Positions 1 through 49,442 of a stretch of DNA of 49,442 bases are shown one piece after another. The translations under genes were made by a program, and so were the position numbers. Location of the stretch: NCBI GenBank assembly GCA_946610035.1, contig CAMOCC010000012.1, forward strand, positions 1 through 49,442. Reading direction: 5' to 3'. This DNA comes from an uncultured Verrucomicrobiota bacterium. Lineage in GTDB: Bacteria; Verrucomicrobiota; Kiritimatiellia; RFP12; UBA1067. Under the pieces are notes generated by a model that saw nothing but the letters and a program-made list of their open reading frames with translations, was not told the DNA's origin and did no database searches. The number at the start of each line of letters is the position of its first letter. Position 1 is the first letter of the stretch.

Positions 1-73
1 GCCGTCGGAGTTAGATTCCGGCGGAGGATGGGACGGTCATTAGTGACGCATTACTGCCGCGTTTTTCATTCAT

Positions 74-103
74 TTGCACTGCAAAGCGCAATTATGGTAT
101 AAT
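74..103 (+). promoter_or_regulatory. Promoter of the mntA-hepT pair
   Basis: A -35 box TTGCAC (74-79) and a perfect -10 box TATAAT (98-103) are separated by 18 bp, and the -10 is preceded by TGG. The same layout precedes several other genes in this window. Transcription would start near 110, leaving a leader of only about 7-13 nt. Bases 1-73 hold no supportable gene. Confidence 0.7.
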
Positions 104-116
104 ATCTACAACTTAT

Positions 117-413
117 ATGTGCATGCTTGACGAGATTCGCGCGAAACGAGACGAGATATACGCTATCGCGAGGAGACACAAGGCTGAGAAGCTTTGGGTC
201 TTCGGCTCCTGCGCCCGAAAGGAGGAGCGCCCCGACAGCGACATTGATTTTCTCGTGAAGTTTAGTAGCGGGGCATCTTTGTTCGATCAAGGAGCAATTC
301 AGTCAGGATTGTCTTCCATTTTAGGACAGGGCGTAGATGTTGTGGATAGTGATGCGTTGTCGAGGGAACCCTATTTCGCTTATACCGTGAGAAAGGACCT
401 GGTGGCGTTATGA
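117..413 (+). CDS. mntA: MntA-type nucleotidyltransferase antitoxin
   Basis: Minimal nucleotidyltransferase of 98 residues. The family signature GSX10DXD is complete: G30, S31, then D42 and D44 in the stretch PDSDIDFLV, so the metal-binding and catalytic aspartates are present. In characterised MntA/HepT pairs this protein is the antitoxin and AMPylates a tyrosine of the HEPN toxin. The gene overlaps hepT by four bases (ATGA), which implies translational coupling. Two starts are possible, ATG at 117 and ATG at 123. Neither has a Shine-Dalgarno sequence, and the leader is very short. The family call is secure; the toxin-neutralising role rests on the family and on the neighbour. Confidence 0.88.
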   Translation: MCMLDEIRAKRDEIYAIARRHKAEKLWVFGSCARKEERPDSDIDFLVKFSSGASLFDQGAIQSGLSSILGQGVDVVDSDALSREPYFAYTVRKDLVAL

Positions 414-817
414 CGGATATCGAATCGGTGAAGAACGCCCAGCGTCTGCATCATATATTGCAGGCTGTTCAACGTATACATCGGTCGGTGAGCGAGCTGT
501 CGTACGAGATGTTCATGGCAGATGAAGACAAGCAGGGTAATGTAGTCAGGTGTCTGGAGATAATCGGAGAAGCGGCCAACCATGTTTCCGAAGAGATATG
601 CGCCGCCAATCCCGAAATTCCGTGGGCTGCGATTATAGGGATGCGTAACAACCTCATACATGGGTACAACGAGGTGAACTATAGTCTTGTATGGGCGACG
701 GTGCAGAACGACCTGAAAGTGTTGGAAGAAAGAATTCCGCAGATTGTCGGCAGTCTGAACATGCCGCCGGATTTCAAGTTTGATCAATCTGCCGATGAGA
801 ACAACAGCTTTGATTAA
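410..817 (+). CDS. hepT: HepT-type HEPN ribonuclease toxin (DUF86)
   Basis: All-helical HEPN protein of 135 residues, a typical length for HepT. The catalytic RX4-6H motif is R79-N-N-L-I-H84, followed by G-Y86, giving the complete RX4HXY motif. In studied HepT proteins the arginine and histidine form the RNase site of the dimer, and the tyrosine is the residue AMPylated by MntA. All residues needed for toxicity and for its control by modification are therefore present, and the pair looks intact. It starts on the ATGA overlap with mntA and probably depends on coupled translation. The extra tail after about residue 118 is hydrophilic and without a recognised motif. Confidence 0.88.
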   Translation: MTDIESVKNAQRLHHILQAVQRIHRSVSELSYEMFMADEDKQGNVVRCLEIIGEAANHVSEEICAANPEIPWAAIIGMRNNLIHGYNEVNYSLVWATVQNDLKVLEERIPQIVGSLNMPPDFKFDQSADENNSFD

Positions 818-957
818 ACCAATCTCAAACCGAGAACTGCAAATGAAAGGAACTACAATCAGTCACTAACCGGTACATAGGCGGGCAGCCTCCTTCGCCC
901 TGTGGGGCTACGGAGGACGGGTCTGCCGCATAGACAATTTGCGCTGCAAAGCGGTCG

Positions 958-1092
958 CCGTAGGAAATGTAGAGAGTTTCGCGAAGGACGACACTTAGCA
1001 GAGAAAGTGCATAAAGCGCTTCCTCTCTTTGTGTTTCCTTCAAGGCAATCTCTACAGCCTCCTACGGAACACGAAGAGAGGTTTTCTTTTTT
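958..1092 (+). promoter_or_regulatory. Candidate transcription attenuator in the adhesin leader
   Basis: Two competing structures can be drawn. The first is a long hairpin: 958-965 pairs with 1060-1067, 968-975 with 1049-1056, 983-988 with 1036-1041, and 991-994 with 1031-1034. The second is a terminator: 1022-1038 pairs with 1066-1081 and is followed by a T-rich run. Bases 1031-1038 and 1066-1067 belong to both, so forming one disrupts the other. The element ends about 46 nt before the start of the giant secreted protein. I recognise no known riboswitch or T-box signature. An inserted inverted-repeat element is the main alternative. The remainder of the gap (818-957) holds no gene that I can support. 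Confidence 0.5.
1022..1092 (+). terminator. Rho-independent terminator upstream of the adhesin
   Basis: An imperfect stem of about 15 pairs is formed by CCTCTCTTTGTGTTTCC (1022-1038) and GGAACACGAAGAGAGG (1066-1081). It is followed at once by TTTTCTTTTTT (1082-1092). It lies over 200 nt beyond the hepT stop and under 50 nt before the next start codon, so it may serve as a conditional terminator for the downstream gene rather than as the simple end of the toxin operon. Confidence 0.6.
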
Positions 1093-1138
1093 CGTTCCGA
1101 TTGCGAGCAGTAGAACAATCGACAGAAAAGGAACGAAA

Positions 1139-4100
1139 ATGAAGATGAGTGGGGTGATAAAGTTGATATGTGTATTGGCGGCGGCGGTTGCCAGTGCGGT
1201 GGTGCCGGTGGCAGTCCAAGCAGCAGATTCCGCAGCGTGGCTGGATGCAATGTGCGGATCAAGTCCATTGCTACTTCGCAAGGTGAATTGCTTGCGAAGA
1301 CTTGACTCAAATGACGTGCATGGAGGCTGGTCCTCTCAAGACGCAGGTAAAGTTGTTGTAAAATGCACTGGAATAGAACTGTCGGGTCTGTTTACATGGG
1401 AGAACGCATATTCGGCTACTGACGGCGAGAGGGTGGATACATGTTATTTTACGGCGGATGATGGAACTGTGAATCACTTTTCTGTCTTGACTTGCCGTAG
1501 TACGCTTTCACCATACGCTTGGACTTCCGATTCTGACAAAGCGGAGGATGATTTCGATCCAATCGAATTTGTGCGGTCGAGATTCAATGCATCGGAAATG
1601 TCATCAGTCGCTTGGATTGACCGTCTGGTATCTGCCGCCGATGTCGAAATCAGAGAATTGGGCGAGGTCGTCGCTGTTCCGTGGGAAAAGTACTATTTCT
1701 TTCTTATTGACGATCAGCCCGGCGCAAATTGGTCGCATCCCTGCCGGTATGTCTTTTTGTCGGAGGATGGTTCGTCGTTTGCAGTTCTGTACAAGCAGCG
1801 ACCTCCGCGCATTTTTTCTGTCGCAGACAAATCCAGAATATACCTTAAATCGACGAGGACGCAGGATGAAAGCGAAAAGACGGATGCCATCAAGCAGCTT
1901 AATGCAGTCGCGGCGAAAGTCTATTCGTACGCAAACAGTCTCAAGGATGAGAACGATCTCTCCAATTCGACTGGGGACAGATCAAGATCCCATTTTGTCT
2001 TGATTTGCGGCGGTGCCGACCCCGAAAGCAATGGCATTCGCTTCTGGTGTGACACGGCAATGTTATACTCCACGCTAACGCTCAAATACGGTGTTTCAAA
2101 GGACAACATCCATGTTTACATGTCAGACGGCACATCTTCGGACGCAGATGCGAATCTAGGTTCTGACGTTGCACCAGTCTTGGTTTCGTCGCCACTTGAT
2201 CTTGATGGCGACGGATATCCTGATATCGACGGAGCCGCCATCAAGTCGGAAGTCCGTTCTTGTTTCAACTCTCTCAAGAATTCACTTTCTTCTGCAGATC
2301 AGCTGTTTGTGTTCGTTACGAGCCATGGAAGTCCGGACGGAAGCGCCGGCCCCGACAATTACGGCTGCCTTGCTTGGCTCTACGCGGCGGATGGGGGCTC
2401 TTATGGTTCAGATGGCGAGCGTGCCTACTTCTGGGATGAAGACCTTGCAGATTGGACGTCCGGCATGGTATGTCCTGTCGCGTTTGCAATCGAAACATGT
2501 TATTCCGGCGGGTTCATCGATGACATCACACAAACGCCTAAACGTGTGATTGCGACGGCCTGTAACCATTACGAGTCATCGTATGGATATGGTGCTGGAG
2601 GTATGTGGGATAAGGGTGTTGTTGGTTCTACCGGTGCTGTCAACTGCTGGGCGGTTGAATTCATAACGGCTTTACGTGGCTACCAGCCAAAGTCTATAAT
2701 GTATTATGCATATCCGTGGGAGAATGGAGACGAGAAAAATGCCGATTCCAGTGGTGATGGTATCGTCAGTTTCAATGAAGCTCGTACTTATGCCTACAAG
2801 AACGATAAGGCAAGATGCACACTTTTGTCACATACCTCGACATGCGGTAAAGATAACGAAGTAGAGCATCCGCAATATGCTGAATCGACAGGCGGGTTGG
2901 GAGACAATTTCTTTGTGCTAAAGCAATCGACGTCGATTGATCCTCGTTGGTCGTTTTCTTTGACGGATTCCATAGTTGGTGCAGATGGCGGGTGCATATT
3001 GGAAAAGACATTTGGCGCCGACGGGGGAACGTATGATGTGTCGATAACCTGTGACGGCTCATATATGGGTTCTGACGCTATCTTCTTGCCAAATAGAAGC
3101 GTTAGCAACATTTGGCCGGATTGGTTCAATGATGAAATCTTGCTTACTTCATCTTCAAATGTGACAAAATGGAGATTGAAAGTCGCGCCCAACAATTCAA
3201 CCTCGAATAGATATGTTTATGTCACAGTATCGTATAAAGAACTGTCGCAACGAGTCTTAATTTACCAAGAGAAGCAATCTCAGTCAGTTGCGACATATAC
3301 TGTCACATATAAGCCAGGTTCCTATGCAAGTGGATCGACATACACAGCGACAAAAACTAACAACGTTGCCTTGGCCTTGCGAAATGCAACTTACACTCGC
3401 ACTGGTTATACGCATGCGGCCTGGTCAACGAGTAGTGCAGGAACATCAAGGAACTACGGATTTGGCGAGAGTTACACGGCGAATGCGGTTCTGACGCTTT
3501 ATCCATATTGGACGGCAAACACATACACGGTCGCTTATTCGCTGGATGGAGGATCGCATGGGACGACGCATCCATCTTCTGCTACTTACGATACGGCGTT
3601 CTGCGTCTCAGCACCGTCGAAAAGCGGCTATACGTTCACTGGTTGGACGGTGACGAGCGGGTTGAACACGTCCACGGCGAAGTGGGGCACGACGTCTTCT
3701 GCGTCCACTTCTCTGACAAGCTCTTCGACGAAGTGCGCAAACGGCGCAACCGGCAATGTCTATTTCAAGAATCTGAGAGCGACATCGGGCGGTGTCACGC
3801 TATCGGCACAATGGCAATGCAACCACGCCACTACGACTATTCGAAACGTCCGCGCGGCGACATGCACTGAGGCTGGATATACGGGCGACACGGTTTGCAC
3901 CACATGCGGCGCGACCATTTCGAGCGGTTCGACTATCCCCGCGCTCGGACACCAAGAGGGCGAAGGCGTCGTCACGAAGGAGCCTACGACGACCGAGGAA
4001 GGCGTAATGACATACAGTTGCATTCGCTGCGGGGCCGTCATGCGGACCGAGCTGATACCGAGAATTGCAATACAAGTCGGCAAGCCGGTAATCATCGCCT

Positions 4101-7100
4101 CCGGCACTGCGAACTACGTGCAGCTCAGCTGGGATCCCGCCGACAATGCTGTCGGTTACGCCGTATGGCGGGCGACCAGCGCCAGTGGAACGAAGCAGCG
4201 TGTCCAGATTCCTGTTGGAACGGAAAACACCATCAGCTACACCGATGGTGTCGGCACATATGTACAGCGTTGCGTAGCACACGATACTACTGCTACGCCG
4301 GGCGTGGATTACTGGTACTGGATCGCCGCGACGAACGGAACAGTCTCGACATTTAGTGACGCCGTATCCGATTACAGGCACGTGAACTTGTCGCTTTCGA
4401 AGTCCAAGTCGTCCTTTGACTCAGACGGCGGCACGGACTCCCCTACCGTCACTGCAAACACCTCGTGGACGGCGACCAAGACGAAGGACTGGCTCACGCT
4501 GACTAGCGCATCGGCGTCGGGTGGCGGCATGCTTTCGTTCTCCGTCACGGCGAATACGGACGCCTCACCACGCTCCGATACTATCACCGTGACGGCCGGT
4601 GGTTCGACCGCGCATCCCGTCTCTGCGCCATTTTACGTGACGCAGGCGGCGTATGTCGTTCCCACTTTCTCCGTCACTTTCAACGCCAACGGCGGGACAG
4701 GTACGATGGACGCGCAGACATTTCAGGAAGGAGAGCGGAAGAACCTCACGTCATGCGCATTCACGAAGTCAGGCTTCCATTTCGTCGGCTGGGCGGAAAA
4801 TCCCGACGCGACGGAGCCTGAATGGGAGGACGGCGAATCGTTCGCTCCGGCCGATGACGTCACCATGTACGCCGTATGGCGATCTAACAAGCACGCTGTG
4901 GAGTTCCATGCGAACGGCGGCACAGGAACGATGAAGGCGCAGGTCTTCACATGGAACGTGGCAAAGGAAATCTCTGTCTGCGCGTTCACGCGGGAGCATT
5001 ACAACTTTGCCGGATGGGCGCTATCCGAGAATGGGCCTATGGTCTATGCCGATCAACAGCAAATCCAGATAGATGAAGACCTTGACCTATGGGCGGTGTG
5101 GGAGCCGAAGACTTACGCGATCACATTCAACGGCAATGGCGCGACTGGCGGCGCGATGGCGGCGCAGTCGTTCACATTCGGTGTGGCGCAGAATCTCCGC
5201 GCCAATGCGTACCAGAAGACCGGCCACGACTTCAAGGGCTGGGCGACTGAGCAGGGCGGCGCGGTGGCATATGCCGACGGTGCGAGTTTCTCCGCCACGG
5301 CGGACATGACGCTTTACGCCGTTTGGGAAGCGAAAATCTACACGATCACCTTCAACGGCAACGGTGCTACGGGCGGCTCGATGGCGGTGCAGTCGTTCAC
5401 GTACGGCGTAGCGCAGAATCTCCGCGCCAACGTATTTCAGAAGACAGGCCATGATTTCAAGGGGTGGGCGACGGCGCAAGGCGGCACTGTCATATATGCC
5501 GATGGTGGCTCATTCTCTGCTACGAAAGACATGACGCTTTACGCCGTTTGGGAAGCGAAGACCTACACGATCACTTTCAACGGCAACGGTGCTACGGGTG
5601 GCTCGATGGCGGCGCAGTCGTTCACGTACGGCGTAGCGCAGAATCTCCGTGTCAACGTCTTTCAGAAGGCGGGTCACGACTTCAAGGGCTGGGCGACTGA
5701 GCAGGGCGGCATAGTAGCGTATGCTGACGGCGCATCATTCTCAGCCGCGAAGGACATGACGCTCTATGCCGTGTGGGAAGCGAAGACCTATACGATCACC
5801 TTTAACGGCAATGGCGCGACTGGCGGCGCGATGGCGGCGCAGTCGTTCACGTACGGCGTAGCGCAGAATCTCCGCGCCAACGCATATCAGAAGACCGGCC
5901 ACGACTTCAAAGGTTGGGCGACTGAGCAGGGCGGCATAGTAGCGTATGCTGATGGCACATCATTCTCAGCTACGAAGGACATGACGTTCTATGCCGTATG
6001 GGAAGCGAAGACTTACACGATTCGTTTCCTTGCGAACGACGGAACTGATTCTGTGCTCGGGACGCAGCAATTCACATACGGTGTTGAGACGCGGCTTGAA
6101 ACTCCTTATCCTGTGCGGGATGGCTATACGCTCGCCGGATGGTCGGAAAGCGCCAATGGCGGCGTTGCGTATGTCGGCGATGAGACGATCACGTTCGACA
6201 ATGACGTCGATCTCTACGCCGTATGGTCTGCCGGCCTTGGAGGGGCTCTTGCCGGAACAGAGTCGCTTGTGTGGCGAACTGGCGGCGACGCTCCTTGGAC
6301 GGGAGTTGCGCTCGACGGCGAAGATGTCGCGAGGAGCGGCACTGTTCCAGACAGCGCCAACAGCTGGGTCGCTACCGATGTCACAGGTCCTGGCCGCCTG
6401 ACATTCAGATGGAAGGTCTCGAGCGAGTCGTACCGCGATTACCAGATCGACTATCTGTCGTTCTTTGTCGATGGCGAAGAAATGAATTGGATCGGCGGAG
6501 AAGTTGATTGGGAGGCGCAGACTTTTGATCTTGACGAAGGCACGCATACTCTTACATGGACCTATTTCAAAGATGAAGTCGATTCCGACGGCGAGGACTG
6601 CGCATGGCTCGATAGCGTGTTCTTCCTACATCGCTCCGGCGTCTCGTTCGTTGCGTCCGACGCCATTTCCGGCACCTTGCCAGCCGCCATCGAAGGATGG
6701 GAAAACGACGAAGTCGCGCTTCCGTCTGCCGACGGACTCCGCCGTGCGAAACATGAATTTGCCGGATGGACAGACGGCACGACGACGTATTCGCCGGGCG
6801 ACATATACGTGCTTCCGTCTGCCGCCGCGACGCTGTCTGCCGTTTGGACGGCGAAAATTGTCGCCACGCCCGAAATTGTCACACCAACGCATTACATCAG
6901 CGAAATGTCGTCGGCGTCCATCGTTTGTGCGACGCCAGGGGCGACAATCCGGTACGCCCTCGATGGTTCCGACCCGCTCGGCGCGAATGGAATTATCTAT
7001 ACCGGCCCGTTTGCCGTCTCGGGCTGTCCGACGATTCTCGCTGCGGCGACGTTGGACGATTGGTTTGACAGTGCCGTCGCCACTGCAACCGTCTCTCGCG

Positions 7101-10100
7101 TCTGGACTGCGGCGGAAGTAATGAACGCTCCGGAGAGGTTCTTCGATCTTCGCGCAGATGTCCCATGGACTCGCGACTTCGCCGTTTCGCACGATGGCGT
7201 TGCGTCATTGCGCAGCGGCGCGATAGGGAACGATGAATCTACCGCGTTTTCCACCATCGTGTACGGCCCCGGCACGGCATCGTTCTGGTGGAAGGTGACT
7301 AGCGAAATCTTCAAGAACCGCAAGATCGACTATCTATCGTTCCAGGTCGATGGAACGGAGGCTGCCTGGATCGGCGGCGAAAAGGATTGGACGCAATACA
7401 GCGCGAATGTTTCCGGCGATGGTGCGCATACGCTCTCGTGGATATACTCCAAGGACTCCGAGGGAAGCGCGGGTGACGATGCCGGATGGGTGGACGAGTT
7501 CGTCTGGACGCCAGCCGTCTCCGCGTACATAATGGTTGACGCGGGCGACGTTGGCAAGGTGGCTGTCGATCGCGCTTGGCTGGAAGAGAAGTTTCCGGGC
7601 GCCGATCCTTCTGCTTCCGCCGCTGGCCTTGCCGCAAACGGGGAGCCTGTCTGGCAGGCGTACGTCGCAGGCTACGATCCGAACGACCCGAACGCCGACT
7701 TCCGCGCCACGATTCGCATCGTGAATGGTGTTCCCGTTGTCGAGCCGGATCCCGATCTCGGCGACTCGCGCACGTATGTCATCGAGGGCAAGCCAACGCT
7801 TAAAGACGACTGGAGCGAACCAGACGCCGGCAGCCGCTTCTTCCGCATTCGCGTGCTCACGCCTGAAGTTTCCGGTGGCGGCGGCAATGTGTCCGCTTCG
7901 CTCGTGGCGCCAATCGGCGTCACGGCCACAAGAGACCGTGAAGATGGTGTGCTTGTCGAGTGGCAGGCTGTGTCCGGCGCGACATCCTACGAATTGTGGA
8001 AAGGCGAATCGGGTGCGCCGGATCCATCGTCGCTGGTTGGCACGGGTGCGGAAACAAGCCGTCTCGATTCAAAAGCAGCGTCCGGCATTCAAAGCCGGTA
8101 TTGGGTAAGGGCGATAGGGTCTTCGTCCTCCAGTGCCCTCTCTGCACCAGTGGAGGGCATGAAACGCCTTTCCGTTCCGCAGAATCTAAAAGCCATCAGC
8201 AGCGGCGATCCGATGGTTCTTTCGTGGGATGCCGTGATCGGTGCGACTTCATATGAAGTCTTGCGTGCCCAGATCGATGACATATCCAACGCCGAAAAGT
8301 TAGGCGAAACAACCGCGACGTCCTATAGCGATGATTCGCTTTCTCGCGGATTGAAGTATTGGTATTGGGTAAAGCCAATGAATGGAGATACAGAAGGAAG
8401 CGCCTCCACGTCTGCCTCAGGTTGGCGGTTGTTGGAGAAGCCTACAGGAGTGACGGCTTCGCAAGGCACAGAGGCAGCTGGAGTGCGCATTACATGGAAC
8501 GCCGTAGATGGTGCTATGTCGTACAACGTGCTGCGCTCTACTAACGCGAATGATTACACTAAGATCGGAGCAACAGCCACGACTTCATTTCTTGATCCAA
8601 ATCCTGGCATAAGTGGCATTTGGTTCTATGTTGTAGAGGCCGTCGGCAGAGATGTCGGAGCGATTGGTTGCAGCGCGTACGCCAGTGGATATCAAGGCAT
8701 TTATTCTCCGTCTGAAGTTTCTGCCACGCAAGGCGAAGATTTTAGCGCAGTCACAATCACCTGGTCTGCTGTCGATGGAGCAAGCCGATATTCCGTCTGG
8801 CGTAATACATCGTCATCCAGTTCTTCGGCAACGTGTATCAATAGTTATCAAACTGGAACTTCCTATCGCGATACCACGGCATCTGGCGGAACAAACTACT
8901 ACTACTGGGTGAAGTCTCACACGAGCAGAGGTGCTGTGTCGGATTTCAGCGCAAGGGCGCTTGGCTACAATGCAGAAATCGCTTCAATTGTGATAAACGG
9001 TGTTTCTACGCTTTACGGTGTTGGCGCGTCCGGCTGTTATGGCGCAATGGCAAAGACGCAAAGCGGGAAGACGTTGCCATTGCCGACGAGCGCGACATGG
9101 GAACTTGTCACTGTAGGCCGCCTAAATAAGGTGTCTACACCATCTGGGTTTGCCAATGCCGCCATACTTTATAATGACAAATCTGCCGCCACATTTGCAG
9201 TCACTAACGCGACCATCGGCATCGTTAATCCAACCATTAGGGTCTCTTGTACTTGGAATGGTGCAACAAAGTCGGCGACTAAGACAATTGCTTACAAGGC
9301 AGCAAGTTCGTCCGCGCAGTACTCAAATTACATAGTAGGAACTAACGGGTTTGTTGTGCTCGGGTCATATTCAGGAACGTCGACATCGGTCTCGGTGCCG
9401 ACTACATTCAACGGCGGCACGGTCAAGGGTCTGAATGGAACGTTTAACAACACCGTCGTTGTATCCGTGACAATCCCGGCAAACATCGCGGTTATCTCCG
9501 GGGACACATTCGCGAGTTGCACTTCGCTCTCGTCAATCACGGTCAATTCGTCCAATCCAAGTTTCTGTAGTTCCAACGGCATCTTGTTCAACAAGAACAT
9601 GACGACGTTATTGCGATATCCACCGGCTAAAACAGGAGCATCTTACGCCATGCCAGATTCTGTGACATCGCTTGGCGGCAATTCGCTGAGAAATTTGGCG
9701 TACTTGTCATCGCTTTATGTCCCTGCGCGTGTGCCGTCATTTCCGTTTCTTGGCACAACTTCGTTGAGCCAAATATACTTCTTTGGAAATAAGCCTTCTA
9801 CCCCATCTAACATTCAAGGAATAGGAACGTCGAGCGGTACGGTCTATTATCTACAAGGAACTGCTAACTGGGGTGATAGATTCGGAGCTGGCATTCTTTC
9901 TTCGGCTGTGCCTGGTATTCCTACGGCTTTGTGGTCGAATCCGGTGAAATCGCTTGCCATTTCTGGAGTCGGTTCAATCACATCGGGAGGTGGGGCATCA
10001 TTCACAGCCAAAGCGACGTTCCAGTCAGGGCATGCGTACACATATGTCGGAAGCCCACTGGCTTGGTCGATAACATCCGGCTTGGATTACGCATCGATAT

Positions 10101-10222
10101 CGAGTGCAGGCGTGCTTACCGCCAAGTCCGTGACATCTCCGCAGACAATTACGATCAAGGCAACGGCAGCGATGGGCGGCGGAACTGCTACGGCAACGAA
10201 AACAATTACCATTACTCCGTAA
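1139..10222 (+). CDS. Giant secreted caspase-like peptidase/adhesin with InlB, Fn3 and LRR modules
   Basis: The start at 1139 is chosen because AAAGGA (1127-1132) precedes it and a signal peptide follows, with likely cleavage after A28 (AVQA). The 3027-residue protein is a mosaic. Residues 283-520 form a caspase-fold C13/C11-like peptidase with His396 in TSHG and Cys454 in ETCYSGG. BACON-like segments lie near 600-715 and 1083-1174. InlB/Flg_new B-repeats lie at 718-893 and 1176-1697. A CxxC module of zinc-ribbon type lies at 895-976. A Fn3 domain lies at 981-1081 and four more at 2256-2611. A domain appears twice (1702-1831 and 1991-2125), with a chitobiase-C-like segment between. BspA-like leucine-rich repeats lie near 2728-2898, and an Ig-like domain ends the protein. 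No LPXTG or autotransporter barrel was seen. It is probably a surface adhesin or protein-degrading effector; the substrate is unknown. Both ends are visibly less GC-rich than neighbouring genes. Confidence 0.85.
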   Translation: MKMSGVIKLICVLAAAVASAVVPVAVQAADSAAWLDAMCGSSPLLLRKVNCLRRLDSNDVHGGWSSQDAGKVVVKCTGIELSGLFTWENAYSATDGERVDTCYFTADDGTVNHFSVLTCRSTLSPYAWTSDSDKAEDDFDPIEFVRSRFNASEMSSVAWIDRLVSAADVEIRELGEVVAVPWEKYYFFLIDDQPGANWSHPCRYVFLSEDGSSFAVLYKQRPPRIFSVADKSRIYLKSTRTQDESEKTDAIKQLNAVAAKVYSYANSLKDENDLSNSTGDRSRSHFVLICGGADPESNGIRFWCDTAMLYSTLTLKYGVSKDNIHVYMSDGTSSDADANLGSDVAPVLVSSPLDLDGDGYPDIDGAAIKSEVRSCFNSLKNSLSSADQLFVFVTSHGSPDGSAGPDNYGCLAWLYAADGGSYGSDGERAYFWDEDLADWTSGMVCPVAFAIETCYSGGFIDDITQTPKRVIATACNHYESSYGYGAGGMWDKGVVGSTGAVNCWAVEFITALRGYQPKSIMYYAYPWENGDEKNADSSGDGIVSFNEARTYAYKNDKARCTLLSHTSTCGKDNEVEHPQYAESTGGLGDNFFVLKQSTSIDPRWSFSLTDSIVGADGGCILEKTFGADGGTYDVSITCDGSYMGSDAIFLPNRSVSNIWPDWFNDEILLTSSSNVTKWRLKVAPNNSTSNRYVYVTVSYKELSQRVLIYQEKQSQSVATYTVTYKPGSYASGSTYTATKTNNVALALRNATYTRTGYTHAAWSTSSAGTSRNYGFGESYTANAVLTLYPYWTANTYTVAYSLDGGSHGTTHPSSATYDTAFCVSAPSKSGYTFTGWTVTSGLNTSTAKWGTTSSASTSLTSSSTKCANGATGNVYFKNLRATSGGVTLSAQWQCNHATTTIRNVRAATCTEAGYTGDTVCTTCGATISSGSTIPALGHQEGEGVVTKEPTTTEEGVMTYSCIRCGAVMRTELIPRIAIQVGKPVIIASGTANYVQLSWDPADNAVGYAVWRATSASGTKQRVQIPVGTENTISYTDGVGTYVQRCVAHDTTATPGVDYWYWIAATNGTVSTFSDAVSDYRHVNLSLSKSKSSFDSDGGTDSPTVTANTSWTATKTKDWLTLTSASASGGGMLSFSVTANTDASPRSDTITVTAGGSTAHPVSAPFYVTQAAYVVPTFSVTFNANGGTGTMDAQTFQEGERKNLTSCAFTKSGFHFVGWAENPDATEPEWEDGESFAPADDVTMYAVWRSNKHAVEFHANGGTGTMKAQVFTWNVAKEISVCAFTREHYNFAGWALSENGPMVYADQQQIQIDEDLDLWAVWEPKTYAITFNGNGATGGAMAAQSFTFGVAQNLRANAYQKTGHDFKGWATEQGGAVAYADGASFSATADMTLYAVWEAKIYTITFNGNGATGGSMAVQSFTYGVAQNLRANVFQKTGHDFKGWATAQGGTVIYADGGSFSATKDMTLYAVWEAKTYTITFNGNGATGGSMAAQSFTYGVAQNLRVNVFQKAGHDFKGWATEQGGIVAYADGASFSAAKDMTLYAVWEAKTYTITFNGNGATGGAMAAQSFTYGVAQNLRANAYQKTGHDFKGWATEQGGIVAYADGTSFSATKDMTFYAVWEAKTYTIRFLANDGTDSVLGTQQFTYGVETRLETPYPVRDGYTLAGWSESANGGVAYVGDETITFDNDVDLYAVWSAGLGGALAGTESLVWRTGGDAPWTGVALDGEDVARSGTVPDSANSWVATDVTGPGRLTFRWKVSSESYRDYQIDYLSFFVDGEEMNWIGGEVDWEAQTFDLDEGTHTLTWTYFKDEVDSDGEDCAWLDSVFFLHRSGVSFVASDAISGTLPAAIEGWENDEVALPSADGLRRAKHEFAGWTDGTTTYSPGDIYVLPSAAATLSAVWTAKIVATPEIVTPTHYISEMSSASIVCATPGATIRYALDGSDPLGANGIIYTGPFAVSGCPTILAAATLDDWFDSAVATATVSRVWTAAEVMNAPERFFDLRADVPWTRDFAVSHDGVASLRSGAIGNDESTAFSTIVYGPGTASFWWKVTSEIFKNRKIDYLSFQVDGTEAAWIGGEKDWTQYSANVSGDGAHTLSWIYSKDSEGSAGDDAGWVDEFVWTPAVSAYIMVDAGDVGKVAVDRAWLEEKFPGADPSASAAGLAANGEPVWQAYVAGYDPNDPNADFRATIRIVNGVPVVEPDPDLGDSRTYVIEGKPTLKDDWSEPDAGSRFFRIRVLTPEVSGGGGNVSASLVAPIGVTATRDREDGVLVEWQAVSGATSYELWKGESGAPDPSSLVGTGAETSRLDSKAASGIQSRYWVRAIGSSSSSALSAPVEGMKRLSVPQNLKAISSGDPMVLSWDAVIGATSYEVLRAQIDDISNAEKLGETTATSYSDDSLSRGLKYWYWVKPMNGDTEGSASTSASGWRLLEKPTGVTASQGTEAAGVRITWNAVDGAMSYNVLRSTNANDYTKIGATATTSFLDPNPGISGIWFYVVEAVGRDVGAIGCSAYASGYQGIYSPSEVSATQGEDFSAVTITWSAVDGASRYSVWRNTSSSSSSATCINSYQTGTSYRDTTASGGTNYYYWVKSHTSRGAVSDFSARALGYNAEIASIVINGVSTLYGVGASGCYGAMAKTQSGKTLPLPTSATWELVTVGRLNKVSTPSGFANAAILYNDKSAATFAVTNATIGIVNPTIRVSCTWNGATKSATKTIAYKAASSSAQYSNYIVGTNGFVVLGSYSGTSTSVSVPTTFNGGTVKGLNGTFNNTVVVSVTIPANIAVISGDTFASCTSLSSITVNSSNPSFCSSNGILFNKNMTTLLRYPPAKTGASYAMPDSVTSLGGNSLRNLAYLSSLYVPARVPSFPFLGTTSLSQIYFFGNKPSTPSNIQGIGTSSGTVYYLQGTANWGDRFGAGILSSAVPGIPTALWSNPVKSLAISGVGSITSGGGASFTAKATFQSGHAYTYVGSPLAWSITSGLDYASISSAGVLTAKSVTSPQTITIKATAAMGGGTATATKTITITP
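5108..6007 (+). repeat. Four tandem 225-bp InlB B-repeat units inside the adhesin gene
   Basis: Four consecutive units of exactly 225 bp (75 codons) start near 5108, 5333, 5558 and 5783. Each encodes a nearly identical repeat with the landmarks ITFNGNGATGG, AQSFT.GVAQNLR, GHDFKGWAT and LYAVWEA. More diverged units flank them on both sides. The near identity at DNA level points to recent amplification or ongoing recombination between units. Confidence 0.9.
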
Positions 10223-10276
10223 AATCCGCTACATCACGGCAAGGCATACTCTGTCAGATTACGCCTCGTTACCTAT

Positions 10277-10306
10277 GCGCATGTTCTGTCGTTGCAGGAC
10301 ATGCGC
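10277..10306 (+). terminator. Hairpin downstream of the adhesin
   Basis: GCGCATGTTCTG (10277-10288) and CAGGACATGCGC (10295-10306) form a 12-bp stem with one mismatch and a six-base loop, about 55 nt beyond the adhesin stop. There is no T-run, so an intrinsic terminator is uncertain. It may stabilise the 3' end of the mRNA. I see no convincing gene between 10223 and 10541. Confidence 0.35.
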
Positions 10307-10478
10307 CAGCCTGTCACGCCAGATCATGTGATTCAATCAAGTTGGCGATTGTATTTGGTGCAACATGACATTGGCGCAATTCCGTGAATTGCAAAGTATC
10401 AGCGACGCGATAAAGGAGCTGACAAAGAACAGGAGCAACTAGCTGATGCGTAGAAGGGCTGATAGACCGGCAAAACGA

Positions 10479-10506
10479 AAGGAAGCGGCAGTAGTGCCGC
10501 TTCCTT
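10479..10506 (-). terminator. Probable terminator of the yafQ relic
   Basis: A perfect 12-bp stem, AAGGAAGCGGCA (10479-10490) and its complement (10495-10506), closes a four-base loop. Read on the minus strand it is followed by TCGTTTTG, and it lies about 36 nt past the stop codon of the minus-strand toxin relic. That position and polarity fit an old terminator of that gene. Confidence 0.45.
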
Positions 10507-10541
10507 GAAGGTGTCGTGTAGCGCAGAGTTGGTGCGGGGCT

Positions 10542-10679
10542 TCAGAACAGGTCGGCGTGAGAGCTGGTTCGGGTGAGGGGCAGGACAAGGACGTCGTTTT
10601 CAATCCTGTGTCATTTTCAATCCTGTAGAGAAGAAGCCAGTCGGGCGTTATGTGGCAGTCGCACGTGCCGGCCAAGGCG
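10542..10679 (-). pseudogene. Broken YafQ/RelE-type toxin relic
   Basis: On the minus strand the segment encodes CHITPDWLLLYRIEND and, in a second frame, VLVLPLTRTSSHADLF followed by TGA. Together these match the C-terminal half of YafQ-type mRNA interferases (CHI.PDWLLIY and RTGTHSDLF in the family). The frame is broken by a tandem 17-bp duplication, 10594-10610 and 10611-10627, identical at 15 of 17 positions. The number 17 is not divisible by three, so the duplication shifts the frame. The N-terminal half and the cognate antitoxin are missing: the sequence just upstream is the 66-bp repeat at 10708. The gene is certainly inactive as a YafQ toxin unless the frame is restored. Confidence 0.75.
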
Positions 10680-10707
10680 ACCGTCACGCTCGACGGCACG
10701 CCGGTCG

Positions 10708-10773
10708 CGTTCTTCCTGCGCGTGAGGGTGAAGTAGCGCAAGCGGTCGGCCCACAATTTGCAAATTGTGGGCC
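10708..10773 (+). repeat. 66-bp direct repeat, left copy (surface-protein tail plus palindrome)
   Basis: This copy matches 11519-11584 at 64 of 66 positions. Read on the plus strand it encodes FFLRVRVK and a TAG stop, a tail resembling the FFRIRV-type ends of large secreted proteins (the adhesin in this window contains SRFFRIRVL). A palindrome follows the stop. The two copies bracket the RelB/RelE genes, so they look like duplicated gene ends and are possible recombination sites. Confidence 0.75.
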
Positions 10774-10776
10774 GAC
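10745..10776 (+). terminator. Perfect 32-bp palindrome
   Basis: Bases 10745-10760 are exactly complementary to 10761-10776 (arm GTCGGCCCACAATTTG). A plus-strand transcript could form a hairpin followed by TTTGTCATTT. It lies directly after the relic stop codon in the 66-bp repeat and before the relB promoter. It could act as a bidirectional terminator or as a protein-binding palindrome. Confidence 0.5.
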
Positions 10777-10870
10777 TTTGTCATTTCGAGACGAGTTCAT
10801 GTCAAATGGCGCAAAAATGCCGGTGGGGCGGCCGAGGACAATGCGGCAACACAAGACGCAGCGATTATGG

Positions 10871-10876
10871 TATAAT
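10871..10876 (+). promoter_or_regulatory. -10 box of the relBE promoter
   Basis: TATAAT preceded by TGG lies 35 nt before the relB start and is followed by the Shine-Dalgarno sequence AGAGGA (10898-10903). No good -35 box is seen 17-18 bp upstream. RelB proteins normally repress their own promoter, so weak -35 contacts would not be surprising. Confidence 0.55.
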
Positions 10877-10911
10877 TGTGTGCGTTCCGAACACAATAGA
10901 GGACTGATAGT

Positions 10912-11208
10912 ATGACAACAACAATAACAGCGCGTATCGATTCCGAGAAAAAGCGGCAGGCCGAGGAAATCTTCAATGACATCGGCATGACGCTTTCGGG
11001 GGCGATAAATGTATTCATAAACGAAGTTGTGATGTATCAAGGCATACCATTCAGCCTGCGCCGCCGCCCTGTCGCGAGCCATAGCTTGGAGACTGTAATG
11101 GACGAGACGGACGAATACTGCAGTTCGCATTCCGAGCGGTTGTCGCATGCGCAAGTGTTTGGACATGCACGGGAGGTTGCAAATGCTGGGCGAAGATTAC
11201 ACGCTTGA
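10912..11208 (+). CDS. relB: RelB/DinJ-type antitoxin
   Basis: A 98-residue protein whose first 50 residues match the RelB/DinJ ribbon-helix-helix family. It begins MTTTITARIDSEKKRQAEEIF, followed by GMTLSGAINVFINEVV and GIPFSL, in the usual order of beta strand, two helices and the conserved proline-phenylalanine turn. The C-terminal part would wrap and neutralise the toxin. AGAGGA sits 8 nt before the ATG. It overlaps the toxin gene by 26 bases. Family knowledge says the protein binds DNA as a dimer and autorepresses the operon. The pair is intact, unlike the neighbouring YafQ relic. Confidence 0.88.
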   Translation: MTTTITARIDSEKKRQAEEIFNDIGMTLSGAINVFINEVVMYQGIPFSLRRRPVASHSLETVMDETDEYCSSHSERLSHAQVFGHAREVANAGRRLHA

Positions 11209-11497
11209 GTATCTTCCGCTATTCGACGAAGAACTATCAGAGGCCGTCCGATACATTTCCGTTGAATTGAAGAATCCTGATGCGGCTGCGAGACTTGTTG
11301 ATGATGTAGAAAGGGCGATAACAGATCGGTTGTTCGCGCCAGAATCCTTTGAGCCTGTGCAAACTGGAAAAGATCGCGAACATCCATACTATCGCATAGC
11401 AGTCGGGAACTATCTTGTTCTCTACTGCGTAATCGGGAAAGTCATGGAGGTACGACGCTTTGTCTATGCTCCAAGCGATTGGCGGTTGATGATATAA
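11183..11497 (+). CDS. relE: RelE/ParE-superfamily toxin
   Basis: The ATG at 11183 is chosen because GGGAGG (11171-11176) lies six bases before it; the longer frame from 11147 has no such site. The 104-residue product begins MLGEDYTLEYLPLFDEELSE and shows the RelE/ParE fold: a strand, two helices (AVRYISVEL, PDAAARLVDDVERAI), then strands with YYRIAVGNYLVLYCVIG and VRRFVYAPSDW. This matches plasmid-stabilisation toxins. Whether it cuts ribosome-bound mRNA (RelE) or blocks gyrase (ParE) cannot be decided here. It is translated with the upstream antitoxin through the overlap. Confidence 0.85.
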   Translation: MLGEDYTLEYLPLFDEELSEAVRYISVELKNPDAAARLVDDVERAITDRLFAPESFEPVQTGKDREHPYYRIAVGNYLVLYCVIGKVMEVRRFVYAPSDWRLMI

Positions 11498-11518
11498 CGC
11501 CCGACGACGCGTCGGCCT

Positions 11519-11584
11519 CGTTCTTTCTGCGCGTGAGGGTGAAGTAGCGCAAGCGGTCTGCCCACAATTTGCAAATTGTGGGCC
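11519..11584 (+). repeat. 66-bp direct repeat, right copy
   Basis: This is the second copy of the repeat at 10708-10773, with two substitutions. It again encodes FFLRVRVK and TAG, followed by a 24-bp perfect palindrome (11560-11583). The TCGGCC context that lengthens the left palindrome to 32 bp is changed here. It begins 21 bp after the relE stop. Confidence 0.75.
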
Positions 11585-11648
11585 AGCCGAAAGTTTCATC
11601 TTCGCATGTAGTACCCAAATAGGTATTTTCGGCGGGGGCGAGGTTTGG

Positions 11649-11654
11649 TAGAAT
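11649..11654 (+). promoter_or_regulatory. -10 box implying a leaderless GH2 mRNA
   Basis: TAGAAT, preceded by TTTGG, ends six bases before the ATG at 11661. Transcription would start at or next to the start codon. No Shine-Dalgarno sequence is present in the six-base gap, and the -35 region is not recognisable. Confidence 0.55.
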
Positions 11655-11660
11655 GTCGGC

Positions 11661-14144
11661 ATGAAAATCAAACTTTGCCGTCTGTGTATCTCCGCGGTTG
11701 CCGCGGTTTCCGTCTCTGTCTTCGCGTTTGCGGATGGAGGGCCAAATGCCTCTAAGGCCGTCGACGGGAAAAGCCTGGCGCTGGAGGAGTTCCAGGGAAG
11801 CGACACGCTGATGAACCGCGCGTGGCAGTTCCGGCTCGGCGACGACGCCTCGTGGGCTTCCGAGGACTGCGATGACGCGAAGTGGCGTTGGCTCGACCTT
11901 CCGCATGACTTCCAGTTCGAGCTTCCCTGGGACAAGGGGGCGCGTCCGGCACACGGCTACAAGCCGCTTAAGGTCGCGTGGTACCGCCGCCACTTCAAGG
12001 CCGATTCGGGATGGAAGGGGAAGCGTGTCTTCGCGGAGTTCGAGGGCATAATGGCCGTCGGCGACGTCTTCCTCAACGGAGAGAAGATCGCGTCGACCGA
12101 ATACGGCTACCTCGGCTGCTGGGCGGACCTCACTTCGAAGCTCAATTGGGAAGGGGACAACGTGCTGGCCGTGCGAGCGGACTGCGGACGCAATGAGGGC
12201 TCGCGCTGGTACACGGGCGGCGGCATCGTGCGAGACGTCCATCTCGTAGTGAAAAGCCAGGTCTCCGTCTCGCGCAATGGATTCTACATCAAGTCCGGCG
12301 TGAAGGACGGCGCGGCTTTCGCGGACGCGTTCGTGCAGCTCGACGGATATATGGGGCAGGGCGGGAAGAACAAGCTTGAGATCATCCTCGAGGTGTTCGA
12401 TCCGGACGGCAAGTGCGTGGCGCGCGAAAGCGCCGTTGCGCCGTGGAGCAAGAAGGCGCACCAGGAGGTGGAGCTTCCGCGCGCCGCGATCGCCGATCCG
12501 AAGCTATGGGACATCGACTCGCCGTACCTATACACCGCGACGGCTACGCTGAAGCTGAACGGAACGGTAGTGGACCGAGTGAAGGACCGCTTCGGAATCC
12601 GCACCATAGAGTTCGACAAGGAGTTCGGCTTCAAGCTCAACGGACGCAAGGTCTTTCTCGCGGGCATGGCGAACCATGCGGACCTCGGTGCGCTCGGCGC
12701 GGCGGTTTTCGATCGCGGCATCGAACGCCAGTTCCGCACGATGAAGGCATTCGGATTCAACGCCGTGCGCTGCTCGCACAATCCGTACTCCAAGAGCTTC
12801 CTCCGCCTCGCCGACGAGATGGGCCTGCTGGTCGTGGACGAGCTGATAGACAAGTGGTCGACGAATAGTTACTGCTGGAACGGACGCCGTCCGTTCATGG
12901 AGATATGGCCTCAGTTGATCACGGAGTGGGTGAAGCGCGACAGGAACCATCCGTCCGTCATCGTGTGGTCAATCGGCAACGAGACGCAGATGCGCGAGGA
13001 CATCTGCGGATTCGATACGGACGACTGGGGTGTCACCGCATACCGCATTTTTGACACGATGGTGAAGCGCTGGGATGCGACGCGTCCGACAACCGCCGCG
13101 ATGTTCCCTGCGCGCGAAGGTTCGGTGACATGGAAGGAAAAGGGCTTCAACGAGGATCCGAAGCCGCCGGAGCTTTCGCGCGTCACGGAGATTGCGAGCT
13201 TCAACTACTGCTACGAGGACTATCCGTCCTACAAGCGCCACGCACCGGAGCTCAACATCTTCCAGTCCGAGGCGAGCGTCCACGCGCTGCAGCGTCCGTA
13301 TGTCGCAATGGACCGCAAGCATTCCATCGGACTCTGCTGGTGGGGTGCGATTGAGTACTGGGGCGAGTCGGACGGCTGGCCGAAGAAGGGGTGGTCGTAT
13401 TCGTTCTTCAACAGGACGCTCGATCCGTTCCCGACGGCGTACCTGATAAAGTCGTTCCTCGCGTCCGAGCCGATGGCGGAGATCGCCGTCGTCGAGCCTG
13501 CGAAGGGCGACGAGGCGGTTGTTTGGAACGACATCAAGGTCGGACGCATGAACGCGGTGAGCGATTGGACCTTCCCGGAGGGGGCTGTGCTGCCCGTCGT
13601 CTACGTCTACACGAACGCGGAGGAGGCGGAGCTGTTCGTGAACGGAAAGTCGCTCGGCGTGAAGAAGAACAACGAGACCGATCCCAAGACGGCGCACGCG
13701 CTCCGTTGGGCGGACGTGAAGTACGAGCCCGGCAGGATCGAGGCTGTCGCGCGCACAGGCGGGAAGGAAGTCGCGCGCCGCGTCATCGAGACGGCGGGCA
13801 AGGCGGTGCGGCTCGAGGCTGCGGTGGAGAACGCGGACGACTGGAAGGGCGACGGACAGGATCTTCTCTACGTGCACGTCACGGCCGTCGACGAGGTGGG
13901 ACGTCGCGTGCGCGCGGCGGCAGATTCCGTCAAGTTCGAGGTTTCCGGCGCGGCGACGCTACTTGCCGTCGACGATGGAGACGAACGCACCGATCTTCTT
14001 TTCCGCAACGTCGACGAAAAGCAGCTCCGCGACGGTTCGCTGCTCGTCATCCTGCGCTCGAAGGGGCAGCCCGGCGAAGTGACGCTCAAGGCGACTTCCG
14101 CCGCATTCGCGCCGCTCGCGCTCGGTCTTAAGACTCAAAGGTAA
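11661..14144 (+). CDS. Secreted GH2 beta-galactosidase-type glycosidase
   Basis: An 827-residue glycoside hydrolase family 2 enzyme with a signal peptide ending near AFADG. The order is an N-terminal sugar-binding jelly roll (FQFELPWDKG, then CGRNEGSRWYTGGGIVRDVHL), an immunoglobulin-like domain, a TIM barrel, and C-terminal domains of the DUF4982/GH2 C5 kind. The barrel carries the acid/base Glu441 in VWSIGNE and the probable nucleophile Glu537 in FQSEAS. The FNAVRCSHNPY motif is typical of galactosidase-like GH2 members. The likely reaction is release of terminal beta-galactose or a related sugar in the periplasm or outside the cell. The exact sugar cannot be read from sequence. The gene stands alone, with the toxin region on one side and a repeat-rich gap on the other. 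Confidence 0.85.
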   Translation: MKIKLCRLCISAVAAVSVSVFAFADGGPNASKAVDGKSLALEEFQGSDTLMNRAWQFRLGDDASWASEDCDDAKWRWLDLPHDFQFELPWDKGARPAHGYKPLKVAWYRRHFKADSGWKGKRVFAEFEGIMAVGDVFLNGEKIASTEYGYLGCWADLTSKLNWEGDNVLAVRADCGRNEGSRWYTGGGIVRDVHLVVKSQVSVSRNGFYIKSGVKDGAAFADAFVQLDGYMGQGGKNKLEIILEVFDPDGKCVARESAVAPWSKKAHQEVELPRAAIADPKLWDIDSPYLYTATATLKLNGTVVDRVKDRFGIRTIEFDKEFGFKLNGRKVFLAGMANHADLGALGAAVFDRGIERQFRTMKAFGFNAVRCSHNPYSKSFLRLADEMGLLVVDELIDKWSTNSYCWNGRRPFMEIWPQLITEWVKRDRNHPSVIVWSIGNETQMREDICGFDTDDWGVTAYRIFDTMVKRWDATRPTTAAMFPAREGSVTWKEKGFNEDPKPPELSRVTEIASFNYCYEDYPSYKRHAPELNIFQSEASVHALQRPYVAMDRKHSIGLCWWGAIEYWGESDGWPKKGWSYSFFNRTLDPFPTAYLIKSFLASEPMAEIAVVEPAKGDEAVVWNDIKVGRMNAVSDWTFPEGAVLPVVYVYTNAEEAELFVNGKSLGVKKNNETDPKTAHALRWADVKYEPGRIEAVARTGGKEVARRVIETAGKAVRLEAAVENADDWKGDGQDLLYVHVTAVDEVGRRVRAAADSVKFEVSGAATLLAVDDGDERTDLLFRNVDEKQLRDGSLLVILRSKGQPGEVTLKATSAAFAPLALGLKTQR

Positions 14145-14160
14145 TCATCCAAAATATATT

Positions 14161-14183
14161 GGCTCTTCGGAGTTTTTAGTGGA
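14161..14183 (+). repeat. 23-bp direct repeat, left copy
   Basis: GGCTCTTCGGAGTTTTTAGTGGA recurs at 14841-14863 with one difference (CGG against CGT). The copies are in the same orientation, 680 bp apart. The GGCTCTT start recalls the ends of some ISL3-type elements, but no transposase is present. Confidence 0.7.
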
Positions 14184-14280
14184 AATCTTGACCACGGAAT
14201 GCTCTGAAACGCCTTCGGCGACACCGAAGGCGGCTATTGAATAGAGGCTCGCGAAATATCAGCCACCTCGCTTGCAGGGG

Positions 14281-14303
14281 GTTGCGTCGCTCCGCGACGC
14301 AAC
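14281..14303 (+). repeat. GTTGCGTCGC palindromic repeat (REP-like)
   Basis: A perfect 10-bp stem, GTTGCGTCGC and GCGACGCAAC, closes the loop TCC and is preceded by a run of five G. Copies or variants occur at 25705-25727, 25770-25792 and 49324-49346, all outside intact genes. The G-run marks one side of each copy and gives it orientation. Confidence 0.8.
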
Positions 14304-14840
14304 GTGAAAAGGTCGTGGAACAGTCGACTTCCAAGTCACTCTCATTCGCTTCCCTCGCGCGCTCCCGATTCTTTTGATTCGGCGCGCGAGTTGTGAATGT
14401 CCGTCGTGGAGCGACGGACCCCCCTTCATGGGAACAACTGACAGTGGTTGCGTCGCTCAGGGGGTTGCGTCGCTCGGGCTCTTGCGACTTTGCTTCGCAA
14501 AGCTCCTCGCTTCGCTCGTCGGCCAACCTGACGCCTTCGGCGCAGGCGAATCACGCGACGGAACATGGGAAGGTAGCCGAGTTGTTTACGAAGAGCCAAA
14601 ATTCGTGTATATTCGTGTCGGGCGTAGCCGCGGTTCGTGGTCGCGCGTCAGCGCCCGAGAACAGATATTGCCCACAATTTGGCATGTGACTACGCAGCAC
14701 AGGTAAAATTCTATCACTATTTGCTTTACATCGGCAAGCGCTGCGGAATGACAATTCATTGGTGAGGCGCATTTGTGTATTTTGTCCTCAGACACATGAT
14801 TTACAGAATTAACAGGATTTGATGTAGTTGGAGATTTTTA

Positions 14841-14863
14841 GGCTCTTCGTAGTTTTTAGTGGA
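14841..14863 (+). repeat. 23-bp direct repeat, right copy
   Basis: This is the second copy of the repeat at 14161-14183, matching at 22 of 23 positions. Confidence 0.7.
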
Positions 14864-15250
14864 GCATTATAGAATAACTCCGACGGTTAGGGTTCACGCT
14901 ACCGCTTCACTGCTCCGCAGTTTTCAACCACCATCAGAAGACGCTCTTTGCTGTGATTAGAGCGGCCTTCGGCCGATTTATGCGACGCAGTCGCATCCCC
15001 AAATGCTTACTCTGGCATATATACAGTCGTTGAGTGGCGCGAAGCTGCGGAGCGGTAGCGAGCCAAAGCGCTCGGAGTTTATATTTCTTAGAGGCATGCT
15101 GTTCCAAATTCTTTGAAGAACCGAACTAATTCCATCTTGAGAAGGGCTATTTCCACGGCTATCTTCCCGGAACGCCCGAGACGCGTCCGACATGCCCGAC
15201 GGAAGGGCAGCCCGAACGACAGGTCGCGGTTCAGGCGTAGGCATGTGCGC

Positions 15251-15877
15251 TTAGCCGAGGCGCACTATGCCGCGTTCCGCGGCGATGCGAAGCGCCTCCA
15301 CGCGATCCTTCGCGCCGAGGCGCTTGTAGATCGTGCGCAGGTGCGTCTTGACCGTGTCTTCGCACACGAACACCCGCTGGCCGATCTCCTTGTTGCTTAG
15401 GCCGACTGCGAGATAGCTGAGTATCTCAAGCTGGCGGGCGGAGAGTGGACGGTGCGCGTCCCGCTGACGCAGCTTCTCGGCGATCTCAGGCGGGACGCAC
15501 GACTCCCCCGAAGCGGCTCGGCGCACTGCATCAAGCAGCTCCGCGCCGCTCGACTGCTTCGACAAATAGCCGTACGCGCCTGCCTCGATGGCACGAAAAA
15601 CGTCCTCCTCCGAATCGAACGTCGAAAACACGACGGCCTTCGGACGAATCGCCTCGTCGATTCCGCGTAGCGCCGCGATAAAGCTTACGCCGTCCATCCC
15701 CTCGCCAAGACGGAGGTCAACGATGCATACGTCCACTCCGCCGCGGGACGCGATCTGCAGCGCCTCCTCGCCGGTTCCGACGGACGCCACGACAGAGACG
15801 TCGTCCTGTATCGAGAACACCGCCTCCAGGCCCATGCGCAGCACTGCGTGGTCGTCGACAAGCATTATTTTCAGCAT
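15251..15877 (-). CDS. NarL/FixJ-type response regulator
   Basis: A 208-residue two-domain regulator. The receiver domain has the acidic pair D8-D9, phospho-acceptor D54 (in CIVDLRLG), T86 (in VVFSTFD) and K107 (in YLSKQSS). The C-terminal LuxR-type helix-turn-helix contains LSARQLEILSYLAVGLSNKEIGQRVFVCEDTVKTHLRTIYKRLGAKDR. It overlaps the upstream sensor kinase gene by seven bases. The GGAGGCGG coding for the kinase's glycine-rich tail provides its ribosome binding site. It is the last gene of the minus-strand glycan operon, so the likely targets are promoters of that locus. The phosphorylation and DNA-binding functions are secure by family; the regulon is inferred. Confidence 0.92.
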   Translation of the reverse strand: MLKIMLVDDHAVLRMGLEAVFSIQDDVSVVASVGTGEEALQIASRGGVDVCIVDLRLGEGMDGVSFIAALRGIDEAIRPKAVVFSTFDSEEDVFRAIEAGAYGYLSKQSSGAELLDAVRRAASGESCVPPEIAEKLRQRDAHRPLSARQLEILSYLAVGLSNKEIGQRVFVCEDTVKTHLRTIYKRLGAKDRVEALRIAAERGIVRLG

Positions 15878-17985
15878 TCTCCGCCTCCTCCGTTTCCTGA
15901 CGCCGTTACTGGGATTCGCGCTTCCAGCCGGGTTCCCCTGCCTGGCGCCGAATCTATTCTGAAAAGCCCTCCGAGGCGACGCACCCGTTCGGCCATCCCA
16001 GACAGGCCGAAATGCCCGCGCGACGGACCTGGCACGTTCGCCGGATCGAAGCCTCGTCCGTCATCGGTCACCGCAAACACGAAATCCCCTCCATCGCCTC
16101 CTAGCGTGACCTGCACGGTCTTCGCGCCCGAATGCCGCAGCGCGTTCGTGACGGCCTCCTTCAGGACGCGGTGCGCCGTCGCCGCGACGGTCTCGCCGAG
16201 CTGCGGCACATCCGCCGCGACCAGCCTGACGGTGAAATCCCCCTTGGGCATGAGCGCGAACTCTCGCTCCAGCTCAGCAGCGAGGTCGCGTCCCTTGCGG
16301 TGCCTGAGGTTCCACACTATGTCATGGACATCGGATCTTGCCTCGGAAAGTATCGCACCCGCCTTTAACAGTGCCTCGCGCCGCTTTGGGTTCTCGTCCT
16401 TCCCCTCGCGTGCCGCAAGCGCCTCGATCTGAAGCGCCGCCGCAGTCAGGTTCTGCTGCAGCGAGTCGTGCAGGTCGGCCGCAAGGCGCGAGCGCTCTTC
16501 GAGGACCGCGTCAAACGCGATCTCGCTCTCGCGGAAACGCCTCGCCTGCGCGAGGAGCGTTCGCCTGTGCATCGCAAGCCCCGCGCCGAACGCAAGCACC
16601 AGCAGCACGAGCGTCGCAACGGCCAGCCTGCGGCACGTGCGGACCGCAAGCGGACTCATGAAGCGCTCGTCCCTGCGCAGCGCGACATCGTCCACGCCGC
16701 GCAGCAGCAGTCTGAACGCCACTGGGCTGTCCCATTTCTCCCAGTCGACGGCGCTTATGCGCTCCGTTATGCAGTAGATACCCGTTGCCGTCACTGCAGT
16801 GCCGGACGGAAGGTCGGCAAGTTTCTCAGCATCGCATCCAGGCGGCAGCTCCGCCTCCACAATGCGCCCGTCGAACGAAAGGAACACGATCAGAGTTCCG
16901 TCCGCAAGCTTGTCGACGTGCGAGAGCCTGGCGTCGAAGGTCACAAGACTGCCGTCCAGCGTCGCGACGGCGGACTCAGACCGGTCAGGACGGTACGGTG
17001 GGGTGCAATCCAGTTTCACAGGTTTGGGAAGCTCCGCCGATTCCTGTTTGTCCAATACGCGCCACCTCGCCCGCACAAGCCCCGCAAACGCCCGCTCGCG
17101 GCTGACGAATCCAACGACCTCGACGCGGCTGTCCACAGGTGGAAGATCGCCGTCCGCCGTCTCGACGCTGATCGCGCCGTTCTGTTTGTCCTGCAGGAAG
17201 AATCGCCCGCTCCGCGCCAGTGTAACCGTGCCAGCCACTTTCTTGCGGTGGCAGTTGCGCGCATCCCAGAATGTCGCCAGCGAGTCTATGGGTGTAAGCG
17301 CCATGGATGCTGAATCCTGCGGAGGCACGATGATCTTGACATCGCCCGCCGAGGACGTCACGACCGTTGCTCCGCGCCATTCGGCGCGCGCGTTGAAGTC
17401 AGTCCCCACAACGCCGGTAACGGAAAGTTCTGCGTCGACAAGTGCCTCTGGGCGCAGTCCGCTCCCCGACGGCGCTATGACGCGGAACACGCCGTCCGGC
17501 GTGGCGCATTCCAGATCGACGCCGTAAGTCCTCTCGACTACGCGCATGACGACCGCATCTATGCGTACGCGGAGCGAGTCAAGACGACCGTGCGCGAGAT
17601 CTGCAAGCGTCACGAGCGGCGCTTCTGGCAGCGGAACATGTCCGTGTACCGAGAGCCGCGTTACGCTGACCACAGGCGCAAATTCACCGCGCTCAATCCG
17701 TCCGGCAAGTTCAACCTTGTCGCCAGGCTCAAGAGGTTTTGCGGGGAAAGGGCTGCAGCCATCGCCAGCAGTTGCGTAAATACCCGGCGAGCCAGGTCTT
17801 GCATCATCCGCTATGACGAAACAACGTCCCGTTGTGCCTGGATACACTCCAGTCACAACGGCGCTGAGCTCAACTTGGCGCACATCGCCCGCTTCGTCAG
17901 GACCAAGTGCGCGAAGCTCCGCGACTCCGCCGTGAAGGGCGGAGACGAGGAGCGTCATCGCGACGGTAAGCGCGAAGCGGTTCAT
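15871..17985 (-). CDS. Sensor histidine kinase with periplasmic OB-like modules
   Basis: A 704-residue membrane kinase. A signal peptide (residues 1-22) leads to a long periplasmic part made of about four OB-fold-like modules, near 38-112, 136-215, 248-312 and 340-412; RFFLQDKQNGAISVE is a typical strand pair. One transmembrane helix lies near 453-471. The cytoplasmic part has a HisKA_3 dimerisation segment with the phospho-histidine H506 in AADLHDSLQQN, then an HATPase domain with VLKEAVTNALRHSG, DDGRGFD and GHFGLSGMAERVRRLGG. This is the usual partner of NarL-type regulators, and that partner follows directly. Its start overlaps the rhamnosidase stop by four bases (ATGA), so the sensor is made together with the enzymes. 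The ligand is unknown; a glycan fragment is plausible. Confidence 0.9.
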   Translation of the reverse strand: MNRFALTVAMTLLVSALHGGVAELRALGPDEAGDVRQVELSAVVTGVYPGTTGRCFVIADDARPGSPGIYATAGDGCSPFPAKPLEPGDKVELAGRIERGEFAPVVSVTRLSVHGHVPLPEAPLVTLADLAHGRLDSLRVRIDAVVMRVVERTYGVDLECATPDGVFRVIAPSGSGLRPEALVDAELSVTGVVGTDFNARAEWRGATVVTSSAGDVKIIVPPQDSASMALTPIDSLATFWDARNCHRKKVAGTVTLARSGRFFLQDKQNGAISVETADGDLPPVDSRVEVVGFVSRERAFAGLVRARWRVLDKQESAELPKPVKLDCTPPYRPDRSESAVATLDGSLVTFDARLSHVDKLADGTLIVFLSFDGRIVEAELPPGCDAEKLADLPSGTAVTATGIYCITERISAVDWEKWDSPVAFRLLLRGVDDVALRRDERFMSPLAVRTCRRLAVATLVLLVLAFGAGLAMHRRTLLAQARRFRESEIAFDAVLEERSRLAADLHDSLQQNLTAAALQIEALAAREGKDENPKRREALLKAGAILSEARSDVHDIVWNLRHRKGRDLAAELEREFALMPKGDFTVRLVAADVPQLGETVAATAHRVLKEAVTNALRHSGAKTVQVTLGGDGGDFVFAVTDDGRGFDPANVPGPSRGHFGLSGMAERVRRLGGLFRIDSAPGRGTRLEARIPVTASGNGGGGEC

Positions 17986-20111
17986 ATGTCGAGTTCTGCC
18001 GATACCTTCTCCCCCGGTTTGATTTCAATGCGGCGTCCGCCGGACAGTACAAGTGTTCCCTTCCCGCCCGTGGAGAATACGGACACTTTTCCGTCCTTTA
18101 CGGCAACCGATATTTCTCCGAACGGCGCGGGAACCTTCCCCTCCATCCACTTTAGGCCGCCTAGGTTGGGCCTGACTTCGTAGGTCGCAAAGCCTGCCGA
18201 TGTCGGAGTGACGCCGAGATAGTAGCGACCGAGCAGATACACCGGCGAAGCGCCCCAGGCATGGCAAAGCGACTTTCCGAAGCGGCGCTCGTACATCGCG
18301 TAATGCGCGTCTCCGTTCTCCGACGGATTGTACAGCTCCCAGAAGCTCGTTGCGCCGAGCCTGAGCATGCCGCCCCAGTACGACTTGATCTCCTTTGTCA
18401 CGGAATCCTGCATTCCGAGCGAGCAAAGCGCCTCGAGCTCGTAGAAGCGCATGTACGGCGTCTGTATCTTAAGCACATCGTCGTTCAGCATGACGTTCTT
18501 GACGACGCTCGCCTTCTGCGCCTCGTCGAAGTAGCCGTAGAAGAGTCCGAACATGTTCGGGTAGCGCGTCACCATCGGATCGACGCGTCCGTCGTTGTAG
18601 ATCATGTGCATAAGCGCGCCGTTTTCCTTGTTCCAATAGCGCGGCACGATCTCCGCGCGCAGCTTCTTCGCGCGATTGAGATACGCTGCCGCGTCGTCCT
18701 TCGCGCCTACGTCGCTCGCGACTCCCGCCGTCGCCTCCAGCGCGCGGACGAGGAGCATCTGCTCAAAGCTCGTGACGCCCCCGTAGTTAGGAAGCGTTTT
18801 CGAGTCCCAGTCGATGAACATCCAGTCGCCCTCGCGGTCGGCGGGACGTCCGTCCTTGTCGAGCCGCGCGATTGCAAATTCCATCAGCGACTTCATGCGC
18901 GGATAGACCTGGCGCGCGAAGAAGGGGTCGCCCGAATAGAGGCGGTATTTCTCGACGGCGTCGAACCAGTAGAACGTATAGTCCATTATGCGGTTAAGAT
19001 GGCATTTCACCGGATCCTTGCCGCGGAGCGTCCAGAGGGTGTCGCGGCATCCGTCGTAGTCGCCGAACACGTAGTAGTTCATGAGGAAGCTCTGCACCGC
19101 GTCGCCGCTCCACACCCAGTGGTCGCGCTTCACGCCCTCGATGAAGACCTCGCGGCAGGTTAGCTCGAGCGTGTGCACCGAGACGTTCCAGATGCGGTTC
19201 AGCTCCTCGTCGCTGCACTTGAACGAACCGCGCACCGGCATGCCCTTTGTCTCGCTGTCCATGGCCATGTCCTTGATCGTTACGTCGCCAGAGACTCTTT
19301 CGATGCTGACGTAGCGGAATCCGTGCGCTATCTCGCGGCGGTACTCCGCTGTCTCGGAAAGCTCGAGCATCTCCCATCCGTCCAGTGCACCAGGCTTTGT
19401 GTTGGCGAGATCCACCGCCAGCCTCTCCGGGTCGCTTTCGGCGTAGATCACCTTTACGACGCCCTTGCCCTTGACGTCAAGGAGCCTGAGGTACCCGTAC
19501 GTCTCCTCGCCGAAGTCGGCGGAGACGAAATAGTCTTTCCCGACAGTCGCATGGGAAACCCATTCGGGCAGCTTTTCCCTTGTCGGCAGCTTTGCAAGTC
19601 CAGGAGGCGTCGCTGGATCGACGAAGCGGGAAGACGAGTCGCATGGAACGTCCTCCGTCTTGTCCCACGTCGTCGTCCAGCCGGCGTTCCATGTGGAGTC
19701 GGACACGAGGTTGGGGCCTTTTACCCAGATGGACGGAGGGCGTTCGTTGTTCTGTATCTTCACCTCGATCGAGGTTGCGTTCTTCGGAAGCGTGAACTTT
19801 CCGAGGATGGCGGAGCTTTCGGTGTAGTTGCCCTTGTCGTCCCACCAGCAAACAGCCGCGTTGCCGTCGCATCGGATTTCCAGGGGCTCGTCGTCCGCGA
19901 GCTTGACGTCCCTGCGGAAGAGCACTCGCGAATGCGGTTCGTAGAGCGGCCAGAACGGGGTGAGGCGAGAGCCCCACTGGAGGCGCTCGCTCTGAAGCTC
20001 GTTGCCCCACCATATCCCGTAGTCGCCAGGATACCATATCCAGCGCGCTTCCTCCGCGTATGCCGCCGCGCCTGCGGCAAGCAAGGCAATGGCTATAAGT
20101 CTATTGCGCAT
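17982..20111 (-). CDS. Secreted GH78 alpha-L-rhamnosidase
   Basis: A 709-residue protein with a signal peptide (cleavage near AYAEE). N-terminal beta-sandwich modules are followed by an (alpha/alpha)6 barrel and a C-terminal beta domain. GH78 hallmarks are EGVKRDHWVWSGDAV near residues 320-335 and GATSFWELYNP near 590, where a conserved glutamate serves as general base in the family. In the first motif the residue after KRD is H where many relatives have a charged residue, so the subfamily may be unusual. Expected activity is release of terminal alpha-L-rhamnose from plant or algal polysaccharide. GAGGGGA precedes the start. It lies 15 nt after the beta-helix gene and overlaps the sensor kinase gene, so it belongs to the operon. 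Confidence 0.87.
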   Translation of the reverse strand: MRNRLIAIALLAAGAAAYAEEARWIWYPGDYGIWWGNELQSERLQWGSRLTPFWPLYEPHSRVLFRRDVKLADDEPLEIRCDGNAAVCWWDDKGNYTESSAILGKFTLPKNATSIEVKIQNNERPPSIWVKGPNLVSDSTWNAGWTTTWDKTEDVPCDSSSRFVDPATPPGLAKLPTREKLPEWVSHATVGKDYFVSADFGEETYGYLRLLDVKGKGVVKVIYAESDPERLAVDLANTKPGALDGWEMLELSETAEYRREIAHGFRYVSIERVSGDVTIKDMAMDSETKGMPVRGSFKCSDEELNRIWNVSVHTLELTCREVFIEGVKRDHWVWSGDAVQSFLMNYYVFGDYDGCRDTLWTLRGKDPVKCHLNRIMDYTFYWFDAVEKYRLYSGDPFFARQVYPRMKSLMEFAIARLDKDGRPADREGDWMFIDWDSKTLPNYGGVTSFEQMLLVRALEATAGVASDVGAKDDAAAYLNRAKKLRAEIVPRYWNKENGALMHMIYNDGRVDPMVTRYPNMFGLFYGYFDEAQKASVVKNVMLNDDVLKIQTPYMRFYELEALCSLGMQDSVTKEIKSYWGGMLRLGATSFWELYNPSENGDAHYAMYERRFGKSLCHAWGASPVYLLGRYYLGVTPTSAGFATYEVRPNLGGLKWMEGKVPAPFGEISVAVKDGKVSVFSTGGKGTLVLSGGRRIEIKPGEKVSAELDI

Positions 20112-20126
20112 AAAGACAATTCCCCT

Positions 20127-21332
20127 CTATCGTATGACGATCATGAGTCCGTTCTTGTAGATGGAGTATAAGCCGCTTTCCTCCTTTAGCTTCCACCCAT
20201 CGGCGGCAAGTGCGCTTGAGAGCTGGACGTTGAACTTGCTAGTGTCGGTTACTGCAAGAACGGGGTTGCCACTGCGGCTTCCCGCCTCGCCCGTGATGGT
20301 CAAAACGCCAGTATCGCCGGACTGACGGTCGCTGATGGTGAGCGTCGAGTTCTGCGGATTGCTGACACTGATGTTGTTTTCCCAGGTCTTAAGAGTCCCG
20401 ATAGTGCCCTTGCCTGAAAGGACTGTGCCATTCAATGCCGCGACGGCGTGACTAGACCAATCGTCATCCATGACAAGGGTGCCAGATCGGACGTCGATTT
20501 GATATGTTGCCGTGCTTTGAAACGTCGGCAGTGAAAAGGAATCCGCAATTGTCAAAATGCCTCCATCCGATTTGTCAAATGTTCCGAAACTGCAGTGGAC
20601 GGTTCCCCACTCTGTCCATGCATCCGAACCTTCAAGTTTTCCTGCCCAAACCCTATTCATAACACGTGTTCCTGTTACTATCGAAGGATTGTTGCCGTTG
20701 GCGGAAAGGAGCTTAGCCGTTGCGCAGAAATTGCCGAGCCTAATCGCCCCACCATTTCCTGCGATTCGCATCTCCTTTCCTTCTGGGAAGGCATTGAAAT
20801 TCCAAACGGAACCTTCACCCGTCGACTGTATGCCGGAAGATTCACACACGAACCATTCCAATGATTTTGCAGAAATGTCAAGATTGATTATGCCGGTAAA
20901 GCCTGAATAATTACCGTTGAAATAAAAACCCCTTCCTGTGGAAACGTAATTTAGAGTTCCGCTGCCTGTTACAGAACCTGACATTGTGACGTTGCATCCT
21001 TCTTGCGTGTATGCGTCTGTAGTGTTGCGAATCGCGTTTTCTGTACCATCCGCAATGACAAAAGCATTCGGCAACGCAACGTTTGCACTGTCTGCTCCCG
21101 AGAACCCCTCGATTGTCGCACCGCGCATCTCGACTATGGCTGTATCGGTAAATATTCCTCTTGCCAGCGTAAGCTTGACGCCGCTTTCCAGAATGAGCGT
21201 GCCCGCCACAGTGCCGCCGTCGACCGTCTTGCTCTCGCTAAGCGTAAGCGTCTCGCCTGACGCAACGTTGAGCTCTTCGGCAAGGAGCGTTCCGCACAGG
21301 AGCGCGGCTGCGATCGTCATGAGTTTCTTCAT
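20127..21332 (-). CDS. Secreted beta-helix-like protein of unknown function
   Basis: A 401-residue protein with a clear signal peptide (MKKLMTIAAALLCGTLLAEE). The rest is rich in Gly, Ser, Thr, Asn and Val, with short repeated strands such as GTLILESGVKLTLARG, VTMSGSVTGSGTLNYV and LNGTVLSGKGTIGTLKTW. This resembles the passenger repeats of autotransporter-associated beta-strand proteins (PATR-like) and predicts a parallel beta-helix. No autotransporter barrel or anchoring motif is present at the C terminus. GGAGGAAAA precedes the ATG. It sits in an operon between a clan GH-A hydrolase and a rhamnosidase, with gaps of about 15 nt on both sides. Base composition is more AT-rich than its neighbours, as in the giant adhesin. 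A glycan-binding or surface-scaffold role is inferred only from context. Confidence 0.7.
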   Translation of the reverse strand: MKKLMTIAAALLCGTLLAEELNVASGETLTLSESKTVDGGTVAGTLILESGVKLTLARGIFTDTAIVEMRGATIEGFSGADSANVALPNAFVIADGTENAIRNTTDAYTQEGCNVTMSGSVTGSGTLNYVSTGRGFYFNGNYSGFTGIINLDISAKSLEWFVCESSGIQSTGEGSVWNFNAFPEGKEMRIAGNGGAIRLGNFCATAKLLSANGNNPSIVTGTRVMNRVWAGKLEGSDAWTEWGTVHCSFGTFDKSDGGILTIADSFSLPTFQSTATYQIDVRSGTLVMDDDWSSHAVAALNGTVLSGKGTIGTLKTWENNISVSNPQNSTLTISDRQSGDTGVLTITGEAGSRSGNPVLAVTDTSKFNVQLSSALAADGWKLKEESGLYSIYKNGLMIVIR

Positions 21333-21346
21333 TGTCTTTTCCTCCG

Positions 21347-22600
21347 TTATTTATTATATTGAAGCGGGACGTTGGCGAAGGCGGCTCCGCCTTTGCCGTC
21401 GAAAACGTATGCGTAAAGTCTGTATATGCCTGGTTTAGGCAGGCTTACCTTCACTTTGGGCGTGCCGCGTCCTTCGACAACGACGCCCTTGTGACCCTTG
21501 GGCGCAGCTCCTCCGAGGCCAGTGTCGCCGTAGTAGCCGTTCTCGTCTATGAGCGCCCAGCGCCACACGAGCGGATCGCCGTCGGGATCGGTCGCTGAAG
21601 TCTCGACTGTCACGAGGTCGTTTGTGGACGCGACTTCAAGCCTGTCCGCATTCAGCGGCTTTATCTCCGGCACGCGGTTGGCGCTTTTCGCCACGCCCCA
21701 TTTGTCCTGCACGATCTGCGCGCCTGCGAGCATGTCGCCGTTGGGGAGAAGGAGCCCGTGCCATGTCGGCGTGCCTTCGACCTTCGTGCCCCAGATGAAG
21801 GCGTATCCGCCGAGGCACCACTTTCCGCGCAAGGGCGCGATGGACGTGTCGTATATCTTCCCTATCCAGTCCGCCTTGTCCGTCGAAGTCGGCTCGAACG
21901 GCGCGCCGAAGCCGGTGCGGCCAGTTTCGTTGGCGCCGAAGAGCCCGTATTCCGTGAGCACGTACGGAATCGCGCCCATCTTCGCCCAGCGTTCGCCTAT
22001 TGAGTGCGCGCCGCCGTAGCTGTTGATGCCGAGGAAGTCTAGGTTGGGGCAAAGCCTTGTTATCATCGCGGCCTTTTCGGGCCAGACTTCCGCGACGACG
22101 GTGCAGACCGGGTGGTTGGGGTCGATTTTCTTCACCTCGGCCGCTGCCCTGTCGATGAACCGCCACAGCTCCTCCTGGTGCGGATTGTTGAGCTCCATCT
22201 CGTTCCCGAGAGCCCAGCAGAGGAGCGCGTCGTGATCCTTGAGTTCCGCAACGGTCCTGAGGATGCTCTTGAGCGTCGAGTCGAGGGCTTTCGTGTTCGT
22301 GTAGTCGAATCCGTGCTCCGCATGTCCAAGCCAGAAGCCGACCATCACGGTGACTCCGCACTTTTCGGCGCGATCAAGCTCCTTCGCCGCATCGTCTGCG
22401 CCCCATGTGCGCACTGAGTTCCCTCCTGCAGCGGCGAACTTTTCGAGATCCCTGACTCCGCCGGCTCCGCGGATGAAATACTCCTCGCCGTTGCGCGTCA
22501 TGCGCCAGGAGCCTTTCGAGCCTTCGATCCTGACGACCGAGGCGGAGGCCGCAACTGCCGCCAAACATGTGGCAAATAATACTGCTGGTGTTGCTTTCAT
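21347..22600 (-). CDS. Secreted clan GH-A glycoside hydrolase with cadherin-like tail
   Basis: A 417-residue protein with a signal peptide (MKATPAVLFATCLAAVAASA). A TIM barrel carries the acid/base Glu134 in CWALGNEME and the nucleophile Glu217 in VLTEYGL, as in GH2 and GH5 barrels. No N-terminal GH2 sandwich is present. The C-terminal 100 residues contain TSATDPDGDPLVWRW, typical of a cadherin/PKD-like module. The family number is uncertain and so is the substrate. The start has no Shine-Dalgarno sequence: the -10 box ends eight bases before the ATG. It opens the operon that continues through the beta-helix protein, the rhamnosidase, the kinase and the response regulator. Confidence 0.8.
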   Translation of the reverse strand: MKATPAVLFATCLAAVAASASVVRIEGSKGSWRMTRNGEEYFIRGAGGVRDLEKFAAAGGNSVRTWGADDAAKELDRAEKCGVTVMVGFWLGHAEHGFDYTNTKALDSTLKSILRTVAELKDHDALLCWALGNEMELNNPHQEELWRFIDRAAAEVKKIDPNHPVCTVVAEVWPEKAAMITRLCPNLDFLGINSYGGAHSIGERWAKMGAIPYVLTEYGLFGANETGRTGFGAPFEPTSTDKADWIGKIYDTSIAPLRGKWCLGGYAFIWGTKVEGTPTWHGLLLPNGDMLAGAQIVQDKWGVAKSANRVPEIKPLNADRLEVASTNDLVTVETSATDPDGDPLVWRWALIDENGYYGDTGLGGAAPKGHKGVVVEGRGTPKVKVSLPKPGIYRLYAYVFDGKGGAAFANVPLQYNK

Positions 22601-22608
22601 ATGTCTTA

Positions 22609-22636
22609 ATTATAGCAAATTTGGGTGAATTGGCAA
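22609..22636 (-). promoter_or_regulatory. Promoter of the GH-A/GH78/two-component operon
   Basis: Read on the minus strand, TTGCCA (22636-22631) and TATAAT (22614-22609) are 16 bp apart. The -10 box ends eight bases before the ATG at 22600, which predicts a leaderless transcript. A GTGAATTGGCAAT sequence (22625-22637, plus strand) overlaps the -35 box. Confidence 0.6.
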
Positions 22637-22639
22637 TAC

Positions 22640-22656
22640 TACACGAAAGAGTGAAA
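22640..22656 (-). promoter_or_regulatory. Shared 17-bp motif upstream of the GH-A operon
   Basis: TACACGAAAGAGTGAAA (plus strand) is found identically at 25343-25359, upstream of the GH3 gene. Both copies lie just beyond the -35 region of minus-strand promoters, in the same orientation relative to the gene. This is a candidate binding site for a common regulator, possibly the response regulator at the end of the operon. Confidence 0.5.
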
Positions 22657-22663
22657 ATCGCCG

Positions 22664-25303
22664 TCAGTCGAACTCGACCGTCTCGCCGAGCGTGAACTTC
22701 GCCTCGGAGCGGATGTCTCGCGAGCTAGCTCCAACCAGCAGGCGGTATTCGCCTGCCTCCGCCCTGAAGCGGTGCGTCAGTTCGTCGAAATACGCAAAGT
22801 CGCGCGGAGAAAGTCGTATTTCCGCAATGGACGTCTCGCCAGGAGCGACGGACACCTTGGCGAAACCGCGCAGTTCCTTGACAGGACGTTCGACCGAGGG
22901 GTTTACCGGCGCGACGTAGACCTGGACTACATCGCTTCCAGCTCGGCCGCCCTTGTTCGTCACCGGCACCTTGAGCGTGAGTCCGTCCAGCCTCGGCTCG
23001 CCCCACTCGAATTTCGAATAGCTAAGCCCGTAGCCGAACGGGAATAGCGGCTCGATTCCCTGCTTGTCGAACCAGCGGTAGCCAACGTAGAATCGCTCGT
23101 TGTAGACGACGCGAGAGTCGTTGTACGTGCCCATCCGCGCCACGCCGGTATCCTCGAAGCGCCTGGGCCACGTGCAGGGGAGGCGTCCAGACGGGTTGAC
23201 GTCGCCGAAAAGCACGTTTGCCAGCGCGCGTCCTGCCTCCTGCCCGAGATACGGCAGCTGGACAAGGGTCTGCGCCTTGCTTGCCCACGGGAGCTCCAGC
23301 GGGGCGCCGGACCTCACAATGACGACCGTGTTCGGAATGTTCCACGACAGGATCTTCTCGATCGCGGCGTCGTGTCCCTCCGGAAGCTTCAAGTTCGGCC
23401 TGTCTCCGCCTTCGCATTCGCGCCCCTGGCCGTGCCCAATCTCCGTGCCGGTGAACACGATCACGGCATCGGCCTTTTCCGCCTCGGCGCGCACCTCGTC
23501 CACGCCCATGCCGGATTCGCTCGGCTGGATCCATCCGAAGCGGCACACGGATTCCGGCGATCCTGACCTGTATTCCACGGCTACGTCAAGAAGAGCACCC
23601 TTGGTCAGCTCGACATCGGACGAAAGGCCGCCTTCGCGAACGCCGTTCCATCCGTCAGCCACCGTCTTTCCGCCGACGGACAGCCTTGCCCCGCTGCCGT
23701 CCGAGACCTTGACGGACAGTCTGTAGCGTCCGGTTTCAGGAGCCCTTAGCCTTGTCGTGAACCTTGCCGAGAAATCGTATGCCTTGACGCCTGGGTAGGG
23801 TTCCTCTCCCTTCCAGTCGACGTCAAGCCTGCGGATCGCGCCATTGCCGAACGCCTCGCCAGCGAGATCGCGTCCCTTCCAGTATGTGGCATGCCAAGCC
23901 TTGACGCTCATGCCCGCGTCGTGCGCATTTTCGTCGAAAGTCTCCATCGCGGCCTCGACGGGATGGACGGCGTTTGCCGATTCGTCGCCCGATGTCAGAG
24001 GCGCTGTGACGATTACCGCTCGCGAAGCGCCCCCTGATAAGGCGTTCGCTCCGCTCCGCAACGCACTGCAGCCGAGCCTTTCCTCGAGTCCGCGCAGCGG
24101 AGTGATCTCGTAGGGCGGATTGCCCTCCATGCTCCATCCAAGGCGGCACGCTTCGGAGGACGCGAGGCGTCCCACGACGAGGATGCGCCTGGTTCTGCCC
24201 GCATCGAGCGGCAGGGTGCCGGCGTCGTTCTTAAGGAGGACGATTCCCTCCTCGCCTATGCGCCTTGCGGCGTCGCGGTGTTCCTGCGTGTCGCGCGATC
24301 CCTTCGCCCTGCGCTTTTCGTCGAAGAATCCGACCTTCTCCATCACGTAGAGCACATGGAGCGCCATTTCGTCCACGACTGCCTCCGGAACGTCGCCGCG
24401 ACGCACAGCATCGGCGAGAGGGAGCTTTCCTTCAATGGGACGCACGAAGTGCCGTATCTCGTCGCCGCGGTTCATCTCCACGCCGCCGCCGGAAAGCGCG
24501 CCTTCGACAGTCGTGTGCGCGCCGCCCCAGTCGGTCACGATCATGCCGGGGAAATGCCAGCGGGACCTAAGGATGCCGCGTTGCAGGTAGGCGTTTTCGC
24601 TGAGCCACTGTCCGTACGCCTTGTTGTATGCCGTCATGACCGAAAGGCCGTCGGCGTCGACAAGCGCAGCGCGGAAGGCTGGCAGGTATATCTCGTGCAG
24701 GGTCCTCTCGTCGCACACCGTGTCCACGTTGTTGCGGTTGAGCTCCTGGTTGTTCAGGCAGAAGTGCTTGACCGTAGCGGCGACATCCTTCGACTGCAGT
24801 CCGTGCACGAGGGAGGACGCTATTTCGGAGGCAAGACGCGGATCCTCGCCCATGTACTCCCAGTTGCGTCCGCAAAGCGGAGTGCGCATGATGTTGACGC
24901 CGGGGCCGAGCATCTGGTCAACGCCGCGCGCGCGCGCTTCCTCTCCGAGCACTTCGCCATGCAGTCGGGCAAGTGCGGGGTTCCAGGTGGAGGCAAGTGC
25001 GCTCATGGTGGGGAGCGACGTGACATAGCTCGATGCCGGATCGCCCTCGTTGTCCCATGTCCAGCGGTTCAGAGGCATGCGGACCGACGAGGAGTTGTCG
25101 GAAAAGGTCCATTCCCTGTCGATTCCCACGCGCGGAATCGCGGCGAGCGTCATTGTGCCGGATCCACCGGTAAGCATGACCTTTTCGTCAAGGGTCATTC
25201 TGCCGAGGCGCGCGCGGGCCCGCTGGAGGGCTTCGGAATCGACGCCTGCGAATGCGATTGCGGCGACGAAGACGGACACTGCTGTGAGTACTTGCGTTTT
25301 CAT
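22664..25303 (-). CDS. Secreted GH3 beta-glycosidase with PA14 insert
   Basis: An 879-residue GH3 enzyme with a signal peptide (cleavage near AIAFAG). The N-terminal barrel holds KHFCLNNQE and the nucleophile D258 in MIVTDWGG. The second alpha/beta domain is interrupted by a PA14 module (about residues 464-590, beginning WHATYWKGRDL). It resumes with VFTGTEIGHGQGRECEGGDR, where the glutamate before GGDR is the expected acid/base. A fibronectin-III-like domain closes the protein. PA14-carrying GH3 enzymes are usually exo-acting beta-glucosidases or xylosidases; the sugar is not decidable here. The -10 box lies eight bases before the ATG. Only 63 nt separate the stop from the next gene, which has its own promoter. 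Confidence 0.88.
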   Translation of the reverse strand: MKTQVLTAVSVFVAAIAFAGVDSEALQRARARLGRMTLDEKVMLTGGSGTMTLAAIPRVGIDREWTFSDNSSSVRMPLNRWTWDNEGDPASSYVTSLPTMSALASTWNPALARLHGEVLGEEARARGVDQMLGPGVNIMRTPLCGRNWEYMGEDPRLASEIASSLVHGLQSKDVAATVKHFCLNNQELNRNNVDTVCDERTLHEIYLPAFRAALVDADGLSVMTAYNKAYGQWLSENAYLQRGILRSRWHFPGMIVTDWGGAHTTVEGALSGGGVEMNRGDEIRHFVRPIEGKLPLADAVRRGDVPEAVVDEMALHVLYVMEKVGFFDEKRRAKGSRDTQEHRDAARRIGEEGIVLLKNDAGTLPLDAGRTRRILVVGRLASSEACRLGWSMEGNPPYEITPLRGLEERLGCSALRSGANALSGGASRAVIVTAPLTSGDESANAVHPVEAAMETFDENAHDAGMSVKAWHATYWKGRDLAGEAFGNGAIRRLDVDWKGEEPYPGVKAYDFSARFTTRLRAPETGRYRLSVKVSDGSGARLSVGGKTVADGWNGVREGGLSSDVELTKGALLDVAVEYRSGSPESVCRFGWIQPSESGMGVDEVRAEAEKADAVIVFTGTEIGHGQGRECEGGDRPNLKLPEGHDAAIEKILSWNIPNTVVIVRSGAPLELPWASKAQTLVQLPYLGQEAGRALANVLFGDVNPSGRLPCTWPRRFEDTGVARMGTYNDSRVVYNERFYVGYRWFDKQGIEPLFPFGYGLSYSKFEWGEPRLDGLTLKVPVTNKGGRAGSDVVQVYVAPVNPSVERPVKELRGFAKVSVAPGETSIAEIRLSPRDFAYFDELTHRFRAEAGEYRLLVGASSRDIRSEAKFTLGETVEFD

Positions 25304-25311
25304 ATGCCTTC

Positions 25312-25340
25312 ATTATAGCAAAACACACTCTCCGTGTCGC
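25312..25340 (-). promoter_or_regulatory. Promoter of the GH3 gene (leaderless layout)
   Basis: Read on the minus strand, TATAAT (25317-25312) ends eight bases before the ATG at 25303. A weak -35 GCGACA (25340-25335) is 17 bp away. The GCTATAAT stretch and the distance to ATG match those of the GH-A operon promoter. Confidence 0.55.
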
Positions 25341-25342
25341 CT

Positions 25343-25359
25343 TACACGAAAGAGTGAAA
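25343..25359 (-). promoter_or_regulatory. Shared 17-bp motif upstream of GH3
   Basis: An exact copy of the motif at 22640-22656. It overlaps GTGAAATTGCAATGGG (25354-25369, plus strand), which resembles the XylR-locus half-sites (14 of 16 matches to 42326-42341). Confidence 0.5.
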
Positions 25360-25704
25360 TTGCAATGGGTGCAACGTACCTCTTCATTCTTCTCCCTCGC
25401 GCGCTCTTGAAGGCCACTACCGACTAACGACTAGCCCCAAATCGCACGATTTGACGCGCCTCTGACGAGGTTTTCACCTGCTTCGCAGATAGCCGCAAGG
25501 CAGTTGAAATGTTCGCACCACCAGCATAGGCCGCGGGAGGGGCCCTGTGAAGGAGGATTGTGGAATTGTGGAATAGCGGAAATGTGAAATTGCACCTCTT
25601 CCATCCTCCCCATTCCCCACTCCGACACGAAAACGCCCCTTCGGGCAGCACGAAATATAGAGACTACTTTAGACCAAGTGCGGCAAGTACCTTGCTCTCA
25701 GGGG

Positions 25705-25727
25705 GTTTCGTCGCTCCGCGACGGAAC
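25705..25727 (+). repeat. Variant of the GTTGCGTCGC palindrome
   Basis: GTTTCGTCGC and GCGACGGAAC around the loop TCC, with one mispair in the stem, preceded by the usual G-run (25701-25704). It forms an inverted pair with the copy at 25770-25792. Apart from these palindromes and the relic at 25813, I see no gene in 25304-25991. Confidence 0.7.
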
Positions 25728-25743
25728 AATGGAAAGCAGCTGA

Positions 25744-25982
<239 letters not shown>

Positions 25983-25991
25983 ACGGGGGAT

Positions 25992-28946
25992 ATGGGAACA
26001 TGTGGAAGAAAACCAGGCGACGGGGCGCCTAACCTCCTCATCGAGGCATCGGCGGGCACCGGCAAGACGCAGGCGTTGGCGGGACGGCTCATCGAGCTTA
26101 TCCGCGCGGGGCTGAAGCCGCGCGAAATAGTCGCGCTCACCTTCTCCAGGGCGGCGGCGGGCGAGATATTCGAAAGGTTCGTCTCGCTCCTGGCCGAAAG
26201 CGCGGCGGAGAACCCGGGGGACGCAGCGCTGCTGCGCGAGGTCGTCGCGACCCAGCACCTCTCGCAGATCGGCACCCTGGACAGCTTCCTCATGCGGATG
26301 GTGCGGTCGTTCCCGCTCGAACTCGGGCTCAGGGGCGACGTGGACATAATGGACGACTACACCGCGTCCGTCGAGCGCGCCCGCACGTCATTCGCCATAC
26401 TCCGCCGCTCGGACGCCTCCACAAAGCGCGCCTTCGTCGAGGCGTTCTCCCTTGCAATGAACAGGGAGGACGTAAGGAGCTTCGTCCAGTCCTACAGGAA
26501 GTTCATCGCGAGCTGGCACGAACACGTCCTCGCCATCCCGGATCCTTCGGCGTGGGGGAACCCGTCCGCCATCTGGGCCGAGCCGCCTGATTACGCGGGG
26601 GCGACGGGGGCGGACGTCGCGGCTGCGGCGGACCGTGTGCGGGGTGCGACGAACGAAAGGCTTGTCCTGGACTTCGCCGAGTGGGTCCGCTCCTTCCGAG
26701 GCGTGCTTGCGGACGCCAGGGGCCTCGCCAAGAAGCTCCTGGGAAAGGACGACGTCTTCGACGGAGCCACGATTGAAATCACCTTCAACAGGAGGAAGTA
26801 CGTCTTCGGGGGCGAGGAGTGCGCGGCGATCAGGCACGCGCTGCGGACGGTCTTCGGCTACATCCTCAGGCAGAGGCTGGAACTCGCGAAGGGCGTCTAC
26901 GCGCTCATATCGGCCTACGAGAGGGAGTACGCGAAGAAGGTCCGCGAACGCGGCAGACTCGTCTTCGCGGACGTTCCGAGGCTCATAACGGCGCTCGGCG
27001 CAGACTCGCGGCTTGCGCTCGAATACAGGATGGATGCGAAGATTCGCGCCTGGGCGCTCGACGAATTCCAGGACACGAGCCGCGAACAGTGGCGCGCACT
27101 GGGGCCGCTCATCGACGAGGCCAAGCAGTCCGACGGCGAGAAGAGCGTCTTCATTGTCGGGGACCGCAAGCAGGCGATCTACGGCTGGCGGAACGGGGAC
27201 GTCGGCATCTTCACGCGCGAGCGCGAGAGCGGAGCGTACGTGACTGGCGAGCTGAGGAGGACGTACAGGTCCGGCCCGGCGATCGTGGACGCCGTAAACA
27301 AGATCTTCGTGGACGGCCCGCTGAAAGACGACTTCCCCGCATGGGAGTCGCCCGTCCACGAGACGGCCAGACCGGAACTGGGCGGCTTCGTCCAGAGAAT
27401 AGAGGCGTCCGGCACCCGCGTGGAGGACTTCGTCGACCCCGTCTTCAACGCGCTCGCCGCCGTCGATCCGGTGAAAAGGGGCCTCGCGACCGCGGTGCTC
27501 GTACGCACGAACGCGTTTGGCGAGTTTCTCGCGGCGGAGTTGCGCGCGCGCGGACTCGAAGGCGTCGTGTGGGAGGGCGAAAGCGCGATCTACGACACGC
27601 CGGCGCTTTCGGGGTTCATGGACCTTGTCGCGCTTGCCGACCATCCGGGCGACACGCACGCCTATTCGCACTTCGTCACGACGCCTGTCGCGAAGGCGAG
27701 GTTCCCCGAAGGCGTCCCTGAGGCGGGGGAGCTTTCGGTGATCGCCGCGCGCGCGTTCACGACGCGTGGACTCGTCCGCGTCTTCCGCGAACTGCGCGCG
27801 AAGCTGCCGGACGATCCGTCCGAGGCGTGGAGCGCGTTCACGGAGTCCAGGTTCACCGACCTCCTGAGGGCGGCGTCCGAGTTCGAGCTCGGCATGGAGC
27901 CTGGGGTGCGCCTTTCCGACTTCGCGACGTTCGTCGCGTCCAGGAAGAAGCGCAACATCGCCGAGCCGGGCAGGATAAGGATAATGACGATCCACCGCTC
28001 GAAGGGGCTCGGCTTCGACTGGGTCGTGCTTCCGCTGTACGAGCACGATGCGATAAACGCCGCCGCCGAGGGTCCGCTCGTCGGCCCCGGCTGGATACTC
28101 CCCGACCCCGGGGTGAAGGTGACGCGGTCCGTCCCGGGGCTTGCGGACGCCGCGCGCGCGCGTCAGGAGCGTGTCGAGCAGGAGGCGCTTTGCACGTGGT
28201 ACGTCGCAATGACGCGCGCGAAGAGGGCGATGACGGTCGTCACCCAGCCTGCGCCGAAGTCGGGCGGGGAGTCGAGGAGGTTCTCGGACTACGTGCGCGC
28301 CTCGCTTCCGGAGGAGATGGGCGACAGGGAGTGGTACATGTCCGCGCCGCCGAAGGCCGGGCCCGGCGCATCCGCGCGGGCGCGGGACGGCGGCGAAGGC
28401 GGCGACCGGTTCAGGCGTCCGCCTCGCGAGAGGATTTCGAGGAGGCTTCCCTCGCAGAACTTCAGGTCCGGCATGAGCGCCGGGGAGCTCTTCGACGCGC
28501 AGGGTCCGCGCGATGCGGCGAAGCGGCGCGGAACGGCCGTGCACGAGGCGCTAGAGCGCGTGGAGTGGATCGATCCCTCCGCGCCGAAGGACGATCTGGA
28601 GCGGCGTATCGCCGAGACGCCTGCGTGGCGCGAGGCGTTCGTCAAGCCCGCCGGATTCGCCGCGCTCTGGCGCGAGAGGTCGTTCGAGCTTCTGGAGGGC
28701 GGACGCTGGACGTCCGGCCAGTTCGACCGCGTCGTCTTCACCGGGGAGGGCGACGGGAGGCGGGCCGTCGTGTACGACTTCAAGACGAATGCGCGCAGGC
28801 GCGGCGAGTCGGACGCCGCCTTCGCCGCGCGGCTTGAGGCGATGTACGCGGGGCAGATGGCCGCGTACCGCCATGCGGTGTCGGTCCTGGCCTCCATCCC
28901 GCCCGAACGCGTGGAGACCCGCATCCTCTCGAATCTCCAGGCGTAG
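25992..28946 (+). CDS. addA: AddA-type ATP-dependent helicase-nuclease
   Basis: A 984-residue UvrD-family helicase with a C-terminal nuclease. Walker A is EASAGTGKT (K25), motif II is D357-E-F-Q-D, motif III is GDRKQAIYGWR from residue 390, and TIHRSKGLGFDWVVLP begins near 666. The PD-(D/E)XK nuclease shows D912 in GQFDRVVF and D929-F-K931 in YDFKT, then QMAAYRHAV. This layout is that of AddA, which with AddB resects DNA ends for recombination. No AddB is present in the window, so the partner must be elsewhere, or the protein acts alone. The nuclease region lacks an obvious four-cysteine iron-sulphur cluster, which belongs to AddB. The start lies right behind a strong promoter. Confidence 0.85.
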   Translation: MGTCGRKPGDGAPNLLIEASAGTGKTQALAGRLIELIRAGLKPREIVALTFSRAAAGEIFERFVSLLAESAAENPGDAALLREVVATQHLSQIGTLDSFLMRMVRSFPLELGLRGDVDIMDDYTASVERARTSFAILRRSDASTKRAFVEAFSLAMNREDVRSFVQSYRKFIASWHEHVLAIPDPSAWGNPSAIWAEPPDYAGATGADVAAAADRVRGATNERLVLDFAEWVRSFRGVLADARGLAKKLLGKDDVFDGATIEITFNRRKYVFGGEECAAIRHALRTVFGYILRQRLELAKGVYALISAYEREYAKKVRERGRLVFADVPRLITALGADSRLALEYRMDAKIRAWALDEFQDTSREQWRALGPLIDEAKQSDGEKSVFIVGDRKQAIYGWRNGDVGIFTRERESGAYVTGELRRTYRSGPAIVDAVNKIFVDGPLKDDFPAWESPVHETARPELGGFVQRIEASGTRVEDFVDPVFNALAAVDPVKRGLATAVLVRTNAFGEFLAAELRARGLEGVVWEGESAIYDTPALSGFMDLVALADHPGDTHAYSHFVTTPVAKARFPEGVPEAGELSVIAARAFTTRGLVRVFRELRAKLPDDPSEAWSAFTESRFTDLLRAASEFELGMEPGVRLSDFATFVASRKKRNIAEPGRIRIMTIHRSKGLGFDWVVLPLYEHDAINAAAEGPLVGPGWILPDPGVKVTRSVPGLADAARARQERVEQEALCTWYVAMTRAKRAMTVVTQPAPKSGGESRRFSDYVRASLPEEMGDREWYMSAPPKAGPGASARARDGGEGGDRFRRPPRERISRRLPSQNFRSGMSAGELFDAQGPRDAAKRRGTAVHEALERVEWIDPSAPKDDLERRIAETPAWREAFVKPAGFAALWRERSFELLEGGRWTSGQFDRVVFTGEGDGRRAVVYDFKTNARRRGESDAAFAARLEAMYAGQMAAYRHAVSVLASIPPERVETRILSNLQA

Positions 28947-28984
28947 AAGTTCTTGGGGGTAGTGCTTTTTTCGCGTTTTTTTGG

Positions 28985-28990
28985 TACAAT
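28985..28990 (+). promoter_or_regulatory. -10 box of the hybrid kinase gene
   Basis: TACAAT preceded by TTTTTTTGG lies 53 nt before the start at 29044. The -35 region is poor. Bases 29020-29040 contain a tandem duplication of AAGGAAGAACT, giving two copies of the Shine-Dalgarno-like AAGGA; only the second is correctly placed. Confidence 0.5.
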
Positions 28991-29043
28991 ATAGGCCAAA
29001 CCGTGAGGAACACACATCTAAGGAAGAACTAAGGAAGAACGAC

Positions 29044-31809
29044 ATGCAGACACTAATCGTCTTGGTGCTTGTCCTCTTTGCCATTGCCGTCGGGGGGATC
29101 GCGGCAGTCCTCGTCCTGCTGTTCAAGCGCGTCGCAAAGCTGGGCGAAAGGCCGCAGACGACGTACGTCGCCGTGCCCGGCGTCGGCAAGACGGACGCCG
29201 AGCTGGCGGCCGAGCCTCCGGCGTCCATAAGGAGCCCCGTAAACCAGAAGGATGGGACCGACAAGCCCGGCGCGCCGCGCACCGTGGCCCGCGCGACGCG
29301 CACGCAGCTCGCGTTCCTCGGCAGAATCGTGGACATCCTCCCGTCCGCGTGCGCGATCAAGGACGCCACGGACGATTTCCGCTACCTCGCCTGCAACGAC
29401 GAGTTCGCTGCCATATCGGGCCTCCCGAAGGAGAAGATAGTCGGTTCGGTCGATTCGGACCTCCTGCCTGCGGAAATCGCGGCGGTTGCGCTTGAACGCG
29501 ACAAGGAGGCCGCCGCATCTGAGCTTCCAGTCATCTACGACGCCTACGGTCCGTGCCCTCCCGGAACCGTCGGCTACACCATGACGAGGAGCAAGCAGAG
29601 GATCGACCTGCTCGACGGCAGGCGCGTCATCTTCTTCACGCTGAGGGACACGATGAAGGAGTCGCGGAGGGTCGACTCCGAGGAGTACAAGGTCAAGCTC
29701 CTCAACTACCTCGTCGACAACCCCGACTTCGAGGACGGCGTCAACTTCACGGCCGGGCTCATCATGGAATACTTCGGATGCGAAAGGGTTGTGATACGGT
29801 TCTTCGACGGACCGAGGCGCACCTGGTCCGCGGACGATGCGGACGAGGGGGACGACGGCTGGGATGCGGCGCAGACCGTGGCGTGGGAGGCGTTCGGGGT
29901 CGACGACATGGTGTCCGTCGAGGACGCGAGCGCGCTCAGCCACGAATCGTGGCCGCACGGCGTCGGGGTGAAGGCGTTCCTCGCCGCAAGGGCGATGAGG
30001 AACGGCGAGACGGTGGTCCGCATCGCCGCGCTGTACACCAAGGGCGCCCGCCACTTCTTCAGTCCGTGCGTGCAGCTGATGAAGTTCGCGGCGGAGACGC
30101 TGGCGCTCATGCAGGAGCGCGCCCGACTGCAGAGGCCGTACCAGGTCGCCAACGCGAACTCCAGGACGATGGAGCGCGCCCTGCGCGAGCTGCAGCTGGA
30201 CGAGACGCTGAACGACCTCACCCCGTTCCTCAAGATCGTCTGCGAACGGTTCAGCGCCGACTACTGCTCGCTCGTGCGCATCACCGACGATGACGACGGC
30301 GGCGCCGTGATCGACTTCAAGTACGAGGGCGAAGGCGGCTCGCTCGCGCGCTACGACATAGCGGAGGCGGTGTCCGGCTTCGAGGAGGCGTTCGGCTCGG
30401 ACGACTTCCTGGAGCTGGACGAGGAGAGGCTCGGCAGGCTCTGGAAGGCGGAGGGCTTCACCGACGACCAGATCGCGCGCGCGGAGGTCCGCCACGCGGA
30501 GCTGGCGGCGCTGAGGGTGAAGGGAAGTTTCTGGGGCGCGATAGAGCTGTGCCACCGCGAGCAGTACCGCTTCACGGACGAGGAGCTCAACCACCTCCAC
30601 CGCCTTGCGGACATCCTCGCGATCGCCATCCGCCGCCACGACGACTTCGAGGAGCTCAAGACGGCCGTCAAGCGCGCGCAGGCGGCGGACAGGGCGAAGA
30701 TGTTCTTCTCGACGGTGAGCCACGACATCAGGACGCCGCTCAACGCCGTCATCGGGCTTTCCCAGATGCTCAAGCTCGGGTTCGACACGGAGGCGGAGCG
30801 CGACAAGGCGATCGACTCGATCATCGTCAGCGGCAAGACGCTCCTCCAGCTCGTGAACGACGTGCTGGACCTCTCCAAGCTCGAGGCCGGGAAGATGGTC
30901 ATATCGCCGGAGCCGACGGACTGCAGGAGGCTCGTCTCGGAGATCGTCGACTCGTTCAAGGCGGCGTATCCCGACACGGCGGTCGACATCCGCGGCAGGA
31001 CGAAAGCAATGCCGATGCTCATGGTCGACCCGCAGCGCATCCGCCAGATCGTGTTCAACCTCGTCGGCAACGCCGTCAAGTTCACCGAGAAGGGGTTCGT
31101 GGAGATCCGTGCGTCGTTCGCCTACGCCTCGCAGGGCGCGAAGACGGGGACCCTCACGATCGAGGTCGAGGACACGGGCTGCGGGCTCTCCGCGGAGGAG
31201 CAGAAGCTGATAGCGTCGCCCTACGTCCAGTTCGGCAAGGGCGTGAAGAAGGGCGGAACCGGCCTCGGGCTCGCCATCTGCCGTCAGCTGATCATGGCCA
31301 TGCACGGGTCTCTTGAGCTCGAGAGCGAGGTCGGCAGGGGGACTACGTTCTTCGTCACGATACCGGACGTCAGGACCGGCACGGACATGATGAGGGCGAA
31401 GCTATCCGCGACGCAGAGGATATCCATCGACTCCGCGGCGTCAGGGAAGACGAAGTCCCGCTACAACCGCATCCTCATAGTCGACGACTCGAAGATCAAC
31501 CTCATGGTCCTCGACTCGATGCTCAAGCGCTTCGGCGTGAAGGATGTCGTGCAGGCGGGGAACGGACGCGAGGCGATGAACATCCTCGCGAAGGAGCCGT
31601 TCGACCTGGTGCTCACGGACATGTGGATGCCGGAGCTCGACGGCGAGGGCCTTATAAAGGAGATTCGCGCGAACCCGAAGCTGAAGGACCTGGCGGTCAT
31701 GTCGGTCACGGCGGACGTAGAGGTCCGCTCCAACGCCGCCGCAATGGGCTTCAACGGCGTCCTGCTGAAGCCCATCACCTTCGAGACGCTGAAGGACGCC
31801 CTGGCCTGA
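29044..31809 (+). CDS. Hybrid sensor histidine kinase (PAS-GAF-GAF-HisKA-HATPase-REC)
   Basis: Start 29044 is chosen because AAGGA (29031-29035) precedes it and a transmembrane helix follows (residues 3-24, LIVLVLVLFAIAVGGIAAVLVLLF). The 921-residue protein has a PAS domain near residues 98-160 (VDILPSACAIKDATDDFRYLACNDEF), then two GAF-like regions. HisKA follows with H560 in FFSTVSHDIRTPLNAVIGLSQ, then HATPase motifs NLVGNAVKF, EDTGCGLS and GGTGLGLAIC. A receiver domain at the end has phospho-acceptor D859 (VLTDMWMPELDG). There is no large periplasmic domain, so it probably senses an internal signal. A separate phosphotransfer protein is not present nearby. It is flanked by unrelated genes. 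Confidence 0.88.
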   Translation: MQTLIVLVLVLFAIAVGGIAAVLVLLFKRVAKLGERPQTTYVAVPGVGKTDAELAAEPPASIRSPVNQKDGTDKPGAPRTVARATRTQLAFLGRIVDILPSACAIKDATDDFRYLACNDEFAAISGLPKEKIVGSVDSDLLPAEIAAVALERDKEAAASELPVIYDAYGPCPPGTVGYTMTRSKQRIDLLDGRRVIFFTLRDTMKESRRVDSEEYKVKLLNYLVDNPDFEDGVNFTAGLIMEYFGCERVVIRFFDGPRRTWSADDADEGDDGWDAAQTVAWEAFGVDDMVSVEDASALSHESWPHGVGVKAFLAARAMRNGETVVRIAALYTKGARHFFSPCVQLMKFAAETLALMQERARLQRPYQVANANSRTMERALRELQLDETLNDLTPFLKIVCERFSADYCSLVRITDDDDGGAVIDFKYEGEGGSLARYDIAEAVSGFEEAFGSDDFLELDEERLGRLWKAEGFTDDQIARAEVRHAELAALRVKGSFWGAIELCHREQYRFTDEELNHLHRLADILAIAIRRHDDFEELKTAVKRAQAADRAKMFFSTVSHDIRTPLNAVIGLSQMLKLGFDTEAERDKAIDSIIVSGKTLLQLVNDVLDLSKLEAGKMVISPEPTDCRRLVSEIVDSFKAAYPDTAVDIRGRTKAMPMLMVDPQRIRQIVFNLVGNAVKFTEKGFVEIRASFAYASQGAKTGTLTIEVEDTGCGLSAEEQKLIASPYVQFGKGVKKGGTGLGLAICRQLIMAMHGSLELESEVGRGTTFFVTIPDVRTGTDMMRAKLSATQRISIDSAASGKTKSRYNRILIVDDSKINLMVLDSMLKRFGVKDVVQAGNGREAMNILAKEPFDLVLTDMWMPELDGEGLIKEIRANPKLKDLAVMSVTADVEVRSNAAAMGFNGVLLKPITFETLKDALA

Positions 31810-31880
31810 CGGTCGTCGGCGGCCTGCGGCGCAAGCCGGCTATCTTCGCTTCGGCAATGGTCAAACGCGGAGTTGTTTGG

Positions 31881-31886
31881 TATAAT
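31881..31886 (+). promoter_or_regulatory. -10 box of the tricorn-like protease gene
   Basis: A perfect TATAAT preceded by TTTGG lies 31 nt before the start codon at 31918, so this gene has a conventional leader with a Shine-Dalgarno sequence. The best -35 candidate, TGGTCA, is weak. Confidence 0.55.
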
Positions 31887-31917
31887 AGTGGTGGTTTAGC
31901 ATCCATTGGAGGGGAAA

Positions 31918-34900
31918 ATGAAGGGATTGGCAACCGCTTGCATTTCGGCATTGGCGCTTTGCGCCCACGTATCGTCCGCCGACGAGGACTGGTCGCGCAT
32001 CTACCTCGGGTCCAATCCGAGCGTGGCGGGGGACGGACGCAGCTTCGTCTTCGAGTGGAACGACCACCTGTGGCTCGCGAGCACGTCCGGCGGGCACGCG
32101 CGGCGGCTCGGGACGGGGTCCTCGGCCGATTCGTGGCCCGTGATGAACATGGACGGGACGAAGGTCGCCTTCTCCTCCGACCGCGACGGCGGGTCGAAGG
32201 TCTTCGTCTTCGACATCAAGGGCGAGACAGTCCGCCAGGTGAGCTACCACTCCGAGGTGACGTGGCCGAGGGCGTGGATGCCGGACGGCCGGGGGCTCGT
32301 CTGCCTCGGGTACCGCGACTCGTCCGGGCCGAAGACGTGCCAGCGCGCGATCATGGTCCGGACGGACGAGCGGAAGGCGGAGCGGATTCCGTTCGACGTC
32401 CCCGCCGACGATCCCGTGGTGAGCCCTGACGGCTCGTCGATGCTCTTCACGCGGCGCGGCGACGAGCAATACAGGAAGCGTCCGCACTCCATCGGCCCGG
32501 TCGCAGGGCAGATATGGATGTTCAAGTTCGCGACCCGCGAGTTCACGCCGATGATCGTCCACAAGACCGACTGCCGCAATGCGCAGTGGCTGCCGGACGG
32601 CAGCGGCTTCTACTACCTCGACGCCGCGGGGGGCGTGCGCAACGTCTGGCGGCACGACATCGCGACCGGCGCGGAGACGCAGCTCACCTTCTTCACGGAC
32701 GACCACGTCTTCCAGCCGAGCCTGAGCGCGGACGGGAGGACGATGCTCTTCCGCCAGAAGTTCGACTTCTGGAGGTTCGACCCGACGGCCGCGGGCGCGA
32801 AGCCCGAGCGCATCGTACTGAGGCCCGAGCCCGGCTACGTCGAGCGCGGCGAATCCAGGAGGCGCTACTACACGAGCTGCTGGAACAACGACTCGGACGG
32901 CGACGTCGCGTTCTGCGACAACGGAATGCAGATCGCCTTCACGACGGGCGGCGACCTGTACGTGATGGACACGGTGATATGCGAGCCTGCGCTCGTCCAC
33001 GGGACGACGCGCACCCACGAGAGGGAGTGCGTGTTCTCGCCGGACGGGTCGGCGCTCTACTTCCTCAGCGACAGGGGCGACCTTTCGTCCGTAGTCAAGG
33101 CCGTCCCCGAGGATCCGGCGAAGCCGTGGTGGGAGAACACGAAGTTCATCGAGAAGGACGTCGTCGGCTTCGATGCGCAGAAGATGGGCCTCAGCATCAG
33201 CCCGGACGGACGCCGCCTCGCGTGGCAGGACCCGAACGGCGTGTTCGTCTTCGCCGACGTCGACGGGGGGAACATAGTGAAGGGGCCGCCCGCGACGCAG
33301 GGCGGGGCGTACGCGTGGAGCCCGGACGGCAGGTATGTCGCCGCGCAGCTGGCGGACGAGTTCGCGAACTTCGACGTGTGGATCGTCTCGACGGACGGCT
33401 CGCGCGAGCCGTACAACCTCTCGCGCAACTACAAGTACGACGGCGAGCCGGCGTGGAGCCCGGACGGCAAGATGATAGCCTTCGTCTCTGAGCTCCCCGA
33501 GTTCGGCGACGGCAAGTTCCTCCGCTACGTGTACCTCGACCGCGCCATCGAGGAGGTCGAGACGTACGTCTACGAGATCGACAAGTCCAGGAAGACGATA
33601 AGGGAGAACGCGGTCGACTCGGCCCGCTTCGAGGGGCTCGACCTCCCGGGCGAGAGGTTCGTCGCGCAGGAGAGGTCCGACATCGACTTCACGGACCTCA
33701 GCGAGCGCGTGCGGACGGTCCGCATCGGCGCATTCTCCCCCTTCTTCAAGTGGGACTCGCGCACGATCGCCTTCGGCAGCGCGTCCGGCCAGACTGACAC
33801 GATACGCATCCCCGACAGGATGAAGCCGGAGCGGCTCTTCTCCTGCACCGGCACGCCGCGCGCGTGGGTGGAGAAGGGCGACAGGGTGCTGTGGATCGTC
33901 GACAGGCTCCCAGCCCACGGCGAGAGGAAGTTCGGGTTCAGCGTCTACCAGAACACCAACTACGAGGACTACCAGGAGCTCGCCTTCAGGACTGCGTGGG
34001 CGCGCATCAGGGACACGTACTACGATCCCGGCGTCCACGGCGCCGACTGGCCCGGGATAGGCTACAGGTTCATCGAGCCGGTGAGGCACGCGTCCAGCTA
34101 CTCGGTCTTCATCCGCATCATGAACATGGTCCTCGGGGAGCTCGACTCGTCGCACCTCGGGTTCTATGCGGACGACAACTCGCGCCGCGAGTGGGCGCGC
34201 AAGACGCAGAGCCCTGGCTGGACCGAGGCCACCGCGCACCTGGGGCTCCGCTTCGAGAGGGACGACGCGCCGGACGGATGGGTCGTGAGGGACGTCATCC
34301 CCGGCGGACCCGCCGACAGGCGCGGCTTCGACATGAAGCCAGGCGACGTCGTCACGGCTATAGACGGGGCGAAGGTCGGGGGCGGAGTGGACCCGACGAC
34401 GGTGCTGAACGGACCCGAGAACCGGAAGGTCCGCGTCACCTTCCGCCGCTCCGCGACCGGCGCAATCGACACGGTCGTCGTGCCGTCGTGCAGCTACAAC
34501 GAGGCGCGAAGGCTCATCGGCCGGGAGGAGCTCAGGGCGAAGAGGAGGTCCGTGCACGAGCTGAGCGGCGGAAAGCTCGGCTACCTCAACATCGACGCGA
34601 TGAACTGGGAGAGCTTTTGGACGTTCCAGCACGACGTCTTCTCCGAAGGGTACGGGCGCGACGGGCTGATCATAGACGTGCGCCACAACTACGGCGGGTT
34701 CACGGCGGACCAGATGCTTCAGATACTCCTCGGCGGCGACCACTCCCGCGCGGTGACGCGCACGTGCGGCGCCGGATACCTCTTCGGCTACTGGGGGCGT
34801 CCGGTGTGGTCGAAGCCCATAGTCGTCCTCTGCAACGAGTACACCGGCTCGAACGGCGAGATCTTCTCGCACGCGATCAAGACGCTGAAGCGCGGCAAGC

Positions 34901-35178
34901 TCGTCGGGCGCGAGACGGGGGGCGGCGTCATCGGCACTTACGACAAGCCGCTGCTGGACCTCGGCAGCTTCCGCGACGCGCGCTACGGGTGGTTCGTGCT
35001 CGACGGCACGGACATGGAGCACCACGGTGCCAAGCCGGACGTCGAGGTTGACGATCTCCCTGCCGACATAGACGCGGGCGTGGACAGGCAGCTTGAGAAG
35101 GCGATAGACGTCCTTTCGGACGAGGTCGGTGCGTGGCAGAGGTCGCATCCGCCCGTCGACTTCAAGTTCGCGCGCTGA
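31918..35178 (+). CDS. Secreted tricorn-like S41 protease
   Basis: The ATG at 31918 follows GGAGGGG (31908-31914) and begins a signal peptide (MKGLATACISALALCAHVSSADED). The 1086-residue protein has two beta-propellers built of WD40/PD40-like repeats (SPDGRRLAW, WSPDGRYVAA, AWSPDGKMIAF), a PDZ domain near residues 775-850 (GWVVRDVIPGGPADRRGF), and an S41 domain. Catalytic candidates are S745-H746 in LDSSHLG and the nucleophile S978 in EYTGSNGEIFSHA; the first pair has the same numbers as in Thermoplasma tricorn. Tricorn enzymes trim peptides. Here the signal peptide suggests the periplasm or outside the cell. The residue after the nucleophile is Asn (Asp in tricorn), so specificity may differ. 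Confidence 0.88.
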   Translation: MKGLATACISALALCAHVSSADEDWSRIYLGSNPSVAGDGRSFVFEWNDHLWLASTSGGHARRLGTGSSADSWPVMNMDGTKVAFSSDRDGGSKVFVFDIKGETVRQVSYHSEVTWPRAWMPDGRGLVCLGYRDSSGPKTCQRAIMVRTDERKAERIPFDVPADDPVVSPDGSSMLFTRRGDEQYRKRPHSIGPVAGQIWMFKFATREFTPMIVHKTDCRNAQWLPDGSGFYYLDAAGGVRNVWRHDIATGAETQLTFFTDDHVFQPSLSADGRTMLFRQKFDFWRFDPTAAGAKPERIVLRPEPGYVERGESRRRYYTSCWNNDSDGDVAFCDNGMQIAFTTGGDLYVMDTVICEPALVHGTTRTHERECVFSPDGSALYFLSDRGDLSSVVKAVPEDPAKPWWENTKFIEKDVVGFDAQKMGLSISPDGRRLAWQDPNGVFVFADVDGGNIVKGPPATQGGAYAWSPDGRYVAAQLADEFANFDVWIVSTDGSREPYNLSRNYKYDGEPAWSPDGKMIAFVSELPEFGDGKFLRYVYLDRAIEEVETYVYEIDKSRKTIRENAVDSARFEGLDLPGERFVAQERSDIDFTDLSERVRTVRIGAFSPFFKWDSRTIAFGSASGQTDTIRIPDRMKPERLFSCTGTPRAWVEKGDRVLWIVDRLPAHGERKFGFSVYQNTNYEDYQELAFRTAWARIRDTYYDPGVHGADWPGIGYRFIEPVRHASSYSVFIRIMNMVLGELDSSHLGFYADDNSRREWARKTQSPGWTEATAHLGLRFERDDAPDGWVVRDVIPGGPADRRGFDMKPGDVVTAIDGAKVGGGVDPTTVLNGPENRKVRVTFRRSATGAIDTVVVPSCSYNEARRLIGREELRAKRRSVHELSGGKLGYLNIDAMNWESFWTFQHDVFSEGYGRDGLIIDVRHNYGGFTADQMLQILLGGDHSRAVTRTCGAGYLFGYWGRPVWSKPIVVLCNEYTGSNGEIFSHAIKTLKRGKLVGRETGGGVIGTYDKPLLDLGSFRDARYGWFVLDGTDMEHHGAKPDVEVDDLPADIDAGVDRQLEKAIDVLSDEVGAWQRSHPPVDFKFAR

Positions 35179-35216
35179 GGCGGGGTCCGCTTCCCGTCGG
35201 CATGGCTTTCCGGCGG

Positions 35217-35246
35217 TTGATTGCCGACGGTCGATTATGGTATAAT
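35217..35246 (+). promoter_or_regulatory. Promoter of tRNA-Cys
   Basis: TTGATT (35217-35222), an 18-bp spacer, and a perfect TATAAT (35241-35246) preceded by TGG. Transcription would start about 18 bases before the tRNA. Confidence 0.7.
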
Positions 35247-35271
35247 AGTGGCCGTTAGTGATAAAAGGCAC

Positions 35272-35345
35272 GGTGGGATGGCCGAGCGGTTAGGTAGCGG
35301 ACTGCAAATCCGCTTACAGCGGTTCAACTCCGCTTCCCACCTCCA
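35272..35345 (+). tRNA. tRNA-Cys (anticodon GCA)
   Basis: A full cloverleaf can be drawn. The acceptor stem is GGTGGGA (35272-35278) with TCCCACC (35335-35341). The D arm lies within GCCGAGCGGTTAGGTAGC. The anticodon stem AGCGGA/TCCGCT surrounds the loop CTGCAAA, with GCA at 35304-35306. The T arm contains GTTCAACTC. The discriminator base is T and the CCA end is encoded (35343-35345). It is the only RNA gene I can support in the window. Confidence 0.93.
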
Positions 35346-35354
35346 ATATTGAAT

Positions 35355-35918
35355 ATGATAACACTGTGGGGCTTCATACTTGGTCTGCCGCTCCTCGCCT
35401 TCGGCGGGGTGCTCCTCCTTTCCCCTGGCCTTGCCAGGCGTTTCGTCGAATGGTTCCGTGGCTCCAGGTCCGTCGCTGCCGTCCTCACGACGGTGGCGTG
35501 GTTCTGGACGGCGTACGAGTGCGACAACCTGGGAATCGCCTCCATCGACCGCTTCACGAAGATGTTCCCCGGTCAGCTCTGGGTCATGGCGACGGTCCTG
35601 GTGCCGCTGACGATCGCGTGGATGCCGAAGAGCCTCTCCGTAAGGGCCCTGTCGGGCGTCCTCATGCTGATGCCGGCGGAGCTCTTCAAGACGACCCACA
35701 TGTACCGTCCGCCGTCCGGCGTCCTTTTCGCGCCGATCGACCTCTTCGTGTACGCGGCCTACGTCGGCATCGTCACGGGCATGTACGGAATGTTCTATCC
35801 GTGGTCGCTCGAGGCCAAGATGGACCGCCTTCTCGCGAGCGGGGTTGCGGCCCGGGCAGCGGGAGGGGCGCTTGCGGCGCTGGGCGCCGCGATAACCACG
35901 ACGGGGTGCCTGGTATGA
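35355..35918 (+). CDS. Small multi-pass membrane protein of unknown function
   Basis: A product of about 188 residues with roughly five or six hydrophobic segments: MITLWGFILGLPLLAFGGVLLL, SVAAVLTTVAWFWTAYE, LWVMATVLVPLTIAWM, ALSGVLMLMPAELF, PIDLFVYAAYVGIVTGMYGMF and a C-terminal GGALAALGAAITTTG. The ATG at 35355 starts only nine bases after the tRNA-Cys CCA end, and a TTG at 35349 is also possible. No Shine-Dalgarno sequence is seen. It may be read from the tRNA promoter after processing. I do not recognise the family; codon use matches the neighbouring genes, and the long open frame supports a real gene. Confidence 0.65.
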   Translation: MITLWGFILGLPLLAFGGVLLLSPGLARRFVEWFRGSRSVAAVLTTVAWFWTAYECDNLGIASIDRFTKMFPGQLWVMATVLVPLTIAWMPKSLSVRALSGVLMLMPAELFKTTHMYRPPSGVLFAPIDLFVYAAYVGIVTGMYGMFYPWSLEAKMDRLLASGVAARAAGGALAALGAAITTTGCLV

Positions 35919-35983
35919 CGACCGCCGCTGCGACCCCGCCGCCCCCATCCGCCCATTCCGCTGCGGATTGAGAAAGGAAGCCG

Positions 35984-37678
35984 ATGAAAGACGTATTGAC
36001 TATCCTGTTGACGGTGCTGGGGGGGCTTGGGACGTTCCTCCTCGGGATGAAGCACCTTTCGGAGGGGCTCCAGGCGACCGCCGGCGGCAGCCTCCGGAAG
36101 TTCATGTCCAACGCGACGCGGCACCGCATCTACGGAGTGGGCACGGGCATCGTCTCGACGATCATCGTCCAGTCGAGCTCCATCATAACGGTGATGCTCG
36201 TCGGCTTCGTCTCGACGGCGCTGATGACGCTCCCGCAGGCGTTCAGCGTGCTCATCGGCGCGAACATCGGCACGACGGCGACGGTCTGGATAATCGCGTA
36301 CGCGCCCGATCCGCAGATGCTCGGCTTCGTGGGCCTTGCGATAGGCGGGGCGATGTACTTCTTCCTGAGGGGCGAGAGGATCCACAACCTCGGCCTCACG
36401 CTCATCGGCCTCGGGCTCGTCTTCCTGGGCCTCTACTTCATGTCGAAGGGCGTCGCCCCGATAAAGCAGAATCCCGACATCGCGCGGGTCTTCACCTCCA
36501 TGAGCGCCGAGCACTTCGCAGGCGTCGTCGAGATTGCGTTCTGCGCGATGCTCCTCACGGCGGTGATACAGAGTTCGGCGGCGACGATAGCGATCGCCAT
36601 GGCCCTCGCCCAGCAGGGGCTCATCACGTACGAGGTCGCGATAGCCGTCCTCTTCGGCGCGAATGTCGGCACGACCGCGACCGGCTGGATCGCCGCGATC
36701 GGCGGGACTGCGGACGCGAAGCGGACGGCGCTCTCGCACACGCTTTCGAACCTCGTCGGCTCCATGGTCCTCCTCCCGTTCTTCGGCGCGTTCGTCTGGG
36801 TCGGCAAGACGCTCTTCCCGCACTTGGCGGAGGCGGAGACGATCGTCGTCTCGGGCGTCGAGACCAAGGCGTACCTCCACATGATGGCTCCTATCGCGGT
36901 GACGGACACGATATTCGCAGTCTGCCGCGGAATCATCTTCTTCCCGCTCGTCCGCCCGTTCGCGCGCCTCATCGAGAAGCTCGTCAAGCAGCCGGAGAAC
37001 GAGAAGCCCCACCTCTCCAGCCTCAAGTTCGGCTCCCACCTCTCGCCCGTCATCGCCTGCGACCAGGCGCTGCAGGAGGTCTTCTTCATGCGCGAGAGCA
37101 ACATCGACCTCCTCAAGTGCGCACGGGCCGTCATCGCGGGGGAGTCGGACGACAAGATGGAGGCCCACATCACGCACCGCGAGGAAATCCTGGACAACGT
37201 GCAGAGGGAGGTCACCGAGTTCCTCGGCTCCATCATGTCCAAGCGCCTCCCTCAGGACGTCGCCGAGCGCGCGCAGAGGATCCTGCGCTTCACGGACGAG
37301 CTGGAGAGCGTCTCGGACGAGGCGGCGGCCGTCCTCAAGGCGGTGAAGCGCCTCAGGAGGCAGAGGCAGGAGGTGTCGGCCGTCTCCCGCGCGCTGCTCC
37401 TCTCCGTCCACGACCGCGTCGCGCGCTTCGCCGAGATGGTCACTCCGTGGATCCGCTCGCCGCGTCCCGCCGTCGACATCAAGGAGGTGCAGGCGGAGTC
37501 CAAGGCGATCCACGAATTCGTGCGCGACGCGAGGAAGGCGCAGATCGGGCGCGTCGGGCCCGAGGACCCCGGTTCGCCCATACGCGTCCTTGCGGAGCTG
37601 GACATCATCAACGCCTACGAGCGCGTCCGCTCCTGCTACTTGAACATCGCTGAGACCATCGCGGGCGGCAAGAAATGA
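35984..37678 (+). CDS. Na+/phosphate cotransporter (NptA/PhoU-like type)
   Basis: A 564-residue inner-membrane transporter of the Na/Pi-II family. The two inverted halves each carry the QSS signature: VQSSSIITVMLVGFVSTALM near residue 65 and IQSSAATIAIAMALAQQGL near 193. GANIGTTATVW and GANVGTTATGW accompany them. A PhoU-like helical domain follows from about residue 350. The family imports inorganic phosphate with sodium; PhoU-like tails are common in bacterial members. AAAGGAAG precedes the start. The stop overlaps the next ATG by four bases (ATGA), so it is co-translated with the MurC-like ligase. Confidence 0.9.
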   Translation: MKDVLTILLTVLGGLGTFLLGMKHLSEGLQATAGGSLRKFMSNATRHRIYGVGTGIVSTIIVQSSSIITVMLVGFVSTALMTLPQAFSVLIGANIGTTATVWIIAYAPDPQMLGFVGLAIGGAMYFFLRGERIHNLGLTLIGLGLVFLGLYFMSKGVAPIKQNPDIARVFTSMSAEHFAGVVEIAFCAMLLTAVIQSSAATIAIAMALAQQGLITYEVAIAVLFGANVGTTATGWIAAIGGTADAKRTALSHTLSNLVGSMVLLPFFGAFVWVGKTLFPHLAEAETIVVSGVETKAYLHMMAPIAVTDTIFAVCRGIIFFPLVRPFARLIEKLVKQPENEKPHLSSLKFGSHLSPVIACDQALQEVFFMRESNIDLLKCARAVIAGESDDKMEAHITHREEILDNVQREVTEFLGSIMSKRLPQDVAERAQRILRFTDELESVSDEAAAVLKAVKRLRRQRQEVSAVSRALLLSVHDRVARFAEMVTPWIRSPRPAVDIKEVQAESKAIHEFVRDARKAQIGRVGPEDPGSPIRVLAELDIINAYERVRSCYLNIAETIAGGKK

Positions 37679-38916
37679 AAAGGCATTTGATCGGCATCGG
37701 CGGCGTCGGCATGAGCGCGCTCGCCACGGCGCTGAAGCGCCTGGGGGACGAGGTGACGGGGGCGGACAGGAACCTCTCGACGCCGAACATCCGCTTCCTC
37801 GAGTCGATCGGAGTAAGGTGCTTCCCGGACGACGGCAGCGGAGTCGACTCGTCGACGGACGAGGTGGTCGTCTCCACGGCGATCGAGCCCGGCAACCCCG
37901 GCCTCGCCAAGGCGGAGTCCCTCGGCATCCCCGTGACGCACCGCGCCAAGGCGCTTGCGCGCACGCTCGCCGGCTACAGGCTCGTCGCCGTCGTGGGCAC
38001 CTGCGGCAAGTCGACCGTGACGGCGATGCTCGGGCACGTCCTCGCCGAGTGCGGGATGGACCCGATGTGCGTCAACGGGGCGAACGTCCCCGGCTGGGAG
38101 GGCGCGGTGAGGTTCGGCCGCGGCGAATACGCCGTGGCCGAGGTGGACGAGAGCGACAAGTCGCTCGTCGCGTTCTCGCCGTATGCCGCCATCGTCACGA
38201 ACGCGAGCGCCGACCACTACTCCGAGGAGGAGATGAACGAGGTCTTCGACGCGTTCGTCAAGGACCTGCCCGGACCCCTGGTCGACGGCAGGACCCGGTC
38301 CGACCCGGATCCGGACCTGGTCGTCCCCGTCCCCGGTCGGCACAACCGCCAGAACGCCGATCTCGCCGTCCGCATGGCCGTGGCCCTCGGCTGCGCCCCC
38401 GCCGACGCCATAGCGGCGATGCGAACCTTCGGCGGCGTCGAGCGCCGCCTCCAGCGCATCGCCTCTCCGTCTGCCGCCGTCTACGACGACTACGCGCACA
38501 ACCCCGAGAAGCTGCATGCGATGTGGACCACGGTCGCCGAGGCCCATCCGGGCGGGATTTGCGTCGTATGGCGTCCGCACGGCTACGCCCCGCTCAGGAA
38601 GATGAAGGACGCGCTCGCGGCGATGTTCAACGAAGCGGCGGGTCCGAAGGACAGGCTCCTGCTCCTTCCCGTGTACGACGCCGGCGGGACTACGGACAGG
38701 TCGATCAACTCGGACGCCCTCGCGGCGCTTCTCAGGCCGGGCCTGTGCGAGCTCGTCCCGGACCTTGACGCGGCGTTCGAATGGATTGCGGCGCATTCGC
38801 GCGAATTCGCCGCGTTCGTGACGTGCGGGGCGCGCGATCCGGGGCTGCCGGAGCTTGCGCGCCGCATCGCGGGGATTGCAGATTTCCAAGGACAATCGAC
38901 AAATGAAAGAACCTGA
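37675..38916 (+). CDS. MurC-like Mur ligase
   Basis: A 413-residue ATP-dependent amide ligase of the Mur family. It begins with the Rossmann-type [14 protein letters not shown]. The P-loop is GTCGKST (K112), where most MurC proteins have [17 protein letters not shown] and [12 protein letters not shown] match the MurC pattern (ADESD, TNIEADH), as do GGVERRLQ and [10 protein letters not shown]. MurC adds L-alanine to UDP-N-acetylmuramate; relatives such as Mpl add a tripeptide. At 413 residues it is shorter than the usual 450-490. Whether it is the cell's MurC or a paralogue cannot be told here. It overlaps the transporter by four bases and folE by 14, which suggests one transcript. Confidence 0.75.
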
Positions 38917-39466
38917 CGAGAAGAAGATAGCCGCGCTTGTGAAGAAGCTCCTTGTGGAGCTTGGCGAGGATCCCGAAAGGGACGGACTCAAGCGCACGCC
39001 CCTGCGCGTCGCGAAGTCGCTCGCGTTCCTCACGCGCGGCTACCGGCAGAACCTGAAGGCGGTGGTGAACAACGCGAAGTTCGCGAGCGGAACGAACCAC
39101 ATGGTCATCCTCAAGGACATCGAACTCTATTCGCTGTGCGAGCACCACATGCTGCCTTTCTACGGCAGGTGCGCCATCGGCTACATCTCGAAGGGGAAGG
39201 TCCTCGGAGTCTCCAAGCTCGCGCGCATCGTGGACATGTTCGCGCGCCGCCTGCAGATACAGGAGCGCCTTACCGAGGAAATCGCGGACGCCGTGATGGA
39301 GGAGTCGGGCGCGGAGGGCGTGGGCGTGGTGATCCGCGCCAAGCACCTGTGCATGATGATGCGCGGCGTGGAGAAGCAGAATTCCGAGATGACCACGTCG
39401 GCCGTCCTGGGTTCGTTCCGTTCGGACGAAAAGGTCCGCAGCGAATTCCTCTCACTCATCCGCTGA
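38903..39466 (+). CDS. folE: GTP cyclohydrolase I
   Basis: A 187-residue enzyme that converts GTP to dihydroneopterin triphosphate, the first step of folate (or pterin/queuosine-type) synthesis. The ATG at 38903 is chosen because AAGGA precedes it and because the protein then begins at the family's usual helix ([26 protein letters not shown]). Zinc ligands are C79 and H82 in [10 protein letters not shown] and C150 in HLCMMMRGV; the spacing equals that of the human enzyme. [25 protein letters not shown] is the typical core. The start lies 14 bases inside the MurC-like gene. It converges on the XylR-type regulator 11 bases further on. Confidence 0.95.
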
Positions 39467-39477
39467 TTCCCTGCCGC

Positions 39478-40710
39478 TTAACCGCATCCGGCATGCGACT
39501 GGAGGCGTTTCCATTCGCCCGTCGTCATCCCCGTCACGCGCTTGAAGAAGTGGGCGAGCTGCGCGGCGGAGGGGAAGTCGCAGCGCGCGGCGATCTGGGA
39601 GGCGGAGAGGTCCGTCTCGGCGAGCAGCCGCTTGATTTCGGCTAGGCGGGCGGCGCGGATTTCCCGTCCGACCGACGTGTCGCGCACCTGGCGGAAGCGA
39701 AGGTCGAGGAGCTGGCGCGAGACGCCGAGGTGCCGCGCCACGTCGTCGGCGGAAAGCGCGTCCGACGCGCGGGCGCGTATGAAGTCCAGGGCGCGGTCGA
39801 CGAGATGGGCCGCGGGCGGGATGCGGCGCGTCGAGTTGCGCTCGACGACGGCGTCCGGCTGCTGGCGGATGAAGAGGGGACGCTTCGGCGCGGCCCGTCC
39901 CTCCATAAGGCGGTCGAGGACGCGGGCGGATTCGTAGCCGAGCTCCTCGTGGTTGACGGCGACGCTGGAGAGGTTGGGCGAGGCGAAGCGGCACAGCACC
40001 TCGTCGTTGTCCGTTCCAAGGACGGCTACTTGCGCGGGAATGGCTAGGCCGGCGGCTTCGCACGCCTCCGCGACGGCGAGCGCCGTCACGTCGTAGACGC
40101 ACCAGACGGCGGCGGGCTTGGGGAGGCCATTGAGGAAGGCGCCGAGCGCGGCGGAATCGAGCGGACGCTCGTCCGAGGTGCAGGTGAAGGCGCGGAGGTC
40201 CCACTTGCGCTCGCGGGCGATGGCGCGGAAGGCGCGTTCGCGCTCGTAGGACCAGCGCCGCTCGGCGCGGTCGGAGACGAACGCGACGGACTTGAAGCCG
40301 CCGCGATATGCCAGGTGGTCCGCCGCCGCCGCTGCGATGGAGGCGTTGTCGACATCCGTGAAGGCGGTGCGGCGGATCGCGTTCCCTGCGACCGGGAATT
40401 CCTCGGGAAGGACGTTGAACGAGACGGGAAGGTCCGAGACGAGCAGCTCCCTGAAGCATCCCGACGCCTCGGGAAGGCCCGCAACGACGCCGTCCACGCC
40501 CGCGCTCTTCAGTTCGTCCACGAATGTCGCCGTAATGCGCTCGAAGTCGGCGACGATCTTCAGCTTCCAGCGACGCCCGCCGTTGACATAGCGGAGGACG
40601 CCCCTGAGGGAGCTTCGCCCCGAGGCGTCGTCGAGGTTCAGCAGGACGGCGACGGTCTTGGGCTTCGGGAGTCGCCTGACGGAGGAGTATTTGCTGTTTG
40701 TCTTCTTCAT
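39478..40710 (-). CDS. XylR-type regulator (LacI-like sensor plus AraC-type HTH)
   Basis: A 410-residue transcription regulator. Residues from about 20 to 290 form a periplasmic-binding-protein fold (KTVAVLLNLDDASGRSSLRGVLRY, VWCVYDVTALAVAEACEAAGL, VAVLGTDNDEVLC, SSVAVNHEELGYESARVLDRLM), the sugar sensor of LacI/XylR proteins. The last 110 residues are an AraC DNA-binding domain (LSADDVARHLGVSRQLLDLRFRQV, then AEIKRLLAETDLSASQIAARCDFPSAAQLAHFFKRVTGMTTGEWKR). In this family, sugar binding lets the dimer bind direct repeats and activate promoters. It is divergent from the mannan locus, and paired repeats lie in the space between. Its own -10 box ends eight bases before the ATG, and one operator half overlaps its -35 region, suggesting autoregulation. 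Confidence 0.88.
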   Translation of the reverse strand: MKKTNSKYSSVRRLPKPKTVAVLLNLDDASGRSSLRGVLRYVNGGRRWKLKIVADFERITATFVDELKSAGVDGVVAGLPEASGCFRELLVSDLPVSFNVLPEEFPVAGNAIRRTAFTDVDNASIAAAAADHLAYRGGFKSVAFVSDRAERRWSYERERAFRAIARERKWDLRAFTCTSDERPLDSAALGAFLNGLPKPAAVWCVYDVTALAVAEACEAAGLAIPAQVAVLGTDNDEVLCRFASPNLSSVAVNHEELGYESARVLDRLMEGRAAPKRPLFIRQQPDAVVERNSTRRIPPAAHLVDRALDFIRARASDALSADDVARHLGVSRQLLDLRFRQVRDTSVGREIRAARLAEIKRLLAETDLSASQIAARCDFPSAAQLAHFFKRVTGMTTGEWKRLQSHAGCG

Positions 40711-40718
40711 CGCCGATG

Positions 40719-40724
40719 ATTATA
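40719..40724 (-). promoter_or_regulatory. -10 box of the XylR-type gene (leaderless layout)
   Basis: TATAAT on the minus strand ends eight bases before the ATG at 40710. A -35 candidate TTTCCA (40747-40742) overlaps the first operator half-site. Confidence 0.55.
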
Positions 40725-40741
40725 TCATATTTCGGACTTGG

Positions 40742-40779
40742 TGGAAATGGCAATGAGGTGTTAGGCGAAAAGTCAATGG
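40742..40779 (+). promoter_or_regulatory. Paired direct repeats, operator copy 1
   Basis: The half-sites TGGAAATGGCAATGAG (40742-40757) and GCGAAAAGTCAATGGA (40765-40780) share GAAAnGnCAAT and are spaced 23 bp apart, about two helical turns. They end six bases before a -35 box. The same arrangement occurs at 42303-42341. AraC/XylR proteins characteristically bind such tandem half-sites beside -35 boxes. Confidence 0.6.
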
Positions 40780-40785
40780 AATGTA

Positions 40786-40815
40786 TTGACTGCGGCAATG
40801 TGTTTCATGTAGAAT
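40786..40815 (+). promoter_or_regulatory. Promoter of the broken secreted gene
   Basis: TTGACT (40786-40791), an 18-bp spacer and TAGAAT (40810-40815). It aligns without gaps to the GH27 promoter 1561 bp downstream, from the operator through the -10 box. Confidence 0.7.
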
Positions 40816-40848
40816 AGCGGCGTAAACACCACATAAAGGAGTTCTTGG

Positions 40849-41107
40849 ATGAATATGCCCACGCTTGCAAAAAGGACGTTCGCCGTTGGATTGGCCTTCG
40901 CCTGCGGCACGGCCCTCGCGGAGGCGGCGAAACTCGCCGGCACAACGGGTGGTTCCGCCATCGACGGACGGCTACACGCGCGCCCGTTCGGTGTATGTCG
41001 CGAAGCAGGCGGGCGACGAGAGCGCGTTCATCGGCAACGTCGCCGAGGTAGAGGTGTGGGGTTGCCGCGCAGACTATGCGAGGCCGCTGATGATCGCAGT
41101 CCGGTGA
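40849..41107 (+). pseudogene. Broken secreted-protein gene under the XylR-type promoter
   Basis: The gene starts well: AAAGGAG lies seven bases before the ATG, and the product begins with a signal peptide (MNMPTLAKRTFAVGLAFACGTALAEAAKLAG). After about 36 codons the frame becomes meaningless Arg-rich sequence. A second frame, from about 40969, gives a protein-like end (DGYTRARSVYVAKQAGDES, then AFIGNVAEVEVWG) stopping at 41107. This tail resembles the C-terminal sugar-binding domains of larger secreted enzymes. The simplest reading is an internal deletion plus frameshift that removed the catalytic part. The long open frame continuing into the GH26 gene is accidental. Confidence 0.65.
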
Positions 41108-41114
41108 CGGATTC

Positions 41115-41144
41115 TTGCATCAAGGCGTTTGTTTGTGGTATAAT
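41115..41144 (+). promoter_or_regulatory. Promoter of GH26 (leaderless layout)
   Basis: TTGCAT (41115-41120), an 18-bp spacer, and TATAAT (41139-41144) preceded by TGTGG. The -10 box ends seven bases before the ATG at 41152. No operator repeat like those at 40742 or 42303 is seen here. Confidence 0.65.
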
Positions 41145-41151
41145 TCCGAAC

Positions 41152-42291
41152 ATGAAAGCTCGTTCTTATTCAGCGTTGGTTGCGGGACTCCTCCTAGCTT
41201 CGCCGCTCGTCGCGGCGGAGAAGTCGCCTGAGGCTCAGAGTCTCCTTGCGCGCCTGAAGGAGACGGAGTCGTCGGGACGCATCCTCTCCGGCTGCGCCGC
41301 GCAGGTGAACTGGAACACGAACGAGGCCGCGTGGGTCTATCGGCACACGGGCAAGTGGCCTGTCGTCAACACCTTCGACTTCGGACACGACGTGTACAGC
41401 GCGAAGGGCGGATGGATCGACTATTCCGATCCGGGGCCGGCGCTTGGATGGGCCAAGGCGGGCGGCATAGTCTCCATAATATGGCATGCCGTCCAGCGCA
41501 CGAACGACGGGAAGGGATGGACCTTCTACGCCGGCAAGGAGCCCGGGCAGACGGATTTCAGGCCGGAATGCATCTTCGACCCCGGAAGCACCGAGGGCTC
41601 GAACTACATCGCGCGGCTCGACCAGGTGGCGCGATGGCTCGTCCCGCTGCGCGACGCGGGCGTGCCGGTCCTGTGGCGTCCGTACCACGAGGCGCAGGGC
41701 AACTGGCGGGATGAGTTCCCCGGCGTCGACTGGCATCATGCGTGGTTCTGGTGGGGATCGTCCGGTCCCGAGACGCTCAAGCGGCTCTGGCGGCAGATGT
41801 ACGATAAATTCACAAATGAATACGGACTCACAAATCTCGTCTGGGTCTGGACGGGGAGCGACATAGAAGGGGACTCCCTCAAGTGGTACCCCGGCGACGG
41901 GTATGTGGACGTGGTTGCCTTCGACGCCTATCATCTCGATGCGGACGGAGTGAAGAAGGTTGCCGACATGCTCGCTGCGAAGTATCCCGGCAAGGTCAAG
42001 GTTCTCGCCGAGTGCGGAGACGTCCCGACGCCGGGCGAATACCTCGACAAGGGCGCGCGTTTCGCCCTCTTCTCGGCGTGGTACGATCCATGCAGGACGG
42101 TTGATCCCGCTTCGGAGGTCTACGCGTCTGGTGCGCACGAGCACTTCCCGGCGACGAAATGGAAGGCTGCCTTCGCCGACCCGCGCGTCCTCTCCCGTGA
42201 AACGCATTTTCCGACACCGCTGTTTCCGACACCGCCGTTGCTGAAATCAGGGGTAAGATTCAAGGCGGAGACGTGGCCAGGAAGCCTGTAG
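41152..42291 (+). CDS. Secreted GH26 endo-beta-mannanase
   Basis: The start at 41152 is chosen over the longer frame from 40849 because a promoter lies directly upstream and a signal peptide follows (MKARSYSALVAGLLLASPLVAAE). The 379-residue enzyme is a GH26 TIM barrel: NTFDFGHDVY, GIVSIIWHAV, acid/base E180 in WRPYHEAQGNW, WFWWG, LVWVWTG, and nucleophile E287 in VLAECGDVP. GH26 enzymes mostly cut internal beta-1,4-mannosidic bonds. The last 25 residues (HFPTPLFPTPPLL and after) look unlike the family. It is followed within 120 nt by the alpha-galactosidase promoter. With the next two genes it forms a galactomannan-degrading set. Confidence 0.88.
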   Translation: MKARSYSALVAGLLLASPLVAAEKSPEAQSLLARLKETESSGRILSGCAAQVNWNTNEAAWVYRHTGKWPVVNTFDFGHDVYSAKGGWIDYSDPGPALGWAKAGGIVSIIWHAVQRTNDGKGWTFYAGKEPGQTDFRPECIFDPGSTEGSNYIARLDQVARWLVPLRDAGVPVLWRPYHEAQGNWRDEFPGVDWHHAWFWWGSSGPETLKRLWRQMYDKFTNEYGLTNLVWVWTGSDIEGDSLKWYPGDGYVDVVAFDAYHLDADGVKKVADMLAAKYPGKVKVLAECGDVPTPGEYLDKGARFALFSAWYDPCRTVDPASEVYASGAHEHFPATKWKAAFADPRVLSRETHFPTPLFPTPPLLKSGVRFKAETWPGSL

Positions 42292-42302
42292 ATTGGCATT
42301 GG

Positions 42303-42341
42303 CTGAAAGGACAATCGGGTTTTAGGTGAAAGGGCAATGGG
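42303..42341 (+). promoter_or_regulatory. Paired direct repeats, operator copy 2
   Basis: The half-sites CTGAAAGGACAATCGG (42303-42318) and GTGAAAGGGCAATGGG (42326-42341) match at 13 of 16 positions and are spaced 23 bp apart. The second ends five bases before the -35 box. This is the clearer of the two operator copies and the best candidate site for the XylR-type regulator. Confidence 0.65.
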
Positions 42342-42346
42342 ATGAG

Positions 42347-42376
42347 TTGACAAGGCTCTTCTCTTTGGTGTAAAAT
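42347..42376 (+). promoter_or_regulatory. Promoter of the GH27/GH2 mannan genes
   Basis: A consensus -35 TTGACA (42347-42352), an 18-bp spacer and TAAAAT (42371-42376). Transcription would give a leader of about 27 nt with the Shine-Dalgarno sequence AAAGGA (42395-42400). Confidence 0.75.
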
Positions 42377-42409
42377 AGCGTCGTCGAAAATCTTAAAGGA
42401 ATGACAGGC

Positions 42410-44509
42410 ATGAATAAGACTCTGATGGTGACGGTGGCCATGGCCGGCCTCTTTGCGGGCGCGGCGGAGACAGTCCGCCTGGACTCGCTCCCCCTGGCGG
42501 AGATGACTGCCGGCTGGGGCGGGCCCAGGGCGGGGCGGAGCGTTGACGGCAAGCCGCTCTCGCTGCGCGGCAGGCGCTACGAGCGCGGCGTTGGAACGCA
42601 TGCGCTTTCGTCCTTCAAGGTCCATGCGGACGGGAAGGCTCTCGCCTTCGACGCCGTGGTCGGCGTTGATGACGACGTCGGCGAGGCGAAGGGCAGCGTC
42701 GTGTTCTTCGTGAAGGCGGACGGCGCGACTGCGGCGAAGTCGCCCAAGCTGACGTCCGCCTCCGAGCCGTATGCGATGCACGCCGATTTGAAGGGTGCGA
42801 AGGTAGTCGAGCTCTTCGTGTGCGATGCGAGGGACGGCGACAACTACGACCACGCCGACTGGTGCGACGCGTACTTCACCGTCGAGGACGGCTCGAAGGT
42901 CGTGCCGCTGGGCGCGATGGCCGAGCAGCTCGGCGTTCTTACGCCAAAGGCCGGCGACGAGCCGCGCATAAACGGTCCGTCCGTCTACGGCGTCAGGCCG
43001 TCCCATCCCGTCATCTACCGGCTGCCTGTCTCGGGCGCGCGTCCGATGAAGTTCGCGGCGGAGTCGCTGCCGCAGGGCCTTCGGTTCGACGCGGAGAAGG
43101 GCGTCGTCACGGGCGCGGTCGCCGAGAGGGGCGACTACGCGGTCCGCTTCACCGCGGCGAACGCAAAGGGGACGGCGGCGCGGACCGTCGTCTTCAAGGT
43201 CGGCGACAAGATCGCGCTCACGCCGCCGATGGGGTGGAACAGCTGGAACTGCTTCGCTGGGCGCGTCACGGACAGGGACATACGCGCGGCGGCGGACGCG
43301 TTCGAGAAGTCGGGGCTCGTCGACCACGGATGGAGCTACGTCAACATCGACGACTTCTGGCAGAACGCCGTCGGCAAGACGGACGACGAGACGCTCAAGG
43401 GTCCGCAGCGCAATGCGGACGGCACGATTAATCCGAACGTGCGGTTCCCGGACATGAAGGGCCTCGCCGACTACGTCCACGCGAAGGGGCTCAGGATCGG
43501 CCTCTACTCCTCTCCGGGTCCGTGGACCTGCGGCGGCTGCGAAGGCAGCTGGGGGCACGAGTGGCAGGATGCGAAGAGCTACGCCGACTGGGGATACGAC
43601 TACCTCAAGTACGACCTCTGCGGCTACCGCAGCATCGAGGGCATCAACCCCGATGCGGACGACCTCGCCTGGAACTCGCTTCCATACCGCCTCATGGGCG
43701 AGGCGCTTGAGGCGCAGGGCCGCGACATCGTCTACTCGCTCTGCCAGTACGGATGGGGACACGTCTCAAGCTGGGGCGCGAACGTTGGCGGCAACAGCTG
43801 GCGCACGACGGGCGACATCACGGACACCTGGCAGTCGATGAGCTCAATCCTCGATGCCCAGGCGGAGCTGTGGCCCTACGCCGGACCAGGTGCGTGGAAC
43901 GATCCCGACATGCTTGTCATAGGTCCGCTCGGCTGGGGGAACATCCACCCGACGCGCCTCACGCCGAACGAACAGTACACCCACATGTCCTTCTGGTGCA
44001 TCCTCTGCTCGCCGCTTCTCATAGGCTGCGACCTCACGCAGATAGACGACTTCTCGATGTCGCTCCTTACGAACGACGAGGTGCTGGAGACGAACCAGGA
44101 TCCGCTCGGCGCCGCCGCCGCGCGCATATACTCCTCTTCCGCCGGCCACGAAATCTGGGCGAAGCCGATGTCCGACGGATCGCTCGTCTTCGCGCTCTAC
44201 AACAAGGGCTTCGAGAACGCGACGATAGACGTCGATTTCGCCGCGTACGGACTCGAGGGCGAGTGGAGGGTCCGCGACCTCTGGCGTCAGGCGGATGTCG
44301 GACTCTGCAAGGGACGCGTCTCCGCGAAGGTCCTGCCGCATGCGACGACGCTCTATCGCCTCTTCCCGACGGAGGGCGCGCGCCTCGCCGGGGGAGTGCG
44401 CGACATCCGCGACCAGGCTACCTACCGCTACTTCGAGAAGTTCCGTCCCGTCGGCAAGCCGGGACTCGCATCCGGCTGGCGCAAGCCGTGCGCCGACTGC
44501 CCGAGGTGA
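42410..44509 (+). CDS. Secreted GH27 alpha-galactosidase with NPCBM domain
   Basis: The ATG at 42410 is nine bases after AAAGGA; the ATG at 42401 would leave no spacing. The product has 699 residues, with a signal peptide ending near GAAET. Residues about 20-165 are an NPCBM carbohydrate-binding domain (RRYERGVGTHALSSF, DAYFTVEDGSK). A putative Ig-like domain follows, and the catalytic domain starts at LTPPMGWNSWNCF. The nucleophile is D402 in YLKYDLCGY; the acid/base is probably D469 in SWRTTGDITDTW; WNDPDMLVIG follows. A beta-sandwich ends the protein. It removes alpha-1,6-galactose side chains, fitting galactomannan breakdown with GH26 and the beta-mannosidase. The last 25 residues resemble no domain that I know. 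Confidence 0.9.
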   Translation: MNKTLMVTVAMAGLFAGAAETVRLDSLPLAEMTAGWGGPRAGRSVDGKPLSLRGRRYERGVGTHALSSFKVHADGKALAFDAVVGVDDDVGEAKGSVVFFVKADGATAAKSPKLTSASEPYAMHADLKGAKVVELFVCDARDGDNYDHADWCDAYFTVEDGSKVVPLGAMAEQLGVLTPKAGDEPRINGPSVYGVRPSHPVIYRLPVSGARPMKFAAESLPQGLRFDAEKGVVTGAVAERGDYAVRFTAANAKGTAARTVVFKVGDKIALTPPMGWNSWNCFAGRVTDRDIRAAADAFEKSGLVDHGWSYVNIDDFWQNAVGKTDDETLKGPQRNADGTINPNVRFPDMKGLADYVHAKGLRIGLYSSPGPWTCGGCEGSWGHEWQDAKSYADWGYDYLKYDLCGYRSIEGINPDADDLAWNSLPYRLMGEALEAQGRDIVYSLCQYGWGHVSSWGANVGGNSWRTTGDITDTWQSMSSILDAQAELWPYAGPGAWNDPDMLVIGPLGWGNIHPTRLTPNEQYTHMSFWCILCSPLLIGCDLTQIDDFSMSLLTNDEVLETNQDPLGAAAARIYSSSAGHEIWAKPMSDGSLVFALYNKGFENATIDVDFAAYGLEGEWRVRDLWRQADVGLCKGRVSAKVLPHATTLYRLFPTEGARLAGGVRDIRDQATYRYFEKFRPVGKPGLASGWRKPCADCPR

Positions 44510-44530
44510 TATGGAAACAAGGAGGCCTAA

Positions 44531-47029
44531 ATGACATCTATCGTGCTTGCGGCGGCCATCAGCCTGGCCGGTGAGTGGACTTTGACCGGAACGGACGAGG
44601 CAGGCGCGGCCGTGGAGTGTCCGTGCAGGGTTCCCGGCGATGTGCAGTCAGCGCTGTTCGATGCGGGGCGCATGGCCGATCCGTACATGGGGCGCAACGA
44701 ACTGAAGACGCAGTGGGTCGGCAGGCACGACTGGACGCTGCGCCGCACCTTCGAGGTGGACGACGAGACGCTGGCGAAGAAGGCCGTCGTCCTTCGCCTT
44801 GAGGATGTGGACACCTTTGCGACGATCAGGCTCAACGGACACGAGCTCGGGCGGACGGACAACAGGTTCCGCCGCTGGGAATACGACGTGAAGCCGTTCC
44901 TCAAGAAGGGCGTGAACGAGTTGACGGGCGAGTTCGAATCGGCGGAGCGGATATCGAACGAGATCGCGTCCGGACTCGACCGCCGCTATCCCATGTCGAA
45001 CGTTCCGTGGGCGGTGAACATTTCGCTGGTCCGCAAGCCGGCGTGCCACGGAGGCTGGGACTGGGGCCCCGCCCAGATGGTCGAGGGCTTTTGCGGAACC
45101 GTCGAGCTCATCGCGTACGACGACTTCAAGGTCGACTATGTCTACACGCATCAGGATTTCAACGACGACTATTCGCACTGCGACCTCACCGTCTTCGTCG
45201 AGGCGACGGACGCGGAGGGATGCGCCTTCGTGTCGACGAACCGCATTGCGATCGCAAAGCCGGAGCTTTGGTGGCCGAACGGCGCGTTCGGCAACGACGG
45301 GGCGGCGAAAGCGCGATGCGGACGGATGTTCGACTACGAGGTGGTGGTCCGGGGCCGCAGGATAAAGGGCCGCACGGGTCTCCGCAAGGTGGAGGTCCTC
45401 AACACGCCCGACGTGGACGAAAACGGCAAACCGGGGGCGCGGATGGCGTTTCGCGTCAACGGGCGCGAAATCTTCATGAAGGGCGCGAACTGGATTCCGT
45501 GCGACGCATTCGAGAACCGCCAGACCCCGGAGCGCTACCGCGATCTCCTGGAAGGCGCGGTCGCGGCCAACATGAACATGATTCGCGTGTGGGGCGGCGG
45601 CGCGTATGAAAAGGAAGTGTTCTACGACCTCTGCGACGAACTTGGAATCCTCCTGTGGCAAGACATGATGTTCGCCTGCGCGGCATATCCGGGCGACGAG
45701 GCATTCCTCGCCTCGGTCGGGGAGGAGCTGCGCCACCAGTTGAAGCGCATACGGCGCCACCCGTCCCTCGCCATGTGGTGCGGAGACAACGAATGCGTCG
45801 GCGCGCTTGGGTGGTTCGAGGAGAGCAGGAAGGACACCGCGTTCTACAAGAAGGCGCTGGAGGCGCGTCACGCAGTGTCCGGCGCGGCTGTCGCGGCGTG
45901 GGATCCGGACAGGATGTTCTGGCCCAGCTCCCCGTGCGCCGGACCGGGCAACTACGCCAACAACTGGAAGAACGACTCGCAGGGAGACATGCACAACTGG
46001 ACCGTCTGGCACGACAACGCGAGCTTCGACGCCTACTACAGGTTCCGTCCGCGCTTCTGCAGCGAGTTCGGCTACCAGAGCTTCCCGTCGCGCGAGGTCG
46101 CGGAGACGTTCTGCGATCCGGCGCGGCTCAATCCGACGGCACCGGACTTCGAGTGGCACCAGAAGAACCCGGGCGGCAACCAGCGCATCCTAGAGACGAT
46201 GGCCCGCTACTTCAGGTTCCCGCAGGGGACGGACGCGATGCTGTACCTCTCGCAGGTCCAGCAGGCGATTGCAATGAAGACCGCGGTGGAGGGATGGCGC
46301 GCGCAGCGCCCACGCTGCATGGGGACGCTCTACTGGCAGCTGAACGACATGTGGCCGGTCTCGAGCTGGAGCTCGCTCGAATACGGCGGAAAGTGGAAGC
46401 ACCTCCACTACCAGGCGAAGCGCTTCTACGCGCCGCTTGCGGTCGTCGGCGTCCCGGCGGCGGACGGCGCGCCCGTGGCGACGGCTGTCGACGGCGGGGG
46501 GAATCCGGTGGCGGCCGCAGGACGGACGGCGTGCGCTGCGGTGAAGGTCCTCAACGACCTGCCGCATCCCGTCGATGCGGAGGTGACGGCGGAGTTCATG
46601 GATTTCGACGGAAAGGTCCTCAAGACGTTGAAGCGGCGCGTATCGCTTGCGCCGGACTCTGTGACGGACTGGGGCGGGGGTGTCCTTTCCGAATCGGACG
46701 TGGAGGGTCCGTCCTTCCTCGTCCTGACGCTCAGGAGCGACTACGGTGTGTTCCGCAACGAGTGGCTCTTCGACTACTACAAGCGCTACGAGCTTGCGGA
46801 CGCGAATGTCACCGCGACATTCGACGGGTTGTCCGTGACGCTCGCCGCCGACAAGCCTGCGTTCTTCGTCTGGGCGAATGAGAAGGGCGTCAATGGCGAG
46901 TTCTCCGACAATTCGTTCACGCTCCTCCCGGGCGAACCCGTGACTCTGACATTCAGCCCGAAGTCGCCGCTCTCGTCCGAGGACTTCCGCGAGCGCTTCT
47001 CGCTCACCCACCTGCGCAGGACATACTGA
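44531..47029 (+). CDS. GH2 beta-mannosidase
   Basis: An 832-residue GH2 enzyme of beta-mannosidase type. The N-terminal sandwich starts at once (SLAGEWTLTGTDEAG, CRVPGDVQSALFDAGRMADPYMGRNE). GGWDWGP, MIRVWGGGAYE and YDLCDELGILLWQDMMFACAAYP are beta-mannosidase landmarks. The acid/base is E421 in MWCGDNECV and the nucleophile E512 in FCSEFGYQSFPS. It would release mannose from the ends of mannooligosaccharides made by GH26. AAGGAGG sits seven bases before the ATG, only 21 bases after the GH27 stop, so the two are one operon. The first 13 residues are hydrophobic but too short for a clear signal peptide, so the enzyme may stay in the cell. Confidence 0.9.
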   Translation: MTSIVLAAAISLAGEWTLTGTDEAGAAVECPCRVPGDVQSALFDAGRMADPYMGRNELKTQWVGRHDWTLRRTFEVDDETLAKKAVVLRLEDVDTFATIRLNGHELGRTDNRFRRWEYDVKPFLKKGVNELTGEFESAERISNEIASGLDRRYPMSNVPWAVNISLVRKPACHGGWDWGPAQMVEGFCGTVELIAYDDFKVDYVYTHQDFNDDYSHCDLTVFVEATDAEGCAFVSTNRIAIAKPELWWPNGAFGNDGAAKARCGRMFDYEVVVRGRRIKGRTGLRKVEVLNTPDVDENGKPGARMAFRVNGREIFMKGANWIPCDAFENRQTPERYRDLLEGAVAANMNMIRVWGGGAYEKEVFYDLCDELGILLWQDMMFACAAYPGDEAFLASVGEELRHQLKRIRRHPSLAMWCGDNECVGALGWFEESRKDTAFYKKALEARHAVSGAAVAAWDPDRMFWPSSPCAGPGNYANNWKNDSQGDMHNWTVWHDNASFDAYYRFRPRFCSEFGYQSFPSREVAETFCDPARLNPTAPDFEWHQKNPGGNQRILETMARYFRFPQGTDAMLYLSQVQQAIAMKTAVEGWRAQRPRCMGTLYWQLNDMWPVSSWSSLEYGGKWKHLHYQAKRFYAPLAVVGVPAADGAPVATAVDGGGNPVAAAGRTACAAVKVLNDLPHPVDAEVTAEFMDFDGKVLKTLKRRVSLAPDSVTDWGGGVLSESDVEGPSFLVLTLRSDYGVFRNEWLFDYYKRYELADANVTATFDGLSVTLAADKPAFFVWANEKGVNGEFSDNSFTLLPGEPVTLTFSPKSPLSSEDFRERFSLTHLRRTY

Positions 47030-47144
47030 CGCCGAAGGTGCCCCTCGAAAGCAGTCCGCCTCCAGGCGCAGTGCCTTGAATGAGTGGCACTCGGCTCTGA
47101 CCCTCTTGCCTCTGTCGGGTAGGGCGGAGCCGGGGCGGATGTGG

Positions 47145-47150
47145 TAGAAT
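47145..47150 (+). promoter_or_regulatory. -10 box of GH115 (leaderless layout)
   Basis: TAGAAT preceded by TGTGG ends seven bases before the ATG at 47158. No clear -35 box is seen. The 128-nt gap before it contains a weak AGTGCC/GGCACT hairpin and no gene. Confidence 0.5.
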
Positions 47151-47157
47151 ATCGGGC

Positions 47158-49221
47158 ATGAAAACTACATGTCTTATCTCATGCCTGGCGTTTTTGGCGA
47201 CCGCCTGGGCTGCCAATCCCGACGTTGGCGCCGTGGACAACGCACACGGCGCGCGCATCGTCCGCGAGGGCGTGAAGTACCGCGGCGTTTTCATCAACGA
47301 CGAGGACTGGGGGCTCAGGCCTTGGGCGGTCCGGCACTTCGGCAAGGAGGAGCAGATCGGCGTACGCGCCTACGAAGAGGTCTTTAAGATCATGAAGGCG
47401 GACGGACTCAACCTCCTGTGGCCGGCGATGCACGAAGGCGGATACGAATTTTCGGAACGCCCCGGGAACCTCGACCTCGCGACGAAGAAAGGCATCACCG
47501 TCGGAACGAGCCATTGCGAACCGATGCTCCGCAACAACTGCTACATTCCGAAACGGGACCAGAAGCTCTGGAGCTGGCTGAACCACCGCGATTTCGTCGC
47601 GGACTACTGGCGCGAAGGCGTGAAGCGCGGCGAAGGGCACAACGTCCTCTGGACGATCGGCATGCGCGGAATCCACGACGGGCGGATGACGGACGGGAAG
47701 ACGACGGAGGAGAAGGTCGCCGTCCTCGAAGACGTCTTCAAGTTTCAGACTTCGCTGCTTGCGTCCGATGCGCCGAAGCTGTTCGTCCCGTACAAGGAGG
47801 TGCTGCCCCTGTACAATGCGGGGCTCAAGGTCCCCGGTGGCACGACGATCATGTGGGTGAACGACAACTTCGGCTACATCCGACGTCTGGGAGGTCCGCA
47901 GGCGGAAGGCTACGGCGGCGGAATCTACTGGCACGCCTCGTATTGGGGCCGTCCGCACGGATACATCCACCTTTGCACCACCCCGCCCGCATTCATGTGG
48001 TACGAGCTTTGCGCCAAGGCGTGGAACAACGGCGTCCGCGACGTATGGATGCTAAACGCGGGCGACGTCTTCCAGGCCGAGGCGCTCCTGTTCTGCTACG
48101 GACAGTTCGCGGCGAACCCCGACGCCTTCGGACCCGACGCGCAGCGTCGTGCGCTCTCCCGCTGGTGCATTCAGACATTCTCGTCGTTCAAAAACGAAAT
48201 GCTGCACGAAAGGATCGTCGGGCATCTCGAAGACTACTACAACCTCGGATTCATCCGCAAGCCAGAATTCATGTGCATTCAGTGGACGACCAACCTGCCA
48301 GCATCCGTGAAGGCGCACCTCGTGAATCGCTATCGCGCACATCTGGTGCGCGATGCCGAGATCGAGTCCGAACTCGCGAGGATCTCACCCGAATCGGTGG
48401 ATGCGTACTTCCGCACTGTCGGCTTCCAGTCCCGCTTCCTCGCCAATGCCGGACTCGTCCACCTCGAAGGAAGGACGAAGGAGGAGGCGCGCGCCGTCCT
48501 GGATCCGCTTTATGTTCGCTGGGACGCGCTCGACGGCGGGAAGTGGTCCGGCTTCTGGGTCGACACCATCGAGGAGCGTACCGGACAGTATCAGCCAACG
48601 CCTCACAACCGATGGTCGTCGCAGATGCAATGGCCGTGGAACGAGCCGCCTGATCCGCAGGCCAGGGACCGGCACGGTGTTTCGCGCGACGACTACATTG
48701 CGACGGCGTACCGGGCGGACGTTCCCGAGCCGACGTGGCTCGAGCCGGTCGCGAACGAAGCGGCGAATGGCGGAGCGTGGACGCGCGTCGGCGGACTTGG
48801 CACTTCCGGCAGTGCGCATGCGCTTCTTCCCGTCAAGCCAGGCGTCGGTGAAGGAGCGACGATGGAGTTTTCTTTGACGGGACTTAGGACTGCGGACTTC
48901 GGACGGAAGAAATCGCCTGGGGTCAGAAGTCCGAAGTCCGAAGTCCTCGTCCTCCAGTTCCTGCCGGACTTTGCGCTTTGGCCTGGCCTCGGACTCGGTG
49001 TCGAGGTCGCTTTCGACGGAGAGAAGCCGCAGTATGTGCCGGTACCGAAGAGCGATTCGAACATCGGCGAGAGGGATCCGGTCCGAAACGCCGCAGTGCA
49101 GGACAACTTCATTCGGGTCGAAGTTTCGATTCCCGACGGGGCGAAGCATGTCGAGATTCGCGCGGTCGACCCCGGCGTCGTCGTCGACCGCGTCGGAGTG
49201 CGAACCCGTTCCGATCGTTGA
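47158..49221 (+). CDS. Secreted GH115 xylan alpha-glucuronidase
   Basis: A 687-residue protein with a signal peptide (MKTTCLISCLAFLATAWAANPD). GH115 landmarks are RGVFINDEDWGLRPWA, LLWPAMHEGGYEF, GITVGTSHCEPMLRNN, LWTIGMRGIHDGRM, LKVPGGTTIMWVNDNFGYIRRLG and GGGIYWHASYWGRPHGYIHL. The family removes 4-O-methyl-glucuronic acid from xylan. It is shorter than many members (about 800-1000 residues). The C-terminal part contains an unusual in-frame inverted repeat (48886-48947) that encodes LRTADFGRKKSPGVRSPKSEV. It has its own promoter and lies 128 nt after the beta-mannosidase, in the same direction, so xylan and mannan side chains may be treated by one locus. Confidence 0.87.
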   Translation: MKTTCLISCLAFLATAWAANPDVGAVDNAHGARIVREGVKYRGVFINDEDWGLRPWAVRHFGKEEQIGVRAYEEVFKIMKADGLNLLWPAMHEGGYEFSERPGNLDLATKKGITVGTSHCEPMLRNNCYIPKRDQKLWSWLNHRDFVADYWREGVKRGEGHNVLWTIGMRGIHDGRMTDGKTTEEKVAVLEDVFKFQTSLLASDAPKLFVPYKEVLPLYNAGLKVPGGTTIMWVNDNFGYIRRLGGPQAEGYGGGIYWHASYWGRPHGYIHLCTTPPAFMWYELCAKAWNNGVRDVWMLNAGDVFQAEALLFCYGQFAANPDAFGPDAQRRALSRWCIQTFSSFKNEMLHERIVGHLEDYYNLGFIRKPEFMCIQWTTNLPASVKAHLVNRYRAHLVRDAEIESELARISPESVDAYFRTVGFQSRFLANAGLVHLEGRTKEEARAVLDPLYVRWDALDGGKWSGFWVDTIEERTGQYQPTPHNRWSSQMQWPWNEPPDPQARDRHGVSRDDYIATAYRADVPEPTWLEPVANEAANGGAWTRVGGLGTSGSAHALLPVKPGVGEGATMEFSLTGLRTADFGRKKSPGVRSPKSEVLVLQFLPDFALWPGLGLGVEVAFDGEKPQYVPVPKSDSNIGERDPVRNAAVQDNFIRVEVSIPDGAKHVEIRAVDPGVVVDRVGVRTRSDR
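48886..48947 (+). repeat. Inverted repeat inserted in the GH115 coding region
   Basis: Arm AGGACTGCGGACTTCGGAC (48886-48904) is complementary to 48929-48947 at 18 of 19 positions, with a 24-base loop. The insert keeps the reading frame. It encodes a Lys/Arg-rich stretch unlike the surrounding domain. Confidence 0.75.
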
Positions 49222-49261
49222 GTGCGATGTTGATTCGCTGTAATTCTCTACCAACTAAAAA

Positions 49262-49287
49262 AACGGCGCGGAGCGACGGAACCCCCT
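49262..49287 (-). repeat. Degenerate half of the GTTGCGTCGC palindrome
   Basis: GGAGCGACGGAAC followed by CCCCC matches the right half of the inverted-type palindrome seen at 25770. It forms an inverted pair with the complete copy 40 bp further on. Confidence 0.55.
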
Positions 49288-49323
49288 GTGACGCCTGGTT
49301 GACACAAGTCACTGCTGTAGGGG

Positions 49324-49346
49324 GTTGCGTCGCTCCGCGACGCAAC
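49324..49346 (+). repeat. GTTGCGTCGC palindromic repeat
   Basis: A perfect copy of the element at 14281, again with the loop TCC and a preceding G-run. It lies about 100 bp after the GH115 stop. Nothing else is recognised in 49222-49442. Confidence 0.8.
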
Positions 49347-49442
49347 AAGGAAGTCCCAACCGCAATTGGGAGACAGTCCCCATGGGTTTTTGGAGACGCG
49401 GCTTCCAGCCGCGTCAAGTGCGCTAAATGTAGTCGCAGGCCA

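Follow-up and report, generated by a model that had tools for sequence, protein, structure and literature searches.

A XylR-type regulator with 23-bp direct-repeat operators, a putative local activator of two glycoside hydrolase promoters in a Kiritimatiellae genome

The window analysed here, a 49,442-bp stretch of DNA from an uncultured gut or rumen Verrucomicrobiota bacterium of the Kiritimatiellia, carries a XylR-type regulator gene and, close to it, two operators, A and B, in which a 17-bp half-site is directly repeated upstream of a promoter. We regard it as very probable that this regulator is a direct-repeat activator at A and B, with a local regulon of two promoters. The evidence comprises the sites, their uniqueness, the gene context, and the spacing, promoter geometry and helix–box covariation in the paralog family. 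Most of what is known of Kiritimatiellae, which degrade polysaccharides, comes from metagenome-assembled genomes, and a literature search of limited reach yielded no paper on transcriptional regulation in them.

Regulator and operators

The regulator and operator features are as follows.

39478-40710, minus strand: XylR-type regulator of 410 aa, N-terminal LacI-type ligand-binding domain and C-terminal AraC HTH (Pfam)
40719-40747, minus strand: predicted own promoter of the regulator (from sequence), -10 TATAAT at 40719-40724, 17-bp spacer, -35 TTTCCA at 40742-40747
40738-40754, plus strand: half-site A1, TTGGTGGAAATGGCAAT, exact match to TTRGnnGAAAnGnCAAT
40761-40777, plus strand: half-site A2, TTAGGCGAAAAGTCAAT, exact match to the same pattern
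40786-40815, plus strand: promoter A, -35 TTGACT at 40786-40791, 18-bp spacer, -10 TAGAAT at 40810-40815
42299-42315, plus strand: half-site B1, TTGGCTGAAAGGACAAT, exact match to the same pattern
42322-42338, plus strand: half-site B2, TTAGGTGAAAGGGCAAT, exact match to the same pattern
42347-42376, plus strand: promoter B, -35 TTGACA at 42347-42352, 18-bp spacer, -10 TAAAAT at 42371-42376

Domain analysis revealed the XylR-type fusion of a LacI-type sensor (Peripla_BP_3, residues 130-294, 3e-30) with an AraC HTH (HTH_18, residues 325-402, 6e-17) in the product of 39478-40710. Among solved structures, this protein matches E. coli XylR (4fe7) best, in an alignment over the full length (E 3e-34) with 26% identity over 397 aligned positions.

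The two operator–promoter regions, 40738-40815 and 42299-42376, are in gap-free register 1561 bp apart, as the first-pass annotation had noted, with 53 of 78 positions identical. The half-sites it had described as GAAAnGnCAAT are present at 40744-40754, 40767-40777, 42305-42315 and 42328-42338, 23 bp apart in each pair. Comparison with paralogs sets the half-site at 17 bp, with TTRGnn preceding GAAA, such that the second copy follows a 6-bp linker and starts 23 bp after the first. The distance from the last half-site to the -35, previously given as 5-6 bp, is 8 bp in both operators. On the opposite strand, A1 lies over the regulator's own -35 (TTTCCA-17-TATAAT), in agreement with the earlier proposal.

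The gap-free alignment of A and B, together with a similarity that extends into the first codons (ATGAATA), would also fit a recent duplication of a promoter segment whose repeats have no regulatory role. Yet the half-sites (27/34 identical) and the -35 and -10 boxes (10/12) are kept, whereas the -35/-10 spacer (8/18) and the upstream flank (13/48, chance level) are near background, so that conservation lies where function would be expected. Moreover, each operator is in itself an internal 23-bp repeat, of a kind seen beside paralogs with different sequences. Duplication as the whole explanation is thus scarcely credible.

Uniqueness of the operators in the genome

In the 3.03-Mb draft genome, perfect copies of TTRGnnGAAAnGnCAAT number four, all of them in operators A and B. 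The exact GAAAnGnCAAT pair occurs twice, with no control match even at three mismatches, and a profile derived from the two 40-bp operators retrieves only those two. Searches with pairs (up to three mismatches), the 17-mer and the profile gave no further pair above chance-level matches at other CAZyme promoters, which refutes the wider regulon once suggested. The prediction of a local, galactomannan-type regulon of two promoters is well supported.

Extension of the regulon by single half-sites was rejected: 17-mers at up to two mismatches number 72 against 51 for a reversed-pattern control, which is uninterpretable. Exact 11-mers number 27 in the genome. A half-site at 22621 with one mismatch stands alone in a 63-bp gap, with a profile score of 4.3 bits, and was not accepted. 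Nor did the similar half-site reported before the GH3 gene (25354-25369) hold as a regulon member, being a single mismatched copy, GAAATTGCAAT, that points away from GH3 and belongs to another 17-bp motif. It overlaps, on the minus strand, the different exact 17-bp repeat TTTCACTCTTTCGTGTA, of which the genome holds two exact copies, at 22640-22656 and 25343-25359 (minus). Each copy is located 25 bp upstream of a TATAAT before genes that start at 22600 and 25303 on the minus strand, namely a GH2-like gene (21347-22600) and the GH3 gene. The TTTCACTCTTTCGTGTA pair probably serves another regulator as a second local operator.

A 23-bp spacing across paralogous regulators

No close ortholog of the regulator was found (best identity 36-41%; relatives in 156 of 192 genomes). 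A first operator scan of named genomes gave no match, and a profile search over 61 genus genomes gave only E values of 0.18 or worse outside the own genome. With no close ortholog, and with an exact operator that the other 60 genus genomes do not conserve, phylogenetic footprinting could not be applied directly; the architecture was therefore tested across paralogs. The family has about 15 near-complete copies in this genome and more than 100 candidates in some order-level relatives, and its named members are mainly from Kiritimatiellae, Lentisphaerae-labelled and Verrucomicrobia metagenome-assembled genomes, several of them from ruminant guts.

Upstream DNA of 134 XylR-type genes from related genomes was fetched, and 126 loci entered a shift test, which excluded the gene of the window itself and four loci that had been selected by pattern. 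The test scores how similar the stretch lying 40-200 bp before residue 18 is to itself at shifts of 12-45. Strong enrichment was confined to 23 bp (mean z 1.37), a peak of some 15 standard errors if the loci were independent. Of the 126 loci, 35 scored highest at this shift; the corresponding counts in three control regions were 5/96, 3/129 and 3/119. The same peak emerged from the paralogs of the own genome, for which 20 loci were usable, some of them overlapping. Only some of the paralogs, roughly one quarter to one third, have a clear 23-bp repeat. Small samples from other PVC groups and other phyla showed no clear 23-bp peak, the preferred shifts being 24 in Verrucomicrobia/Opitutae and 20-21 in Planctomycetes.

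An EM model of two equal 17-bp half-sites, started from a window-like consensus where the shift test had no such start, returned TTGnCnGAAAnGnCA for the paralogs, with 53 of its 60 best sites reading toward the divergent gene. Among ten spacings with the same start its likelihood was highest at 23, the 23-bp run having had more iterations. The paralog half-sites have TTG...AAA in common. Genes divergent from such paralogs encode GH127, GH78, GH10, a weak GH42 match and MFS transporters, as well as lectin-like and unassigned secreted proteins. Most regulators are accompanied by a single operator pair within roughly 10 kb, and the window's regulator by two; a second copy is usually absent and clear only in the window, with possible extra copies at loci L183 and L195. 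Some other candidate second copies coincided with part of the pair already identified and were disregarded.

In one relative genome, the pair pattern also matched a tandem array of a 23-bp unit, GAAACGGCAACAATTCAAGGAAC (G151:C274:1054-1133), and a similar unit occurs in another (G128:C221).

Promoter geometry

Among 39 good sites of the family, the best -10 starts 31-33 bp past half-site 2 in 19, where about 1.2 are expected; in both A and B it starts at 32 bp, the modal position. Members of the 30-33 class usually have a TTG-type -35 at 16-18 bp before the -10. Smaller groups have the -10 at 19-20 and 8-11 bp, nearer by about one and two turns of the helix, respectively. Tandem direct-repeat half-sites adjoining a -35 are found in the window and family-wide, and the AraC-type activator arrangement beside a XylR-type gene, as originally proposed, is supported by domains, homology and paralogs as a predicted mode of action.

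The same repeats might instead serve a repressor that is released by its ligand, after the logic of LacI. The LacI-type ligand domain would suit such a repressor, as would the overlap of A1 with the regulator's own -35 and the paralog repeats located 8-11 bp from the -10, which would overlap the -35. However, the repeats of the window and of the modal class end 7-9 bp upstream of the -35, which is the position of an activator, and E. coli XylR at xylE activates from tandem repeats beside the RNA polymerase site (PMC6375646). We consider repression at these operators unlikely.

Covariation of recognition helices and half-site boxes

Variable half-site bases agree at 0.61 within a locus against 0.32 between loci (permutation p 0.0002), a difference that holds in 24 non-redundant loci; the repeats are thus locus-specific rather than copies of a shared consensus. 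The more alike two regulators are in the first recognition helix, the more alike is their box A (r 0.45; helix 2 gives 0.30), and the second helix is related in the same way to box B (r 0.38; helix 1 gives 0.14), with bootstrap support of 0.965 and 1.000 for the respective contrasts. Phylogeny accounts for part of these correlations: similarity in the ligand domain goes equally well with similarity of the whole half-site, and conditioning on ligand-domain similarity leaves partial correlations of 0.33 for HTH1 and box A and only 0.15 for HTH2 and box B.

Given the about 15 near-complete XylR-type proteins of this genome, another paralog might in principle bind A and B. But the operator adjoins the gene of the present regulator and overlaps its promoter, paralogs of the same genome are flanked by different half-sites (e.g. 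TTGTCC... at C34 and TTGCTCAAAATGTCAAA at C144), and the helix–box covariation favours local pairing. Binding by such a paralog is therefore quite improbable. The paralog spacing, the promoter geometry and the covariation support the reading of the present regulator as a direct-repeat activator.

For the expanded Kiritimatiellae XylR-type family at large, we incline to the view that a single rigid grammar applies, with two 17-bp half-sites, a distance of 23 bp and a fixed helical distance to the -10 of the divergent gene, in which helix 1 would read box A and helix 2 box B. Specificity would then be decodable, and most regulators would serve one or two neighbouring promoters.

Putative target genes and proposed mechanism

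Operator A precedes the GH26 gene, and operator B precedes the GH27 and GH2 genes, followed by GH115.

40849-41151, plus strand: remnant of a secreted-protein gene with start and signal peptide retained, the rest frameshifted, open and in frame with GH26 (three-frame translations)
41115-41144, plus strand: second promoter-like site, TTGCAT-18-TATAAT, 7 bp from the -10 to the GH26 ATG (sequence; putative function)
41152-42291, plus strand: GH26, mannanase family (Pfam PF02156, 2e-47)
42401-44509, plus strand: GH27 alpha-galactosidase with NPCBM domain (Pfam Melibiase_2, 4e-48)
44531-47029, plus strand: GH2, beta-mannosidase-like (Pfam Glyco_hydro_2_N2, Ig_mannosidase, Mannosidase_ig)
47158-49221, plus strand: GH115, 128 bp past GH2 (Pfam PF15979, 3e-81)

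GH2, only 21 bp from GH27, is likely in the same operon; the membership of GH115 is uncertain. By the established functions of these families, GH26, GH27 and GH2 form a galactomannan set. The label XylR-type given by the first-pass annotation holds for the domain architecture only; the targets suggest galactomannan or manno-oligosaccharides rather than xylose, and no xylose catabolism gene is among the genes identified in the window, the neighbours being GH26, GH27, GH2 and GH115.

From these features we infer regulator binding, activation, a ligand and autorepression, in the following putative model. A dimer of the regulator would bind operators A (40738-40777) and B (42299-42338), where a sigma70-type -35 follows 8 bp after the second half-site. 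Box A (TTRG..) of each half-site would be read by the first HTH and box B (..GnCAAT) by the second. A ligand, probably a product of mannan or galactomannan, would bind to the LacI-like domain, and the ligand-bound regulator would then recruit RNA polymerase to promoter A, into GH26, and to promoter B, for GH27-GH2 and perhaps GH115. Occupancy of A1 would cover the regulator's own -35 and so limit its expression. A counterpoint to this model is that promoter A meets the gene remnant before GH26. The remnant shares the GH26 frame, so that transcription from promoter A would now pass through it into GH26; since GH26 has its own promoter-like TTGCAT-18-TATAAT, A may not be its sole promoter.

The remnant (~300 bp) retains promoter A, a ribosome site and the signal peptide. 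Only 7-8 bp separate a TATAAT box from the ATG of GH26 (41115-41152), and likewise from that of the regulator (40710-40747), with no evident ribosome site at either start; leaderless transcripts of both genes are possible in this lineage.

Relation to known systems

The nearest known system is E. coli XylR, in which a LacI-type sensor is likewise followed by an AraC HTH and sites are likewise arranged in tandem beside the promoter; at xylE, activation works through two neighbouring sites adjacent to RNA polymerase (PMC6375646). In E. coli, the strongest direct repeats in front of xylA and xylE have a distance of 21 bp, whereas the distance is 23 bp in the window and its paralogs, i.e. the Kiritimatiellae variant has 2 bp more between half-sites. 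The targets also differ, being polysaccharide hydrolases here and xylose isomerase or transport for E. coli XylR. AraC at araI1-araI2 has a cupin-type sugar domain and 17-bp half-sites in a direct repeat that abuts the -35, with a 21-bp repeat distance. The 17-bp direct-repeat half-sites are alike in the present system, but the distance is 23 bp and the domain LacI-type. Judged from sequence, the operators of this family are a variant of the XylR/AraC direct-repeat operator that is specific to this lineage.

In Caldicellulosiruptor, CAZyme clusters have local AraC- and LacI-family regulators beside glycoside hydrolase genes, with predicted motifs, and these regulators are assorted, some being global (PMC8579813); here, in contrast, a large paralog family has one operator grammar with locus-specific letters. 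What appears to be new is this putatively lineage-wide grammar, a 23-bp spacing rule beside many sister regulators. A common grammar with own letters for each paralog is a natural data set for the DNA recognition code of the AraC family, makes target promoters and likely substrates predictable from genome sequence alone, and offers insulated sugar-responsive switches.

Elsewhere in the window, positions 902-10222 hold an ORF of 3106 aa whose DNA is internally repetitive, with offsets of 225, 450 and 675 bp, corresponding to a very long repetitive protein.
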